Positions 1-64,000 of a DNA stretch of 64,000 nucleotides are shown piece after piece (the stretch's first letter is position 1; the number at the start of each line of letters is the position of its first letter). Source of the DNA: Trissonchulus latispiculum. Taxonomy: Eukaryota > Nematoda > Enoplea > Enoplida > Ironidae. The notes beneath the pieces are model-generated. The model did not search any database. It was not told the origin of the DNA and saw only the letters and a program-made list of their open reading frames with translations. The position numbers were made by a program, and so were the translations under genes. The DNA lies in the NCBI GenBank assembly GCA_030248195.1, contig JASAND010028127.1, forward strand, positions 1-64,000. The letters are read 5' to 3'.

Positions 1-804
1 TAGGGTATAAGTCATTACAGAATTCCTTCCTCACCTTCGTTTGAGATTGATACCGAAATTCACCAACAGAAAATCGTTGCGCCGGTTTTCTAACCCGGTG
101 AGCGTGGGAACTTTGTTTTAAACTATATCTTCAAAGAAAGTAACGGATATTCTTCCTTTTTGTGCCACTCATGGCGAACGACATGTCACATTCGCAAAAT
201 GCACTACGTGTCGGCCAGTAACTCAATTTGAGTGACGGTCTGCAACCACGCGCACGAGATTAGAGTCATATGCCCAAACAAAAGCATCTAAAGCGAACGA
301 CTTTGATTTTGGAATGGGCATAATGTAAGATTCTTGCAAATGGTGGTAAGGAACGTGTTAAACCCTCGCACTCATGCGTTTACCGTAAAATGCATGTTTA
401 ACGAACGAAGTATATGTGGAGCTCGGCAAGAGCAAACTTAAGGACCTGGTATCGCTTTATATAAATTTGACCTCATAGGCTTCAATTCCCGCATATTTAG
501 GTGAAAACATTTGTAATGGAATTAGTCAGAAAATAATGGAATTTTGAAGAATTCTCCTAAAAAGAAGAATTGTTCAGTTGTCGCCTGAAAACTGGTAAAG
601 AGGATTTCACAAAAAATAGTTCAAGTTTGCAGAACCTATGATTGTTGTATGAATGTATGAACGTCCAAGACGTATCTGTAGTTATATGTAATTCGAACAG
701 GGTTGCCAATCTCTTAAACATTCCAATTAATCACAAGTCGAAGGGAGGATTAGTTAATTTAATATGTTTAATATGTAAATTTAATATATTTAATATTTAC
801 TATA
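1..804. other. No recognisable gene
   Basis: AT-rich sequence without a coding signal I can support. A short open frame at 642-893 is low-complexity (Asn/Ile-rich, from AT-rich DNA) and has no recognisable domain. I see no repeat shared with the array to the right until about 805. Confidence 0.5.
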
Positions 805-967
805 TTAATGCTTCTGCTAATAGAAGACAGATGTCGACATTCAATGTAAAGGTAAACAGAGGTAAAATTTCCACGGATAGTGCTTGTAGGTAAAGTTATG
901 CACATAATTATCGTTAACTGTAACTGGATAACTATAACTGCTACTGGCAACTGCTATAGCTTTTCAA
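805..967. repeat. Partial, diverged extra copy of array sequence
   Basis: This stretch repeats, with scattered differences, the segment that lies between the retroposon tail and the thaumatin-like gene in each unit (compare 2483-2640 and 14085-14240). Both contain 'tgcttctgctaatagaagac' and 'ctgctactggca'. It is followed directly by the truncated retroposon tail of unit 1. I infer a remnant of another unit to the left, older than units 1-4 because it is more diverged. Confidence 0.7.
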
Positions 968-1118
968 CCACGCCGGCTTGGCTTGGGGATCACGTTTTCT
1001 ATCCGTGATCTTCGCTGCTCCGCTTCTTGTCCGCCTTTTACAAATGGACTGCGGAGAGCAGCACCTTACAGGCCTACTACAGTGCCTAACCGGTGGTTGA
1101 GTCCGAACTAAAAAAGAA
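968..1118 (+). repeat. Retroposon 3' tail module, 5'-truncated
   Basis: Contains the hairpin GATCACG-loop-CGTGATC and the CTCCGC/GCGGAG arm pair, and ends with an A-rich stretch. The same module occurs complete at about 13200-13436 and 29310-29560, and split at 35860-35979 plus 37381-37506. A diverged version ends the private insertion at 1708-2426. Its 5' half, with the GGCAGCC hairpin, is missing here. Confidence 0.75.
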
Positions 1119-1707
1119 AAGAATGCTTGGCTTAGAGACTAAATTTTTCGCAGATATGTTCGTTCGTTCTGATGTTAGGCCTATTCTGGCCAAATAGCAA
1201 GTTCAACTGGTATACTACGCTTCATCTTAATTGTTTTCTCTGCTGTCCACTTAACATCCATTTGTCCATTCTCTCTCTTCCGCTGAGATTTCGACTGCCT
1301 GGCGCAAAAGCTACAGAGAAAGCTGAGAGAACTTGCTTCACTTGCAGAAGTTACTCCTAAAAGCCGCCTACATTACGTTTTCCCTCAAAAGACAAACTTT
1401 TTCAAGTACAACAAGCTTATGTGAGCCATTATGCCGGTATGACTCAGCCACAACTTGAAACCATGAAAATCTAACACATTTTTCAATTAAGTAATCCCTA
1501 GTCAAACGATTGCTACCTTGTTCTGATTTGTCTTAATAATTAAGTTTAGTAAGTTTCGGTCCCGACATAAGTTTGATTTTTCAGTGTAATTTCTAAGTTT
1601 AGCCTCCGACAGCCTGTAAGTTCTCAGTCGCCTTCTCCTTCCAACCTCTTCTGCTTCCATACATAGCTCGAATACAAGGAGTGAAACTAGTGAAACTAAG
1701 TTATTGA

Positions 1708-2426
1708 AAATAGCACAATGGGGAGACTGGAATCACAAGTCTCCTGTGCACATGGACGTGGGCCAAATAAAATAATCCAGAAAGAGTGGAAAGAACCAGG
1801 ACTGCTTGCTTTAAAGCTAAGTTTTTGTGTTTCCTTCAGTTAAATTGAGTGGCACATTTCGCTGACCGGTAGAGGCTTGCTGCCAAGTTTCTGCTGCAGT
1901 TAATGTCAGCAGCTTAGTACAAGGTTGTAATAGTTGGTTGAGGGCAGGCATTAGACATGGTGGGTGAAAAAGGTCCCACTGTGTCTATGTCTGTATCTCA
2001 GTCAAGTTTGAAATAAAATAACACAAAACAAAAATTCAATTTTCCTACTTTCACAAATACATACTTTCTAAGCACATCTCCTGACAGCAGCGGACGTTTC
2101 CTTACTTTCCTATCTAAGACTTGACCTCCCTTCCGACCCTATTCTGCAGCCAGTGTTTTTTGTACCAATTGCCTTCCAAGTGGGCTCTTGTAGGTTTCAG
2201 CCATCCTAGTCTCTATAGGTATGCGGGGGGCAACCTGTGTTGGAAAGAACAAGACAGGTTGCCCTGGGCGAGACTGCAATAACCGTACGCCGGCTTGGCT
2301 TGGGGACTACGTTTTCTATCCGTAGTCTTCTTCTCTCCGCCTCTTGTCCGTTTTTGGTCTGCGGAGAGAAACACCTGACAGGCCCCACGTGGTGTCTAAA
2401 CGGTGTCGGGCCCTCACCAAAAAAAA
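1708..2426 (+). mobile_element. A-tailed retroposon insertion private to unit 1
   Basis: Units 2-4 read straight through 'aagttattgacttg'. Unit 1 has 719 bp inserted after the first 'aagttattga' (1698-1707), ending in an A-run and followed by a second 'aagttattga' (2427-2436). Target-site duplication plus A tail is the mark of LINE-machinery retroposition. The last 200 bp form three hairpins (2229-2263, 2305-2327, 2334-2367) homologous to the tail module found in every unit, but with different paired bases. No RNA polymerase III boxes or protein-coding frame are visible in the 5' part, so it may be a SINE of unusual head or the 5'-truncated end of a LINE. Confidence 0.8.
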
Positions 2427-2792
2427 AAGTTATTGACTTGTCGTTTTAAATACTTGCCGTCTTCTACATTTGCTTGTTTTTGCTTCTGCTAATAGAAGAC
2501 AGATATCGACATTCAATATAAAGGTAAACAGAAGTAATATTCCCACGGATAATGCTTGTAGGTTAGGTGATGCACTTAATTATCGCTAACTGCAACTGAT
2601 AATAATAACTGCTACTGGCATAGATTTTAAACGTAACTACAATTGACCGCATGCTCCTTACGGAAAGACAGCATAAACGGGTCCAGACGAGAGCCTAAAA
2701 TGTTCAGTCAACATCAAAAATAACTACAATGACTTTATTGATGGAACTACAACTTTGACCATGTTGTTTCAACGTCATAACACTTAAACGTT

Positions 2793-3916
2793 TCAGGGGC
2801 AGAAGACGACGTTGTATTGGGAGTTTTGGTTTCCGTTGCTGCGGCAAGTGTATGTAGACGCTTGATCGTCGTAGGCGTAGCTGTAGGCGTCGGGACAAAT
2901 GGCTTTGATCTGCCCAGCGTAATTGACAGGCCAATCCTTGAGTTGACAGGTTTCTGGTCGATCGTGTCGATTGGCACAACAGTAGATATCCTGATGAAAT
3001 TTCTCACAAGCACTTTGACAGGCAACCACTTGACCATTTTCACTGTACTTTAGTTGTTGAGGACATTGCCTGTTTAAATCCATTTTACATTGAGCCTTCT
3101 TGCAGTAGTACTGACCCGGTCCAGAAGTGAAGGTTCCAGGCTTCGGCTCCACAGAAACAGGCAAATTATACCCATCAACCAAGCTGATATCGTAGTAGTC
3201 TTGGTTACCGTGGCCATCGAAGGTGAACTCAACCAGAGTATCCTTGTATGGTTGGTGCCCAAGGGATCTTCGACCCCAAAGTCGCCCCGACCAATGTGCA
3301 GGAACTGGGATAGTGACTCTGCCACCTCGATTAACGTTATATTGTTTACTGTTGGTAAACACGTGGACATTGTGAGGGCATCGGTTTTCTACGTGAAATG
3401 CATGACCTGCTAAAATATGACAAGAACACTAGAATAGCTATTTGCCAAGAATATCTAACTTACTTACTTATTTTGAGAAAATATTAGACGGGTTATCTGT
3501 TTTATTCTAGTGCAGTTTGGTAAAGAGTACATAACTAACACAAACGTTATGGAAGCGCTTGCGATCAGGCCACGGTCGATCTCATCTATACGGTGACGAA
3601 TGTCCCACGCAACTGACTACAATTCTGTACTCAACTGTTGTGTCAGATCACTCTCACAAGGACACGCTTGAAGCCGCTCTGAGTTATAATGGACTCTATA
3701 TAGTTATGTAGGTTAATGTTTCGTATTCAAGTTGCTATTTGTTATGATTCAAAAGCGAATAGTAAATTAAAACGACAATTAAGTTTGGATAGATAAATCC
3801 CGTCATTTTAACATTGCACAATACAATCTGCTGTCATCTAGAGTACATTCAAACTCACCATATGCAGTGCTGATGCAGACAGCGAGGAGTACAACTGCAC
3901 AAAGAAGTTTTGCCAT
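2793..3916 (-). CDS. Thaumatin-like secreted protein, copy 1 (two exons)
   Basis: Two exons on the minus strand: 3859-3916 and 2793-3406. The first encodes a signal peptide (MAKLLCAVVLLAVCISTAY) and ends at donor G|GTGAGT. The second starts after acceptor TTTTAGCAG and ends in TGA. Together they give 223 residues. Thaumatin-family hallmarks are WSGRLWGRR (about 58-66), SLVDGYNLP (94-102), paired Cys in YCC, and CPDAYSYAYDD (190-200) just before the C-terminal VVFCP. The acidic-cleft residues E and D of VEFTFDGHG and DYYDIS are present. The Cys-rich loop that normally follows WGR is absent, leaving 12 cysteines in the mature chain instead of the usual 16. Family members bind glucans and are defence or digestive proteins; the role here is inferred. 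A polyadenylation signal AATAAA lies at 2734-2739. Copies 2-4 have Asn instead of Lys at residue 3. Confidence 0.9.
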
Positions 3917-3964
3917 AACGTTACAAGGATCAAGCTGAGAATGAACAGAACTGGGACTTGAGCG

Positions 3965-3971
3965 TATTTAT
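3965..3971 (-). promoter_or_regulatory. TATA-like box of thaumatin-like gene copy 1
   Basis: ATAAATA on the minus strand, about 49 bp upstream of the ATG at 3916. Copies 2-4 read TTAAATA at the equivalent place. The spacing implies a very short 5' leader. This is inference from position only. Confidence 0.4.
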
Positions 3972-4269
3972 GAAAATCGTGTTGGCGAAAAAGTACGGGC
4001 AATTCAATGCCAGATGCAGCTGAACAAACAGGTGTCATGAGACAGCACGGCTGAGCAAAGCTGCAACTAAACGACTTGAATGATTTTCTTTGCATTTCTT
4101 AGCTCTCACTTCATGTGATTACTTTAGAGCCGTAGGAAGAGTGTTCTAACATTGAGCCAAAACAGCGCAAGGTTTTGAGTTCAAAGCAACGAAATAGTCA
4201 TTTAAAACATGACTATATTTGAAGATGATTTGCTAAGACCACACCGTAAAGATTCAAAATGTACTCAGC

Positions 4270-4915
4270 ATGTTTTTTTATCAAAAATGCACCTGGAATA
4301 TGGCGACAGATGAGTTCTCAGAAGATCAAATTTTAAGACGATCGAATCTCATCATCTACAGTATCTACTTGAAGCATGATCAAGAAGAAAGGATTATTTT
4401 GACACTCTACGTTGACGATCTTGTAGCCTCAAAAAACAAAGATACATTACAGAGAACACAGGATTTGCTGCTAAGTAAAAGACATGTGCGGATTATTATC
4501 TTGGTGTTGGTTGAGATTAAAATACGATGTCGAGAAATGAATCTGAAGAGATGTGTCGGAAAAAGTGCTGAAAATGTTTGGTATGCAGAACAGCAAGCAA
4601 GTTTCCACACCGGCGGATCCCTGATTCTAAACTTCAGAAAAGCTCTGATTCAAAACTTCAGAAAAACTCGGGTTCGAAATTTTTTGATAGAGCTTAAAGT
4701 GTTACTACCAATCAGCTGCTGGCGGTTTGCTTTAAGCCGTTATTGCCATTCTCCCAGATTTGTCCGCCTTAGTGGGAGTCGTTTCTTTAAGTCAAACCCT
4801 GATGATTCGTATTGGGCAGCTTTGAAAAGAATCCTGCAATATCTACGGGGAACCACTAGCATTGGCTTAACCTATAAAAGATCTGACGCTGGCCTAGATT
4901 TACGCTGATTCTCAA
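4270..4915 (+). pseudogene. Ty1/copia reverse transcriptase/RNase H fragment, unit 1
   Basis: The translation contains the copia catalytic YVDD at 4408-4419 in context LTLYVDDLVAS, and further on the conserved connection segment SNPDDSYWAALKRILQYLRG preceding RNase H. In copia Pol these lie about 200 residues apart. Here the stretch between them has lost its natural frame, with stops and shifts when read continuously. No integrase or protease part is present. It lies 353 bp upstream of the thaumatin-like ATG, in opposite orientation. The same fragment is in units 2 and 3, so it was present before the duplication. Confidence 0.8.
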
Positions 4916-5536
4916 ATTCACATTCGGCGGGCGCAGAGTTGGACATGGACACACTTTGTCTGACCGCGACCGCAGCCCTCAGGGTTATTTTGCGACCGCA
5001 AACTTTTGAATACTAACCCTGAATTCTATGCACAAATCCAGTTTTCAATTCACAATGTTTGTACACATCTCACCGCAGTCGGTATTCCATTTAGAGCTTG
5101 TGCAGCTTAGATATACGTAATTCGACAGCGCAATTGAAATTAACAAACAGTTTGGTTTCGTTGCTGCATTTGGAGTGTTCGATCATGGAATTCTATGTGT
5201 AGGTGTATTTTCTTTCACTTTAGAGTTGAGGCTACGTCTACAAACCCATCGGCAGCTGGCTACAAACACTGCTTAAGCGATGGTTTCCCTCCCTTCGAGT
5301 ATTTTTAACCTTTAATACTCATCTAATCTTAGATAGATATGGTATTGATAAAAAAGTGCATATTTCAGCAAGCTACATACGACAGGGTCGCGGAGTGCAT
5401 AAACTTGAAAATTGAAAATGTTTCATATATTGCTGGTAGCTCATGAAAATTAACAGAAACCCATAAAATCAAGAAATTTGCAAAATTGAAATTAGACAAA
5501 AAGGTTAAACAAATTTAAAACCCGAAGCTACAGTAA
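4916..5536. other. Gene-free tail of unit 1
   Basis: Probably the decayed remainder of the copia element (RNase H to 3' end). Contains GACCGC-rich motifs near 4965-5005 but no open frame. In unit 3 the equivalent sequence continues into a recognisable copia RNase H end. Confidence 0.5.
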
Positions 5537-5933
5537 TGTTAAAAACCTACCTTACTAACTGTTAATCCGCCCCAAATTACTCTACTTGTGTTTCGTGAAT
5601 GATCAATGCATCAGACTTCAACAGCAACCATCTAGCTTATATAAGGTAGCTTAATTGCTTATGTAATCAGTATCGTTTGTACTTCCATATGTGCTGCGGC
5701 CAGTAGTGCTACTTTATGGTCAATATTGCCTTCCATATATTATGCTTTATTAAACCAACCATAAGTTCAAGTAAATACCATGCCTACTTTATCTTTTAAT
5801 TAGGGAAGAACAGTTAGGGATATACTTTCCTTCTTTGCGAGTTGCACCTTAGGTTAGGACTTTAGTAGAACCTGCATTCGATTCGCCATCTAAGTGCTGG
5901 TTTAGTTACCGGACAGTAAACCGGTAGTTAACA
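5537..5933 (+). repeat. 5' LTR of Ty3/gypsy element A, unit 1
   Basis: 397 bp, starting TGTTAA and ending TTAACA (6-bp inverted ends, TG...CA). It is nearly identical to 17144-17540. Unit 3 lacks it and reads on after 'cagtaa', which marks the insertion point. Confidence 0.9.
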
Positions 5934-5935
5934 TT

Positions 5936-5954
5936 TGGCGACCGTGACAGGACC
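5936..5954 (+). other. Primer-binding site of element A
   Basis: TGGCGACCGTGACAGGACC begins two bases after the LTR end, as expected for a tRNA primer site. It resembles the 3' end complement of an arginine tRNA, but I have not matched it to a specific tRNA. Confidence 0.6.
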
Positions 5955-7011
5955 ACTGTCCGGTTTGCTAAATTGAAAAAGTTTCAAATTTCGTGAATTT
6001 TCAAAAACGATTTTTGAACTTAATTTTGCGATTTATTGGGGTGGGTGTTTTTCCACAACCTTTGTGTCGAATCTTCTCGATACTGAGAAACCTTGACACG
6101 AAGGAAAGCAACAGAAGCTGAACTTGGAGCATTATTTGCAAATTTTTTGCAAAAATTCGTTACATTTTGGTAGTTTTTGTACCCCCCCAAGGGCAAATTT
6201 TGTCAAATTTTACAAATTCTGGCCTAAATAAAATTTGTGGATACTCCCCAAGTGTTGTATAATTTTTGGGGACCCGTAATTGCTAGATGTTTGCAATTTT
6301 AGGCACTTTTTGGGCAAAATTTTGACCCCCCAAACCCCCCCCTAAGGTCAAATTTCGTTGAATTTTGGTAAATTTTTGGCCGAATAATTTTTTGGGAACC
6401 CCCCAAGCGTGGTATAATTTTGGGGACCCATAATCGCCAAAATTTCGAAGTTTCGGAAATTTTAGGATAAAATTTCGAAACCCCCCAATCGACCCAGAAA
6501 TCGATTTTTGAACGATTTTTAGGCCGAATTGCTTCAAATTACGACCGTCCTAGGCGCAAACCGTCGTTCTAGGAGGATTTTCGACTGATTTTTGTGTCAA
6601 AAACGTAATTTTGACTTGATTTTGTACCCCCCCCCCACCCTCTCCCCAAATTACCAATTTTTGGACATATTGTTGAAAATTTGTCAATTATCAACGCAAA
6701 TGTCCTCCATAACAATATTCCCAACCCCCCCCCTACCTGCGATGTAATCAGGAACGTTTATTTTGTTTTTTGAAGCAATTTGCCGACGATTTTTGCCATT
6801 TTTTTGTGTACGTATATAACTTTTTGATAATTTTTGGTAAAATTTTCCCGCCATTGAAGTAATTCCAGAAGAAGATATTTCTGATACGAGTTTTGGCAGA
6901 ATTTGGGAGATTTTTGACCAAGTTTCTGATACAATCGAGAAAATCTACGTGGTAAATAGAAATCTGGAAACGCGATTACAAGCTCGTTTACGTGAAGAAA
7001 GAGAACAAAAA

Positions 7012-7432
7012 ATGGCCGAATTGAAGAATTTAATAACTCTTTTTAAGGGTTTGAGTAATTATAACGGGAGGGAAACCTCTCTAACTCCCGACGAATGGAT
7101 AATAAGTTTTGAGGCCATTGCGAAGGCAAACGATATCGGCGAAGATAAATTTTACTCAATTTTATTGGCAAAATTGGGTGAAAAAGTTATCCATAGACTT
7201 TCTTCTTTGGGAATGCCTGGTACGTACAGGGAGATGGTTGAACTCCTAAAAACGCTTTTTGAGCCAGTTCAGAAAACTGCCGTGGAACATTCTAGGCAAT
7301 TTTATGTACGTACTCAAAAATCCAGCGAAAATGTTCAGGATTTTGTGTCAGATTTGGACATTTTGGCTAGAAAGGCATTTCCCAGGGCCACTGATGACGA
7401 AAGGGCAGTATATGTTTTCGAGCAAAACCGAA
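7012..7432 (+). pseudogene. Element A gag, truncated N-terminus (unit 1)
   Basis: Starts at the ATG of MAELKNLITLFKG after a 1.08-kb leader (5934-7011). The leader holds C-runs and repeated 'ttttgggga' motifs and no long frame. The reading agrees with gag of the unit 2 copy (18615 onwards) with one Arg/Gly difference, until about 7432, where the sequence switches abruptly to unrelated GC-rich DNA (element B, opposite strand). The protein therefore ends inside the capsid region and lacks its zinc knuckle. Confidence 0.85.
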
Positions 7433-7440
7433 AGGCTTCA

Positions 7441-10400
7441 CCGTCTTTCGCCAGCGGTTCCAGAATTTATGGGGCCGAGGTATGCCATTTCCATCAAAGA
7501 AGAGGCCTCCGCCCCCCGGGAAGCCTCCATTGTCTAGTACCACCTGCCGAGGTGGGATCTAGTTCTCTTTGTTTTTCCGCTTCTGGAGTTTCTTCTTGCA
7601 TTTCTTGCAAGTACAAACGTACGTATCCTGTACGAATGTCAAGGGCTGGGTTCCGGGTCTAGTGTATGCCTCAGGCTGCAGGACACACCCGTCCTTTGCA
7701 GCCACTTCCGGGTTACCAGACATCGCTGGCCACCCATCCGAGTCATCACTGTCCCAGAATCGGGGTTCTGGGAACTCGGGAGGGTTAAAAGGGGAAGGAC
7801 CCATCGACCCGATAGGTGGGGTAGGGGCAACAATCATGTTAACTACGGCCATGGGTTGGGAGGGACACGAGTCAGACTCTACTGCCCGTGCCCCTGCTGG
7901 GCGTTTCCCTGGTCCGGGAAACCCTCATAACGTAGTGGGCCTATGATACCGCGGCCCCACCGCCGGCCTCGTCCAGCTGGCTGGTTATTATTATTATAAC
8001 GGTTATTCCCACCGTTATTCGCTGCTGGAGCGGCCGGGTTAGGCCTATTGGCATTGCCCCCTAAACGAGCAAAGATCCTTTGCCGTTGTGGGTGGTCAGC
8101 GCCAAATATCTGCACGCCGGCCAGATACGTAGGGCATTGACGCAACCGATGGCCTGGTTGCGTACACAGGAAGCACAATTCCTGTCCTTGGTGTTGGTCC
8201 CCTTGATTAGGTGAGGCCTGAGCTTGGCCCCCCGCAGGCTGGTGCACACCCGCACGCTGCTGCTGTGGCGGCTGCTGTACCGCAAAAGCTTGGACTGGGG
8301 CTTCCTCAGCCATCTCAGTTTCTACCGTCTCCGCTATATGCAGGGCACGGTTGACCAGCTCATTCTCCCGAGCATGAGGCCAAAACTGGACATGAGGCCA
8401 AAGCTAGAGCTCCGCCAATCCGTTTTCTGAGGTCCTGCCGTAAACCCCGGCAGAACTGGGCACAGATCTTCTTTTCCCTCTCCAGAGGCATCTCGAGTGG
8501 AAAAGCTTTAGCAGCGAGCAGTCGCAATGCCGCGACAAAATCGTGTGCTCGCTCGTTAGGCTGTTGCTGCTTCCTGTAGAACTGTTCTGCGTATTGTTCT
8601 ACGGTAGTAGGAAGCGGTTCATACAATTGGCGGAGCACCACGATAAAGTCTTCATAAGTGGAAGGCGGGTGTGGACTCAATGCCTCCTTTACGTTATCGT
8701 CCACCATGGTCCACAGTAACCGGTGCCAGAGCTCGCTTGGCACCTGATGCATGTTGGCCGTTGCGACGAAGTTATTTAGCCAACTCGTGAATTTAATTGG
8801 ACTTTGAGATCCCTGAAAGAGCTTCATGCCCTTGAAGCCTTTCAGATACTCACCCCATTGCCGGGTGAGGTCAAACTGGGTAGGCTTGGCTAGTGCCACG
8901 GTATTGTGGGGACCAGCCGTTTGGGGGGCGTGAACCTCTGTCCGAGGTTCCTGCCGGCGAGCCACAGGCCAACGTCGACCTATGGGCGGAGAGGCTGATT
9001 TCTCCGACGGGGCTTGTTCAATTTTGAGGGGAGACCGACCGCCCGGTCGTCTAAGTTCAGCCTCAGCCTCAACCCTAGTTGGCACCGACCTAGCCCTAGG
9101 TCGTGACGGCCAATACACAGGCTGCTGAGGGAAGGGCAGATTAGCCAACCCGGCTTCATCTGCATGAGGCTGTTCTGGCTGGGCCTCATATTGCTGGAAT
9201 GGCAAGGGCCCAGCATCCGGGTCCTCTCTTTCAGAGGGCCAGAGGCTGAGCAAGTCGGCGCACAATTCCGGGTAGTACTGATCCAGTGCTCCCCATGTGA
9301 CGTCCGGCAGGTCAGCCAGCCACTGGGTAATGAGGGACCGGCATACCTGATATTCCGCCGGTGACATAGTCCTAGTTTGTGGGACTCTGACTAGGCGGGC
9401 CAGCGGATTGACCCAAGGTACCACCTTATTATCCGGTGGTGGCATGGGGTCAGTGCCCACATCCACCATTTCCTTAGCCGGAAGAGATTCCTTCGGCTCT
9501 GATTTAGATGGTGGTCTGACAGGGCCACCAGCTGGGGGAGTCAGTTGTAAATAAGCTGAGCTCCGGTAACTGCGAGCAGGAGACGGCTTAGGCTCCTGCT
9601 GTGGGGGTGGGTCCCTGCTAGCTCCTAGCTGGGTACCTTCTTCGTCGTCCCACACGTAAGGCTCGTCGGAGCCGGGCCGGTCAGGCTGATTCTGTTCCCG
9701 AATCAGCGGAGCTGGGTCCGGCTCTGAATTACGCCGGCGGGTTTGGGGCCCAGTTGGGGGTCCAGCTTGGCCAGCAGGTCGTATGCGCACAACCGCAAGG
9801 CAGACACCAAATCCGGTGTAAGGCCAGGAATTGGGGTCTGTGCCGACTCCGGCACAGGAGGGGGCGCATGCGGCCTAGGTAGGGGAAAGAAACCCCTCTG
9901 GCGGAGATAGGCCTGTTCCTCTGCATGCCGGCGGCCCGCCAGCAAGATTCCAGCATCTTCACCAGGTGCCGCAGATCGTGGGGGTGGTAAGCCCAACCAT
10001 TTCTGTTGGGCCGGCGTCAAGGGGGGGTACCGCTGGTGATGACAGTAAAAGTCAAGAATCCTTGACTTTTCTGCCTGGCTGACCAAAGCGCCTGCTTCGT
10101 CCGATGTGGGCTCACGTAGCGGTAAATACCCGTACCGCTCAACGTGGGTCCTATTTCCGTCCATAAGCCGGCCCAACTCATCAGCCCGATGAGTAAAATC
10201 GGTCCGCCAGGCGCCGTCAGACGACTGGGCGGAAGACCGCCCCGGGTTTTCGGAGCCAGGCGGGTTGGCCACTGCCCCCGCTTGAGGTGCAGATTCCTCT
10301 ATGACCGAGGAATCCGCCGGATCAGGTGCCAGATCCGGGTTTGGAGGCTGCTCGACCCCATCTTCGGGGACATTTGCCTGGGCGGAGGACTCAGAGGTTC

Positions 10401-10443
10401 CTGGGTCCTCCGTTTGAGCAGCCGCCTGGTTTCTAGTTATCAT
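7441..10443 (-). pseudogene. Gag of a second gypsy-like element (element B), frameshifted
   Basis: Reads on the minus strand from ATG 10443 in three successive frames: about 10443-9703, 9790-8360 and 8313-7879. A fourth frame, 7852-7441, follows and is truncated. The N-terminal third is Pro/Ala/Glu-rich. The middle has a capsid-like region (SWLNNFVATANMHQVPSELW, then EQYAEQFYRKQQQPNERAHD). The C-terminal part has a CCHC zinc knuckle, CFLCTQPGHRLRQC. An imperfect 18-bp tandem duplication near 8372-8406 (atgaggccaaa twice) lies at one of the frame changes. The DNA is strikingly GC-rich compared with everything around it. Pol and the 3' LTR are missing: the element stops where it meets element A. 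Confidence 0.8.
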
Positions 10444-12062
10444 TATTGGCCTAACCTGAATACGTATGAAACTGGTGTAGGATTAAAATTAGTACGTACG
10501 TGAGATCTAATATGAGAGAAATTAACTACAAAACCGAAATTAAGTGGAAAAAGTACGTAAAAAAGACTGGTTTTGGTTAAAAACTGGTTGACAAAATACA
10601 CCGAAAAACCTACAGAACTAGGTACAACTGGGTAATATTGGCCAGAAAAATGTGCGTATCAACAAGAATTGGACAATACGCACAAACAATGGCCCAAAAT
10701 ACGACAAAAAATACGTAGAATTACCGACAATATGTCCTAGTTTACGCCAAAAATACGTACGTATCCCTCAAAAAATGGCAGGGACACGCAGTAAACAGGC
10801 CAAAATTTTCGACAAAATTACGACAGTAATACAACAAGTACCCACAAAATGGAAGAAAAACCCCGAAATATGACCAGAAATTGAGACAAAAGTGAATTAG
10901 GACCCCAGGGAAAAATTGGAAATTTTACCCCCAAATTTAACAAAATTTACACAATACGACGAGACAAATACAAAATAATCCCTAAATAGTACGTACAGGA
11001 TTTTTCCTAACCCGGAAAAATACCTAGTGGGCCTGGATTTTTCTGGTTCCAGAAAAATCGAAAATATTTTCACTGGTTCCGGAAAATATTTTCCCCACAA
11101 AATACACGAAACGTACGTAAAATTTTACAAAAATTGGCGAGGTGGAGGCCGAAACTGGCAGCCTATTGTAAAGTTTTGGCCCCAAGGAATAGATAGATGG
11201 GCGACCAAAGACCTTTACGGGGGTGCTGTGCGCTTTAGGCTGGATACGCAACCCGGACTGGAGATAATTTTCCAGGCCGACCTCGACAAGCCTCGCCAAT
11301 TAAAACCCAATTATCGTGAAACTTAAGCTCAGCCCCGCTAAATTACCCCTAATCTAAGCCCTAATGTCCCTACTTACCGAAACTAGGCAACGCTAAAATA
11401 CAAAAGGCCAAGTGGCCGTGATACAATATTTAATAAAGACTGGAGGGGGGGTTTATATAGATGACAGAAATTTCGATTTACACTTACAGTATTGACAGGA
11501 ACATCCAAAGAAATGACAGCAGAATTAGAGCATGAAATATACCATAAATAATAGGCAGCGCGAATATAGGGGTTTACTAAATGCCCCGTTAGCAAGCCTT
11601 GGGGTCCTTGTCTAACCTATCACCAGGTTAGAGGTTCTTTACTCTTCTAACCCGAATTTCAAGAACGCTCAAGGCCCCCAAGTAACCGTGCAGAATATAG
11701 ATAGACAGAATTTTGAAGAGAAAGAAAACACGAAAAACCGACCGACCAATTCAAGCGCTAAACTAAGACTGACTGGGCTTTTTGAAAGTAACGAGAGAAC
11801 GTGCAATCACGCGATCACACGTGACTTGCCCAGCCAATCAAATTTTAGATGAGACTTTTGAGAGAATTTCGAAACCAAACTGACAAATTGCTGATCTATC
11901 TTTGCAAAAAGACATACAATTACAATATTTCAAACACAATTTATAAACTATCGGGGCAATTTTGACAAAAACGAGATACATAAGTTCGGACTAATTTTGG
12001 ATAAAGAATCTTTTTAAATAATAATAAAATATGACAGTAGGGCATCACCGCCCTACTGTACA
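10444..12062 (-). repeat. Leader and probable 5' LTR of element B
   Basis: Non-coding, AT-rich, upstream of the element B gag. It ends at TGTACA (12057-12062), exactly where unit sequence resumes, and TG...CA would suit an LTR edge. A perfect 9-bp stem hairpin (cagtagggc/gccctactg) sits at that edge. Another inverted pair, aaaatattttc/gaaaatatttt, lies near 11060-11090. I cannot place the inner LTR border or primer site because no second LTR is present for comparison. Confidence 0.5.
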
Positions 12063-12786
12063 CCAGAATCCACGATACAGGCGGCTGGCTCATCGGTGGA
12101 GTGGAACCAGGTGTTTTAGAAATTTTATAAAATAAAAATAAAAATATGAAAAACACGAATTAGGTTTCGCCGCTGGTCGCCTCATGATGTAATGTTAACA
12201 CATAAAAACATTGAACATAAAACATTAATAAAATGAGTGAATTAGGCAGAATATGAACATTAATTTTTGAGTATTTTTGATTTGATATCTATCCAAGTCC
12301 TTTGGCTATTGTAATTTAACCTTTGATTGAACCTTTCCTTTCCTTACCTTTCCTTACCCAGACTTGATTTCTTCGAAGTATGTTAAATTTTATATCAACC
12401 GAAAGCTCTCATTGTCATGAACATTTTTTCTTGGACCATTGCCCGCAAATGCAACAAATTCAAGTTATCTGTTGTTAAATGATCTTCGTGGTCAAGGCTT
12501 TCCTTTCGACGACGCAACAGCGATGTCAATTAGTTGAAGTTATGCTCCGTTTACTTGGCTGCGACTGTAAATGATGAGGGCTGTGCATCGACAGAGGAAC
12601 TGGAGTACGCAGAAATTAACGAATTTTATTTTATTTACTTTATTTTTGTTAAACTGAAAATTGCTGATCTAGGAACGTGAATTTATTCTACACTGGCATT
12701 CTTCCAATTTAGCAACCAGAGCACAAGCAACTGGGACATTAAACCAGTTTTAATGCTCGGCCGGATTGTGGCTGAGGCGGCAATTG

Positions 12787-12894
12787 GGCAAAACTGGTAC
12801 CTTCCGGCCTGTTCCAGCTGGTGGAGTAATGCCAACGGCCGGTCGAACAAGCCAACCGGCCGGTCAAAACAGGCCGGACGGAACCGGTTTTGCC
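12787..12894. repeat. CCGG-rich foldback hairpin
   Basis: Arms 'gggcaaaactggtacc' and 'ggaaccggttttgccc' extend to about 30 bp with a few mismatches, with CCGGCC repeats in the loop. The same structure is at 35447-35554 in unit 4. It may be a small foldback transposon or a cruciform-forming site. Confidence 0.6.
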
Positions 12895-13195
12895 CTATTT
12901 TTGATGCATTTTACAGAAGTTTTCGCAGTGAATAATGCCTACATTTACATGGGGTTCTGTATAGCAAACTATATCATGATGGCCATGAGTGATGACCGGC
13001 CAACAACTCTACATTGAACTTAATTAGGCTTTTAATTCGAGCACAAATTGTAGCGACTGTTTAGATGACGCTTTCGCGATAGCCCACATGCGGTTTTAAC
13101 CATATACTTTCAATGCTTGGCTTCAGCCTTTTTTCTACCCATGCTTTCCGAGCAGGCACAAATAGTTTTCAGCCAAAAACTTCGTCGCTATAGGT

Positions 13196-13440
13196 AAACG
13201 GGGGGCAGCCTGTGTTGCTAACGGACAACGCAGGTTGCCTTGGGGGCGACCGAGGCTAAATTCAGTTAATCTGAATTTGACCAATAACCGCACGCCGGCT
13301 TGGCTTGGGGATCACGTTTTCTATCCGTGATCTTCGCTGCTCCGCTTCTTGTCCGCCTTTTACAAATGGACTGCGGAGAGCAGCACCTTACAGGCCTACT
13401 ACAGTGCCTAACCGGTGGTTGAGTCCGAACTAAAAAAGAA
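13196..13440 (+). repeat. Retroposon 3' tail module, unit 2 (complete)
   Basis: Hairpins: GGCAGCCTGTGTTG with CAACGCAGGTTGCC (13204-13239), AAATTCAG with CTGAATTT (about 13258-13278), GATCACG with CGTGATC (13310-13332), and a CTCCGC/GCGGAG arm. It ends in an A-rich stretch. Equivalent copies lie at about 29310-29560 and, interrupted, at 35860-37506. Confidence 0.75.
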
Positions 13441-14396
13441 AAGAATGCTTGGCTTAGAGACTGCCTACGTTTCTAAATTTTTCGCAGATATGTTCGTTCG
13501 TTCTGATGTTAGGCCTATTCTGGCCAAATAGCAAGTTCAACTGGTATACTACGCTTCATCTTAATTGTTTTCTCTGCTGTCCACTTAACATCCATTTGTC
13601 CATTCTCTCTCTTTCGCTGAGATTTCGACTGCCTGGCGCAAAAGCTACAGAGAAAGCTGAGAGAACTTGCTTCACTTGCAGAAGTTACTCCTAAAAGCCG
13701 CCTACATTACGTTTTCCCTCAAAAGACAAACTTTTTCAAGTACAACAAGCTTATGTGAGCCATTATGCCGGTATGACTCAGCCACAACTTGAAACCATGA
13801 AAATCTAACACATTTTCAATTAAGTAATCCCTAGTCAAACGATTGCTACCTTGTTCTGATTTGTCTTAATAATTAAGTTTAGTAAGTTTCGGTCCCGACA
13901 TAAGTTTGATTTTTCAGTGTAATTTCTAAGTTTAGCCTCCGACAGCCTGTAAGTTCTCAGTCGCCTTCTCCTTCCAACCTCTTCTGCTTCCATACATAGC
14001 TCGAATACAAGGAGTGAAACTAGTGAAACTAAGTTATTGACTTGTCGTTTTAAATACTTGCCGTCTTCTACATTTGCTTGTTTTTGCTTCTGCTAATAGA
14101 AGACAGATATCGACATTCAATATAAAGGTAAACAGAAGTAATATTCCCACGGATAATGCTTGTAGGTTAGGTGATGCACTTAATTATCGCTAACTGCAAC
14201 TGATAATAATAACTGCTACTGGCATAGATTTTAAACGTAACTACAATTGACCGCATGCTCCTTACGGAAAGACAGCATAAACGGGTCCAGACGAGAGCCT
14301 AAAATGTTCAGTCAACATCAAAAATAACTACAATGATTTTATTGATGGAACTACAACTTTGACCATGTTGTTTCAACGTCATAACACTTAAACGTT

Positions 14397-15524
14397 TCAG
14401 GGGCAGAAGACGACGTTGTATTGGGAGTTTTGGTTTCCGTTGCTGCGGCAAGTGTATGTAGACGCTTGATCGTCGTAGGCGTAGCTGTAGGCGTCGGGAC
14501 AAATGGCTTTGATCTGCCCAGCGTAATTGACAGGCCAATCCTTGAGTTGACAGGTTTCTGGTCGATCGTGTCGATTGGCACAACAGTAGATATCCTGATG
14601 AAATTTCTCACAAGCACTTTGACAGGCAACCACTTGACCATTTTCACTGTACTTTAGTTGTTGAGGACATTGCCTGTTCAAATCCATTTTACATTGAGCC
14701 TTCTTGCAGTAGTACTGACCCGGTCCAGAAGTGAAGGTTCCAGGCTTCGGCTCCACAGAAACAGGCAAATTGTACCCATCAACCAAGCTGATATCGTAGT
14801 AGTCTTGGTTACCGTGGCCATCGAAGGTGAACTCAACCAGAGTATCCTTGTATGGTTGGTGCCCAAGGGATCTTCGACCCCAAAGTCGCCCCGACCAATG
14901 TGCAGGAACTGGGATAGTGACTCTGCCACCTCGATTAACGTTATACTGTTTACTGTTGGTAAACACGTGGACATTGTGAGGGCATCGGTTTTCTACGTGA
15001 AATGCATGACCTGCTAAAATATGAGAAGAACACTAGAATAACTATTTGCCAAGAATATCTAACTTACTTACTTACTTATTTTGAGAAAATATTAGACGGG
15101 TTATCTGTTTTATTCTAGTGCAGTTTGGTAAAGAGTACATAACTAACACAAACGTTATGGAAGCGCTTGCGATCAGGCCACTCTCGATCTCATCTATACG
15201 GTGACGAATGTCCCACGCAACTGACTACAATTCTGTACTCAACTGTTGTGTCAGATCACTCTCACAAGGACACGCTTGAAGCCGCTCTGAGTTATAATGG
15301 ACTCTATATAGTTATGTAGGTTAATGTTTCGTATTCAAGTTGCTATTTGTTATGATTCAAAAGCGAATAGTAAATTAAAACGACAATTAAGTTTGGATAG
15401 ATAAATCCCGTCATTTTAACATTGCACAATACAATCTGCTGTCATCTAGAGTACATTCAAACTCACCATATGCAGTGCTGATGCAGACAGCGAGGAGTAC
15501 AACTGCACAAAGAAGGTTTGCCAT
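14397..15524 (-). CDS. Thaumatin-like secreted protein, copy 2 (two exons)
   Basis: Exons 15467-15524 and 14397-15010 encode 223 residues with the same splice sites (G|GTGAGT donor, TTTTAGCAG acceptor) as copy 1. The exon-2 protein is the same as in copy 1, and exon 1 differs at residue 3 (Asn for Lys). Nucleotide differences in exon 2 are few and mostly silent. AATAAA lies at 14338-14343. The gene is 11.6 kb from copy 1 in the same orientation. Appears intact and expressible. Confidence 0.9.
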
Positions 15525-15572
15525 AACGTTACAAGGATCAAGCTGAGAATGAACAGAACTGGGACTTGATCG

Positions 15573-15579
15573 TATTTAA
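15573..15579 (-). promoter_or_regulatory. TATA-like box of copy 2
   Basis: TTAAATA on the minus strand, about 49 bp upstream of the ATG at 15524. Placement only; unproven. Confidence 0.35.
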
Positions 15580-15877
15580 GAAAATCGTGTTGGCGAAAAA
15601 GTAAGCGCAATTCAATGCCAGATGCAGCTGAACAAACAGGTGTCATGAGACAGCACGGCTGAGCAAAGCTGCAACTAAACGACTTGAATGATTTTCTTTG
15701 CATTTCTTAGCTCTCACTTCATGTGATTACTTTAGAGCCGTAGGAAGAGTGTTCTAACATTGAGCCAAAACAGCGCAAGGTTTTGAGTTCAAAGCAACGA
15801 AATAGTCATCTAAAACATGACTATATTTGAAGATGATTTGCTAAGACCACACCGTAAAGATTCAAAATGTACTCAGC

Positions 15878-16504
15878 ATGTTTTTTCATCAAAAATGCAC
15901 CTGGAATATGGCGACAGATGAGTTCTCAGAAGATCAAATTTTAAGACGATCGAATCTCATCATCTACAGTATCTACTTGAAGCATGATCAAGAAGAAAGG
16001 ATTATTTTGACACTCTACGTTGACGATCTTGTAGCCTCAAAAAACAAAGATACATTACAGAGAACACAGGATTTGCTGCTAAGTAAAAGACATGTGCGGA
16101 TTATTATCTTGGTGTTGGTTGAGATTAAATACGATGTCGAGAAATGAATCAGAAGAGATGTGTCGGAAAAAGTGCTGAAAATGTTTGGTATGCAGAACAG
16201 CAAGCAAGTTTCCACACCGGCGGATCCCTGATTCTAAACTTCAGAAAAGCTCTGATTCGAAACTTCAGAAAGAACTCGGGTTCGAAATTTTTTGATAGAG
16301 CTTAAAGTGTTACTACCAATCAGCTGCTGGCGGTTTGCTTTAAGCCGTTATTGCCATTCTCCCAGATTTGTCCGCCTTAGTGGGAGTCGTTTCTTTAAGT
16401 CAAACCCTGATGATTCGTATTGGGCAGCTTTGAAAAGAATCCTGCAATATCTACGGGGAACCACTAGCATTGGCTTACCTATAAAAGATCTGACGCTGGC
16501 CTAG
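15878..16504 (+). pseudogene. Ty1/copia RT fragment, unit 2
   Basis: Same decayed copia fragment as in unit 1, with YVDD in LTLYVDDLVAS and the SNPDDSYWAALKRIL segment. It differs from unit 1 by small indels (near 16128, 16270 and 16485), so the frames break at different places in each copy. This shows it is evolving without constraint. Confidence 0.75.
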
Positions 16505-17143
16505 ATTTACGCTGATTCTCAAATTCACATTCGGCGGGCGCAGAGTTGGACATGGACACACTTTGTCTGGCCGCGACCGCAGCCCTCAGGGTTATTTTGC
16601 GACCGCAAACTTTTGAATACTAACCCTGAATTCTATGCACAAATCCAGTTTTCAATTCACAATGTTTGTACACATCTCACCGCAGTCGGTATTCCATTTA
16701 GAGCTTGTGCAGCTTAGATATACGTAATTCGACAGCGCGATTGAAATTAACAAACAGTTTGGTTTCGTTGCTGCATTTGGAGTGTTCGATCATGGAATTC
16801 TATGTGTAGGTGTATTTTCTTTCACTTTAGAGTTGAGGCTACGTCTACAAACCCATCGGCAGCTTACTACAAACACTGCTTAAGCGATGGTTTCCCTCCC
16901 TTCGAGTATTTTTAACCTTTAATACTCATCTAATCTTAGATAGATATGGTATTGATAAAAAAGTGCAAATTTCAGCAAACTACATACGACAGGGTCGCGG
17001 AGTGCATAAACTTGAAAATTGAAAATGTTTCATATATTGCTGGTAGCTCATGGAAATTAACAGAAACCCATAAAATCAAGAAATTTGCAAAATTGAAATT
17101 AGACAAAAAGGTTAAACAAATTTAAAACCCGAAGCTACAGTAA

Positions 17144-17540
17144 TGTTAAAAACCTACTTTACTAACTGTTAATCCGCCCCAAATTACTCTACTTGTGTTT
17201 CGTGAATGATCAATGTATCAGACTTAAACAGCAACCATCTAGCTTATATAAGGTAGCTTAATTGCTTATGTAATCAGTATCGTTTGTTCTTCCATATGTG
17301 CTGCGGCCAGTAGTGCCACTTTATGGTCAATATTGCCTTCCATATATTATGCTTTATTAAACCAACCGTAAGTTCAAGTAAATACCATGCCTACTTTATC
17401 TTTTAATTAGGGAAGATCAGTTAGGGATATACTTTCTTTCTTTGCGAGTTGCACCTTAGGTTAGGACTTTAGTAGAACCTGCATTCGATTCGCCATCTAA
17501 GTGCCGGTTTAGTTACCGGACAGTAAACCGGTAGTTAACA
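17144..17540 (+). repeat. 5' LTR of element A, unit 2
   Basis: 397 bp, TGTTAA...TTAACA, the same length as the LTR in unit 1 and with few substitutions. No partner LTR was found downstream in this window. Confidence 0.9.
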
Positions 17541-17542
17541 TT

Positions 17543-17561
17543 TGGCGACCGTGACAGGACC
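17543..17561 (+). other. Primer-binding site of element A, unit 2
   Basis: Same TGGCGACCGTGACAGGACC as in unit 1, two bases after the LTR. A 1.05-kb leader without coding frame follows (to 18614). Confidence 0.6.
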
Positions 17562-18614
17562 ACTGTCCGGTTTGCTAAATTGAAAAAGTTTCAAATTTCG
17601 TGAATTTTCAAAAACGATTTTTGAACTTAATTTTGCGATTTATTGGGGTGGGTGTTTTTCCACAACCTTTGTGTCGAATTTTCTCGATACTGAGAAACCT
17701 TGACACGAAGGAAAGCAACAGAAGCTGAACTTGGAGCATTATTTGCAAATTTTTTGCAAAAAATCGTTACATTTTGGTAGTTTTTGTACCCCCCCAAGGG
17801 CAAATTTTGTCAAATTTTACAAATTCTGGCCTAAATAAAATTTGTGGGTACTCCCCAAGTGTTGTATAATTTTTGGGGACCCGTAATTGCTAGATTTTTG
17901 CAATTTTAGGCACTTTTTGGGCAAAATTTTGACCCACCCAAACCCCCCCTAAGGTCAAATTTCGTTGAATTTTGGTAAATTTTTGGCCGAATAATTTTTT
18001 GGGAACCCCCCAAGCGTGGTATAATTTTGGGGACCCATAATCGCCAAAATTTCGAAGTTTCGGAAATTTTAGGATAAAATTTCGAAACCCCCCAATCGAC
18101 CCAGAAATCGATTTTTGAACGATTTTTAGGCCGAATTGCTTCAAATTACGACCGTCCTAGGCGCAAACCGTCGTTCTAGGAGGATTTTCGACTGATTTTT
18201 GTGTCAAAAACGTAATTTTGACTTGATTTTGTACCCCCCCACCCTCTCCCCAAATTACCAATTTTTGGACATATTGTTGAAAATTTGTCAATTATCATCG
18301 CAAATGTCCTCCATAACAATAATCCCAACCCCCCCCTACCTGCGATGTAATCAGGAACGTTTATTTTGTTTTTTGAAGCAATTTGTCGACGATTTTTGCC
18401 ATTTTTTTGTGTACGTATCTAACTTTTTGATAATTTTTGGTAAAATTTTCCCGCCATTGAAGTAATTCCAGAAGAAGATATTTCTGATACGAGTTTTGGC
18501 AGCATTTGGGAGATTTTTGACCAAGTTTCTGATACAATCGAGAAAATCTACGTGGTAAATAGAAATCTGGAAACGCGATTACAAGCTCGTTTACGTGAAG
18601 AAAGAGAACAAAAA

Positions 18615-19877
18615 ATGGCCGAATTGAAGAATTTAATAACTCTTTTTAAGGGTTTGAGTAATTATAACAGGAGGGAAACCTCTCTAACTCCCGACGAATG
18701 GATAATAAGTTTTGAGGCCATTGCGAAGGCAAACGATATCGGCGAAGATAAATTTTACTCAATTTTATTGGCAAAATTGGGTGAAAAAGTTATCCATAGA
18801 CTTTCTTCTTTGGGAATGCCTGGTACGTACAGGGAGATGGTTGAACTCCTAAAAACGCTTTTTGAGCCAGTTCAGAAAACTGCCGTGGAACATTCTAGGC
18901 AATTTTATGTACGTACTCAAAAATCCAGCGAAAATGTTCAGGATTTTGTGTCAGATTTGGACATTTTGGCTAGAAAGGCATTTCCCAGGGCCACTGATGA
19001 CGAAAGGGCAGTATATATTTTCGAGCAACTCAGAAAAGGTCTCAAAAGCGTTGGAGTTTCGCTACTTTCTGATCTGGAAAGTTGGGGACATACAATGGTG
19101 AAGCTGCGAAAAATCGTGGTCCAACTTTCGCGTGTCGAAGAGGAATGCGACTCTGACTCAGCCGAGTCGGATAAATCGGAAAAGTCTGAAAAATCTGAAA
19201 AGGCAGAAAAAACCCGGAAAAGATCAAAACGGGGAAAATCTAAGGCGAAAGTTTGTACGGTTTCTTCGGACGAAACGGAGAAATTAGATCCTATAGACTT
19301 GAAACTCAAGGAATTAGAAGAGGAACTGAAAAAGGTCAAAATTCGAAATGCTCAGAGGGATTTGTTTCTCGAAGCTACGAAAGGTGAGCCAGAGGGCTCA
19401 GAAAAACCCTCTACGAGCTCAGCTTCTGGTGCGGTAAATGCCGTACAGGCATCTACAGAATCGAAGGAAAAACCTACTGACGAAAAGGCCGAAGATCAGA
19501 GGATTTGCAACAAATGTGGGAATCCTGGCCATATTTCGCCGCAATGCGCTCTAGGCTTAGACGGATTATCGCGGACTAGACGGATTATCGCGGACTATTC
19601 CAATCAAAATTCTGGCCGAATTTGGAATAGAGGAAACCGAGGAAACTATAACGGTCGAGGAGGCCGTCGGGGAGGAAATTCCAATAACCGGAATCAAAAT
19701 GCGAACGTTTTTGTGGACCCTAGTGGTCGGGTTTTTCGCACAAATCGTCAAAATGGCGTAAATTTCCTCACCCCTGTCCAACAGGAGATGGACCCTACTA
19801 GGCAGTTGGTGAATTTTCTGCAGAATTTTCAGCAAGCGGGGAGCACAGCAAATTCCGGGGGTGCCCCTCCGCAGTAG
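18615..19877 (+). CDS. Element A Gag (capsid and CCHC nucleocapsid)
   Basis: From the ATG of MAELKNLITLFKG the open frame runs 420 residues. The capsid part contains SFEAIAKANDI and a Glu/Ala-rich helix region. A charged Ser/Lys-Glu repeat region follows (residues about 195-225), and then a CCHC zinc knuckle CNKCGNPGHISPQC near residue 300. The C-terminus is RG/RGG-rich, typical of RNA-binding nucleocapsids. A perfect 19-bp tandem duplication at 19560-19597 is read in two different frames (LDGLSRT then RRIIADY), so it shifts the frame by one between the knuckle and the RG tail. The upstream GTG-initiated extension is unlikely to be used. Confidence 0.85.
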   Translation: MAELKNLITLFKGLSNYNRRETSLTPDEWIISFEAIAKANDIGEDKFYSILLAKLGEKVIHRLSSLGMPGTYREMVELLKTLFEPVQKTAVEHSRQFYVRTQKSSENVQDFVSDLDILARKAFPRATDDERAVYIFEQLRKGLKSVGVSLLSDLESWGHTMVKLRKIVVQLSRVEEECDSDSAESDKSEKSEKSEKAEKTRKRSKRGKSKAKVCTVSSDETEKLDPIDLKLKELEEELKKVKIRNAQRDLFLEATKGEPEGSEKPSTSSASGAVNAVQASTESKEKPTDEKAEDQRICNKCGNPGHISPQCALGLDGLSRTRRIIADYSNQNSGRIWNRGNRGNYNGRGGRRGGNSNNRNQNANVFVDPSGRVFRTNRQNGVNFLTPVQQEMDPTRQLVNFLQNFQQAGSTANSGGAPPQ

Positions 19878-19948
19878 GATCCCCACCCAGAAAGCCAAGT
19901 ACGTATATAACGCAGAAAAATCCGCAAGTCAATTTAATGTCGGAATAA

Positions 19949-21012
19949 ACCCCAAATTGTTTGGAGGGTCTCTCGAAACTTTTTAAGGATCAAAAGGTTT
20001 TAAGTGCTAATCAGATTTGTACAGTTTTTACACCTACGTATGCGGATGTTACTCGGGGTTCTAGATCTCAAAATTCTACGGAAAACCCCAGAAATCTTTT
20101 ACAGTCGGAATTGCAAAGGTTATTGCAAAATTTGGATATACGTACCTTGGTGGAGGCTTTAAATAGCCCTAACCCCCCACCCCTTTTTCCTCGATCTCCT
20201 CAGAATGGCCATAATGTACAGCAGAATCAACAGCAACGTGTACAGAATGTTTTATCTCAGCCGTTGATTCCACTTTTTCCTGTAAATTCTGGTAGAATTC
20301 AGAATAGAACGTTTAGAAGAGGTTTTTCTACATTTCCTCGAAATACATACAACGGAAATGCAAACTATCAGAATAATTCCCGCTACTACGCCTATAGTCG
20401 GGAGAATTATTCTAGAAATCAGTATTCTGCTCCACGTGTACCAAATTTTCGTGGAGGGCCACGAAATTTCAGAAATTGGAACGTGCGCCCCCCTTCCCAA
20501 AACACGTATGGTACGGGTTCAGGTACTACCCGAACTCCAGCTGGTGGCAACAATGGAAATGCTAATGCTATCTTGCAGTGCCACAACCTTTCACAACACA
20601 ACAACACAACACAACAAATCAAAACCAAAGTGCGCGTATTTGGGAAAACAGCAGGTTTTCAAGGGGAAACTCTGCCGCTCTCCCAAGTACAAATTGGCGC
20701 CAATATGTGACACAGCAAGGGACAACAGCAAGTCAGCAAGTACCTAGTGCTAGGGTAGCTGGGGTAGGTAGTCAGGAATCATCTGTAGGTAGGAATTCGA
20801 CGGTTCACGTCACTGACACTGGTGACCTAGTTCTGACGAATTCAAACAAGAAAGATGAAACCTGTACAACTAATGCTGCAAAAATTGTCAGATGCCTCAA
20901 AATACAAAAAGTCAGAGACGAAAAATGCAAATACAGCAAATGGAACGGAAACAACGTTGAATATGTCTCAAGACCAACTAGTTACACGATTAAATCGACT
21001 CAGAACAATTGA
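19949..21012 (+). pseudogene. Element A linker between gag and protease, frame-broken
   Basis: Opens after a TAA at 19946, in a different frame from gag. It reads an Asn/Gln/Arg/Gly-rich protein with no family I recognise (about 20000-20700), then passes to another frame near 20578-20710 and back to the first near 20855. It probably belongs to a longer Gag-Pol linker. Two frame changes and a TGA at 20708 interrupt it. Confidence 0.6.
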
Positions 21013-22183
21013 TGAGGCACCTGATTCCGAGGAAAGTGCAGCGAAAGATTCATTTTCGAATGTGGATAGGGAAACTAATGACGATAACAAACGAAAAGAC
21101 GAACCTAGCTCATCATCAAGTCGAATTCTTCGTTCAAATAAAAAGGTGAAATCTGTTCAGAAACGACGTTCTCATAAGATTCCAGACCCAGATTTCCCTG
21201 GAAGATTTCTTTTTGAGTATGATTCTTCTGAAAGTTCACAGTCAGACCAAAGTCAGTCTGAAACGTCAGATTTGGAAAATGATAATTTTGAAGTCAATCC
21301 TGTGAATTCTGTGAATCATGTTAATTCGCCAGAAAAGGCACCTAAAACTGACTTCGTGACGAATAATCGAAACTATTTAGCGGCTTTTGTGCATCAGGAT
21401 CAGTATTTTTTCGGTGCTCAGACCAAAATTCCACCGGTTCACTCACCGCTGATAGTAGCATCAGTGGGAGGTGTAAATACTTTGGCTCTTATTGATACGT
21501 GCGCTAATATTTCTGTGGTTTCTCAAAATTTTGTGGAACATCTAAAGCAAAAATGCCCGGAAAGTTTAACTTTTTGTGAAGGTGCTTGTGAACAAGCTAC
21601 TGCAGCTAACGGAACAGCCATCAATTTTTCTGGTACAGTGAAATTTGAACTTTCTTTTCAAGGCTACAGATGGACTCATGAGTATTTAATAAGTGAATTT
21701 TGTCCTTATGACATACTTCTTGGTATGGATTTTCTATCTTTTTACAACTGGTCAATGCTCATGGGACGCCATTCAGTTTACCATCCTTTGTTTAAAGAAG
21801 TTCCGTTGCTGGGGGCACCGCAAATTAGTAGTATTTTGCAAACTATTGGAAAAGCACAGCCAGCTGTTTCGAATATTTGTCTACGAGTAGGAACTACTAT
21901 TCCAGCGAACTCTGAGGCATGGGTTACTATAACTTGTGAGGACAGTCAACCAAAAATTGACCTGACTGATGATGAGTGGGACTTACCCTTTGTACGTACG
22001 AAATCATCAATTGTAAATACGAAAATAGCTCCTTGGCCTTCACGGTTTGAAGAATCGCCTAAGCTAGTGCGAAATTCTATGAGTATTTTGGAAAAGTACG
22101 ATTGCTATGTTGTTCCAGGAATTATCTCAAAAGGGGAAAACCCCAAGAAATCAGAGTGTGGAATTTTGGCGAAGAGCCTATGA
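20855..22183 (+). pseudogene. Element A protease region
   Basis: An acidic Ser-rich stretch is followed by a retropepsin-like domain. The catalytic motif reads IDTCANISVV at 21491 onwards, and the second conserved motif YDILLGMDFL is near 21708-21737. The usual flap-side residues between them look complete. Canonical retropepsins have D-[TS]-G at the active site; here the third residue is Cys (TGC at 21500-21502), one base from Gly. After 22183 the frame shifts to 22102-22460 and again before RT. Confidence 0.75.
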
Positions 22184-22457
22184 CTTTACATCCTGGAATG
22201 GTACTAGCCTATGCAGACGACTTAGTTTCTGTAAAAAATCGTCAAGGCAAGGAATCGTTTCTACAGTTGAGTGATACGTGGTTTGAAAAGGAGTACGTAT
22301 GTGAAGATGATCTACCTAAGTCTGTAAAAGCTGAAATTTTTTCTGCAACTGCTGAAAATACGTACGTGGATACACCTTCAACGTCTCAGAAACGCAAAAC
22401 GCGACAAAGGAACCTACACCAGAAGAACTGTACGAACAATTTCTCAAGGAAGCTCAA

Positions 22458-23417
22458 TTGGACAAGTTCGAATGTTCAGAAAAAGCTAAAGGTAAGTTCA
22501 AAGAACTACTACGTAAGTACGTACATGTGTTTGCTACACCAGAGAATCTTGGAAGATGCAGCACAGGACAACATCTCATCGATACAGGAATGGCAGGTCC
22601 AGTAACAGCAAAAGCATATAGGATGAACCCTGTGGAAAGGGCTGAAATCGAAAAGCACATCAAGAAAATGTTAGAACAAGGCATTTGTGTTCCATCAGAT
22701 AGTCAATGGTCTTCACCGTGCATGCTTGTAGGCAAAAAGGACGGAACAACCCGATTTGTCATTGATTATCGCCAGTTGAATAAAATAACAAGAAAAGACC
22801 GCTATCCTTTACCAAAAATCGATGAAATTCTAGATATGTTCAGTAAAGGGAAATTCTTTTCAACTTTGGATTTAAATAGCGGTTATTGGCAAATCGAGAT
22901 GTTCCAGCCTCATAAGGAAAAGACCGCGTTTATTTCACATATGGGCTTGTTTCATTTCAATGTCATGCCTTTTGGTTTGACAAATGCCCCTGCGACTTTT
23001 CAAAGAATTATGGAACGAATTTTCACAGAATTGCCAGTTTATATCGACGATTTGTTAATTCCTTCTAACGACGAATCTCACCATCTAAAAATGCTAGAAG
23101 TGGTTTTTCAAAATCTATCAGATCATGGTTTGCGTTTGAAAATGAAAAAGTGCGTGTTTTTCCGCAAAAAGGTTGAATATTTAGGACATTCTATCTCCGA
23201 AAAGGGTATTGAAACAGATCCGCGTAAAGTGACTGCGGTTCAAAATTTTCCAGTACCTACTACCATTAAACAGCTACGTGGTTTCTTAGGTATGGCAGGT
23301 TATTATCGGAGATTTATATGTAACTTTAGTTCTATTGCGGCACCAATGAACGTTTTGTTGAAAAAGATGAAGGTTTTCATTGGAACGATCAATGTCAAAA
23401 AGCTTTTGAAACCCTAA
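22458..23417 (+). pseudogene. Element A reverse transcriptase
   Basis: Conserved RT blocks in order: VGKKDGTTRFVIDYRQLN, LDLNSGYWQIEM, FGLTNAPATFQRIM, the catalytic YIDD (23040-23051), then LGHSISEKGIETDPRK and RGFLGMAGYYRRFI of the RT-RNase H connection. The strand before YIDD looks shortened (ELPVYIDD), suggesting an in-frame loss. The frame ends at 23417, before RNase H, so RT and RNase H are no longer joined. Confidence 0.85.
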
Positions 23418-23850
23418 AACAGGCTTTAGTAAACGCACCAGTTCTTGCATACCCTGACTGGGATAAACCTTTTATTTTGACAACAGACGCTAGTGTCGTG
23501 GGTCTTGGTGCAGTGTTAGAACAGGACCAACTTGGAGAGAAAAAGCCTAAACCTATTGCGTATGCTAGTCGATCTTTAGTTGGTGCAGAAAAACGCTATA
23601 AAATTGTGGAATTAGAAGGTCTTGCAGTTTTTAGTTTTGTAAACATTTTCAGCATTACCTACGCCATAGACAGTTCACTTTATATACTGATAATGAAGCC
23701 CTAAAGTATATTTTTGCAAACGCCAGAAATCAAGGCTATACTCGAATTGCCAAATGGGCTATTGTACTTTCTGAATTTAATTTTCGAACTGAACATCGAA
23801 AAGGCGTAGATAATCCTGTAGCAGATTGTTTGTCTCGTAACCCTCAAACT
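23418..23850 (+). pseudogene. Element A RNase H
   Basis: RNase H motif LTTDASVVGLGAVLEQ (catalytic Asp) near 23480 is followed by PIAYASRSL and KRYKIVELEGLAV. The frame is then lost near 23635. In another frame the domain goes on with YTDNEALKYIF and EHRKGVDNPVADCLSRNP and leads into integrase. At least one frameshift splits the domain. Confidence 0.75.
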
Positions 23851-25728
23851 TCCGTCGTTGATACTAACGACCGGAGCGACGAAGGTGAATATAAATCTGT
23901 TGTTGCTAAGAATGCTTTTCAGTACGTATCTGATGAATTTGATGTAACGGGTGAAATGTTCCCGCCAGTTTGTGTTATTGAAAAATACTCTGACGATGAA
24001 TGGGCTCAAGCTCTTAAAGTTGACGCTGATTTTGGTTCTTTTATTACGTATCTTGAAAAAGGCACATTGCCCAAAGATGACTTAACTTGGACTCTAATAA
24101 GTAGTCAAGCTGACTTTGAATATGAAAACGGTATTTTGTATCGCTGGCTTACTGATATTCACGCCAAAAGGAAGAAAGGTTCAGGACGTTTAATTTGTGT
24201 TCCTAGAAAATTTCGCGATTATATTTTGGAACAATACCATTCTGCTATTGATACTGGTGGTCATCAGGGTATTCCTCAAACTCATTATAAAGTTGCGACT
24301 AGATATTATTGGCCTATTTTGTTCACTGATGTGAAATTGTACGTACGTAATTGCATTGTTTGTGCTAAGTTTTCGATAGGCCCGAGGAACCCTCAAGCTC
24401 CGATGAAAATTTATCCGCCAGTTTCGAAACCTTTTGAAAGAATTTATGCTGACGTTATGCATTTTCCTACGAGCAAAAAGCAAAATGTTTGTGTTTTGGT
24501 AATTATTGATCAACTTACCCGTTGGACAGAAGCATGGCCCTTAAGGAACGAAAAAGCTGAAACTTTAATACGTATCATTTTGAATGAATTTATTTTACGA
24601 TACGGAGTTCCTACTGAGGTCGTAACGGACCAAGGTCCTAATTTTCAGGCAGAAGTCACAACTGCACTTTTTAAATTGATGGGTACAAAGAAGTTACGTA
24701 CCACTGCCTACCATCCTCAGTCAAACGGTTTAGTAGAACGGGCAAACGGTACTATACGTGAAATAGTTAAGAAGTACGTAGATGTTAACCAACGCGATTG
24801 GGATGTCAAGTTAGCTTTTGCTATGCATGCATACAGAAAGTCATTGCATTCTACTATTCAAGATACACCGTATTTTTTGTTATTTGGTCGGGACTGTCAA
24901 GTTCCAGAAGATTTGTTGTTTGAAAACATTGATAAGCCAGTAATTTCTCTTGTTAATTATAAGACGTCTTTAATACGAACTTTAACAGAAAACTGGCATC
25001 TTACAGCTCAAATTACAGCTGATAAAGCGGAACTTGTAAAACAGCGGTATGATAAACGTGTTCGTTTGAAGAATTTTGAAGTGGGTCAAATTGTTATGCG
25101 TAACATTACTCAAATGCCACAACCTACGGGTACTATGTCTAAATTGGCACCTAAGTACGACGGACCCTATAGAATTGTCGAGGTCCTTTCTGATCAAAAC
25201 GTGCGCTTACGTGATATGAAAAAGGGTGACATTAGCAAGGTCATACATGTCAATCGTTTGAAATTGCTACCTAATATAAACCCTGAAACTTTGGAGGAGT
25301 TGGAAATAGATGTTGACGATCCAACTGCTTCCACTAGTACTGATGTTGTAGATACGTCTGTAGATAAGGATACTGTAGCTACTGATGATGATATTGTCGT
25401 ACGTAAATGTGTACTAAAACCCACTGAAACCGACCAAGAACATAATAATAATAATACCGCAAATGAACATCATGACGAAGATATTCAAGTCGTTAATAAA
25501 GAGCTTAATATGGTGCAACGAAAAGAGTTGCCTACGGAAACGGGAACGGAAGAAACCAAAGTACATCAATCTCAACCATGTCAAGTTATGTCTACTACCA
25601 TACACTTTACTCCTTCGGTTGCCTGCACCTCAGCTCCAATTACCCATCAACCGAAGCTCCTTTTCTTCCCTTCCCCAAATCAAAATTATAATGATTGTAT
25701 TTTGTCAAAGAAACTTTCATATGACTGA
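23830..25728 (+). CDS. Element A integrase with chromodomain-free GPY/F C-terminus
   Basis: Open for 632 codons, continuous with the end of RNase H. The zinc-binding HHCC region is H...GGH (near 24235-24262) with CIVC (24354-24365). Catalytic core D-D-E: ADVMHFP, VTDQGPNF, and ERANGTIREI. The C-terminal GPY/F module reads KYDGPYRIVEV, ending with VIHVNRLKLLP. A Thr/Asp-rich tail of about 150 residues follows. The catalytic triad is intact, so this part could still encode an active domain, although RT upstream is broken. Confidence 0.85.
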   Translation: MSRNPQTSVVDTNDRSDEGEYKSVVAKNAFQYVSDEFDVTGEMFPPVCVIEKYSDDEWAQALKVDADFGSFITYLEKGTLPKDDLTWTLISSQADFEYENGILYRWLTDIHAKRKKGSGRLICVPRKFRDYILEQYHSAIDTGGHQGIPQTHYKVATRYYWPILFTDVKLYVRNCIVCAKFSIGPRNPQAPMKIYPPVSKPFERIYADVMHFPTSKKQNVCVLVIIDQLTRWTEAWPLRNEKAETLIRIILNEFILRYGVPTEVVTDQGPNFQAEVTTALFKLMGTKKLRTTAYHPQSNGLVERANGTIREIVKKYVDVNQRDWDVKLAFAMHAYRKSLHSTIQDTPYFLLFGRDCQVPEDLLFENIDKPVISLVNYKTSLIRTLTENWHLTAQITADKAELVKQRYDKRVRLKNFEVGQIVMRNITQMPQPTGTMSKLAPKYDGPYRIVEVLSDQNVRLRDMKKGDISKVIHVNRLKLLPNINPETLEELEIDVDDPTASTSTDVVDTSVDKDTVATDDDIVVRKCVLKPTETDQEHNNNNTANEHHDEDIQVVNKELNMVQRKELPTETGTEETKVHQSQPCQVMSTTIHFTPSVACTSAPITHQPKLLFFPSPNQNYNDCILSKKLSYD

Positions 25729-25804
25729 AGTTATATATGCACTTTGTAATTTAGGACAAGTTAATTCTATATTCTGCGCTTTTCATCTAAATTCTGGAAT
25801 TTTC

Positions 25805-28800
25805 ATGGCCAAAAGAGTTCACTCCGGCTGGAGTGATGAGGAAAGTTCTGCGCCTAAAGTCAGAACATATGATGTAGCGCCAAATCCTGCTCAAAGACAG
25901 GCCATTGCAAATCAGAGAAGAAATGCCAAAAGGAGAGACAGGGCGCAAGGAAAGCCGCAGAAAAAGAAATCCCAAGGATGGGAAGAAGATTTTCAGTCAG
26001 ACTATGCTGTCGAGTCATTTCAACAGACGCCCACTCAACTTCAGAGAGAGGAGCAGCGGAGACGACTTCAAACTTTGGAGAATACTATGGAAAAGCTCTA
26101 TTTGGTTCAGACTCGACCGGTTACTTTGTCATCATATTTGGTGGACGAAATTGCTAGTAGATGGAAGCCAAACAGTTATACGTTTTCCTGGGAGTATTCA
26201 GAAGGTAGTCTGTATGACATCGCTCAGGTGACAACATCGATTCCAGGAGTAGTTCCGGAACAGGTCCAGAGAAGGCAATGGGCAATTAATGAGTTGTGTG
26301 AAAAACAGGGAATTAAATCTATCTTTTCCTTTTTGGATCTTTTGAAGTGTATCCCTATTTTGAAGGAAATGATCCAAGGTCGGTACATTGTGATGGATCT
26401 GGAAGGAATTAGGCATGCTGCCTTTGGTCAAGAACAAGCGGCAAATGTGGGTGGCTATTCAGTTAGCCGGACCAATTGTGTTTGACAATGAACAGCCTAA
26501 GCCTAAGCATAAGATTGTGATTTGGCTCAGTGCCATTATGGCTACAACTCTGGATTTCCAAGTGCTGTTTCATATGCTCAGAAAGTTTTTCGATCCTAAA
26601 AATGGAGCGTTGTTCTTTGCAGTAGGAGCGAATTCAGATGCATTGAGGCTGACTAGATTTTTAGACTTGCCAGATTTAGATCAAAACTGCGTCGAATTGA
26701 CGGAATTTTGGCGTAACCTTGGCACAGTCTTGAATTCTATCGATTGTCCAGAAGGGTATAAGCCACAGTTTTGGGTTAACCATCCAGACCAGTGTACTCC
26801 AGGAGCGTGTAAAGGAAATTTGAGTTTGAAAAGAACTGCGGATAGTTGGTTTGTTCCAGACCCTAAGGAAGTGGTACAGGGTGCTCCAAAAATGTGGGGC
26901 GTCACTGTCCAACCGTGGGAATGGCATGCAGAATATTCTTGTGCAGATCTAACTGCTCTGGTAGAAATCACTCAGAAGCTGATGAAAGCCTGTTCACATG
27001 AAGATATGTGGGAGACGGCCGTAACAGCTTCGACAGTAGCTTTTGCGTTCACTCCTTGGAGTAAGACAGTAACAACCATTAGGAACAATCTAGGACTATA
27101 TCGTGGACCAGTTACACAAATGCATTCCAGGGTGGCATACAATAAAACGTTGCCGAGGGACAAAAAATCTTGATGATGGATGCAGTAGATAGACGAGTCC
27201 ATTGGTTTCACAGAAATTAGGCTACGGAAAGAGATGCAATGGTTCCTATTGTGTCTGATCATCCAACTAGATGGGGTCAGTTGATGAAAGATCCAGAATT
27301 GCCAATCGCCAAACGCCCAGAAACACTCAAAGTCATGTCTCAATATGTGAATCGACTATTAGAACTGGAAGAGCCTAACGAGGTTTTACGTCCAGATCAT
27401 ATGGACCATGAAATGTGGGATTGTAACTATTTTGCTCAGTTCATCGAGAAAGAGGAGCAAGGCATTGAGATTCAGGAATAGAAAAATTACGAGGATGATG
27501 TGGGTGTTCAAATTCAAGCATTGGAAGAACTTGTGTTGGCAGATGATTCGGAATTGGACGTTCCAGAGGAGGAATTGGAGTTAGTTGATCCACCGGTCCC
27601 GGAGCAACAGCCAGGACCATCGGGAGTTTTACCTCCACCACCTCCACCACCAAAATTGCCAAGGGTGCACATTGAATTCCCACCACCTCCAGTGCCACCT
27701 GAATTGCCAGAAATGATGGATATTTCATCTCCACCCAGATCTCCAAAACAGGTGAAATTGGTAGAGGATATTGAGACAGATGATGAACTTAGTGTGAATC
27801 ATTGGGAACAGGCATTCGGACAAAATTATCTCAATCCGACAGAACATCGGGAAAAAGAATCTGAGTCTGTGGAAGAGTCTGCAAGTCGTTCAGACGAAGG
27901 ACATGTAACTTTACCAGAAACAGCTCAGTCTTCCGAATTTTCTTTGAATGTGAGAGGACTCATCGATATAGTTAAACGAGTACAGGCTACGAATTATGCG
28001 CCACCGCAAACAGGAATTTATGTTGAGTTGATTACTACACGGTTTAATGGAATTCCAAATCAAGCTAAACATCATACTTTCCATGTTGTGTTGACCAATC
28101 CCTTGCATAAGAATGAGTTTGTGGCTGCAGCTCAGATGCCAGAAGGTATTCCAGAATTGGAAAATGTCCATCCTATTCAGATTCGAGCTAGAGAAACAAT
28201 CTTAACGCACAACGAGCATTTTGCCTATTTACAAGTACCTTCGGAATGAACAAGCTGGAAAACCTAATATTTCTGAAGTGGTTAGTGAGTTGACGGACGA
28301 GGTTCTAGTGGAAAGGAGTTTGTATGCTTTTGGTCCCGATGGACGTTTAGGGATTTACCCTTACTCCGTGTTGATAACCAAGTCCAGAATGGCAAAAGGG
28401 ACAATTGTTAACGTCGTACCCAATGCAGTGTTTGAACCATCTTCAGAGGAATTCATTGAGGTTTGTGATGAAGTGCGACGAGTTGAACAGGCAAAATGGG
28501 ACAGAAAACGAGCGCTTCAGGTGTATGATGAACCAGCTCGTGTACAGCCACCTGTAGGACCGATCGTACCAAAGGAGAAACTTTCTGATAAAGCGAAGCA
28601 ACATCGTAATAAAATCAAGAAGGAAATGCTAGACGATGAGGTTAGACCAGTGATGCAACCACCGGAATATCGTGACATCTCGGATTTTGCGTGGATAAAA
28701 GATGACGAACTTGAAGCCAATAGATTGATTAAGGCTATACCAGGATATCAGAAATGGTTGGAAGAATTAGACCTTTATTCACGCACGGCGAACAAGAGGA

Positions 28801-29098
28801 GGTTCTTGCACCTCTCAGCAAAGCAGAGTATTTGGATTGGCTTTATTCTAAATTGCATAGTCATAATTGGCGTGAAGTTTTGGTCATTTGCAAGGCAATA
28901 CGTTTAGCCATGGATAGAAAATTTCTCATTGATTTTGATAAGGTGTATGCGCCATTCGATATCTACGAGGGCATACCACCACAGCTGTTGGCACAAAAGC
29001 TCCAACAAGCTACTTCGCCAATTACGGTCTATCGCTTATGGGATAATATCATTGTGACTAAATTTCAAGCGACGTGCAACGATGATGTAAAGGTTTTT
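25805..29098 (+). pseudogene. Third coding region of element A: DEDDy 3'-5' exonuclease-like protein, frameshifted
   Basis: Starts at an ATG 77 bp after the integrase stop. The first part is a basic, Arg/Lys-rich segment (about residues 20-60). A DEDDy exonuclease-like domain follows. Exo I is YIVMDLEG (Asp 26396-26398, Glu 26402-26404). After a frame change near 26410-26440 comes VAIQLAGP. Exo II is FAVGANSDALRL (Asp 26637-26639), with VELTEF behind it as in RNase D/WRN-type domains. Exo III is EYSCADLTALVEI (Tyr 26934-26936, Asp 26946-26948, spacing Yx3D). Downstream are a Pro-rich region (27630-27720) and about 450 residues of unknown fold. Breaks: frame changes near 26420, 27165 (an A-run), 28230 and 28790, and in-frame stops at about 27217 and 27479. 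The 3' end is cut by the unit 3 junction. I do not know of a Ty3/gypsy element with such a domain. Confidence 0.7.
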
Positions 29099-29309
29099 AC
29101 TATATCATGATGGCCATGAGTGATGGCCGGCCAACAACTCAATATTGAACTTAATTAGGCTTTTAATTCGAGCACAAATTGTAGATGACGCTTTCGCGAT
29201 AGCCCACATGCGGTTTTAACCAAATGCTTTCAATGCTTGGCTTCAGCCTTTTTTCTACCCATGCTTTCCGAGCAGGCACAAATAGTTTTCCGCCAACTTC
29301 GTCGCTATA

Positions 29310-29562
29310 GGTAAACGGGGGGCAGCCTGTGTTGCTAACAGACAACGCATGTTGCCTTGGGGGCGACCGAGGCTAAATTCAGTTAATCTGAATTTGACCA
29401 ATAACCGCACGCCGGCTTGGCTTGGGGATCACGTTTTCTATCCGTGATCTTCGCTGCTCCGCTTCTTGTCCGCCTTTTACAAATGGACTGCGGAGAGCAG
29501 CACCTTACAGGCCTACTACAGTGCCTAACCGGTGGTTGAGTCCGAACTACAAAAAGAAAAGA
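29310..29562 (+). repeat. Retroposon 3' tail module, unit 3
   Basis: Same hairpins as at 13196-13440, with GATCACG/CGTGATC at about 29427-29450. Full length. Confidence 0.75.
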
Positions 29563-30495
29563 ATGCTTGGCTTAGAGACTGCCTACGTTTCTAAATTTTT
29601 CTCAGATATGTTCGTTCGTTCTGATGTTAGGCCTATTCTGGCCAAATAGCAAGTTCAACTGGTATACTACGCTTCATCTTAATTGTTTTCTCTGCTGTTC
29701 ACTTTACGTCCATTTGTCCATTCTCTTTCGTCCGCTGAGATTTCGACTGCCTGGCGCAAAAGCTACAGAGAAAGCTGAGAGAACTTGCTTCACTTGCAGA
29801 AGTTACTCCTAAAAGCCCCCCTACATTACGTTTTCCCTCAAAAGACAAACTTTTTCAAGTACAACAAGCTTATGTGAGCCATTATGCCGGTAGGACTCAG
29901 CCACAACTTGAAACCATGAAAATCGAACACATTTTTCAACTAAGTAATCCCTAGTCAAAAGATTGCTACCTTGCTCTGATTTGTCTTAATAATTAAGTTT
30001 ACTAAGTTTCGGTCCCGACATAAGTTTGATTTTTAAGTGTAATTTCTAAGTTAGCCTCCGACAGCCTGTAAGTTCTCAGTCGCCTTCTCCTTCCAACCTC
30101 TTCTGCTTCCATACATAGCTCGAATACAAGGAGTGAAACTAGTGAAACTAAGTTATTGACTTGTCGTTTTAAATACTTGCCGTCGTTTGCTTCTGCTAAT
30201 AGAAGACAGATATCGACATTCAATATAGAGGTAAACAGAAGTAATATTCCCACGGATAATGCTTGTAGGTTAGGTGATGCACTTATCGCTAACTGCAACT
30301 GATAATAATAAGTGCTACTGGCATAGAGTTTAAACGTAACTACAATTGACCGCATGCTCCTTACGGAAAGACAGCATAAACGGGTCCAGACGAGAGCCTA
30401 AAATGTTCAGTCAACATCAAAAATAACTACAATGACTTTATTGATGGAACTACAACTTTGACCATGTTGTTTCAACGTCATAACACTTAAACGTT

Positions 30496-31629
30496 TCAGG
30501 GGCAGAAGACGACGTTGTATTGGGAGTTTTGGTTTCCGTTGCTGCGGCACGTGTATGTAGACGCTTGATCGTCGTAGGCGTAGCTGTAGGCGTCGGGACA
30601 AATGGCTTTGATCTGCCCAGCGTAATTGACAGGCCAATCCTTGAGTTGACAGGTTTCTGGTCGATCGTGTCGATTGGCACAACAGTAGATATCCTGATGA
30701 AATTTCTCACAAGCACTTTGACAGGCAACCACTTGACCATTTTCACTGTACTTTAGTTGTTGAGGACATTGCCTGTTTAAATCCATTTTACATTGAGCCT
30801 TCTTGCAGTAGTACTGCCCCGGTCCAGAAGTGAAGGTTCCAGGCTTCGGCTCCACAGAAACAGGCAAATTATACCCATCAACCAAGCTGATATCGTAGTA
30901 GTCTTGGTTACCGTGGCCATCGAAGGTGAACTCAACCAGAGTATCCTTGTATGGTTGGTGCCCAAGGGATCTTCGACCCCAAAGTCGCCCCGACCAATGT
31001 GCAGGAACTGGGATAGTGACTCTGCCACCTCGATTAACGTTATATTGTTTGCTGTTGGTAAACACGTGGACATTGTGAGGGCATCGGTTGTCTACGTGAA
31101 ATGCATGACCTGCTAAAATATGAGAAGAACACTAGAATAGCTATTTGCCAAGAATATCTAACTTACTTACTTATTTTGAGAAAATATTAGACGGGTTATC
31201 TGTTTTATGCTAGTGCAGTTTGGTAAAGAGTACATAACTAACACAAACGTTATGGAAGCGCTTGCAATCAGGCCACGGTCGATCTCATCTATACGGTGAC
31301 GAATGTCCCACGCAACTGACTACAATTCTGTACTCAACTGTTGTGTCAGATCACTCTCACAAGGACACGCTTGAAGCCGCTCTGAGTTATAATGGACTCT
31401 ATTTAGTTATGTAGGTTAATGTTTCGTATTCAAGTTGCTATTTGTTATAATGAATAGTAAATAAAAAGCGAATAGTAAATTAAAACGACAATTAAATTTG
31501 GATAGATAAATCCCGTCATTTTAACATTGCACAATACAATCTGCTGTCATCTAGAGTACATTCAATCTCACCATATGCAGTGCTGATGCAGACAGCGAGG
31601 AGTACAACTGCACAAAGAAGGTTTGCCAT
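30496..31629 (-). CDS. Thaumatin-like secreted protein, copy 3 (two exons)
   Basis: Exons 31572-31629 and 30496-31109, 223 residues. Donor is G|GTGAGA and acceptor TTTTAGCAG. The exon-2 product is the same as copies 1 and 2 except Asp for Glu in the N-terminal HVENRCP motif. Residue 3 is Asn. AATAAA lies at 30437-30442. The intron is slightly longer than in copy 1 because of an extra 'gaatagtaaataaaaagc' stretch shared with copy 4. Intact. Confidence 0.9.
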
Positions 31630-31677
31630 AACGTTACAAGGATCAAGCTGAGAATGAACAGAACTGGGACTTGAGCG

Positions 31678-31684
31678 TATTTAA
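31678..31684 (-). promoter_or_regulatory. TATA-like box of copy 3
   Basis: TTAAATA on the minus strand, about 49 bp upstream of the ATG at 31629. Placement only. Confidence 0.35.
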
Positions 31685-31982
31685 GAAAATCGTGTTGGCG
31701 AAAAAGTAAGCGCAATTCAATGCCAGATGCAGCTGAACAAACAGGTGTCATGAGACAGCACGGCTGAGCAAAGCTGCAACTAAACGACTTGAATGATTTT
31801 CTTTGCATTTCTTAGCTCTCACTTCATGTGATTACTTTAGAGCCGTAGGAAGAGTGTTCTAACATTGAGCCAAAACAGCGCAAGGTTTTGAGTTCAAAGC
31901 AACGAAATAGTCATTTAAAACATGACTATATTTGAAGATGATTTGCTAAGACCACACCGTAAAGATTCAAAATGTACTCAGC

Positions 31983-33636
31983 ATGTTTTTTCATCAAAAA
32001 TGCACCTGGAATATGGCGACAGATGAGTTCTCAGAAGATCAAATTTTAAGACGATCGAATCTCATTATCTACAGTATCTACTTGAAGCATGATCAAGAAG
32101 AAAGGATTATTTTGGCACTCTACGTTGACGATCTTGTAGCCTCAAAAAACAAAGATACATTACAGAGAACACAGGATTTGCTGCTAAGTAAAAGACATGT
32201 GCGGAACGCATTATTATCTTGGTGTTGGTTGAGATTAAATACGATGTCGACAAATGAATCAGAAGAGATGTGTCGGAAAAAGTGCTGAAAATGTTTGGTA
32301 TGCAGAACAGCAAGCAAGTTTCCACACCGGCGGATCCCTGATTCTAAACTTCAGAAAAGCTCTGATTCGACACTTCAGAAAAACTCGGGTTCGAAATTTT
32401 TTGATAGAGCTTAAGGTGCTGGTATCCTTTTGTGCAGCGCTTTTGTGGTGATTTTTCGAAGCGCTATAACTTTCGCCACTTTTGGAGTTGAAAAGAGCTT
32501 TATACATCGTTTTAAAGCTTATAATCTGTGCATTAACATGAACTTACGAAACTAGCAAAATTGGCAAAAAAATAGCAAAAAATTTCCGACATGCTGACAT
32601 CTGACAGACTGAATATAGACCAAAAATTTTTGAACATCGATTTCTCAAAACTGTAGAATCGGCCAAAATTTCTTCTTGTGCCATGATATGAAGGACATGT
32701 GGGCCGAGGGACATTTTTTTGGATTTGGTTCAACAAGTCTCAGTACTCCATAAAATCCGGCAAATGCGCGATGACACGAAATTTCGCAACTTTCTATTCA
32801 GTTTTTCTCATAACTGGAGACGTTTTAGCTCAAACCAAGAAAAATGTCCCTCCGCGATAGGGCGAATTTTCATTCAGCCAAACATCACGCGAATCTATTG
32901 GGTAGTTTTTGAGAAATCAATGTTCAAAACAAAAAATCGCAATTTTGCCAAAACGGTTTTTCGGCTAATTCTCTAGCCTAAAGCAATGAACTCCAGCGAA
33001 TAGGTATTGATAAAATGCGCAATTGGACGGTGTATCGTTTGAGTATAAACAAGCCGAAATTGCCTGTAACATTTGGCAGTAATTTTGAAAAAACTGATTT
33101 CTTCAAAAATGGCCATTTTTTGACCCCAAACATCGTTTTTGGCTTATATCGCCTTAACCACTAGAGGTAGCTCAAAAGTTGTAAAAGCAAAAATGTTCAT
33201 TTTGGTGCCCTCTTTCCAACCATAACGACCAATCCGGTGTAGCGACTACGTACTCAGAGCATAATGGCAAAAACCAAAACTTTCTTATCTTTGCACCGAA
33301 AATGCGGGACTGGTCCCAGAATGTTAAAGAGCACTAAAATAATGTATTTGGAAAGTTTCATCCACTTTCATGAAGAATTGAAGCTTGTAGGGTCGAATTT
33401 ACACAACGCGATACCAGCACCTTAAAGTGTTACTACCAATCAGCTGCTGGCGGTTTGCTTTAAGCCGTTATTGCCATTCTCCCAGATTTGTCCGCCTTAG
33501 TGGGAGTCGTTTCTTTAAGTCAAACCCTGATGATTCGTATTGGGCAGCTTTGAAAAGAATCCTGCAATATCTACGGGGAACCACTAGCATTGGCTTAACC
33601 TATAAAAGATCTGACGCTGGCCTCGATTTACGCTGA
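31983..33636 (+). pseudogene. Ty1/copia RT fragment, unit 3, split by an insertion
   Basis: YVDD part at 31983-32414 and SNPDDSYWAALKRIL part at 33426-33636, separated by the TTAA-flanked element at 32415-33421. Otherwise the same as units 1 and 2. Confidence 0.75.
32415..33421. mobile_element. TTAA-flanked non-autonomous DNA element
   Basis: Units 1 and 2 read 'gagcttaaagtg' uninterrupted here. Unit 3 has 1007 bp bounded by TTAA on both sides (32411-32414 and 33422-33425). Terminal inverted repeats read GGTGCTGGTATC and its complement. A TTAA target duplication is typical of piggyBac and Kolobok. No transposase frame is present: the 85-codon frame at 32719-32976 has no recognisable domain. 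An unusual pair of GAGGGACATTTTT-like sequences in opposite orientation (32707-32720 and 32840-32855) lies inside. Confidence 0.85.
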
Positions 33637-34262
33637 TTCTCAAATTCACATTCGGCGGGCGCAGAGTTGGACATGGACACACTTTGTCTGACCGCGACCG
33701 CAGCCCTCAGGGTTATTTTGCGACCGCAAACTTTTGAATACAAACCCTGAATTCTATGCACAAATCCAGTTTTCAATTCACAATGTTTGTACACATCTCA
33801 CCGCAGTCGGTATTCCATTTAGAGCTTGTGCAGCTTAGATATACGTAATTCGACAGCGCAATTGAAATTAACAAACAGTTTGGTTTCGTTGCTGCATTTG
33901 GAGTGTTCGATCATGGAATTCTATGTGTAGGTGTATTTTCTTTCACTTTAGAGTTGAGGCTACGTCTACAAACCCATCGGCAGCTTACTACAAACACTGC
34001 TTAAGCGATGGTTTCCCTCCCTTCGAGTATTTTTAACCTTTAATACTCATCTAATCTTAGATAGATATGGTATTGATAAAAAAAGTGCAAATTTCAGCAA
34101 GCTTACGACAGGGTCGCGGAGTGCATAAACTTGAAAATTGAAAATGTTTCATATATTGCTGGTAGCTCATGAAAATTAACAAAAACCCATAAAATCAAGA
34201 AATTTGCAAAATTGTAATTAGACAAAAAGGTTAAACAAATTTAAAACCCGAAGCTACAGTAA

Positions 34263-34721
34263 GGACTGACAGTTTATGCTGCGTGTCCAACCATCGAAGA
34301 CGTTTTAGCAAAATAAAACAAAATAAACAGCAAATGTGCAGCTGATAATTCGCATGTATAATGAGGGGATTACATATTGTAAGAGAAAATTTGAAAACAA
34401 AACTTGGAAATTTTTACAACAAATTGGCCTAAATTACCACTATTTGATAGAAATTTTCGGTCATTGCGGTCAAGAAAATTTGACCACGAACCGAACTCTG
34501 GGCGGGCGACGTTGCAGATGTTTATAACGTTCATAGAGACACGTACCGTGTGTCCTCCTTTTCTTACGGTGACGAGACGAAACAGGAGCCACAAGGAAAA
34601 ATATATAGAATTCAAAAACAATAAAATAATAAAATAGTAAATTACATATTAATATAGGGAATTGACTGAATAGCATATGAAGTAACAGTTAAACAACCTA
34701 TGTTAGACCTTTTCCAGACCA
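34263..34721 (+). pseudogene. Decayed copia 3' end after unit 3
   Basis: Reads 'LTVYAACPTIEDVLAK' then stop. This resembles the end of copia RNase H (compare LTLTYCPTADIKADVLRKAL at 41660-41730). An AT-rich stretch follows that is homologous to 41141-41400, including 'ggtcattgcggtcaagaaaa' and 'gggcgggcgacgttg'. No intact gene. Confidence 0.55.
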
Positions 34722-35446
34722 GAATCCACGATACAGGCGGCTGGCTCATCGGTGGAGTGGAACCAGGTGTTTTAGAAATTTTATAAAACAAAAATAAAAA
34801 TATGAAAAACACGAATTACGTTTCGCCGCTGGTCGCCTCATGATGTAATGTTAACACATAAAAACATTGAACATAAAACATAAATAAAATGAGTGAATTA
34901 GGCAGAATATGAACATTAATTTTTGAGTATTTTTGATTTAATATCTATCCGAGTCCTTTGACTGTTGCAATTTAAACTTTGATTGAACCTTTCCTTTCCT
35001 TACCTTTCCTTGCCCAGACTTGATTTTTCGATGTATGTTAAATTTTATATCAATCGAAAGCTCTCATTGTCATGAACATGTTTTTTTCTTGGACCATTGC
35101 CCGCAAATGCAACAAATTCAAGTTATCGGTTGTTAAATGATTTTCGTGGTCAAGGCTTTCCTTTCGACGACGCACCAGCGACTATGTCAATTAGTTGAAG
35201 TTATGCTCCGTTTAATTGGCTGCGCCTGTAAATGATGAGGGCTGCGCATCGACAGAGGAACTGGAGTACGCAGAAATTAACGAATTTTATTTTAATTACA
35301 TTATTTTTGTTAAACTGAAAATTGCTGATCTAGGAACGTGAATTTATTCTACACTGGCATTCTTCCAATTTAGCAACCAGAGCACAAGCAACTGGGACAT
35401 TAAACCAGTTTTAATGCTCGGCCGGTTTGTGGCTGAGGCGGCAATT

Positions 35447-35554
35447 GGGCAAAACTGGTACCTTCCGGCCTGTTCCAGACGGTGTAGTAATGCAAACGGC
35501 CGGTCGAACAAGCCAACCGGCCGGTCAAAACAGGCCGGACGGAACCGGTTTTGC
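35447..35554. repeat. CCGG-rich foldback hairpin, unit 4
   Basis: Second copy of the hairpin at 12787-12894, with a few changes in the loop (for example 'cagacggtgtagtaatgc'). Confidence 0.6.
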
Positions 35555-35979
35555 CCTATTTTTGATGCATTTTACAGAAGTTTTCGCAGTGAATAATGCC
35601 TACATTTACATGGGGTTCTGTATAGCAAACTATATCATGATGGCCATGAGTGATGACCGGCCAACAACTCTACATTGAACTTAATTAGGCTTTTAATTCG
35701 AGCAAAAATTGTAGCGACTGTTTAGATGACGCTTTCGCGATAGCCCACATGCGGTTTTAACCACATGCTTTCAATGCTTGGCTTAAGCCTTTTTTCTACC
35801 CATGCTTTCCGAGCAGGCACAAATAGTTTTCCGCCAACTTCGTCGCTATAGGTAAACGGGGGCAGCCTGTGTTGCTAACAGACAACGCATGTTGTCTTGG
35901 GGGCGACCGAGGCTAAATTCAGTTAATCTGAATTTGACCAATAACCGCACGCCGGCTTGGCTTGGGGATCACGTTTTCT

Positions 35980-36025
35980 GGTAGACAATCCATGCGATGG
36001 CAACACGAAATGAGTATATATATAT

Positions 36026-36071
<46 letters not shown>

Positions 36072-36109
36072 ATATAAATATATGTATATATATGTATATA
36101 TATCTCAGC

Positions 36110-36141
<32 letters not shown>

Positions 36142-37380
36142 ATATGTATCACACATACACATACCCCTAAACATACATGGGCACCCCCATGACATCGTTC
36201 GTGACATCGTTCAGCATACACACATACACATACCCCACACATACATGGGGACCCTCATGACATCGTTCGTGACATAGTTCAGCATACACACATATATACA
36301 CACATATACATACATGGGTCCTCCATGACATCGTTCGTGACATCGTTCAACATACACACATACACATACCCCTACACACACATGGGTACCCCCATGACAT
36401 CGTTCGTGACATCGTTCTGCATACACACATACACATACCCCTACACACGCATGGGTACCCCCATGACATCGTTCGTGACATAGTTCAGCATACAAACATA
36501 CACATGGGTACCCCCATGACATCGTTCGTGACATCGTTCAGCATACACACATACACATACCCCTACACACACATGGGTAGCCCCATGACATCGTTCGCGA
36601 CATCGTTCGTGACATCGTTCAGCATACACACATACACATACCCCTACACACGCATGGGTAGCCCCATGACATCGTTCGTGACATCGTTCGTGACATCGTT
36701 CAGCATACACACATACACATACCCCTACACATACATGGCTACCCTCATGACATCGGTCGTGACATCGTTTAGCATACACACATACACATACCCACCCCTA
36801 CACACACATGGGTACTCCCATGACATCGTTCGTGACATCGTTCAGCATAAAAACATACACATATCCCTACACACACATGGGTACTCCCATGACATCGTTC
36901 GTGACATCGTTCACACAACACACATATATACACACATATACATACATGGGTCCTCCATGACATCGTTCGTGACATCGTTCGTGACATCGTTCACTTAACA
37001 CACATATATGCACATATACACACTAACACAAACAAACAAACAAAAAACAAACAAACACGTGACATCGTTCACACAACACACACACATATACACACATAAG
37101 GGTCACCCATGACATCGTTCGCTTAAGACAAATATATACACATATACACACAAACAAACAAACAAACAAACAAACAAACAAACACACACAAAACCTTCGA
37201 ATGTGAAAAACTGGGGGGGAGGAGAGTGAACGCATGCCACATGCTCTTCTAGCACACATCATGCTCATACACGCTACACATTAGGATGATACACCTGCCC
37301 CACTAATGTACATACCTTCTCACTCCAACTGACATCACCCACCTTCCTGCCATCGCATGCCATCGCACGGAAGGGTGACC
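35980..37380. mobile_element. TIR element carrying a minisatellite, inside the unit 4 tail module
   Basis: The tail module hairpin 'cacgttttctatccgtg' is interrupted after CGTTTTCT (35972-35979). 1401 bp later CGTTTTCT occurs again (37381-37388) and the module continues. This is an 8-bp target duplication. The ends are imperfect inverted repeats sharing TGCGATGGCA about 13 bases in. Inside are TA/CA microsatellites and about twelve tandem, variable units of roughly 60-75 bp with the core 'atgacatcgttcgtgacatc', followed by (CAAA)n. No transposase frame: open frames here are repeat translations. Confidence 0.8.
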
Positions 37381-38004
37381 CGTTTTCTATCCGTGATCTT
37401 CGCTGCTCCGCTTCTTGTCCGCCTTTGACAAATGGACTGCGGAGAGCAGCACCTTACAGGCCTACTACAGTGCCTAACCGGTGGTTGAGTCCGAACTAAA
37501 AAAAGAAAAGAATGCTTGGCTTAGAGACTGCATACGTTTCTAAATTTTTCGCAGATATGTTCATTCGTTCTGATGTTAGGCATATTCTGGCCAAATAGCA
37601 AGTTCAACTGGTATACTACGCTTCATCTTAATTGTTTTCTCTGCTGTCCACTTTACGTCCATTTGTCCATTCTCTCTCGTCCGCTGAGATTTCGACTGCC
37701 TGGCGCAAAAGCTACAGAGAAAGCTGAGAGAACTTGCTTCACTTGCAGAAGTTACTCCTAAAAGCCCCCCTACATTACGTTTTCCCTCAAAAGACAAACT
37801 TTTTCAAGTACAACAAGCTTATGTGAGCCATTATGCCGGTTAGGACTCAGATACAACTTGAAACCATGAAAATCGAACACATTTTTCAATTAAGTAATCC
37901 CTAGTCAAACGATTGCTACCTTGCTCTGATTTGTCTTAATAATTAAGTTTAGTAAGTTTCGGTCCCGACATAAGTTTGATTTTTAAGTGTAATTTCTAAG
38001 TTTA

Positions 38005-39321
38005 GGCCCGTATTCATAAAGCTCTGGTACCCATACCACTGGTATGCGTACCAGTGGTATGCATACCAGTGGTTAGAAAACCAATTGGTTAACTGACCGA
38101 ATTCACAAAGCGTTGGTTTTCTAACCACTGGTATGCATACCACTGGTACGCATACCAGTGGTTTGTTGGCATTCATTTTCCTGTTATGTTTTGATATACG
38201 AACGTACATAGTTGCGCTGTCTTCCTTTACGTGAATCACCAACTTTTAGTATTTTTTTGCAATTTCTTCTCAAATTTTGAATAATTTAATCTAAATTCTT
38301 TTTCGTCAACACAATTTGTTAATTTGTTATTAAGTTGTAATGATTTTATTTAGTCGGATTTAATGCTACATTAACATTGCTTTGATTTTGGATGAGGGGC
38401 TTGTTCCACAAAAATTTCAACTGCCTAAGCTAAAAATTCTGGCGGAAAGGTTGAGACATTTTCTGCAAAAGTAAAAGAACTGCTAAAAGATAAGAAACCG
38501 TGTGCACTTTTCAAAGGTTTGCAACAAAAATCTCCAATATTCAGACCGCATACCTCAGAGTTGGATGAATTTTTAAAGAAACGTATTAAATATGGTTGTT
38601 AAGATTTACTTTTATTTTATTTAGTTTAACTGCATATGTCTGCTAAGGCAGATCCCTTTAGTGTTGCTGAAACGAATGAACTTTTATCATTAATTAATGC
38701 CAGCAAAGAAGTTATTCTTTCTGACAGTACGAAAGCCGAAGCCGGGCAATAAAAACTTGTTGAACAGAACTGTAGGAAAAATTTCGACGGGTTTTTGAGC
38801 ATAACTGTTCGTCTAGCAACTCGGCCAACTTCCGTCGAATCTCTTCAGCACTATAAACCTCCAATGGGTTTTCCCTATTCCGAAAAATACGTTGCCGGCG
38901 CAAGGATCTAGTGGCTTGATAATCAAGTAATCTAATCATATGAGCCATTTGAATACCTATAACTTAAAATCCTGTATAGAGATGAACTGTTTAAATTTTT
39001 AATTGACCTTTTCCTTTTTTAGGAGACAGATTTTAAGCCCTTTATGGGTTTAAAATAATGTTTCCTTATTAGCTTTCAGACACTGCAAAAATAGTTCATC
39101 TCTATGCAATTTGTATAAGAGATAATTGTGCAGAAAACGTGCTTCCGACCAGCTAAAACGGTGGTTTGCAATATTAACCACTGGTATGGTACCACTGGTA
39201 TGGTACCAGTGGTTAAAACGTTTTATGAATTCGCTGTATAGTCGAGATACCACTGGTTAACCACTGGTATGCCTGAAAACATACCAGTGGTATGGGTACC
39301 AGAGCTTTATGAATACGGGCC
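38005..39321. mobile_element. PIF/Harbinger-like element remnant
   Basis: Inserted in unit 4 between 'tttctaagttta' and 'tagcctcc', which are adjacent in the other units (TA or TTA target). The ends are inverted: GGCCCGTATTCATAAAGC left, its complement right. Subterminal palindromic blocks of 'ataccactggtatg' are repeated on both sides. The minus strand at 38948-38712 reads LRRQRIFRNRENPLEVYSAEE, which resembles the N-terminus of Harbinger transposases. The plus strand near 38480-38600 reads a Lys-rich tail that could be the second (Myb-like) Harbinger protein. Both are fragments. Confidence 0.75.
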
Positions 39322-39785
39322 TAGCCTCCGACAGCCTGTAAGTTCTCAGTCGCCTTCTCCGTCCAACCTCTTCTGCTTGCATACATAGCTCGAATACAAG
39401 GAGTGAAACTAGTGAAACTAAGTTATTGACTTGTCGTTTTAAATACTTGCCGTCTTCTACATTTGCTTGTTTTTGCTTCTGCTAATAGAAGACAGATATC
39501 GACATTCAATATAAAGGTAAACAGAAGTAATATTCCCACGGATAATGCTTGTAGGTTAGGTGATGCTCTTAATTATCGCTAACTGCAACTGATAATAATA
39601 ACTGCTACTGGCATAGATTTTAAACGTAACTACAATTGACCGCATGCTCCTTACGGAAAGACAGCATAAACGGGTCCAGACGAGAGCCTAAAATGTTCAG
39701 TCAACATCAAAAATAACTACAATGATTTTATTGATGGAACTACAACTTTGACCATGTTGTTTCAACGTCATAACACTTAAACGTT

Positions 39786-40914
39786 TCAGGGGCAGAAGAC
39801 GACGTTGTATTGGGAGTTTTGGTTTCCGTTGCTGCGGCAAGTGTATGTAGACGCTTGATCGTCGTAGGCGTAGCTGTAGGCGTCGGGACAAATGGCTTTG
39901 ATCTGCCCAGCGTAATTGACAGGCCAATCCTTGAGTTGACAGGTTTCTGGTCGATCGTGTCGATTGGCACAACAGTAGATATCCTGATGAAATTTCTCAC
40001 AAGCACTTTGACAGGCAACCACTTGACCATTTTCACTGTACTTCAGTTGTTGAGGACATTGCCTGTTCAAATCCATTTTACATTGAGCCTTCTTGCAGTA
40101 GTACTGACCCGGTCCAGAAGTGAAAGTTCCAGGCTTCGGCTCCACAGAAACAGGCAAATTGTACCCATCAACCAAGCTGATAGTAGTCTTGGTTACCGTG
40201 GCCATCGAAGGTGAACTCAACCAGAGTATCCTTGTATGGTTGGTGCCCAAGGGATCTTCGACCCCAAAGTCGCCCCGACCAATGTGCAGGAACTGGGATA
40301 GTGACTCTGCCACCTCGATTAACGTTATATTGTTTACTGTTGGTAAACACGTGGACATTGTGAGGGCATCGGTTTTCTACGTGAAATGCATGACCTGCTA
40401 AAATATGAGAAGAACACTAGAATAGCTATTTGCCAAGAATATCTAACTTACTTACTTATTTTGAGAAAATATTAGACGGGTTATCTGTTTTATGCTAGTG
40501 CAGTTTGGTAAAGAGTACATAACTAACACAAACGTTATGGAAGCGCTTGCGATCAGGCCACGGTCGATATCATCTATACGGTGACGAATGTCCCACGCAA
40601 CTGACTACAATTCTGTACTCAACTGTTGTGTCAGATCACTCTCACAAGGACACGCTTGAAGCCGCTCTGAGTTATAATGGACTCTATTTAGTTATGTAGG
40701 TTAATGTTTCGTATTCAAGTTGCTATTTGTTATAATGAATAGTAAATAAAAAGCTAATAGTAAATTAAAACGACAATTAAATTTGGATAGATAAATCCCG
40801 TCATTTTAACATTGCACAATACAATCTGCTGTCATCTAGAGTACATTCAATCTCACCATATGCAGTGCTGATGCAGACAGCGAGGAGTACAACTGCACAA
40901 AGAAGGTTTGCCAT
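39786..40914 (-). pseudogene. Thaumatin-like protein copy 4, frameshifted
   Basis: Exons at 40857-40914 (signal peptide, residue 3 Asn) and 39786-40394. Splice sites match copy 3. Compared with copies 1-3, five bases are missing near 40181 ('gctgatagtagtc' instead of 'gctgatatcgtagtagtc'), so the frame breaks within the DYYDIS motif and the protein would stop three residues later. The downstream half, including CPDAYSYAYDD, is otherwise unchanged. AATAAA is at 39727-39732. Either a recent pseudogene or a sequencing error. Confidence 0.85.
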
Positions 40915-40962
40915 AACGTTACAAGGAACAAGCTGAGAATGAACAGAACTGGGACCTGAGCG

Positions 40963-40969
40963 TATTTAA
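40963..40969 (-). promoter_or_regulatory. TATA-like box of copy 4
   Basis: TTAAATA on the minus strand, about 49 bp upstream of the ATG at 40914. Retained despite the broken coding region. Confidence 0.3.
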
Positions 40970-41140
40970 GAAAATCGTGTTGGCGAAAAAGTAAGCGCAA
41001 TTCAATGCCAGATGCAGCTGAACAAACAGGTGTCATGAGACAAGAGCTGAGCAAAGCTGCAACTGAACGACTTGAATGATTTTCTTTGCATTTCTTAGCT
41101 CTCACTTCATGTGATTACTTTAGAGCCGTAGGAAGAGTGT

Positions 41141-41521
41141 TAATAAAACAATTAAACTTAATAAAACAAAATAAACAACAAATGTGAAGTTGATAATTCG
41201 TATAACAAGGGGGCTTACATATTGCAAAAGTAGAGAAAATTTGAAAAAACTTGGAAATTTTTACTACAAATTGGCCTAAATTACCGCGATTTGATAGAAA
41301 CTTGCGGTCATTGCGGTCAAGAAAACTTGACCACGACCGCGACCGCCCGCGGGTACCCGCGACCGCGTCCAACTCTGGGCGGGCGACGTTGAAGATGTAT
41401 TCAAGCTATGCAATTAGCTGGGTCCGTAAGACGCAGTCTACGGTAACTGTATGGTGATCAAATCTCGATACGCTTCAGTCACGTTTGTTTTTGTCAACAC
41501 CCAAGCAGAAAAAACTTAACT
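41141..41521. other. Junction sequence between unit 4 and copia end
   Basis: Homologous to 34310-34520 after unit 3, with an added GC-rich block 'gaccgcgaccgcccgcgg' at 41335-41352. No gene. Confidence 0.5.
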
Positions 41522-41785
41522 TTGAAACCTGGCACAAAGAAGTTACACTTTATGCAGCTGGGTGAGGGGAAATCTATACTTGGGCCAAAAGCCGCTGGTT
41601 CCCATTCTCGAACAAAGCACTTTGAAATCAAACAAAACATCTTGGTGAGTGAGAAAGTTATGGCTAAGGAGTTGACTCTAACTTATTGTCCAACTGCCGA
41701 CATAAAAGCCGATGTCCTAAGGAAGGCGCTTCTGAAAACAAAGTTTACTGACTTAAGAGTTGGAGTACAAGCTATAACGGACTAA
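41522..41785 (+). pseudogene. Ty1/copia RNase H C-terminal fragment
   Basis: Reads SRTKHFEIKQNILVSEKV and LTLTYCPTADIKADVLRKAL, the end of copia RNase H (normally ...SRTKHIDI...ADxLTKxL). It ends with stop TAA at 41783-41785. A purine-rich 'gtgggag' follows and then TGTGAAAAATATATA, which could be the start of the 3' LTR. It is probably the 3' end of the same copia family as the RT fragments in units 1-3. Confidence 0.75.
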
Positions 41786-41862
41786 GTGGGAGTGTGAAAA
41801 ATATATATAGTCGCGTCATATCTTGAATGAATATTGAAGAAATGTTTTATTTTGACTACGGG

Positions 41863-42045
41863 AATGATTAATAATTTCTTTAAAGAATAAAATGGTCGGA
41901 TTAAACGGATTAAAAATCAGCGGGATTAAGATGTTAACTGCTGTTTCTTTAATGCAGAATTAAATGGATTAAATAAAGTTAATCTTTAAAGAAACAGCGA
42001 TTAAGCAGGTCGGATTAAAATTAACTTCCATTAAATCCATCAACT
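41863..42045. repeat. GGATTAAA-rich dispersed repeat
   Basis: Multiple ggattaaa/tttaatcc words in both orientations and 'ctgtttctttaatgcag'. The same family is at 57298-57725. It is probably a MITE; ends not resolved here. Confidence 0.55.
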
Positions 42046-42124
42046 TTATACTAGATATACGAACGTACAGTGTATATTTTGGTAATTATCTATGTATTAG
42101 CATTGAGCTAACACTGAATAAAAA

Positions 42125-43060
42125 ATGTATTATATTTTGAATGAGAATAGCTTTGTCTTGTCTGCAGAATCTATCGAGTTCCTGCTTTCTGAGTACGTTT
42201 CAAAAATATTATTTAAGGAAGCGTAGTGAAATTTATTCTGTTAAAATTTCATGATTCATGTTTTAAATGTTTTAATTATCGAAATATTAGGGAATTGTCC
42301 AATTTCTTACCCTACCCTTTGTTAACAGTTTTCAAAGTGAGAAATGTTTCATATTTTGGAACGAGAATAGTTTTTGTCTTGTCTTCAGAATCTATCGAGT
42401 TCCTGCTTTCTGAGTATATACTTATCAAAAATATATAACTTAAGGAAACTGTGATGAAATTTATTAATTTCATTCTGTTAGAATTTCATGTTTCATGTTT
42501 TGAAATGTTTTAATTATCGAAATATTAGGGAATTGTCCAATTTCTTACCCTTTGTTAACAGTTTTCAAAATGAGAAATGTTTCATATTTTGGAACGAGAA
42601 TAGTTTTTGTCTTGTCTTCAGAATCTATCGAGTTCCTCCTTTCTGAGTATATACTTATCAAAAATATATAACTTAAGGAAACTGTGATATCAAAAATATA
42701 TAACTTAAGGAAACTGTGATGAAATTTATTAATTTCATTCTGTTAGAATTTCATGTTTCATGTTTTGAAATGTTTTAATTATCGAAATATTAGGGAATTG
42801 TCCAATTTCTTACCCTTTGTTAACAGTTTTCAAAATGAGAAATGTTTCATATTTTGGAACGAGAATAGTTTTTGTCTTGTCTTCAGACTCTATCGAGTTC
42901 CTCCTTTCTGAGTACTTATCAAAAATATATATAATTTAAGGAAACGGTGATAAAATTTATTAATTTCATTCTGTTAGAATTTCATGTTTCGTGTTTGAAA
43001 TGTTTTAATTATCGAAATATTAGAGAATTTTCGAATTTCTTACCCTTTGTTAACAGTTTT
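42125..43060. repeat. Four-copy minisatellite, period about 235-265 bp
   Basis: Each copy has 'ttttgtcttgtcttcagaat', 'atcgagttcctcctttctga', 'ttcatgttttgaaatg' and 'gaaatattagggaattg'. The third copy contains an internal 34-bp direct duplication of 'atcaaaaatatataacttaa...' at 42655-42720. There is no coding potential. The spacing suggests unequal exchange. Confidence 0.85.
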
Positions 43061-43738
43061 CGAAAGTAAATGTTCGTTATGAGCGAAATATAATTCTAAA
43101 TTAATTTGTAAGCGATATGTCATATATGTTTGTTCACCACACTAATGACACTTTATGAGGCGACTGGCGGCGAAACTATCTTTCACTTATTTTGTAGAAG
43201 ATTTTTCCAAAGCAACCGAAAGAACTTAGTTCTACACTTCTCCACTGATGAGCCGCAAGTGTTTGAACCAAGTCTGGCAGAGGTCGCATGCACGTGTACA
43301 TATGATAACTGGAAAATGTTGGAATTAGCACGAGAGCGTATTTTATTTATTTCTTTAATATTGGACGGGTTTCTGTTTTTGTCCACTTCATCTCAGAAAT
43401 AAATTCCGGAAAAGGAAAAATAGTGGTACGTAAACTAACTTGTTTCTATAATTATATACATGGTTAGAATGGTTTCCTAGCTGTCAGAAAATAACATAAC
43501 ACAACCTATGGAGCTTCTCCTAATATCCCCCAGCCCAAATAAGTTCAACGGCTCAGCCAGTTTTCTTAATACTTTGAGAAGGTAGGTTACTGGATGTCTC
43601 CTGTTTACAAAAACGTGAAAAAATTTAAATCTTAAAAATTCATCCAGTAACCTACCTTCAAAGTACAAAATTGGTCAAGTAAAACGTTATTTTGAATGGA
43701 GGGATATTGTGGAAAAGATCCCAACCTGTATTTGTAGT
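43061..43738. other. No supported gene; short open frame and hairpin
   Basis: An open frame 43145-43402 (plus, 85 codons from ATG) has no recognisable domain. At 43570-43665 an inverted repeat 'gaaggtaggttactggatg' with 'catccagtaacctaccttc' has a 44-base loop, a possible foldback. Confidence 0.4.
43570..43665. repeat. 19-bp perfect inverted repeat (hairpin)
   Basis: Arms 'gaaggtaggttactggatg' and its exact complement; flanking 'tactttga' and 'tcaaagta' extend the pairing with a 2-base bulge. Loop about 44 bases. Confidence 0.7.
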
Positions 43739-44751
43739 GCATACGCCACGGTTTTTTTGTGTCCAGGAGCGTGTCCAGACACAAATTTTCTTAGCTGGAC
43801 ACAAAAACCTTTAGCTGGACACAAGGTAGACACAGCTAAATTTTTCATAGAGAAGTGTCCAGAAAAAATTTCTGAGCATCCCAAATCTTTAAAAAAGCTC
43901 TAACTTTTCTGGGGGGCTGTCGCCCCCCCCCAGGGCCCAGACCCCCCGCTCTTATCCTTTCATTTTTCTCCTTTAGGCTTTGGCCACCTATCTTAACTTG
44001 GTTAATCGTTCCGCAACTATGTACCTACGTACTCTTATGCTTAACATTTCTACTTTTACTTATTTTATTTATATTTGTATTTAACTTAATTTAATAATTT
44101 ATTAGAAAATCCACCTCTAAGGCGAAGTTTCTTAATTAGCAAATCCGTGAAGTTAGTTCGATTTGGCAGTTGAAATTTCAAGGTAACTTTAGCCATTATT
44201 TGTGCAAAAATTAGCCAATATGAATTTCTTAGAAGGCTAGTTTTTAAAAAATTCTTCGGCTTCTGGGGGGCTCCGCTGAAAAACCTGCAACATTCCGCAC
44301 TTTTTTTTAAAAATTCCGCAACTTTTTTCGGAGCTCTGCGTAAAGTTCCGCAAAAATTTTTGACCTTGAGTAGAAATTTTCAGTTATCTCTGATAATAAA
44401 TACAAGTGTTTCAGGTACTTTTTGCAGAAAATTCCAAGAAATTTTCGCGCCTTCGGCGCGAATTTCTATATTCATATCTTTCAGTCCTATCCGAGATAGA
44501 ATACTTAGTGAAGGCTTATGAAATGAAAAGGGTGCCGAAATCAAAGTTTTTAGTGTTTCCATCAAGGATTTTCATCAGTTTTACAAAATTTTCTCAGCTT
44601 CTGGGGGGCTCCGCCCCCCCAGACCCCCCGCATCTCTGCGTTTAAATTTTATATTCTTGTCAAAATTCTTGTCCTGTGGCTTGCGACGTCAACAATAAAA
44701 GTGTGGCATCGGTGACCCTTGCAAATTGCTAGACAATTGCAAACAATAGAC

Positions 44752-44754
<3 letters not shown>

Positions 44755-44789
<35 letters not shown>

Positions 44790-44811
44790 GAAGAAGAAGA
44801 AGAAGAAGAAG
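44755..44811. repeat. (TA)n followed by (GAA)n
   Basis: About 32 bp of TA then 25 bp of GAA. It lies at the 3' side of the minus-strand LINE fragment, so it may be that element's simple-repeat tail. Confidence 0.8.
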
Positions 44812-44946
44812 TTTACTTCAGTATAGTGAGTAAACACAAAATCATAAAAATAGTAACAGAAAATCAAAAATAAGTATATAGTAAGGCAACTAATAACAGA
44901 AAAAAAAACCAAGCTTTATACTCATACGGAAGTAGGCAAGAGAGGA

Positions 44947-46317
44947 TCAGTTTTGACCACCTAACCCCTTGCCCTTCAGAAATCTTGATAAATCTACATT
45001 TTTGGCCAGAAGATTAGTAAAACTAGTTATATTTGGCGCTAACACCACATTAGGAGGTAGTGAATTCCAAATTTTAATTATTCTACAATGAAACAGATTT
45101 TCTAAAGAGTTGTTAGAAGTTCTTAGCGGTAGTTTTAGACGGAAAGCGTGGCTACGTGTGACTGATAACGGTGCGAAAGAAAAAAGTTCATTAAAGTCAA
45201 TGTCTATTAAACCATGAACAATCTTGTAAGTCAATTTTAGGTCCTGCAAAATTCTACGATACTCAAGACTTTGCAACCCAGCAGCTTTTAACCGTTCGGT
45301 GTAAGATAGTGCCTGTAATCCAGGGATACGTTTAGTAAAGCTACGTTGGATTTTTTCAATCATATTTATATCTTTATGTAAAAAAGGTGACCATACACTG
45401 GAGCCAGATTCCGAAATAGGCCTAACATAGGTTTTAAACATTTTGATTAAAAAATCTCTATTTCGCGACTTAAAGCCGCGAAAAATCATGGCCTGTACAA
45501 ACATACATTTCTTGTATACCTCTCTGCAATGTTCTGAAAACTTTAGGTTATGTGACAATGTAAAACCGAGATCTTTCATAGTTAATTTACAAGGCAATTC
45601 TTCGGCATTAATAGTATATCTGGCAGGTTGTACGTAGCCTCCAAATACACATACTGAACACTTTTGAATGGCAAGGGATAATTGCCATTTTTGAGACCAC
45701 TCATACAACCTGACAAGATCTTCCTGAAGAAACAAATTTACCGCAGATTTTTTATCCACTCCAGAGTACAGTTTTACATCATCAGCATAAATCATAATTT
45801 CTGAATGTTGCACACAGTCTACAATATCATTTATATATATTAAAAACAGAATTGGTCCTAAAATAGTCCCTTGTGGAACCCCACTTTTAACGTCACATAA
45901 ATTTGATTTTGACCCGTCAACATCCACAAATTGTGTGCGACCCTGTAAGAAAGAGCTAATCCACTTTACTAGTCTTCCTTTAAAGCCATATTTTTCCAAT
46001 TTATATATTAACTTAATATGAGAAACAGTGTCAAAAGCTTTAGCAAAATCAAGATAACAACAGTGTACTGTCCTACCAGAGTTCATAATATTGAACCAAT
46101 CAATTAACGAGCCTAAGACATTGCTAACAGTTGACCGCTTCTTCAAAAAACCATGTTGCTGGCTTGATAATAAGCGGTTTGCATGTAAAAAATTTACGAT
46201 TTCATCACGAATAATACTTTCCATAACTTTACAACAAACAGCAGTGAGACTAACTGGTCTATAGTTAACTGGATCGGAGTTTTCGCCTTTTCTTTTTTAT
46301 AAATTGGAATGACTTTA
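44947..46317 (-). pseudogene. CR1/jockey-like LINE reverse transcriptase fragment
   Basis: Open for 425 codons from ATG 46224 to the stop at 44947. It shows non-LTR RT blocks: CCYLDFAKAFDTVSHIKL, GVPQGTILGPILFLIYINDI, catalytic YADD in IMIYADDVKLYSG, and the C-terminal part typical of these ORF2 proteins (ERLKAAGLQSLEYRRILQDL). The reading extends upstream as NYRPVSLTAVCCKVMESII. There is a one-base shift at an A-run near 46297, and then it is cut off at the (TA)n array (46318), so endonuclease and ORF1 are missing. 5'-truncated and nested in the hAT-like element. Confidence 0.85.
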
Positions 46318-47957
<1,640 letters not shown>

Positions 47958-49399
47958 CGCATAATAACAAGTTTTATTCCTACACTAAAATAGCGCGTTA
48001 AATACCACTTATATAATATATATTATATAATTATATAATACATTATATTAGCGCAGTGCGCGAAATTTTCTTTCTGGACACAACTTTTCTTAACAGAAAT
48101 AAAATTAGCTGGACAAGTTTGACACAGCCCAACCCTGGCATACGCACATTTATGTCGTATCCATTTTCTCTGGATGAACTGTTTATTCTATAAGAGGACA
48201 TGAGTTTTCGTTTAACGAAAATTTTCAAAATTTGAATGTTATCACTGTTCCGTAAGTTCCATACCAAGAATTGGATTCCACTTAGATAAAAAGGTGTAGC
48301 TCGGTGTTACACTCTTAGAAATGTTCCAGTAGAAAGTACTGGAATCTTAGTAATTTCCTACTAAAGTGCTCCAGTGCGATAAAGACATAGCGGAGCGATT
48401 AGTATTTTCCTACTAAAGTAGTCCAGTATTTTAAAAACTACTGGAAATAGCTAGTAAACTTTACTAGATAATCTATGTAGAACACTTTACTGCTTTGACA
48501 TACTAACTACTGGAATTTCCAGTAGTTTCTACTAGATATTTAGTATTATATACTGGACCCCCCAAAAATTTTCTCTGAACTAAATTGTATGCGTTTCAAC
48601 CTTCACTCCATTCATAATGGGCGATTTTCCCAACGTTGGAAAATCCCCCGCGTTGCCTTCCCCGCCGTCAGCACCCACGCAGGTGCACAACGGCTACAAA
48701 AATGAGCCCGTTAACTTCTGGTGTTACAGAAGCAGAGACCAGGACAAATGACTTCCCCAAAATCTGATCGCTGAAAACTTGTTCGTTTATCCCCTTATAT
48801 ACTCTCATTGCAGCATCAGCGTATCGAGTACTTTTGTACTGGATTGTCCAGTAGCTTTAACAAGATAATCCAGTATTATATACTGGACCCCCAAAAATAT
48901 TTGGGGGATGAAACTACTGGATTTTCCAGTAATTTTTACTAGTTTCTCCAGTAATATCTACTGGTCTCCTTAAAAACCCCGAGCACGAAAAATACTGGAT
49001 TTTCCAGTAATTTTTACTGGTTTCTCCAGTAATATCTACTGGACTCCTGAAAAACCCCGAGCACGAAAAATACTGGATTTTCCAGTAATTTTTACTGGTT
49101 TCTCCAGTAATATCTACTGGACTCCTGAAATACTCCGAGCATCAAAAATACTGGATTTTCCAGTAATTTTTACTGGCTTCTCCAGTAATATCTACTGGAC
49201 TCCTGAAAAACCCCGAGCACGAAAACTACTGGATTTTCCAGTATTTTCTACTGGTTTCTCCAGTAATATCTACTGGACTCCAGAAATGCCCCGAGCACCA
49301 AAAATACAGGATTTTCCAGTAATTTCTTCTGGTTTTGCCAGTAATACATATCTCCTGGATTCCTAAAATACTCCGGTCACCAAAAATATGGTTAATGCT

Positions 49400-50750
49400 C
49401 ATGAGTATGCAGTGCTTTTTTATTAGTTATTAGGTAACATTGGTACGTACTTCGTTGTAAATTCACGTAGTGTTGTTTGTGTTGTGCTGTGTTAACGTTT
49501 GTTTTCCGGAAAAAGCATTGAAACCGCTATATATACAGATAAATTGCAGTTGAGAATTATGTTCATCATTACTGATCTCTCTTGATGACATGGAATATAA
49601 GCAAACTTAGACAGTCAGTCGTCTAACGGTAGCTCCAATTTCTGTTCCTTTTACTCTTTCAATCAGCAACCCGTCGAAGTTCTTTAGTTTTGTCTTTTAA
49701 GAGCAGAACATCAACCAACCAAACCTTAAGGTATCACACAAATTATGCAAAACTAACTTTAATTTCTGTCGACGACCAAAAACCTTAATTTCATTGGTTA
49801 AAACTACACAGGATCCGTTTAAAATTCACTGGCTTTCGATTTTAATAGGATTGAACAAAAACGATTCAAATTTTTGTAGCAGCAAAGCCGATACTTCCAG
49901 TTACTGGTGTATCTACCTTGCCATACACTATGAATCAGCATTCTAATTTAAACACTTGCAGTAAATGCAGACATCTTTACGACTGACTTCATGTTATTCT
50001 CAGCATAAAATAATGCAGCTTACTTTTAAATTGTTAGAAAACTTATAGTAACGTAATAAACGCGTGTTAGGGCATATATATTAAGAACTTAAGGTGGTGA
50101 TTCCTTTTTGGTACATATATGTCATTGGTTGGCGGCTCAATTCCAGATGAAACAACTTGATGGAACTTTCAAAACAAGTTCCTTGAGCATTCTAACACTC
50201 TCCGCACATTCCGCTTCAAAAATTTGACATTTGCTTTCAGGACAGTTTTTATCAGTTTTAGAAATTGGACAGCAGTTGCATATACTGTAGCTATATATAT
50301 TCATTTGAAAGACCTCGTTGTGCTTTATATTTTTGAGTTTTGAAGCGATGTTTTCGCTTTGCGCTATTGTGAGATAGAGACAGTCTTCTTATTTTGCCCT
50401 CCGAAAGCTGTCATTTTTGCAGAAATCAAATATTGCATTACTTGTTAAGCGACGCAAACCGTCTCAAACTCTGCAAAAGCCAAAATTAGTTTCATTGTTT
50501 TCCTAAAAGAAAAAATATTAGGCTATGTTTTGATAGAAATGAATTCTTAACTCCAAGTAATAAATGAGTAATAATGGTTCAAAGTTGATGACTCCAAAAG
50601 GAATCACCACCATACAAATTCTTAGAAATATTGCCAACTTCTTTTGGAAATAAAAATGATTAATGGAATCCAGCATTTCTTGCTGTCAGATTGCATAAGT
50701 ACATAAGTAGAATTTAGTCTGCTCTAAGCACCATTGGAACGGCCAAATAT
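49400..50750. other. Centre of the foldback element, no gene
   Basis: Non-repetitive AT-rich sequence with stops in all frames. No RNA gene recognised. Confidence 0.5.
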
Positions 50751-51470
50751 TTCATTTCGTGTTCAGAGTGTTTTACGAGTCCAGTAGATATTATCATTAT
50801 CAATCAGTTATGGGAAAACCACTACTTTTGCGTTTCGGTATATTTTAAGACTCCAGTATATATTTTTGGTGACCGGAGTATTTTAGGAGTCCAGGAGATA
50901 TTACTGCTAAAACCAGAAAAAAATTACTAGATAATCCTGTATTTTTGGTGCACGGGATATTTTTGGAATCCAGTAAATATTTCTGGAGAAACCAGTAGAA
51001 ATTAGTGGAAAATCCAGTATTTTTGGTGCTCGGTGTATTTCAGGAGTCCAGTAGATATTACTGGAGAAACCAGTAGAAATTTGTGGAAAATCCAGTATTT
51101 TTGGTGCTCGGTGTATTTCAGGCAGGGTTCATGCGGACTTCTGGATTTCATTTTCCCGGTTTTTCCCGGTTTTTCCAGGTTTTTCATACCCATTTTCCCG
51201 GTTTTTCTTACAGTAAATTGCAGCATATTTACAAAATTATACGTAATTATAGAAGCGATTGTACCATTTTTGGGTCCATTTCGAGCATTCTAGCTATCGA
51301 ACGCAATATATACATCTCTTAATTAATTAATCTTAATTATATCTTAATCAATTAATAGTAACAAACTGATGCCAAAAACGGACTTTAGATTCGTGTTCTG
51401 CGACCCAAAATACCCATACTAAATTAGTGTGAAAGGTTGAAATCAGGATCTGAAAGATGTGAAGAAAAGT

Positions 51471-51545
51471 GTCCAGGGCGGGGATCGAACCGCCGAGCTT
51501 TGGATCTGTAGTCGAGAACTCTACCACTGAGCCACACCCCCGGAC
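51471..51545 (-). ncRNA. tRNA-like sequence in the left terminal repeat
   Basis: On the minus strand it begins GTCCGGGGGTGTGGCTCAG. RNA polymerase III A box TGGCTCAGTGG and B box GGTTCGATCCC are intact and correctly spaced. The ends GTCCGGG and CCTGGAC pair. The sequence is closest to a cysteine tRNA in memory, with ACA at the anticodon position. The anticodon and T stems have mismatches and an extra base, so it is probably not a working tRNA but may still be transcribed. Confidence 0.65.
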
Positions 51546-51956
51546 AAGGAGACTAGATTATTACACTGATTTCAACCTTTCTGGGTTGCTGATATTTAAC
51601 ATACTCCCCTTGCTAATTGAAATTCGGCCTCGAATTTCCAGGAATTGCAGGTCGGTCCTCAAATCCAAGTACCATGTGGTGTAAGGGCGGCTCCCCGGCT
51701 GCCTCCTAACCCGAGGCCATATATACTTCTTTCTTCTTCAAAGCCGGGAGCCTTTACAAATCAAAGAACCATACAACCATATACAATAACCCTTAGCACC
51801 ACGAGGACCACAATATACCAAACCATCTATCTTGACCTGCAATTCCACCATTCCCAGGCATCACAAACGACTTCATCTCCTCAGAGCGGTAAGGACACGG
51901 CACGGTCGCCAAATGTGAAAGGTTGAAATCAGGATCTGAAAGATGTGAAGAAAAGT

Positions 51957-52031
51957 GTCCAGGGCAGGGATCGAACCGCCGAGCTTTGGATCTGTAGTCG
52001 AGAACTCTACCACTGAGCCACACCCCCGGAC
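51957..52031 (-). ncRNA. tRNA-like sequence in the right terminal repeat
   Basis: Same as the left one with one base change next to the B box (cagggcaggg). Both boxes are intact. Confidence 0.65.
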
Positions 52032-54838
52032 AAGGAGACTAGATTATTACACTGATTTCAACCTTTCTGGGTTGCTGATATTTAACATTAGATACGAAAA
52101 ATTGATACAGTTGCGAACCAGAAAAATTAGAAAAATAATACCAAATTTAATTGCTTTTTTGAAATTGGGGTATTTTGTGAATAATTTCTATAATGTGCAA
52201 TTCAAATCTTTCTACTCGCCAGGGATGGACACCCAAAGTCAACAGCAAAAAACGGAGTATTACGTTTTGTTAATTTGTCTTCGTAGTTTTAGTAAAAATG
52301 CCGTTTATTCGATAGGCAGAAGTTGGAAAATTTTGAAAGATAATTATAGGTTTCCAACTTTCCAAGATAATCTAAAAAATTTAAAAAATTCGTTAAAATG
52401 GACTAAATTCTAAATTTTTCAAAATTGTACTCTTCATTCATTTTTCTGAATGTAATTTTTATTAGCAAACGTCCAAAATAGTTTTTTCAGAAATTCAGTT
52501 TTGCTTTAATTTCAAGGTGCAATATAATATGGGCACCGGATATCCGGAGAATAGCTGATTTGAGAAAAAATATCCGGACATAAGTTAACATTTTAGACAA
52601 AGTTACGAACACCAAACTATGCAATTTTGACAAATATTGAAATTTTTAAACAATATTTTTACAAAAAGTTCTCAGCTTCTGTGAAATATTTTTTGAAACC
52701 AACACTGTACCTTGGCATGATGACTGAAACTATATATACGACGCAGCGAAAATTGAAATTTTAACTGAGAAATAAAAATATTTTTGAACTTAGGTTTTGC
52801 ATAGGCGGATAACCGAACATCCGTTAACGTAAAATATTCATAATTTTGGTTAAATTTTACAATACGGGGTCTTGGGGGGGAGAGCCATAGCCACAATTAA
52901 GAAATTTTTTCAATAAAGTATATAATTCTTTAAAGCTTTTTTATTTTGAAGATGAAGAGTCAAGATAATTTTTAGCAATCACAAAATTTTACTGCAAAAA
53001 ACTGGAGCAAAAACGGAAACGGAAAATCTATTTCCGCAATAACTTTTTACCGAAAAAACCATCCGTGCTGTTCCCACCAGCTTGCTATAATCCAACCTTC
53101 ACAATTTCAATAAGCATGAATATGCAAACGCACGTAATAACTATATGCAACAATATTATGCAACGTTATTCGTTGTTTCAAAAAAATAATTGTGGGTCAA
53201 ATTCTGGGTTTTTTGCGCCACAAACTGCGAAATTACGCAATTTTTTCTGAAATACGCAAAAAATTTTGGGCCGCTGCGCCACAGTACGCAAAAATTTTAG
53301 AGCCAAAGTATGCTTAAAAAATGCGATTTGCAATCAAAAATTTTAAAATTCTCCTAATTTTTGTTGGGGGCTGCCGCCCCCAGACCCCCGCCTTGTGTGT
53401 ACATTTGCTTATTTGAATTTACTCCAAAACTTTATGGTTGTTTGTTGTTAATTGATGTTGATGCTAATGCGTTGTATTGTATCAGCTATGTTTTGTTTTC
53501 CACTATATAATTCAACAAGTGCCTTTGCAAAATTGTTTGGGGCATCAAAGCATTTTATACAACACATCAAGTGCAGGAACCGTATATATATACATACGTT
53601 GATTAAAAAATGAAAATTGTAGATGTATATAATCTGTTCAGCTCTACGAAACTTACGCCTCGCACGTGGCCGCACAATTTTCTTGGAATACACGAAAATG
53701 GACGGTTTCTGGATCAACTATTTATTAATTTGTTGTAAAGTTTTGAACTACAAAAGACATTCTTGAAAAATTTTTGCGCCTTCGGCGCATCTACGTAATT
53801 GTTCTTATTTCGTTTCCAGCTTTAACGTTAGCGTTCTTTCTTTAGCGTATTTGTCTCTGATCTTTTTTCAATGTCGTCAAAACGACATAATGTTAAATAA
53901 TCATAACACGTTGTATTCATTTATTTGACCGTCAAATTTAGGAATTTTGCGTAAGGACAAGCTAGGCCTCAAAACTTAGTTCGCTTACATTCAGTTTCAA
54001 ATTTTTAAAATTAGTAAAAATTATTTTGGCAGAAGCAGGCAGGTTGCCTCAAAGTATGAGATGATACGTTTCAATTTCTGAGACAATTCTGTACCAATGA
54101 TCCAATTAGAAACCTGAAAACCAAAAGTGACAAAAATTAAGAAGGAACTTGAGAAGTGATCACAGAATTTGGAAAGCGGCCTTATCGTGAAGAAAGTAGT
54201 TGGAATTAAAAGAAATGCAAGTTTTATGGGGAAAACTTGAAATTATTTTTAAAATTTTAGCTGAAATTCATTAATTTGCACCAAAAATACAAAAAATTTC
54301 TCTGACTTTCTCATTTTCCCGGTTTTTCCCGGTGTTTCACGATTTTCCCTGATATTCCCGGTTTTTCCCGGTCGCATGAACCCTGTTCAGGAGTCCAGTA
54401 GATATTACTGGAGAAACCAGTAGAAATGACTGGAAAATCCAGTATTTGTGGTGCTCGGGGTATTTCATGAGTCCAGTAGATAGTACATGGGAAAAGTAGT
54501 AAAAAGTACTGGAAAATCCAGTATTTTTGTGTTACGACACATTGTAGGAGTTTGGTGCAATTTAATACTGGATCCAGTACAAATTACTGGAAAATCCAGT
54601 AAGTTGAATAACCCAAATTCAGTAAATGTTACTAATATATTTAGTAGAAACTACTGGAAAAACCAGTAATTTCTTACTAAGACATTTCCAGTACTTATTA
54701 CTGGACTACCTCCAGTACTTATTACTCCACCATCCAGTCAAATCTACTAAAGTCTTTAGTATTTCTGAGCTACTGGAGTTGTTCCAGTAGAAACTACTAA
54801 AGTATTTCTTAGAGTGTAGTAAGTTTCTACAGCCTTAA

Positions 54839-56059
54839 GGGGGGGGCTACTAAACGTTTGCCCCGACTTTGTCCGATTGGCCTACTTCTTGACGAGGATA
54901 TAGAGCATGGGTGTGGTCAAAAAAATATCGGGTACTGAGATCTTAGCTGCCTTCCAGCCATGTGCAGCCGTCGCGTTTGTGTGCCCGACCCCCCATTTTT
55001 CGCAACTACCAATATAATTAATTAAGAATTTCTTCTGACTGCTAGGCCCAAGCTTCAAAGCTGTTATTCGCCAATATGATGTGGCACATATGTCCCTACC
55101 TGCAGAAAAATACTAGATGTCTGTATCTTATCTGCATCTAAGGGAATTACTCTTCAAAGTTGAAGTTTCGGCAAAAATTTAAAAATTTTTGGCTAACGAA
55201 AGGAAACTTTTATTACTGGTGCGAGCTATACAGCTGTAATTTGGCATAGAAGGAGGCCCTATAGGAGTACTCATTTGTGCCAAACGGCAAGAAATTCTGG
55301 CGCGTGAAAAATTTTTTATGTTAACTTTAATCTTCAAAAATTTCCAAAAACGCATTTTTTGGGGAACGGTACCGCAGAAATCGAAAAAATCAAAATTTTT
55401 GAAATTAAAATTTTTTGAGATATTTGAACTCAGCGAGGTCGAAAACACCCCCACAAAAGATTTCAGCTCGATTAGTGAAGGTTTGCGACTTCTATGGCTG
55501 CAGAGGATCGCTGCAAGCCTCTGCACAGGATCCGACAGACTGAAAATGGCGGTTTCGGCATTTTTTGAAGATTAAAGTTGACAAAAATTTTTTCACGCGG
55601 CAGAATTTCTTGCCATTTGGCACAAATGAGTACTCCTATAGGGCCTCCTTTTATGCTAGATTACAGCCTTATAGCTCGCACCAGTAATAAAATTTTCCTT
55701 TCGTTAGCCAAACATTTTTAAATTTTTGCTGAAACTTTAACTTTGAAGAGTAATTGCCTTAGATGCAGATAAGATACAGACATCTAGTATTTTTCTGCAG
55801 GTAAGAACATATGTGCCAAATCATATTGGCGAATAACAGCTTTGAAGCTTGGGCCTAGCATTCAGTAGAAATTTTTAATTATATTGGTAGTTGCGAAAAA
55901 GGGGGGTCGGGCACATAAACGCGACGGCTGCACACGGATGGTGGGCAGATAAGATCTCAGTACCCGATATTTTTTTGACCACACCCATGCTCTATATCCT
56001 CGCCAAAAAGTAGGCCAATCGGACAAGTCGGGGCAAGTCGATTTTAGTAGCCCCCCCCC
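54839..56059. mobile_element. 1.2-kb near-perfect palindrome flanked by TTAA
   Basis: TTAA at 54835-54838 and 56060-56063. The arms of about 510 bp are inverted and highly similar from the outer C/G runs ('ggggggggctactaaac') to about 55330/55560. A loop of about 200 bp lies between. Matching landmarks are 'gaggatatagagcatgggtg', 'aatactagatgtctgtatct' and 'gagtactcctatagggcctc' and their complements. Small indels and substitutions distinguish the arms. No transposase. TTAA target suggests piggyBac- or Kolobok-type mobility. Confidence 0.85.
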
Positions 56060-56063
56060 TTAA

Positions 56064-57297
56064 ACTAGATTCCTTGTCTACCTGATTAATTTCTACTGCC
56101 TATCTATCGACCTTATCAATCTCAAAAGCCACCTAGTTTATCTAACATTTAATCTCAAAAGGGTTGCAAATTATCAGAAACAAGAAAATGTATACAAGAC
56201 TGAAAACAGATTATGGAATTAATACAATACATATACTATCAACAAAATTGTAGAGACCAACAGAAAACCAACAAAAACAACACACTGAAATTGATAAAAT
56301 AACAAAAATTTCCCTACCAGTTGCCCCCATTTAAATTGCCGTCTCAAGACCAAACCAGAGAAATTCTTCCGATTGCGGCAAAACGGAAAAAAGGAACCAA
56401 TATGGTAAACAACGCAGATCACAAAAGAACAAAGCCAGTAAAGAAACAGTCAGTAAAGCAAGAAAGTCAAAAACCCAAACTTCTCAATGCGCTCTAGGGT
56501 GGGAAGGGCTAATTTCATTATTATACGGATACTTTAACCAGTCCTAATTTTTTTAAATTTCCAGAATTATCCAACAGGAATATGATTCTGCGAAAAAACA
56601 ACAAAACATGGACATTTTTGTGAAGTGAACCTCCACTATTGTCGGGTATAGATTATAAAGTCTAAGAGAAAACGATACATTAGAATTGCAACGCTTATTA
56701 AAGGTGGCACGATAACACAATCGTTTTCAATATTATGCTTTGCAGAACGGAAAATTAATACCCTTATAGCATGTGACTCATATCTACAGAAACAGGTTAC
56801 ACAGGGAGAAATTTAATCATAATATAATATCAGTTCATAACAAGTAGTGCCCAAAACGGGCATGATTCCTCGACCGACAACTGTCTGCATCCAATTTTTG
56901 ATTCAATATTGTTTGAATCTTCTGAGTGCCAGTGACTATCACAAAATTTCTTTTGCAAAGGTCCTAATAGATGGTATTTAAAGTGTATGTTAATTAACAC
57001 TCTGTTTTTGTTCTCTGTTGATATGACACTGTAGCGCCAAGTCCTCGGTTAAGTGTGTCGACATATGTGTTGATGTGCCTGCGTTCCTAACCTGAAAACT
57101 CATTTTGCACCAATCCGAGTTGGAGTATTTTCCAGCTAACACCCGCTGAATGTTTTTCACAAATGATGCTTTGACGTTCATCTTCTAATTGTTTCAATTG
57201 TTTTGAATTTTGTGAAGTAATTGTAGCCAAAAGCATCATGATTTAGAAAAAGAAAGAAGGACTTGAAAATGCCTCCAAGTTATAGTTATCTAAAAGC
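56064..57297. other. Intergenic, nothing recognised
   Basis: Open frames up to 67 codons without domain. The window between the palindrome and the next repeat shows no RNA gene or host exon. Confidence 0.5.
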
Positions 57298-57725
57298 CTG
57301 TTTCTTAAAAGATTAAAATAGTCGGATTTAATGAATTAAAACTCTACCGGATTAAAACTCTGCCGGATTAAACTGTGAACGGCTGTTTCTTTAATGCAGG
57401 ATTAAACGGATTACATTGATTATATTTGACTCGTTTAATCCGACTATTTTTAATTTTCTGCTAAATCAGTTAATTTTAACAAATTTAATCCGCGTAGCTA
57501 CACCAGGAATAAAAACTAGTTGAAAATACAGTAATACAATAATTACTCTTTTAAGGAACAGAGAACTAACTTAACTAACGAAATTAACTCTTCCATTTTT
57601 AATTCGACGTGAGAATAAAGAAACAGGATTAAATTTGAACATTTTAGTCCTAGTTGCATTAAAGAAACAGGGTTAAATTTTAATCCGCTTTTAATCTAAT
57701 CCGTTTAATCTTTAAAAAATAGGGC
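57298..57725. repeat. GGATTAAA repeat, likely MITE
   Basis: Left end 'cctgtttcttaaaagattaaa', right end complement 'ccctattttttaaagatta' are imperfect inverted repeats. The interior has ggattaaa words in both orientations and 'ggctgtttctttaatgcagg'. Same family as 41863-42045. Confidence 0.6.
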
Positions 57726-59295
57726 CTGTGAAAACTACGGCCTCAAGGACTGAGAAATTAAGCAGTAGGAAGGAACTTAAGAACTTAATAAGTTTTTCAA
57801 AATTTTCAACAGCACCCACCAACAGTATGCGTATCAAGCTCTTGGTGAGTTCTATTATTAATTGCTCATCTCATATATATATTTCTGCTATGATGTCAAC
57901 CTTCATGGAAGGCGCTGCATACACGAATTTGCAGATCAGTAGCTTTTATAAACACAAATGGCTTTGATCTTCTTTGTCGGTTTAGCCAAACCTTTTTCAA
58001 ATTGGAGAATGCTGATGTATTTGCCTTTAAAGTTTACTGTTCGTAGTGGTCCTAAAATTGGCTGGCCGAGCCGGGAGAGTGATTTCTTCATGGATGGAAT
58101 AGCCAAAGCCAAACCGGACTCGACATATTCGGCCTGTGCAGTAACTGTGCCTTTGGCTGCAACAATCGGCTGTAACAATCGTTTATGTAACTGAGCTTGC
58201 ATTTTGCATCTGAGCATCTGACCTAATTTGCATAATGTGAAAGCAAAAAACTAAGCATAGCTAGGCCCATGCTAAAGATAGGCAATTTTCAAGACCCATT
58301 GAGCAATTACACGCAAAGGATAGGACATTCCTGTATTAGGTATTCCGCTCTAGCGGAATAAAAATGGCCCAGGTTTCACAAAATCGACATTCAAAAAGTC
58401 AAAAACCGTTAACCCCACTACGTGTATAGAGTCCAACAATAGCTTAACCTCAAAAATTGTCAACGCCAACGCTACCACCAAATATACACATAATAATATA
58501 ATAAAAACAAAATAACTTGAAACATTATGTACATAATAAAAAATTAAAATAATATGAATAAGGTTTCCCATCCCAAATCAGAGAAGACCAATTCACAAAA
58601 CTGCATTCGACAACAACAGAAAAAGCCAAAACACGGAAGGAATTACTATCAGACAGGAAAACAGATCAACCAACATCAAATAGTACAGAAAATGTATAAC
58701 AATGTGTGTGGTCTATGTACAAATACGTACGTATTTACAGAAATGGAACCAAAAACAAAAGAACACAGAGCTAAAAACAGAAGTTAAGTACGTCCATAGT
58801 CTGATGCAAAAAACAGGCTACATAACTCGCTCCAAAGATTAGCATTCTAGAGAATTTGGTGAGTTGAAGGAGGGGGGCGGAAACAATTGGAAATTATAGA
58901 AATTTTCATTTACTGAAACGAGAAAATTAATACAGAAAAACACAAATTAACTGTCAAAGGGATATTACAGTGAATGTCTACACGACATGTGCGTGCACCA
59001 GCAGCAACAAAATTCCCAGAAATGGTATGTAAGTGAACTGGAACCATTATGATTAAAACCCCATGTATTGCTATGCTAAATTTGTAACTAAAAAACCATT
59101 GGATAACTAACTAATTTAAATCACAGCTTTTGCAACAAAAAAGCAATCGTGCAATTTCGTACCAATTTCAAATACTATAACCTCACAGCAGCAAACAAGA
59201 AACTCCAAGCTTTCCCTTGCCCCCCCCCCCCCCACTGTCAAACCTGAGTAACAAAAAATACGGATATTGCAACTACCCCCCACCCAATCTTCAAT
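57726..59295. other. Intergenic region downstream of ARID2-like gene
   Basis: Open frames at 57958-58194 (plus) and 57936-58217 (minus) overlap. Both look plausible in composition but neither shows a motif I can name, so I make no gene call. A perfect 'ttccgctctagcggaa' hairpin is at about 58345. A C-run (59220-59235) lies 60 bp downstream of the ARID2 stop. No canonical AATAAA is evident on the minus strand. Confidence 0.45.
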
Positions 59296-62200
59296 TCAAA
59301 AACAACCAGAGGACTTTGTCAGTGTTCTAGAGGAGAGTTCATAGAGCAACTGTGAGAGGGCCGTAGAGCTTTCAATGCGAGACAGGGCCAGATAGGCCAG
59401 CTCTGTTTCCCATTTACGTAGCTGTCTGAAACAAAAGGAAAGAAAAACTAACAAAAAAATCGAAAAATTAATCCAAATTAGTCAAAAAAAGACCACAAGT
59501 TGGATGACAATAACACTCACACAATGCCACGTCTTGTATGACTATCAAAAAACCACCACCACTCAAACTCTTTAAAAAATCATTCTAAATCCCAAAATGT
59601 CAAAATTTTATATACTATAAAAATTCAGCAATTTTTTGTCCATTTTTATCCTGAACCTGTTTAGAGTATGACGTATGTACCTGATGATGCGTCTGTCTAC
59701 GTACCGTTTACCATCATTACTGTATCGAGCAATGTTTCGTAGTATCAGGCAAGTCGTCAGTCTTAGGCTTTTCGTCACAGGACCCTCATTTTCATCCTAG
59801 ACAGAAAAGAGGATAAAGGATAAATAAATATTTCTAATCTAATAAAATGTTCTCGGTTAAACTGATATATACTTCACTTATAGGTTTAGATGATTGGGCT
59901 TGTCTTGCCACGGAAGCTGTTAAATTTTGGGTTGCGACGTTTCGCCCATAATAGAATACTCTACTAGAATCTCTACTACAAGTCAAGTTATACCAAGAGT
60001 ACATAAAATATAAGAGTGTGCCACTAGGTTATCAGAGCAAAAACTATGCTCTGCTCGCTAACGGCCCACCCCCCCCCCCGCAAATCAGACCCATCACTTC
60101 AAAGAATTTTGTGCGCTATGTTTGTGTTCTAAAGCTCGAAGCAGGCACAAAATTCCCGCACGCACTGCTTGTATCTTCTTTCTTACCGTGAGATCCCGCT
60201 GTATATGCGTGGAGGCGTGTCGTCGTATGGCAGAGAGGGCGGCATCCGGAGCGTAGCCGGGGTGGGGCGGGGGGGAGCGGGGGACGGCGATGTTGGACAG
60301 ACCGCACTGGGACAGCTCGTAGCGTCGAATGGCCGCCAGACGGAGGGTACGATCGTTGCAATGCACATCCTGCAAAAAACAAATAATAAAATTGGGTTGG
60401 GTTGGTAGAGCATCATAAATATGTATAATACAGTGTGATTGCACAGCAACCAGTACAGTTGTTATTCTAGAGTACCTATCATAGCCCCCCCCCCATTGGC
60501 TCTCTCTTGTCTCGGACAAAAACTTTGCCTTGATTGATTATCATCATTTTTAGTGTTACTCATAAACGGAAATTCTTTCCTTTTGAAACATTCCAAATAA
60601 CATCAGTCTAAATGAAAGTATTCAGTATTTTTAAGGTTTTGGAAGGGGGGGGCTGCCCCCTACTGGGGGGGGGAGGGGGGGTAAGTGGGGGTCTCCAAAA
60701 AGTGGGGGGTAACCCCAAAACCAAGGATTAACTGTGCCTAAATGTTTAGCGAAAAACTAACATCTTAACGTAAAATGCAAAAAATCGCTATTTCTAAGCT
60801 TAAAATTAGCTTATAATGAATACATTAGCTAAAAATTTGAGATATGTTCTGAAATTTTGACCTCGAAAACTTAATGTCTCGACACTTTTGGGCGACCACC
60901 ACAGAAGTGGATGGGGCATGTCCAAAAGTGGAGTGCATACATGTGCTGGGGGGGGTTCACCCTCCCCCAGGCCTGGAGCTCATGCCTCCAGATGGGTCCA
61001 TCACCCCCCCCCAAGAATCCCATCAAAAAACCGGTTCACCCCCCCAAAACTTCCGCTCCTGCACATGTCTGGTGGACAGCTCACTCATCCCCCACCCCTT
61101 CCCCTAAAAATGCCTCTCCCCGCACCCCTTGCCCTAAAGTTCCCCCTTCCTTCCTTCCAAGCCACACAAAGCAGGGAACTGGTGGAACTTACATGGACGT
61201 GGGTGATCATGGACCAGCGCAGCCGCGGGGTGCTGTCACAATGGGTCCAACGACAGGGCGTTACGCCTTCTGTGGACAGGTGGACCTTCACCACATGAAA
61301 GTAGACTTGACTAGGTTTCCAGAATTCTCTGCAACAGCAAAGTCAGGACAAATAAACCGTATAGTAAAAGGTATAATATAATAATATGCTCGCTTCGCTT
61401 ACCTAAGCCGAACAACGTACAAAAAGTGTAAATACGTACGTATACATACGTAAATGACTGAGGTAAGCAAGAACAGCACTTGTGTAGGACAGGCTGTAGT
61501 GTAAGTATACACCAAGAAAACGTACAAGTTATCACAAAACAACTGACCAAAAACTAGTCAAAACCTATGTAAGTAAAACTACTGCACATAGCTGGCATTC
61601 TTAGGGTTTTGAAAGTTGGGGGGGGGGGCTTTCGAAAAAAAGGGGGGTGCCCGAGCTAAAAACATAGATAAATGTTTAGCGAAAAATTATCATCTTAAGG
61701 TAAAACGCAGAAATCGCTGTTTTTAAGCTAAAATGAACTTATATCAATAAATTAGCTAAAAATTGAGAACATTTTTTGAAAATTTGTCCTCAAAAACGTA
61801 ACCTTCCGACACTTTTGGGCGACCCACAAAAAAGTGGGGGCCCCACCCCCTCCACTAAAAAAATGCCAGCATAGTCACAGCAAAACCGATTCGCATACGT
61901 ATATCTACATTCTATAAGTAACAGTTCAGTTAGTGCCCTGTTATACTAAACAAAACAAAAGAAAGGAGGAAAGAAGGACAGACTTACTGTCCACAGTCAG
62001 CCCATTCACAGCGACACAGGATCTGGTCCGGCCGGGGCGGCTGAATCTGCACCACCGCGCCACCGCGCAGCACCTGAGCCGCCTGAACTGCGCCTGGAGC
62101 CGCTGGAGCCGGAGCCGAAGTCTGGGGAGCACCGCTAGGGTTCACCACAACAGTACCACCAATAGACCCACTTCCAGCAATAGCAGTAGATGAAGAAGGA

Positions 62201-63637
62201 GGGGTGACACTGGAATGGACCACCATGGATACTTGGGGGGCAGCAATCCCAGATATCTGGGGGGCACCAGTGGAGCAGGAGGACAGGTGGGATTGTTCTG
62301 GGGCGGCCGCAGCAAGGGCCGGTGATCCAGTGAGATTGCTGACGAGGCTGGATCCATCATTCATTGACTGAGACGTCGACGGCTGTAGTTGCAAGTCTGA
62401 CTGTTTGGACTTTTTAGTCTGAAACAGGAGCAGCAGGTCCTTTTGCAGGCAAACAATAATATTAACATAAAGCATGATGTATCAAAGTATCAGAATGCAT
62501 GGTATGAAAGGAATAAGTATTACTGATGAAAAAATATGTAGATTATAGGATCCAAAACATTACACAGATGGGGTAGGAGAGAGACAAAAAATCAATGACT
62601 TAGGAACGGTAACAGCAGAGTACCTTAGGCACTTTTTTCTGGTAGGGCGGCCAAGGTGGAGTAGAAAATGCAAGGAAATATTTTAGAAAATTATTGTCAA
62701 AAAGCTTTTTTTGGAACATTTTGCATGACAAAAGTCAAAACTTTCTCAAAGGGATGACTGCTTTTTGACTAAAAATAAACATTTTAAAATTAAAATCTCC
62801 TGCGTAGCACGAAAGTTGATAATATAATATTGATAATATAATAACATTTTTTGGCAAAACATTTTGACAACCGGGGGAAAAATCGAAAATCCGGGGAATC
62901 CGAGAAATTTCGAGGGTGCTCGATCACCCTGAACACTAGTCAACTCCAACCATCTCCGAAAACTGACTACACATCACGACACAAACAAAGACATACGCAA
63001 TAGAATTATGTAAATAAATCTACTAAAATCTTGACAAAAGCACTGGACTGACCTTAGTCTTTTTGGTCCCTCCAGGGGTTCGCGGAGCCACTATGGTACC
63101 GTCTAGGGTCGACAGTGCCAGTGAAGTCCGCCTTTTGCCCAGCCCTCCTGCCGCCGACAATTTTCTACCCTTTCCCCCGCCCCCGCCAGCTGTCAAGACC
63201 GGCGCCTCACAGTCTGATGCGGGGGGTTCCAGGAGGGGGCCATTGGTCTGCCGCCCAGCAGGTGCGACGGAAGACGATTGGAAGGGTCCAGGTGTTCCTT
63301 GACTGACAGCCCCAGTCCCAGCTGCTGTTGTTGCCGTGCTAGGAGATGCGGGGGTACCGTTGGCTAGGCTGGGGGTCGGGGGGCTGCCCCCCTGGAGCTG
63401 TACAGAGGGCGGCGGCACCGTCGCCGCAAGGACACTTTCACCCCCAGGTCCCCCGTGGCCAGAAGTGGACTTAAGGCTGACCACAGTAACCGATAGACTA
63501 GAGACGCTCCCCGCCAGAGTCGTGGTGGTTGACAGAGTGGTCGTCCCCCCACCCGCCGCAGACCCCGGACCGCCCTGACTGGGTGCCACGGCCACTGCTG
63601 CGGCTGAACAACCATTGGCCAAACGGATGGATGTGGT
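59296..63637 (-). CDS. ARID2-like (BAF200/BAP170) chromatin-remodelling subunit, C-terminal exons
   Basis: Six minus-strand exons: 63053-63637, 61988-62418, 61193-61328, 60187-60369, 59705-59796, 59296-59425. All have GT and AG borders and consistent phases, and together encode 518 residues to the TGA. The first two exons are Ala/Ser/Thr/Gly-rich linker. The zinc-finger part joins CEWADC with FWKPSQVYFHVVKVH, and CRWTHC with MITHVHDVH. These are two C-x4-C...H-x4-H fingers as in ARID2. Then come PDAALSAIRRHASTHIQRDL and DENEGPVTKSLRLTTCLIL, matching the conserved ARID2 end (RDFTDEKEGPITKHIRLT), and a final helix WETELAYLALSRIESSTALS. ARID2 is the PBAF-type SWI/SNF subunit; its ARID and RFX domains lie upstream, beyond the window. 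Confidence 0.92.
60625..60930. repeat. G-run intronic repeat, copy 1 (ARID2 intron)
   Basis: Starts with long G runs (60645-60710) and continues 'aaatgtttagcgaaaaacta', 'gctaaaaatttgag', 'cgacacttttgggcgacc'. The same order recurs at 61600-61860. G runs could form quadruplexes. Confidence 0.65.
61600..61860. repeat. G-run intronic repeat, copy 2
   Basis: Homologous to 60625-60930, lying on the other side of the 61193-61328 exon. Ends in 'cacttttgggcgacccac' and a C/G-rich stretch. Confidence 0.65.
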
Positions 63638-64000
63638 CTGAAAAAAAGCAAACAAAATAAGAAATGCATTAACAAGTAGAGTCAACGGCTGGCTGGAACT
63701 TTGAAATTTTCTCAATGGCTCTTTTCAGTTAAAATTTCAGACAAGTACAAACATCTGGGATTTCTCTAGGCCAAAAAAGTGAGCGGGGGGGGAACCAAAA
63801 TTGGGGGGGTCTAAATTGGCTAAAAATGCTAAAAATACGGTAAAAATTGCGCGTTTTCTACGTACACTGCTATAAATAAGCTAAAAAGCAAGTTTTAGTA
63901 CCAAAATAGACGATTTTTAACCAAAAAATTCCGGCAAGGCCGGTAAAATTTAAAAAAATTTGACCAAAAATCCTTAAAATTTGGCATTTTCTGGGCACCT
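63638..64000. other. Intron upstream of the first visible ARID2 exon
   Basis: The acceptor TTTTTTTCAG lies just above 63637. Beyond it, G runs (63784-63812) and 'ggctaaaaatgctaaaaa' resemble the intronic repeat above. No exon recognised. Confidence 0.5.

Follow-up and report, generated by a model that had tools for sequence, protein, structure and literature searches.

DEDDy-type exonucleases encoded by a third open reading frame (ORF3) are described in the bdelloid rotifer LTR retrotransposons Juno1/2 and Vesta2/5 (Rodriguez et al. 2017, PMC5408684), and a Cys-His-Cys motif was noted in Vesta2/5. Exonuclease ORFs of the same type are also reported from the Terminons of bdelloids, which are giant Penelope-like elements (PMC6431247, PMC5408684). 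Within the transposase of Dada DNA transposons a DEDDy-type domain was proposed to process cleaved 3' ends (PMC3706591). NADAR domains, in turn, are reported from Gypsy elements of the brown alga Ectocarpus and from oyster Tx1 LINEs (PMC12477816). The first-pass annotation of the locus presented here, which claimed that no gypsy element with an exonuclease of this kind had been described, was thus wrong on that point.

The window, a stretch of 64,000 nucleotides from the nematode Trissonchulus latispiculum (contig JASAND010028127.1), contains the following features.

17144..17540, + strand: 5' LTR, 397 bp, TGTTAA...TTAACA, followed by the primer-binding-site-like TTTGGCGACCGTGACAGGACC
18444..19877, + strand: gag ORF, 477 aa, with a CCHC-like zinc knuckle
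20837..22183, + strand: protease part of pol (Pfam Asp_protease_2, E 3.1e-7)
22356..23417, + strand: reverse transcriptase part of pol (Pfam RVT_1, E 8.4e-33)
23635..25728, + strand: RNase H end, H2C2 zinc domain and integrase (Pfam RT_RNaseH, Integrase_H2C2, rve)
25805..29098, + strand: ORF3, reading frame disrupted (several frameshifts, two or more in-frame stops), 3' side cut off
26390..26407, + strand: Exo I-like motif VMDLEG
26631..26651, + strand: Exo II-like motif NSDALRL, then VELTEF
26745..26810, + strand: Cys/His-rich insert separating Exo II from Exo III
26931..26948, + strand: Exo III-like motif EYSCAD (Yx3D)
29098..29099, no strand: junction at which the insert ends and the host repeat unit restarts (29099 corresponds to 12968 and to 35629)
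34262..34263, no strand: empty site in the third tandem unit, from the tandem-unit comparison

The Pfam domain order of pol, protease-reverse transcriptase-RNase H-integrase, together with gag, identifies a Ty3/gypsy element, the zinc knuckle of gag scoring slightly below the cut-off (zf-CCHC, 19.3 versus 20.8 bits). This pol distinguishes the element from Terminons, which have a Penelope-type (Athena) reverse transcriptase, and its separate ORF3 distinguishes it from Dada. The host locus consists of tandem thaumatin-gene units, which agree up to 17143 and then again from 29099, and their comparison defines the inserted DNA as 17144-29098. As the first-pass annotation had observed, the window holds no 3' LTR past ORF3, since the insert itself stops at 29098. 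The 3' end of this copy was lost by deletion, between tandem thaumatin-gene units, and the copy is a dead, broken and truncated fragment. Its ORF3 starts with an ATG 76 bp after the integrase stop, on the same strand, and represents approximately the first 1,100 of the 1,727 residues (the 5' two thirds) of intact genomic copies; the broken coding sequence with Exo I, II and III motifs in order, reported earlier, was confirmed.

Other copies in the genome show that ORF3 is integral, as its third gene, to a Ty3/gypsy LTR retrotransposon of 16.9 kb with the layout LTR-gag-pol-ORF3-3'UTR-LTR. Among the matches listed, ORF3 begins 76-90 bp after integrase in 13 of the 17 that reach the integrase end, the window included, and a 3' LTR lies beyond ORF3 in 11 of 14 downstream flanks and in C21600 (12 of 15). 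An LTR directly after integrase was seen in none of the copies looked at, a set that leaves out C4437 and the minus-strand match on C18387, for which the matches listed include no ORF3; in the relatives C19757 and C10367 no ORF3 was found in the 3.5 kb after integrase. The ends of the 5' LTR and the sequence after it are identical in C5214 and C16814, and the LTR 3' end with its following sequence recurs in C8329. C16814, a 16.9-kb copy, has two LTRs identical at 397 of 398 aligned positions, TTTGGCGACCGTGACAGG as primer site after the 5' LTR, the purine tract AGGGGGATGA before the 3' LTR and a CAAG target-site duplication, a complete set that the window copy, without its 3' end, cannot display. 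C16814 is the one copy of three with both LTRs in which a target duplication is visible; C5214 and C8329 show none.

Pol contains the word tacgta 13 times in 4,892 b; the 3,294 b of ORF3 contain none, against 8.8 occurrences expected at the pol density. The absence from ORF3 of 'gtacgta' words, frequent in pol, had led the first-pass annotation to consider an adjacent host pseudogene or a very recent capture, and the depletion is real. A neighbouring host exonuclease pseudogene outside the element would account for the lower word density, but this explanation, to which we attach a negligible probability, is refuted by the empty-site comparison, the recurrence of the integrase-ORF3 adjacency on many contigs and the 3' LTRs past ORF3 in other copies. 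The same three observations support the annotation's own assignment of the exonuclease-like gene to an LTR retrotransposon. Very recent capture is not supported because diverged ORF3 relatives, at 25-59% identity, exist in the same genome. ORF3 is open in three copies (1,727, 1,728 and 1,727 aa), and among these it is under purifying selection (dN/dS 0.106, 0.075 and 0.098). The ratio is 0.08-0.12 in the exonuclease part, and the C-terminal part discussed below has 0 non-synonymous versus 8-15 synonymous changes.

For the N-terminal part of ORF3 a DEDDy-type exonuclease domain is the best reading. This part presents, in order, the DxE of Exo I, the Asp of Exo II and the Yx3D of Exo III, the same order and kind of motifs as in RNase D, WRN exonuclease and EXD2, and it resembles the VGxxxD...VELT-like stretch of WRN. 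The catalytic Asp residues are spaced by 80 and 103 residues, compared with 57 and 70 in E. coli RNase D, and single-sequence similarity between ORF3 and these cellular enzymes is not significant. The alternative that the motifs arose by chance, ORF3 being an env-like or structural protein without a nuclease fold, draws on the lack of a curated domain match in the region, the weak single-sequence profile scores and the frequency of loose motif patterns, one of which matched 787 of 20,000 versions of the read-through protein with shuffled residues. A narrower pattern (three hydrophobic residues plus DxE, a spaced D and a spaced Yx3D), composed after the motifs had been seen, matched only 29 of 20,000, and two stricter ones 11 and 1. 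Among single-frame tiles of the window 1 of 324 matched the narrower pattern, at ORF3; this adds little because VMDLEG lies in another frame and the match runs through the neighbouring FDNE.

No exonuclease-domain match reached a curated cut-off, and Pfam returned none for window pieces (E<=1), the read-through (E<=10), the exonuclease region of an intact copy (E<=10) or that of the distant relative L063. DNA_pol_A_exo1 (PF01612) matched one short stretch of C10163, a member of a second ORF3 family (E 0.045, 14.0 bits versus a cut-off of 23.6), and was not listed when a longer C10163 stretch was searched; for L055:800-1700 no other Pfam family was listed, which argues against chance. HHalign probabilities were 7.2% and 4.9%. 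One single-sequence profile test of the region was equalled by 1 of 200 shuffles, with an alignment at Exo III only. The other such tests were not significant: shuffles performed equally well in 27 of 1,248 cases reported by hmmsearch, in 7 and 56 of 150 under two HHalign settings, and in 71 of 5,000 against an RNase D-type profile (one row of which is a hand-typed consensus) and 708 of 5,000 against a WRN/EXD2 profile. L063 alone gave 38 and 398 of 3,000 against these two profiles. Of 310 ORFs in the window, the ORF3 piece scored best against the RNase D-type profile, yet at E 0.76, and with the WRN/EXD2 profile it was absent from the best 8. In Smith-Waterman comparisons the equally good shuffles, of 1,000, numbered 392 for EXD2, 16 for WRN (in the wrong register), 54 for mouse WRN and 894 for At3g11770.

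AlphaFold, run on one window piece as a single sequence, gave a model (pLDDT 35) that was useless for judging the fold. A large protein database matched none of three queries (window piece 26394-27173, the read-through and the X-joined ORF3), negatives that carry little weight because there was no positive control with pol. Viral contigs yielded nothing for the ORF3 piece or integrase, neither a DEDDy nor a NADAR chain came up in searches of PDB sequences, and NCBIfam gave nothing relevant for window pieces; in PHROGs an unnamed family matched the exonuclease region at E 0.012.

The DEDDy reading is good; its basis is a set of catalytic residues that do not vary even in a relative sharing 27% identity, not a Pfam match above cut-off. 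In a three-sequence alignment that includes this relative, L063, the catalytic D, E, D, Y and D are among the invariant columns, and all five are present in the three intact copies, C10163 and L063. The set is intact in 11 of the 15 copies in which all five positions can be read; a residue is lost in the other 4. Profile-profile comparison with RNase D relatives over 158 columns was equalled by 1 of 300 column shuffles, comparison with the WRN/EXD2 profile by 0 of 300, and a four-ORF3 profile gave 1 and 0 of 200. With the conserved residues and profile comparisons set against it, a chance origin of the motifs is improbable. The exonuclease assignment made by the first-pass annotation stands on motifs, a conserved catalytic set and profile comparison, and falls short of a match above a curated cut-off. 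Of the Cys/His-rich insert, C10163 keeps the first Cys and one His, not the other two Cys, and the Cys residues are not conserved in L063.

In full-length ORF3, as seen in intact genomic copies, a NADAR-like domain lies C-terminally, past the truncation in the window; the first-pass annotation missed it because the domain is outside the window. The best match to NADAR (PF08719) came from the second family (E 1.1e-6, 29.5 bits, profile positions 31-154 of 163), another reached E 7.9e-6, and all scored 21.7-29.5 bits, below the curated cut-off of 35.1. TIGR02464 matched the region at E 6e-5, with at most 23.3 bits versus a cut-off of 73.7, phrog_1017, unnamed there, matched the same stretch at E 6.9e-6, and a profile comparison with YbiA itself was equalled by 2 of 100 shuffles. 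The catalytic Glu described for NADAR, Asp or His in other subfamilies, is placed in the last strand (PMC11125620) and probably corresponds to the Glu of YbiA LVEHT. At the aligned position, LAKSA or FAKSA in the two ORF3 families, this Glu was found in neither; because it aligns with Lys, activity of the NADAR-like domain appears doubtful, although at 22-23% identity the alignment with YbiA may be off.

The ORF3 protein would comprise a basic N-terminus, a DEDDy-type 3'-5' exonuclease, a proline-rich linker and the NADAR-like domain, with the exonuclease region at about residues 130-490 and the NADAR-like region at about 1200-1500. It may be produced together with the particles of the element, the exonuclease part trimming the RNA or cDNA of the element at its 3' ends and the NADAR-like part binding or removing ADP-ribose on nucleic acid. 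We consider it probable that ORF3 is integral, has both parts and serves such 3'-end trimming. EXD1 and Maelstrom, named as inactive DEDD derivatives in piRNA biogenesis (Rodriguez et al., PMC5408684), offer a precedent for a domain that has lost its cutting activity and serves for RNA binding only, and the NADAR-like part may be inactive too; retention of the five catalytic positions in the three intact copies, C10163 and the 27%-identity relative makes this unlikely for ORF3. A role in countering host defence, the exonuclease trimming host small RNAs and the NADAR-like part stripping host-added ADP-ribose from retroelement nucleic acid, is similarly doubtful. Purifying selection on ORF3 is consistent with it, and both domain types are described elsewhere as acting on nucleic acid or its marks (PMC11125620, PMC5408684), but host ADP-ribosylation of element nucleic acid would have to be assumed and the YbiA Glu is not conserved in the alignment made. 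That the two domains of this 1.7-kaa ORF3 together free element RNA or cDNA of host-added ADP-ribose is a rather remote prospect; if true, it would imply a host defence against retrotransposons by nucleic-acid ADP-ribosylation.

The element resembles the Juno/Vesta type in that its third ORF, in many genomic copies, sits between pol and the 3' LTR and encodes a DEDDy domain, recognized here at the level of motifs and profiles. A NADAR domain is not mentioned for Juno or Vesta in the part of the account drawn on (PMC5408684), the comparison with the present ORF3 being one of descriptions, not of sequences. With the Ectocarpus elements, as portrayed in PMC12477816, it shares a Gypsy-type retrotransposon and an acquired YbiA-family NADAR domain, which here shares a separate ORF3 with the DEDDy-like domain and lies on its C-terminal side. 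The presence of both domains in one ORF3 is, as far as the literature was searched, new; each alone has been published. The published setting of LTR elements with a DEDDy ORF3 is the bdelloid rotifers, and the present data describe a nematode gypsy element of which a DEDDy-like exonuclease gene is a fixed component; in some copies its reading frame stays open and is subject to purifying selection. The pairing of this exonuclease with a NADAR-like domain suggests that retrotransposons may have a recurrent need to handle 3' ends and nucleic-acid ADP-ribose.

ORF3, the third gene of the Ty3/gypsy element at 17144-29098 (+), starts at 25805, 76 bp beyond the integrase stop at 25728. The first-pass annotation had proposed a DEDDy 3'-5' exonuclease-like gene here, and the Exo I (VMDLEG), Exo II (NSDALRL) and Exo III (EYSCAD) motifs were all found where that annotation placed them. 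In the rest of the element Pfam recognizes gag (with a zinc knuckle slightly below the cut-off), protease, RT, the RNase H end and integrase. The window ORF3 is interrupted by multiple frame shifts and two or more in-frame stops, pol is likewise broken, and ORF3 is truncated near residue 1,100; its NADAR-like part, discussed below, therefore lies outside the window. An adjacent host pseudogene had been considered as an alternative, as 'gtacgta' words are frequent in pol yet missing from the gene. Counted as tacgta, they are indeed frequent in pol (within 18444-25728), and also in the stretch 7426-12061, with none in ORF3 (25805-29098). The structure of the locus, however, contradicts the pseudogene reading. 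The window holds four tandem units, each carrying a thaumatin-family gene (the first matches Pfam at E 2.3e-48; the fourth is partly divergent at its start), whose matching pieces are about 95-99% identical and whose insertions differ.

2793-3428, minus strand: thaumatin-family gene
14397-15032, minus strand: thaumatin-family gene
30496-31131, minus strand: thaumatin-family gene
39786-40376, minus strand: thaumatin-family gene
17144-17540: 5' LTR of the element, 397 bp

Comparison of the units shows that unit 3 is uninterrupted at 34262/34263, the empty site, while the 5' LTR of the element begins at the matching site in units 1 and 2 (5536/5537 and 17143/17144). As similarity to the other units restarts exactly at 29099 (equivalent to 12968 and 35629), 17144-29098 is inserted DNA, by itself strong evidence that ORF3 is not a host pseudogene in its original position. 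The reported lack of a 3' LTR beyond ORF3 holds, and the junction indicates why: a deletion from within ORF3 into the host unit removed the remainder of the gene and the 3' LTR, together with about 1.37 kb of host unit DNA, judged by unit 3. The unit 1 insert (5537-12061) comprises the start of the same element, to 7425, followed by a different stretch; it contains long minus-strand ORFs at 8360-10482, with no Pfam match at E<=0.01, and ends close to inverted CAGTAGGGC...GCCCTACTG. Further reverse transcriptase remnants lie at 44947-46296 (-; RVT_1, E 4e-31) and 4237-4908 (+; RVT_2, E 7e-5, below cut-off).

The assembly (733.8 Mb, 21,732 contigs) contains other copies in which ORF3 follows integrase and a 3' LTR lies beyond it, the check originally suggested. 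DNA searches returned at least 51 matches to ORF3 (40 of 98 candidates scored) and at least 41 to the integrase end (40 of 315 scored), both lower bounds because only part of the candidates was scored. Among the 17 listed integrase matches reaching base 1413 or beyond of the 1,429-base query, 13, window included, have an ORF3 match 76-90 bp downstream; the spacing is 76 bp in contigs C19060 (the window), C5214, C16814, C21600, C7718, C8329, C573, C3563, C13928, C4455, C14853 and C18387, and 90 bp in C5503. In C2649 ORF3 is located 3.7 kb past integrase, C8861 is without the ORF3 start, and for C4437 and a minus-strand match on C18387 no ORF3 was present among the matches listed. Of 14 flanks downstream of ORF3, 11 yielded a 3' LTR, which is split in two of them (L022, L029) and partial in three (L027, L028, L032); none was found in L026, L031 or L035. 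C21600 has a 3' LTR as well. The complete copy in C16814 spans 16,873 bp, from a 5' LTR beginning at 26848 to a 3' LTR ending at 43720, with 2.2 kb between the ORF3 end and the 3' LTR. Its near-identical LTRs (397/398 aligned positions, 4 gap columns) and CAAG target duplication suggest that it is probably a recent insertion. Both LTRs are also present in C5214 (380/396 identical, 3 gap columns) and C8329 (375/393, 20 gap columns), with no target duplication visible around either. The LTRs of these three copies are 75-92% identical to that of the window.

ORF3 is open in three genomic copies (1,727, 1,728 and 1,727 aa). Pairwise dN/dS values of 0.106, 0.075 and 0.098, from three pairs only of copies selected for being open, and the absence of amino-acid changes in the NADAR-like part, against 8, 11 and 15 synonymous changes, indicate that purifying selection acts on both domains of the protein. 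In the window no stop interrupts the frame of ORF3 over the 387 bases ahead of the ATG (25418-25804), where it overlaps the pol end in another frame, and similar overlaps occur in C16814, C21600 and C14853; translation by frameshifting, splicing or re-initiation would thus all be possible.

The exonuclease-like assignment draws on several comparisons. Neither the exo region of an intact copy nor the window read-through had a Pfam match at E<=10. In C10163, which represents a second element family, PF01612 was the sole family listed for L055:800-1700 (E 0.045) and was absent from the families listed when the longer stretch, L055:410-3037, was used. The RNase D/WRN-like similarity expected by the first-pass annotation was not significant when single sequences were compared with small DEDDy profiles, and emerged in profile-profile comparison. 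Against RNase D relatives (a profile including one hand-typed consensus row), 158 columns aligned and the Exo I and Exo III motifs each met their counterparts, the Exo II stretch being unconvincingly aligned, and 1 of 300 column shuffles scored as well; the WRN/EXD2 profile singled out the Exo II stretch, with 0 of 300 shuffles as good. HHalign probabilities were low (7.2% and 4.9%), reflecting the small profiles. A motif pattern composed after the motifs had been seen was matched by 29 of 20,000 shuffles in its narrower form and 787 of 20,000 in its looser one, and a tile control reached the ORF3 place only via the neighbouring FDNE. In a survey of catalytic residues (31 loci given, 28 matched, equal to 20 copies), 15 copies have all five positions readable, and 11 of them retain D, E, D, Y and D throughout; C2649, C3563, C20016 and C83 show changes. 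A three-sequence alignment with the distant relative L063 (27% identity) keeps all five residues invariant, together with DxEG, QLAGP, DxLRLxR, VE, L, WG and Yx3D.

Pfam NADAR matches ORF3 at residues 1297-1449 (E 2.6e-4 with whole ORF3, 7.3e-5 with a C-terminal piece and 7.9e-6 with a shorter piece), as do TIGR02464 (6e-5) and phrog_1017, nameless in PHROGs (6.9e-6); the C10163 family matches NADAR at 1.1e-6. All NADAR-type matches fall under curated cut-offs where such exist. In alignment with Escherichia coli YbiA, KFYQEPELR lies opposite KFEQHAELR, and the Glu of YbiA LVEHT is opposite Lys. PMC11125620 describes a contribution to the catalytic centre by a Glu, Asp or His of the final NADAR strand. 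A NADAR fold is therefore likely, its activity uncertain.

Used as a protein query against the genome, the exo region gave at least 115 matches (114 of 532 candidates scored), several of which may be pieces of single elements. One group is window-like; a large group shows about 41-63% identity, with ten rows in open frames of 1,585-1,799 aa; and 13 distant matches show 25-30% identity. Six of these (C18764, C18439, C3802, C7041, C9545 and C14870; 26-27%), known beyond the search match from one 801-base stretch, L063, lie in open frames of 2,189-2,515 aa, exceeding window-family ORF3, perhaps through fusion to something else. Between C16814 and C10163 the dS of ORF3 is 2.26, near saturation, compared with 0.76 for integrase between the window and C10163, a hint of module exchange between elements, or of very uneven rates. 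C10367 and C10163 share 99% identity over the integrase stretch, and no ORF3 occurs within 3.5 kb past integrase in C10367 (L057) or C19757 (L056), both of them close relatives by integrase. An LTR-like match lies at 2827-3063 of L056.

The view that no gypsy element with an exonuclease of this type had been described does not stand, as DEDDy ORF3s are reported for LTR elements of bdelloid rotifers in portions of PMC5408684 (also PMC5718144). A section of PMC6338049 cites DnaQ-like exonuclease domains as well-known LTR-element accessory domains, and Dada DNA transposons likewise carry a DEDDy exonuclease domain (PMC3706591, in part). NADAR domains occur in Ectocarpus Gypsy and oyster Tx1 LINE elements according to excerpts of PMC12477816, the sole report of YbiA in retrotransposons in the literature searched. 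No report of a gypsy retrotransposon with both domains was found in a search that most subscription papers and preprints lay outside. For the rotifer proteins, parts of PMC5408684 suggest a possible role in 3'-end processing of retrotransposon RNAs. The T. latispiculum ORF3 protein would most likely serve the retrotransposon as a 3'-end processing factor for its RNA or cDNA, a mechanism to which we give roughly an even chance; that it is an anti-defence factor or only binds its target we consider less likely. The overall explanation appears fairly probable, its weight lying more on the identity of ORF3 and its membership of the element than on mechanism.
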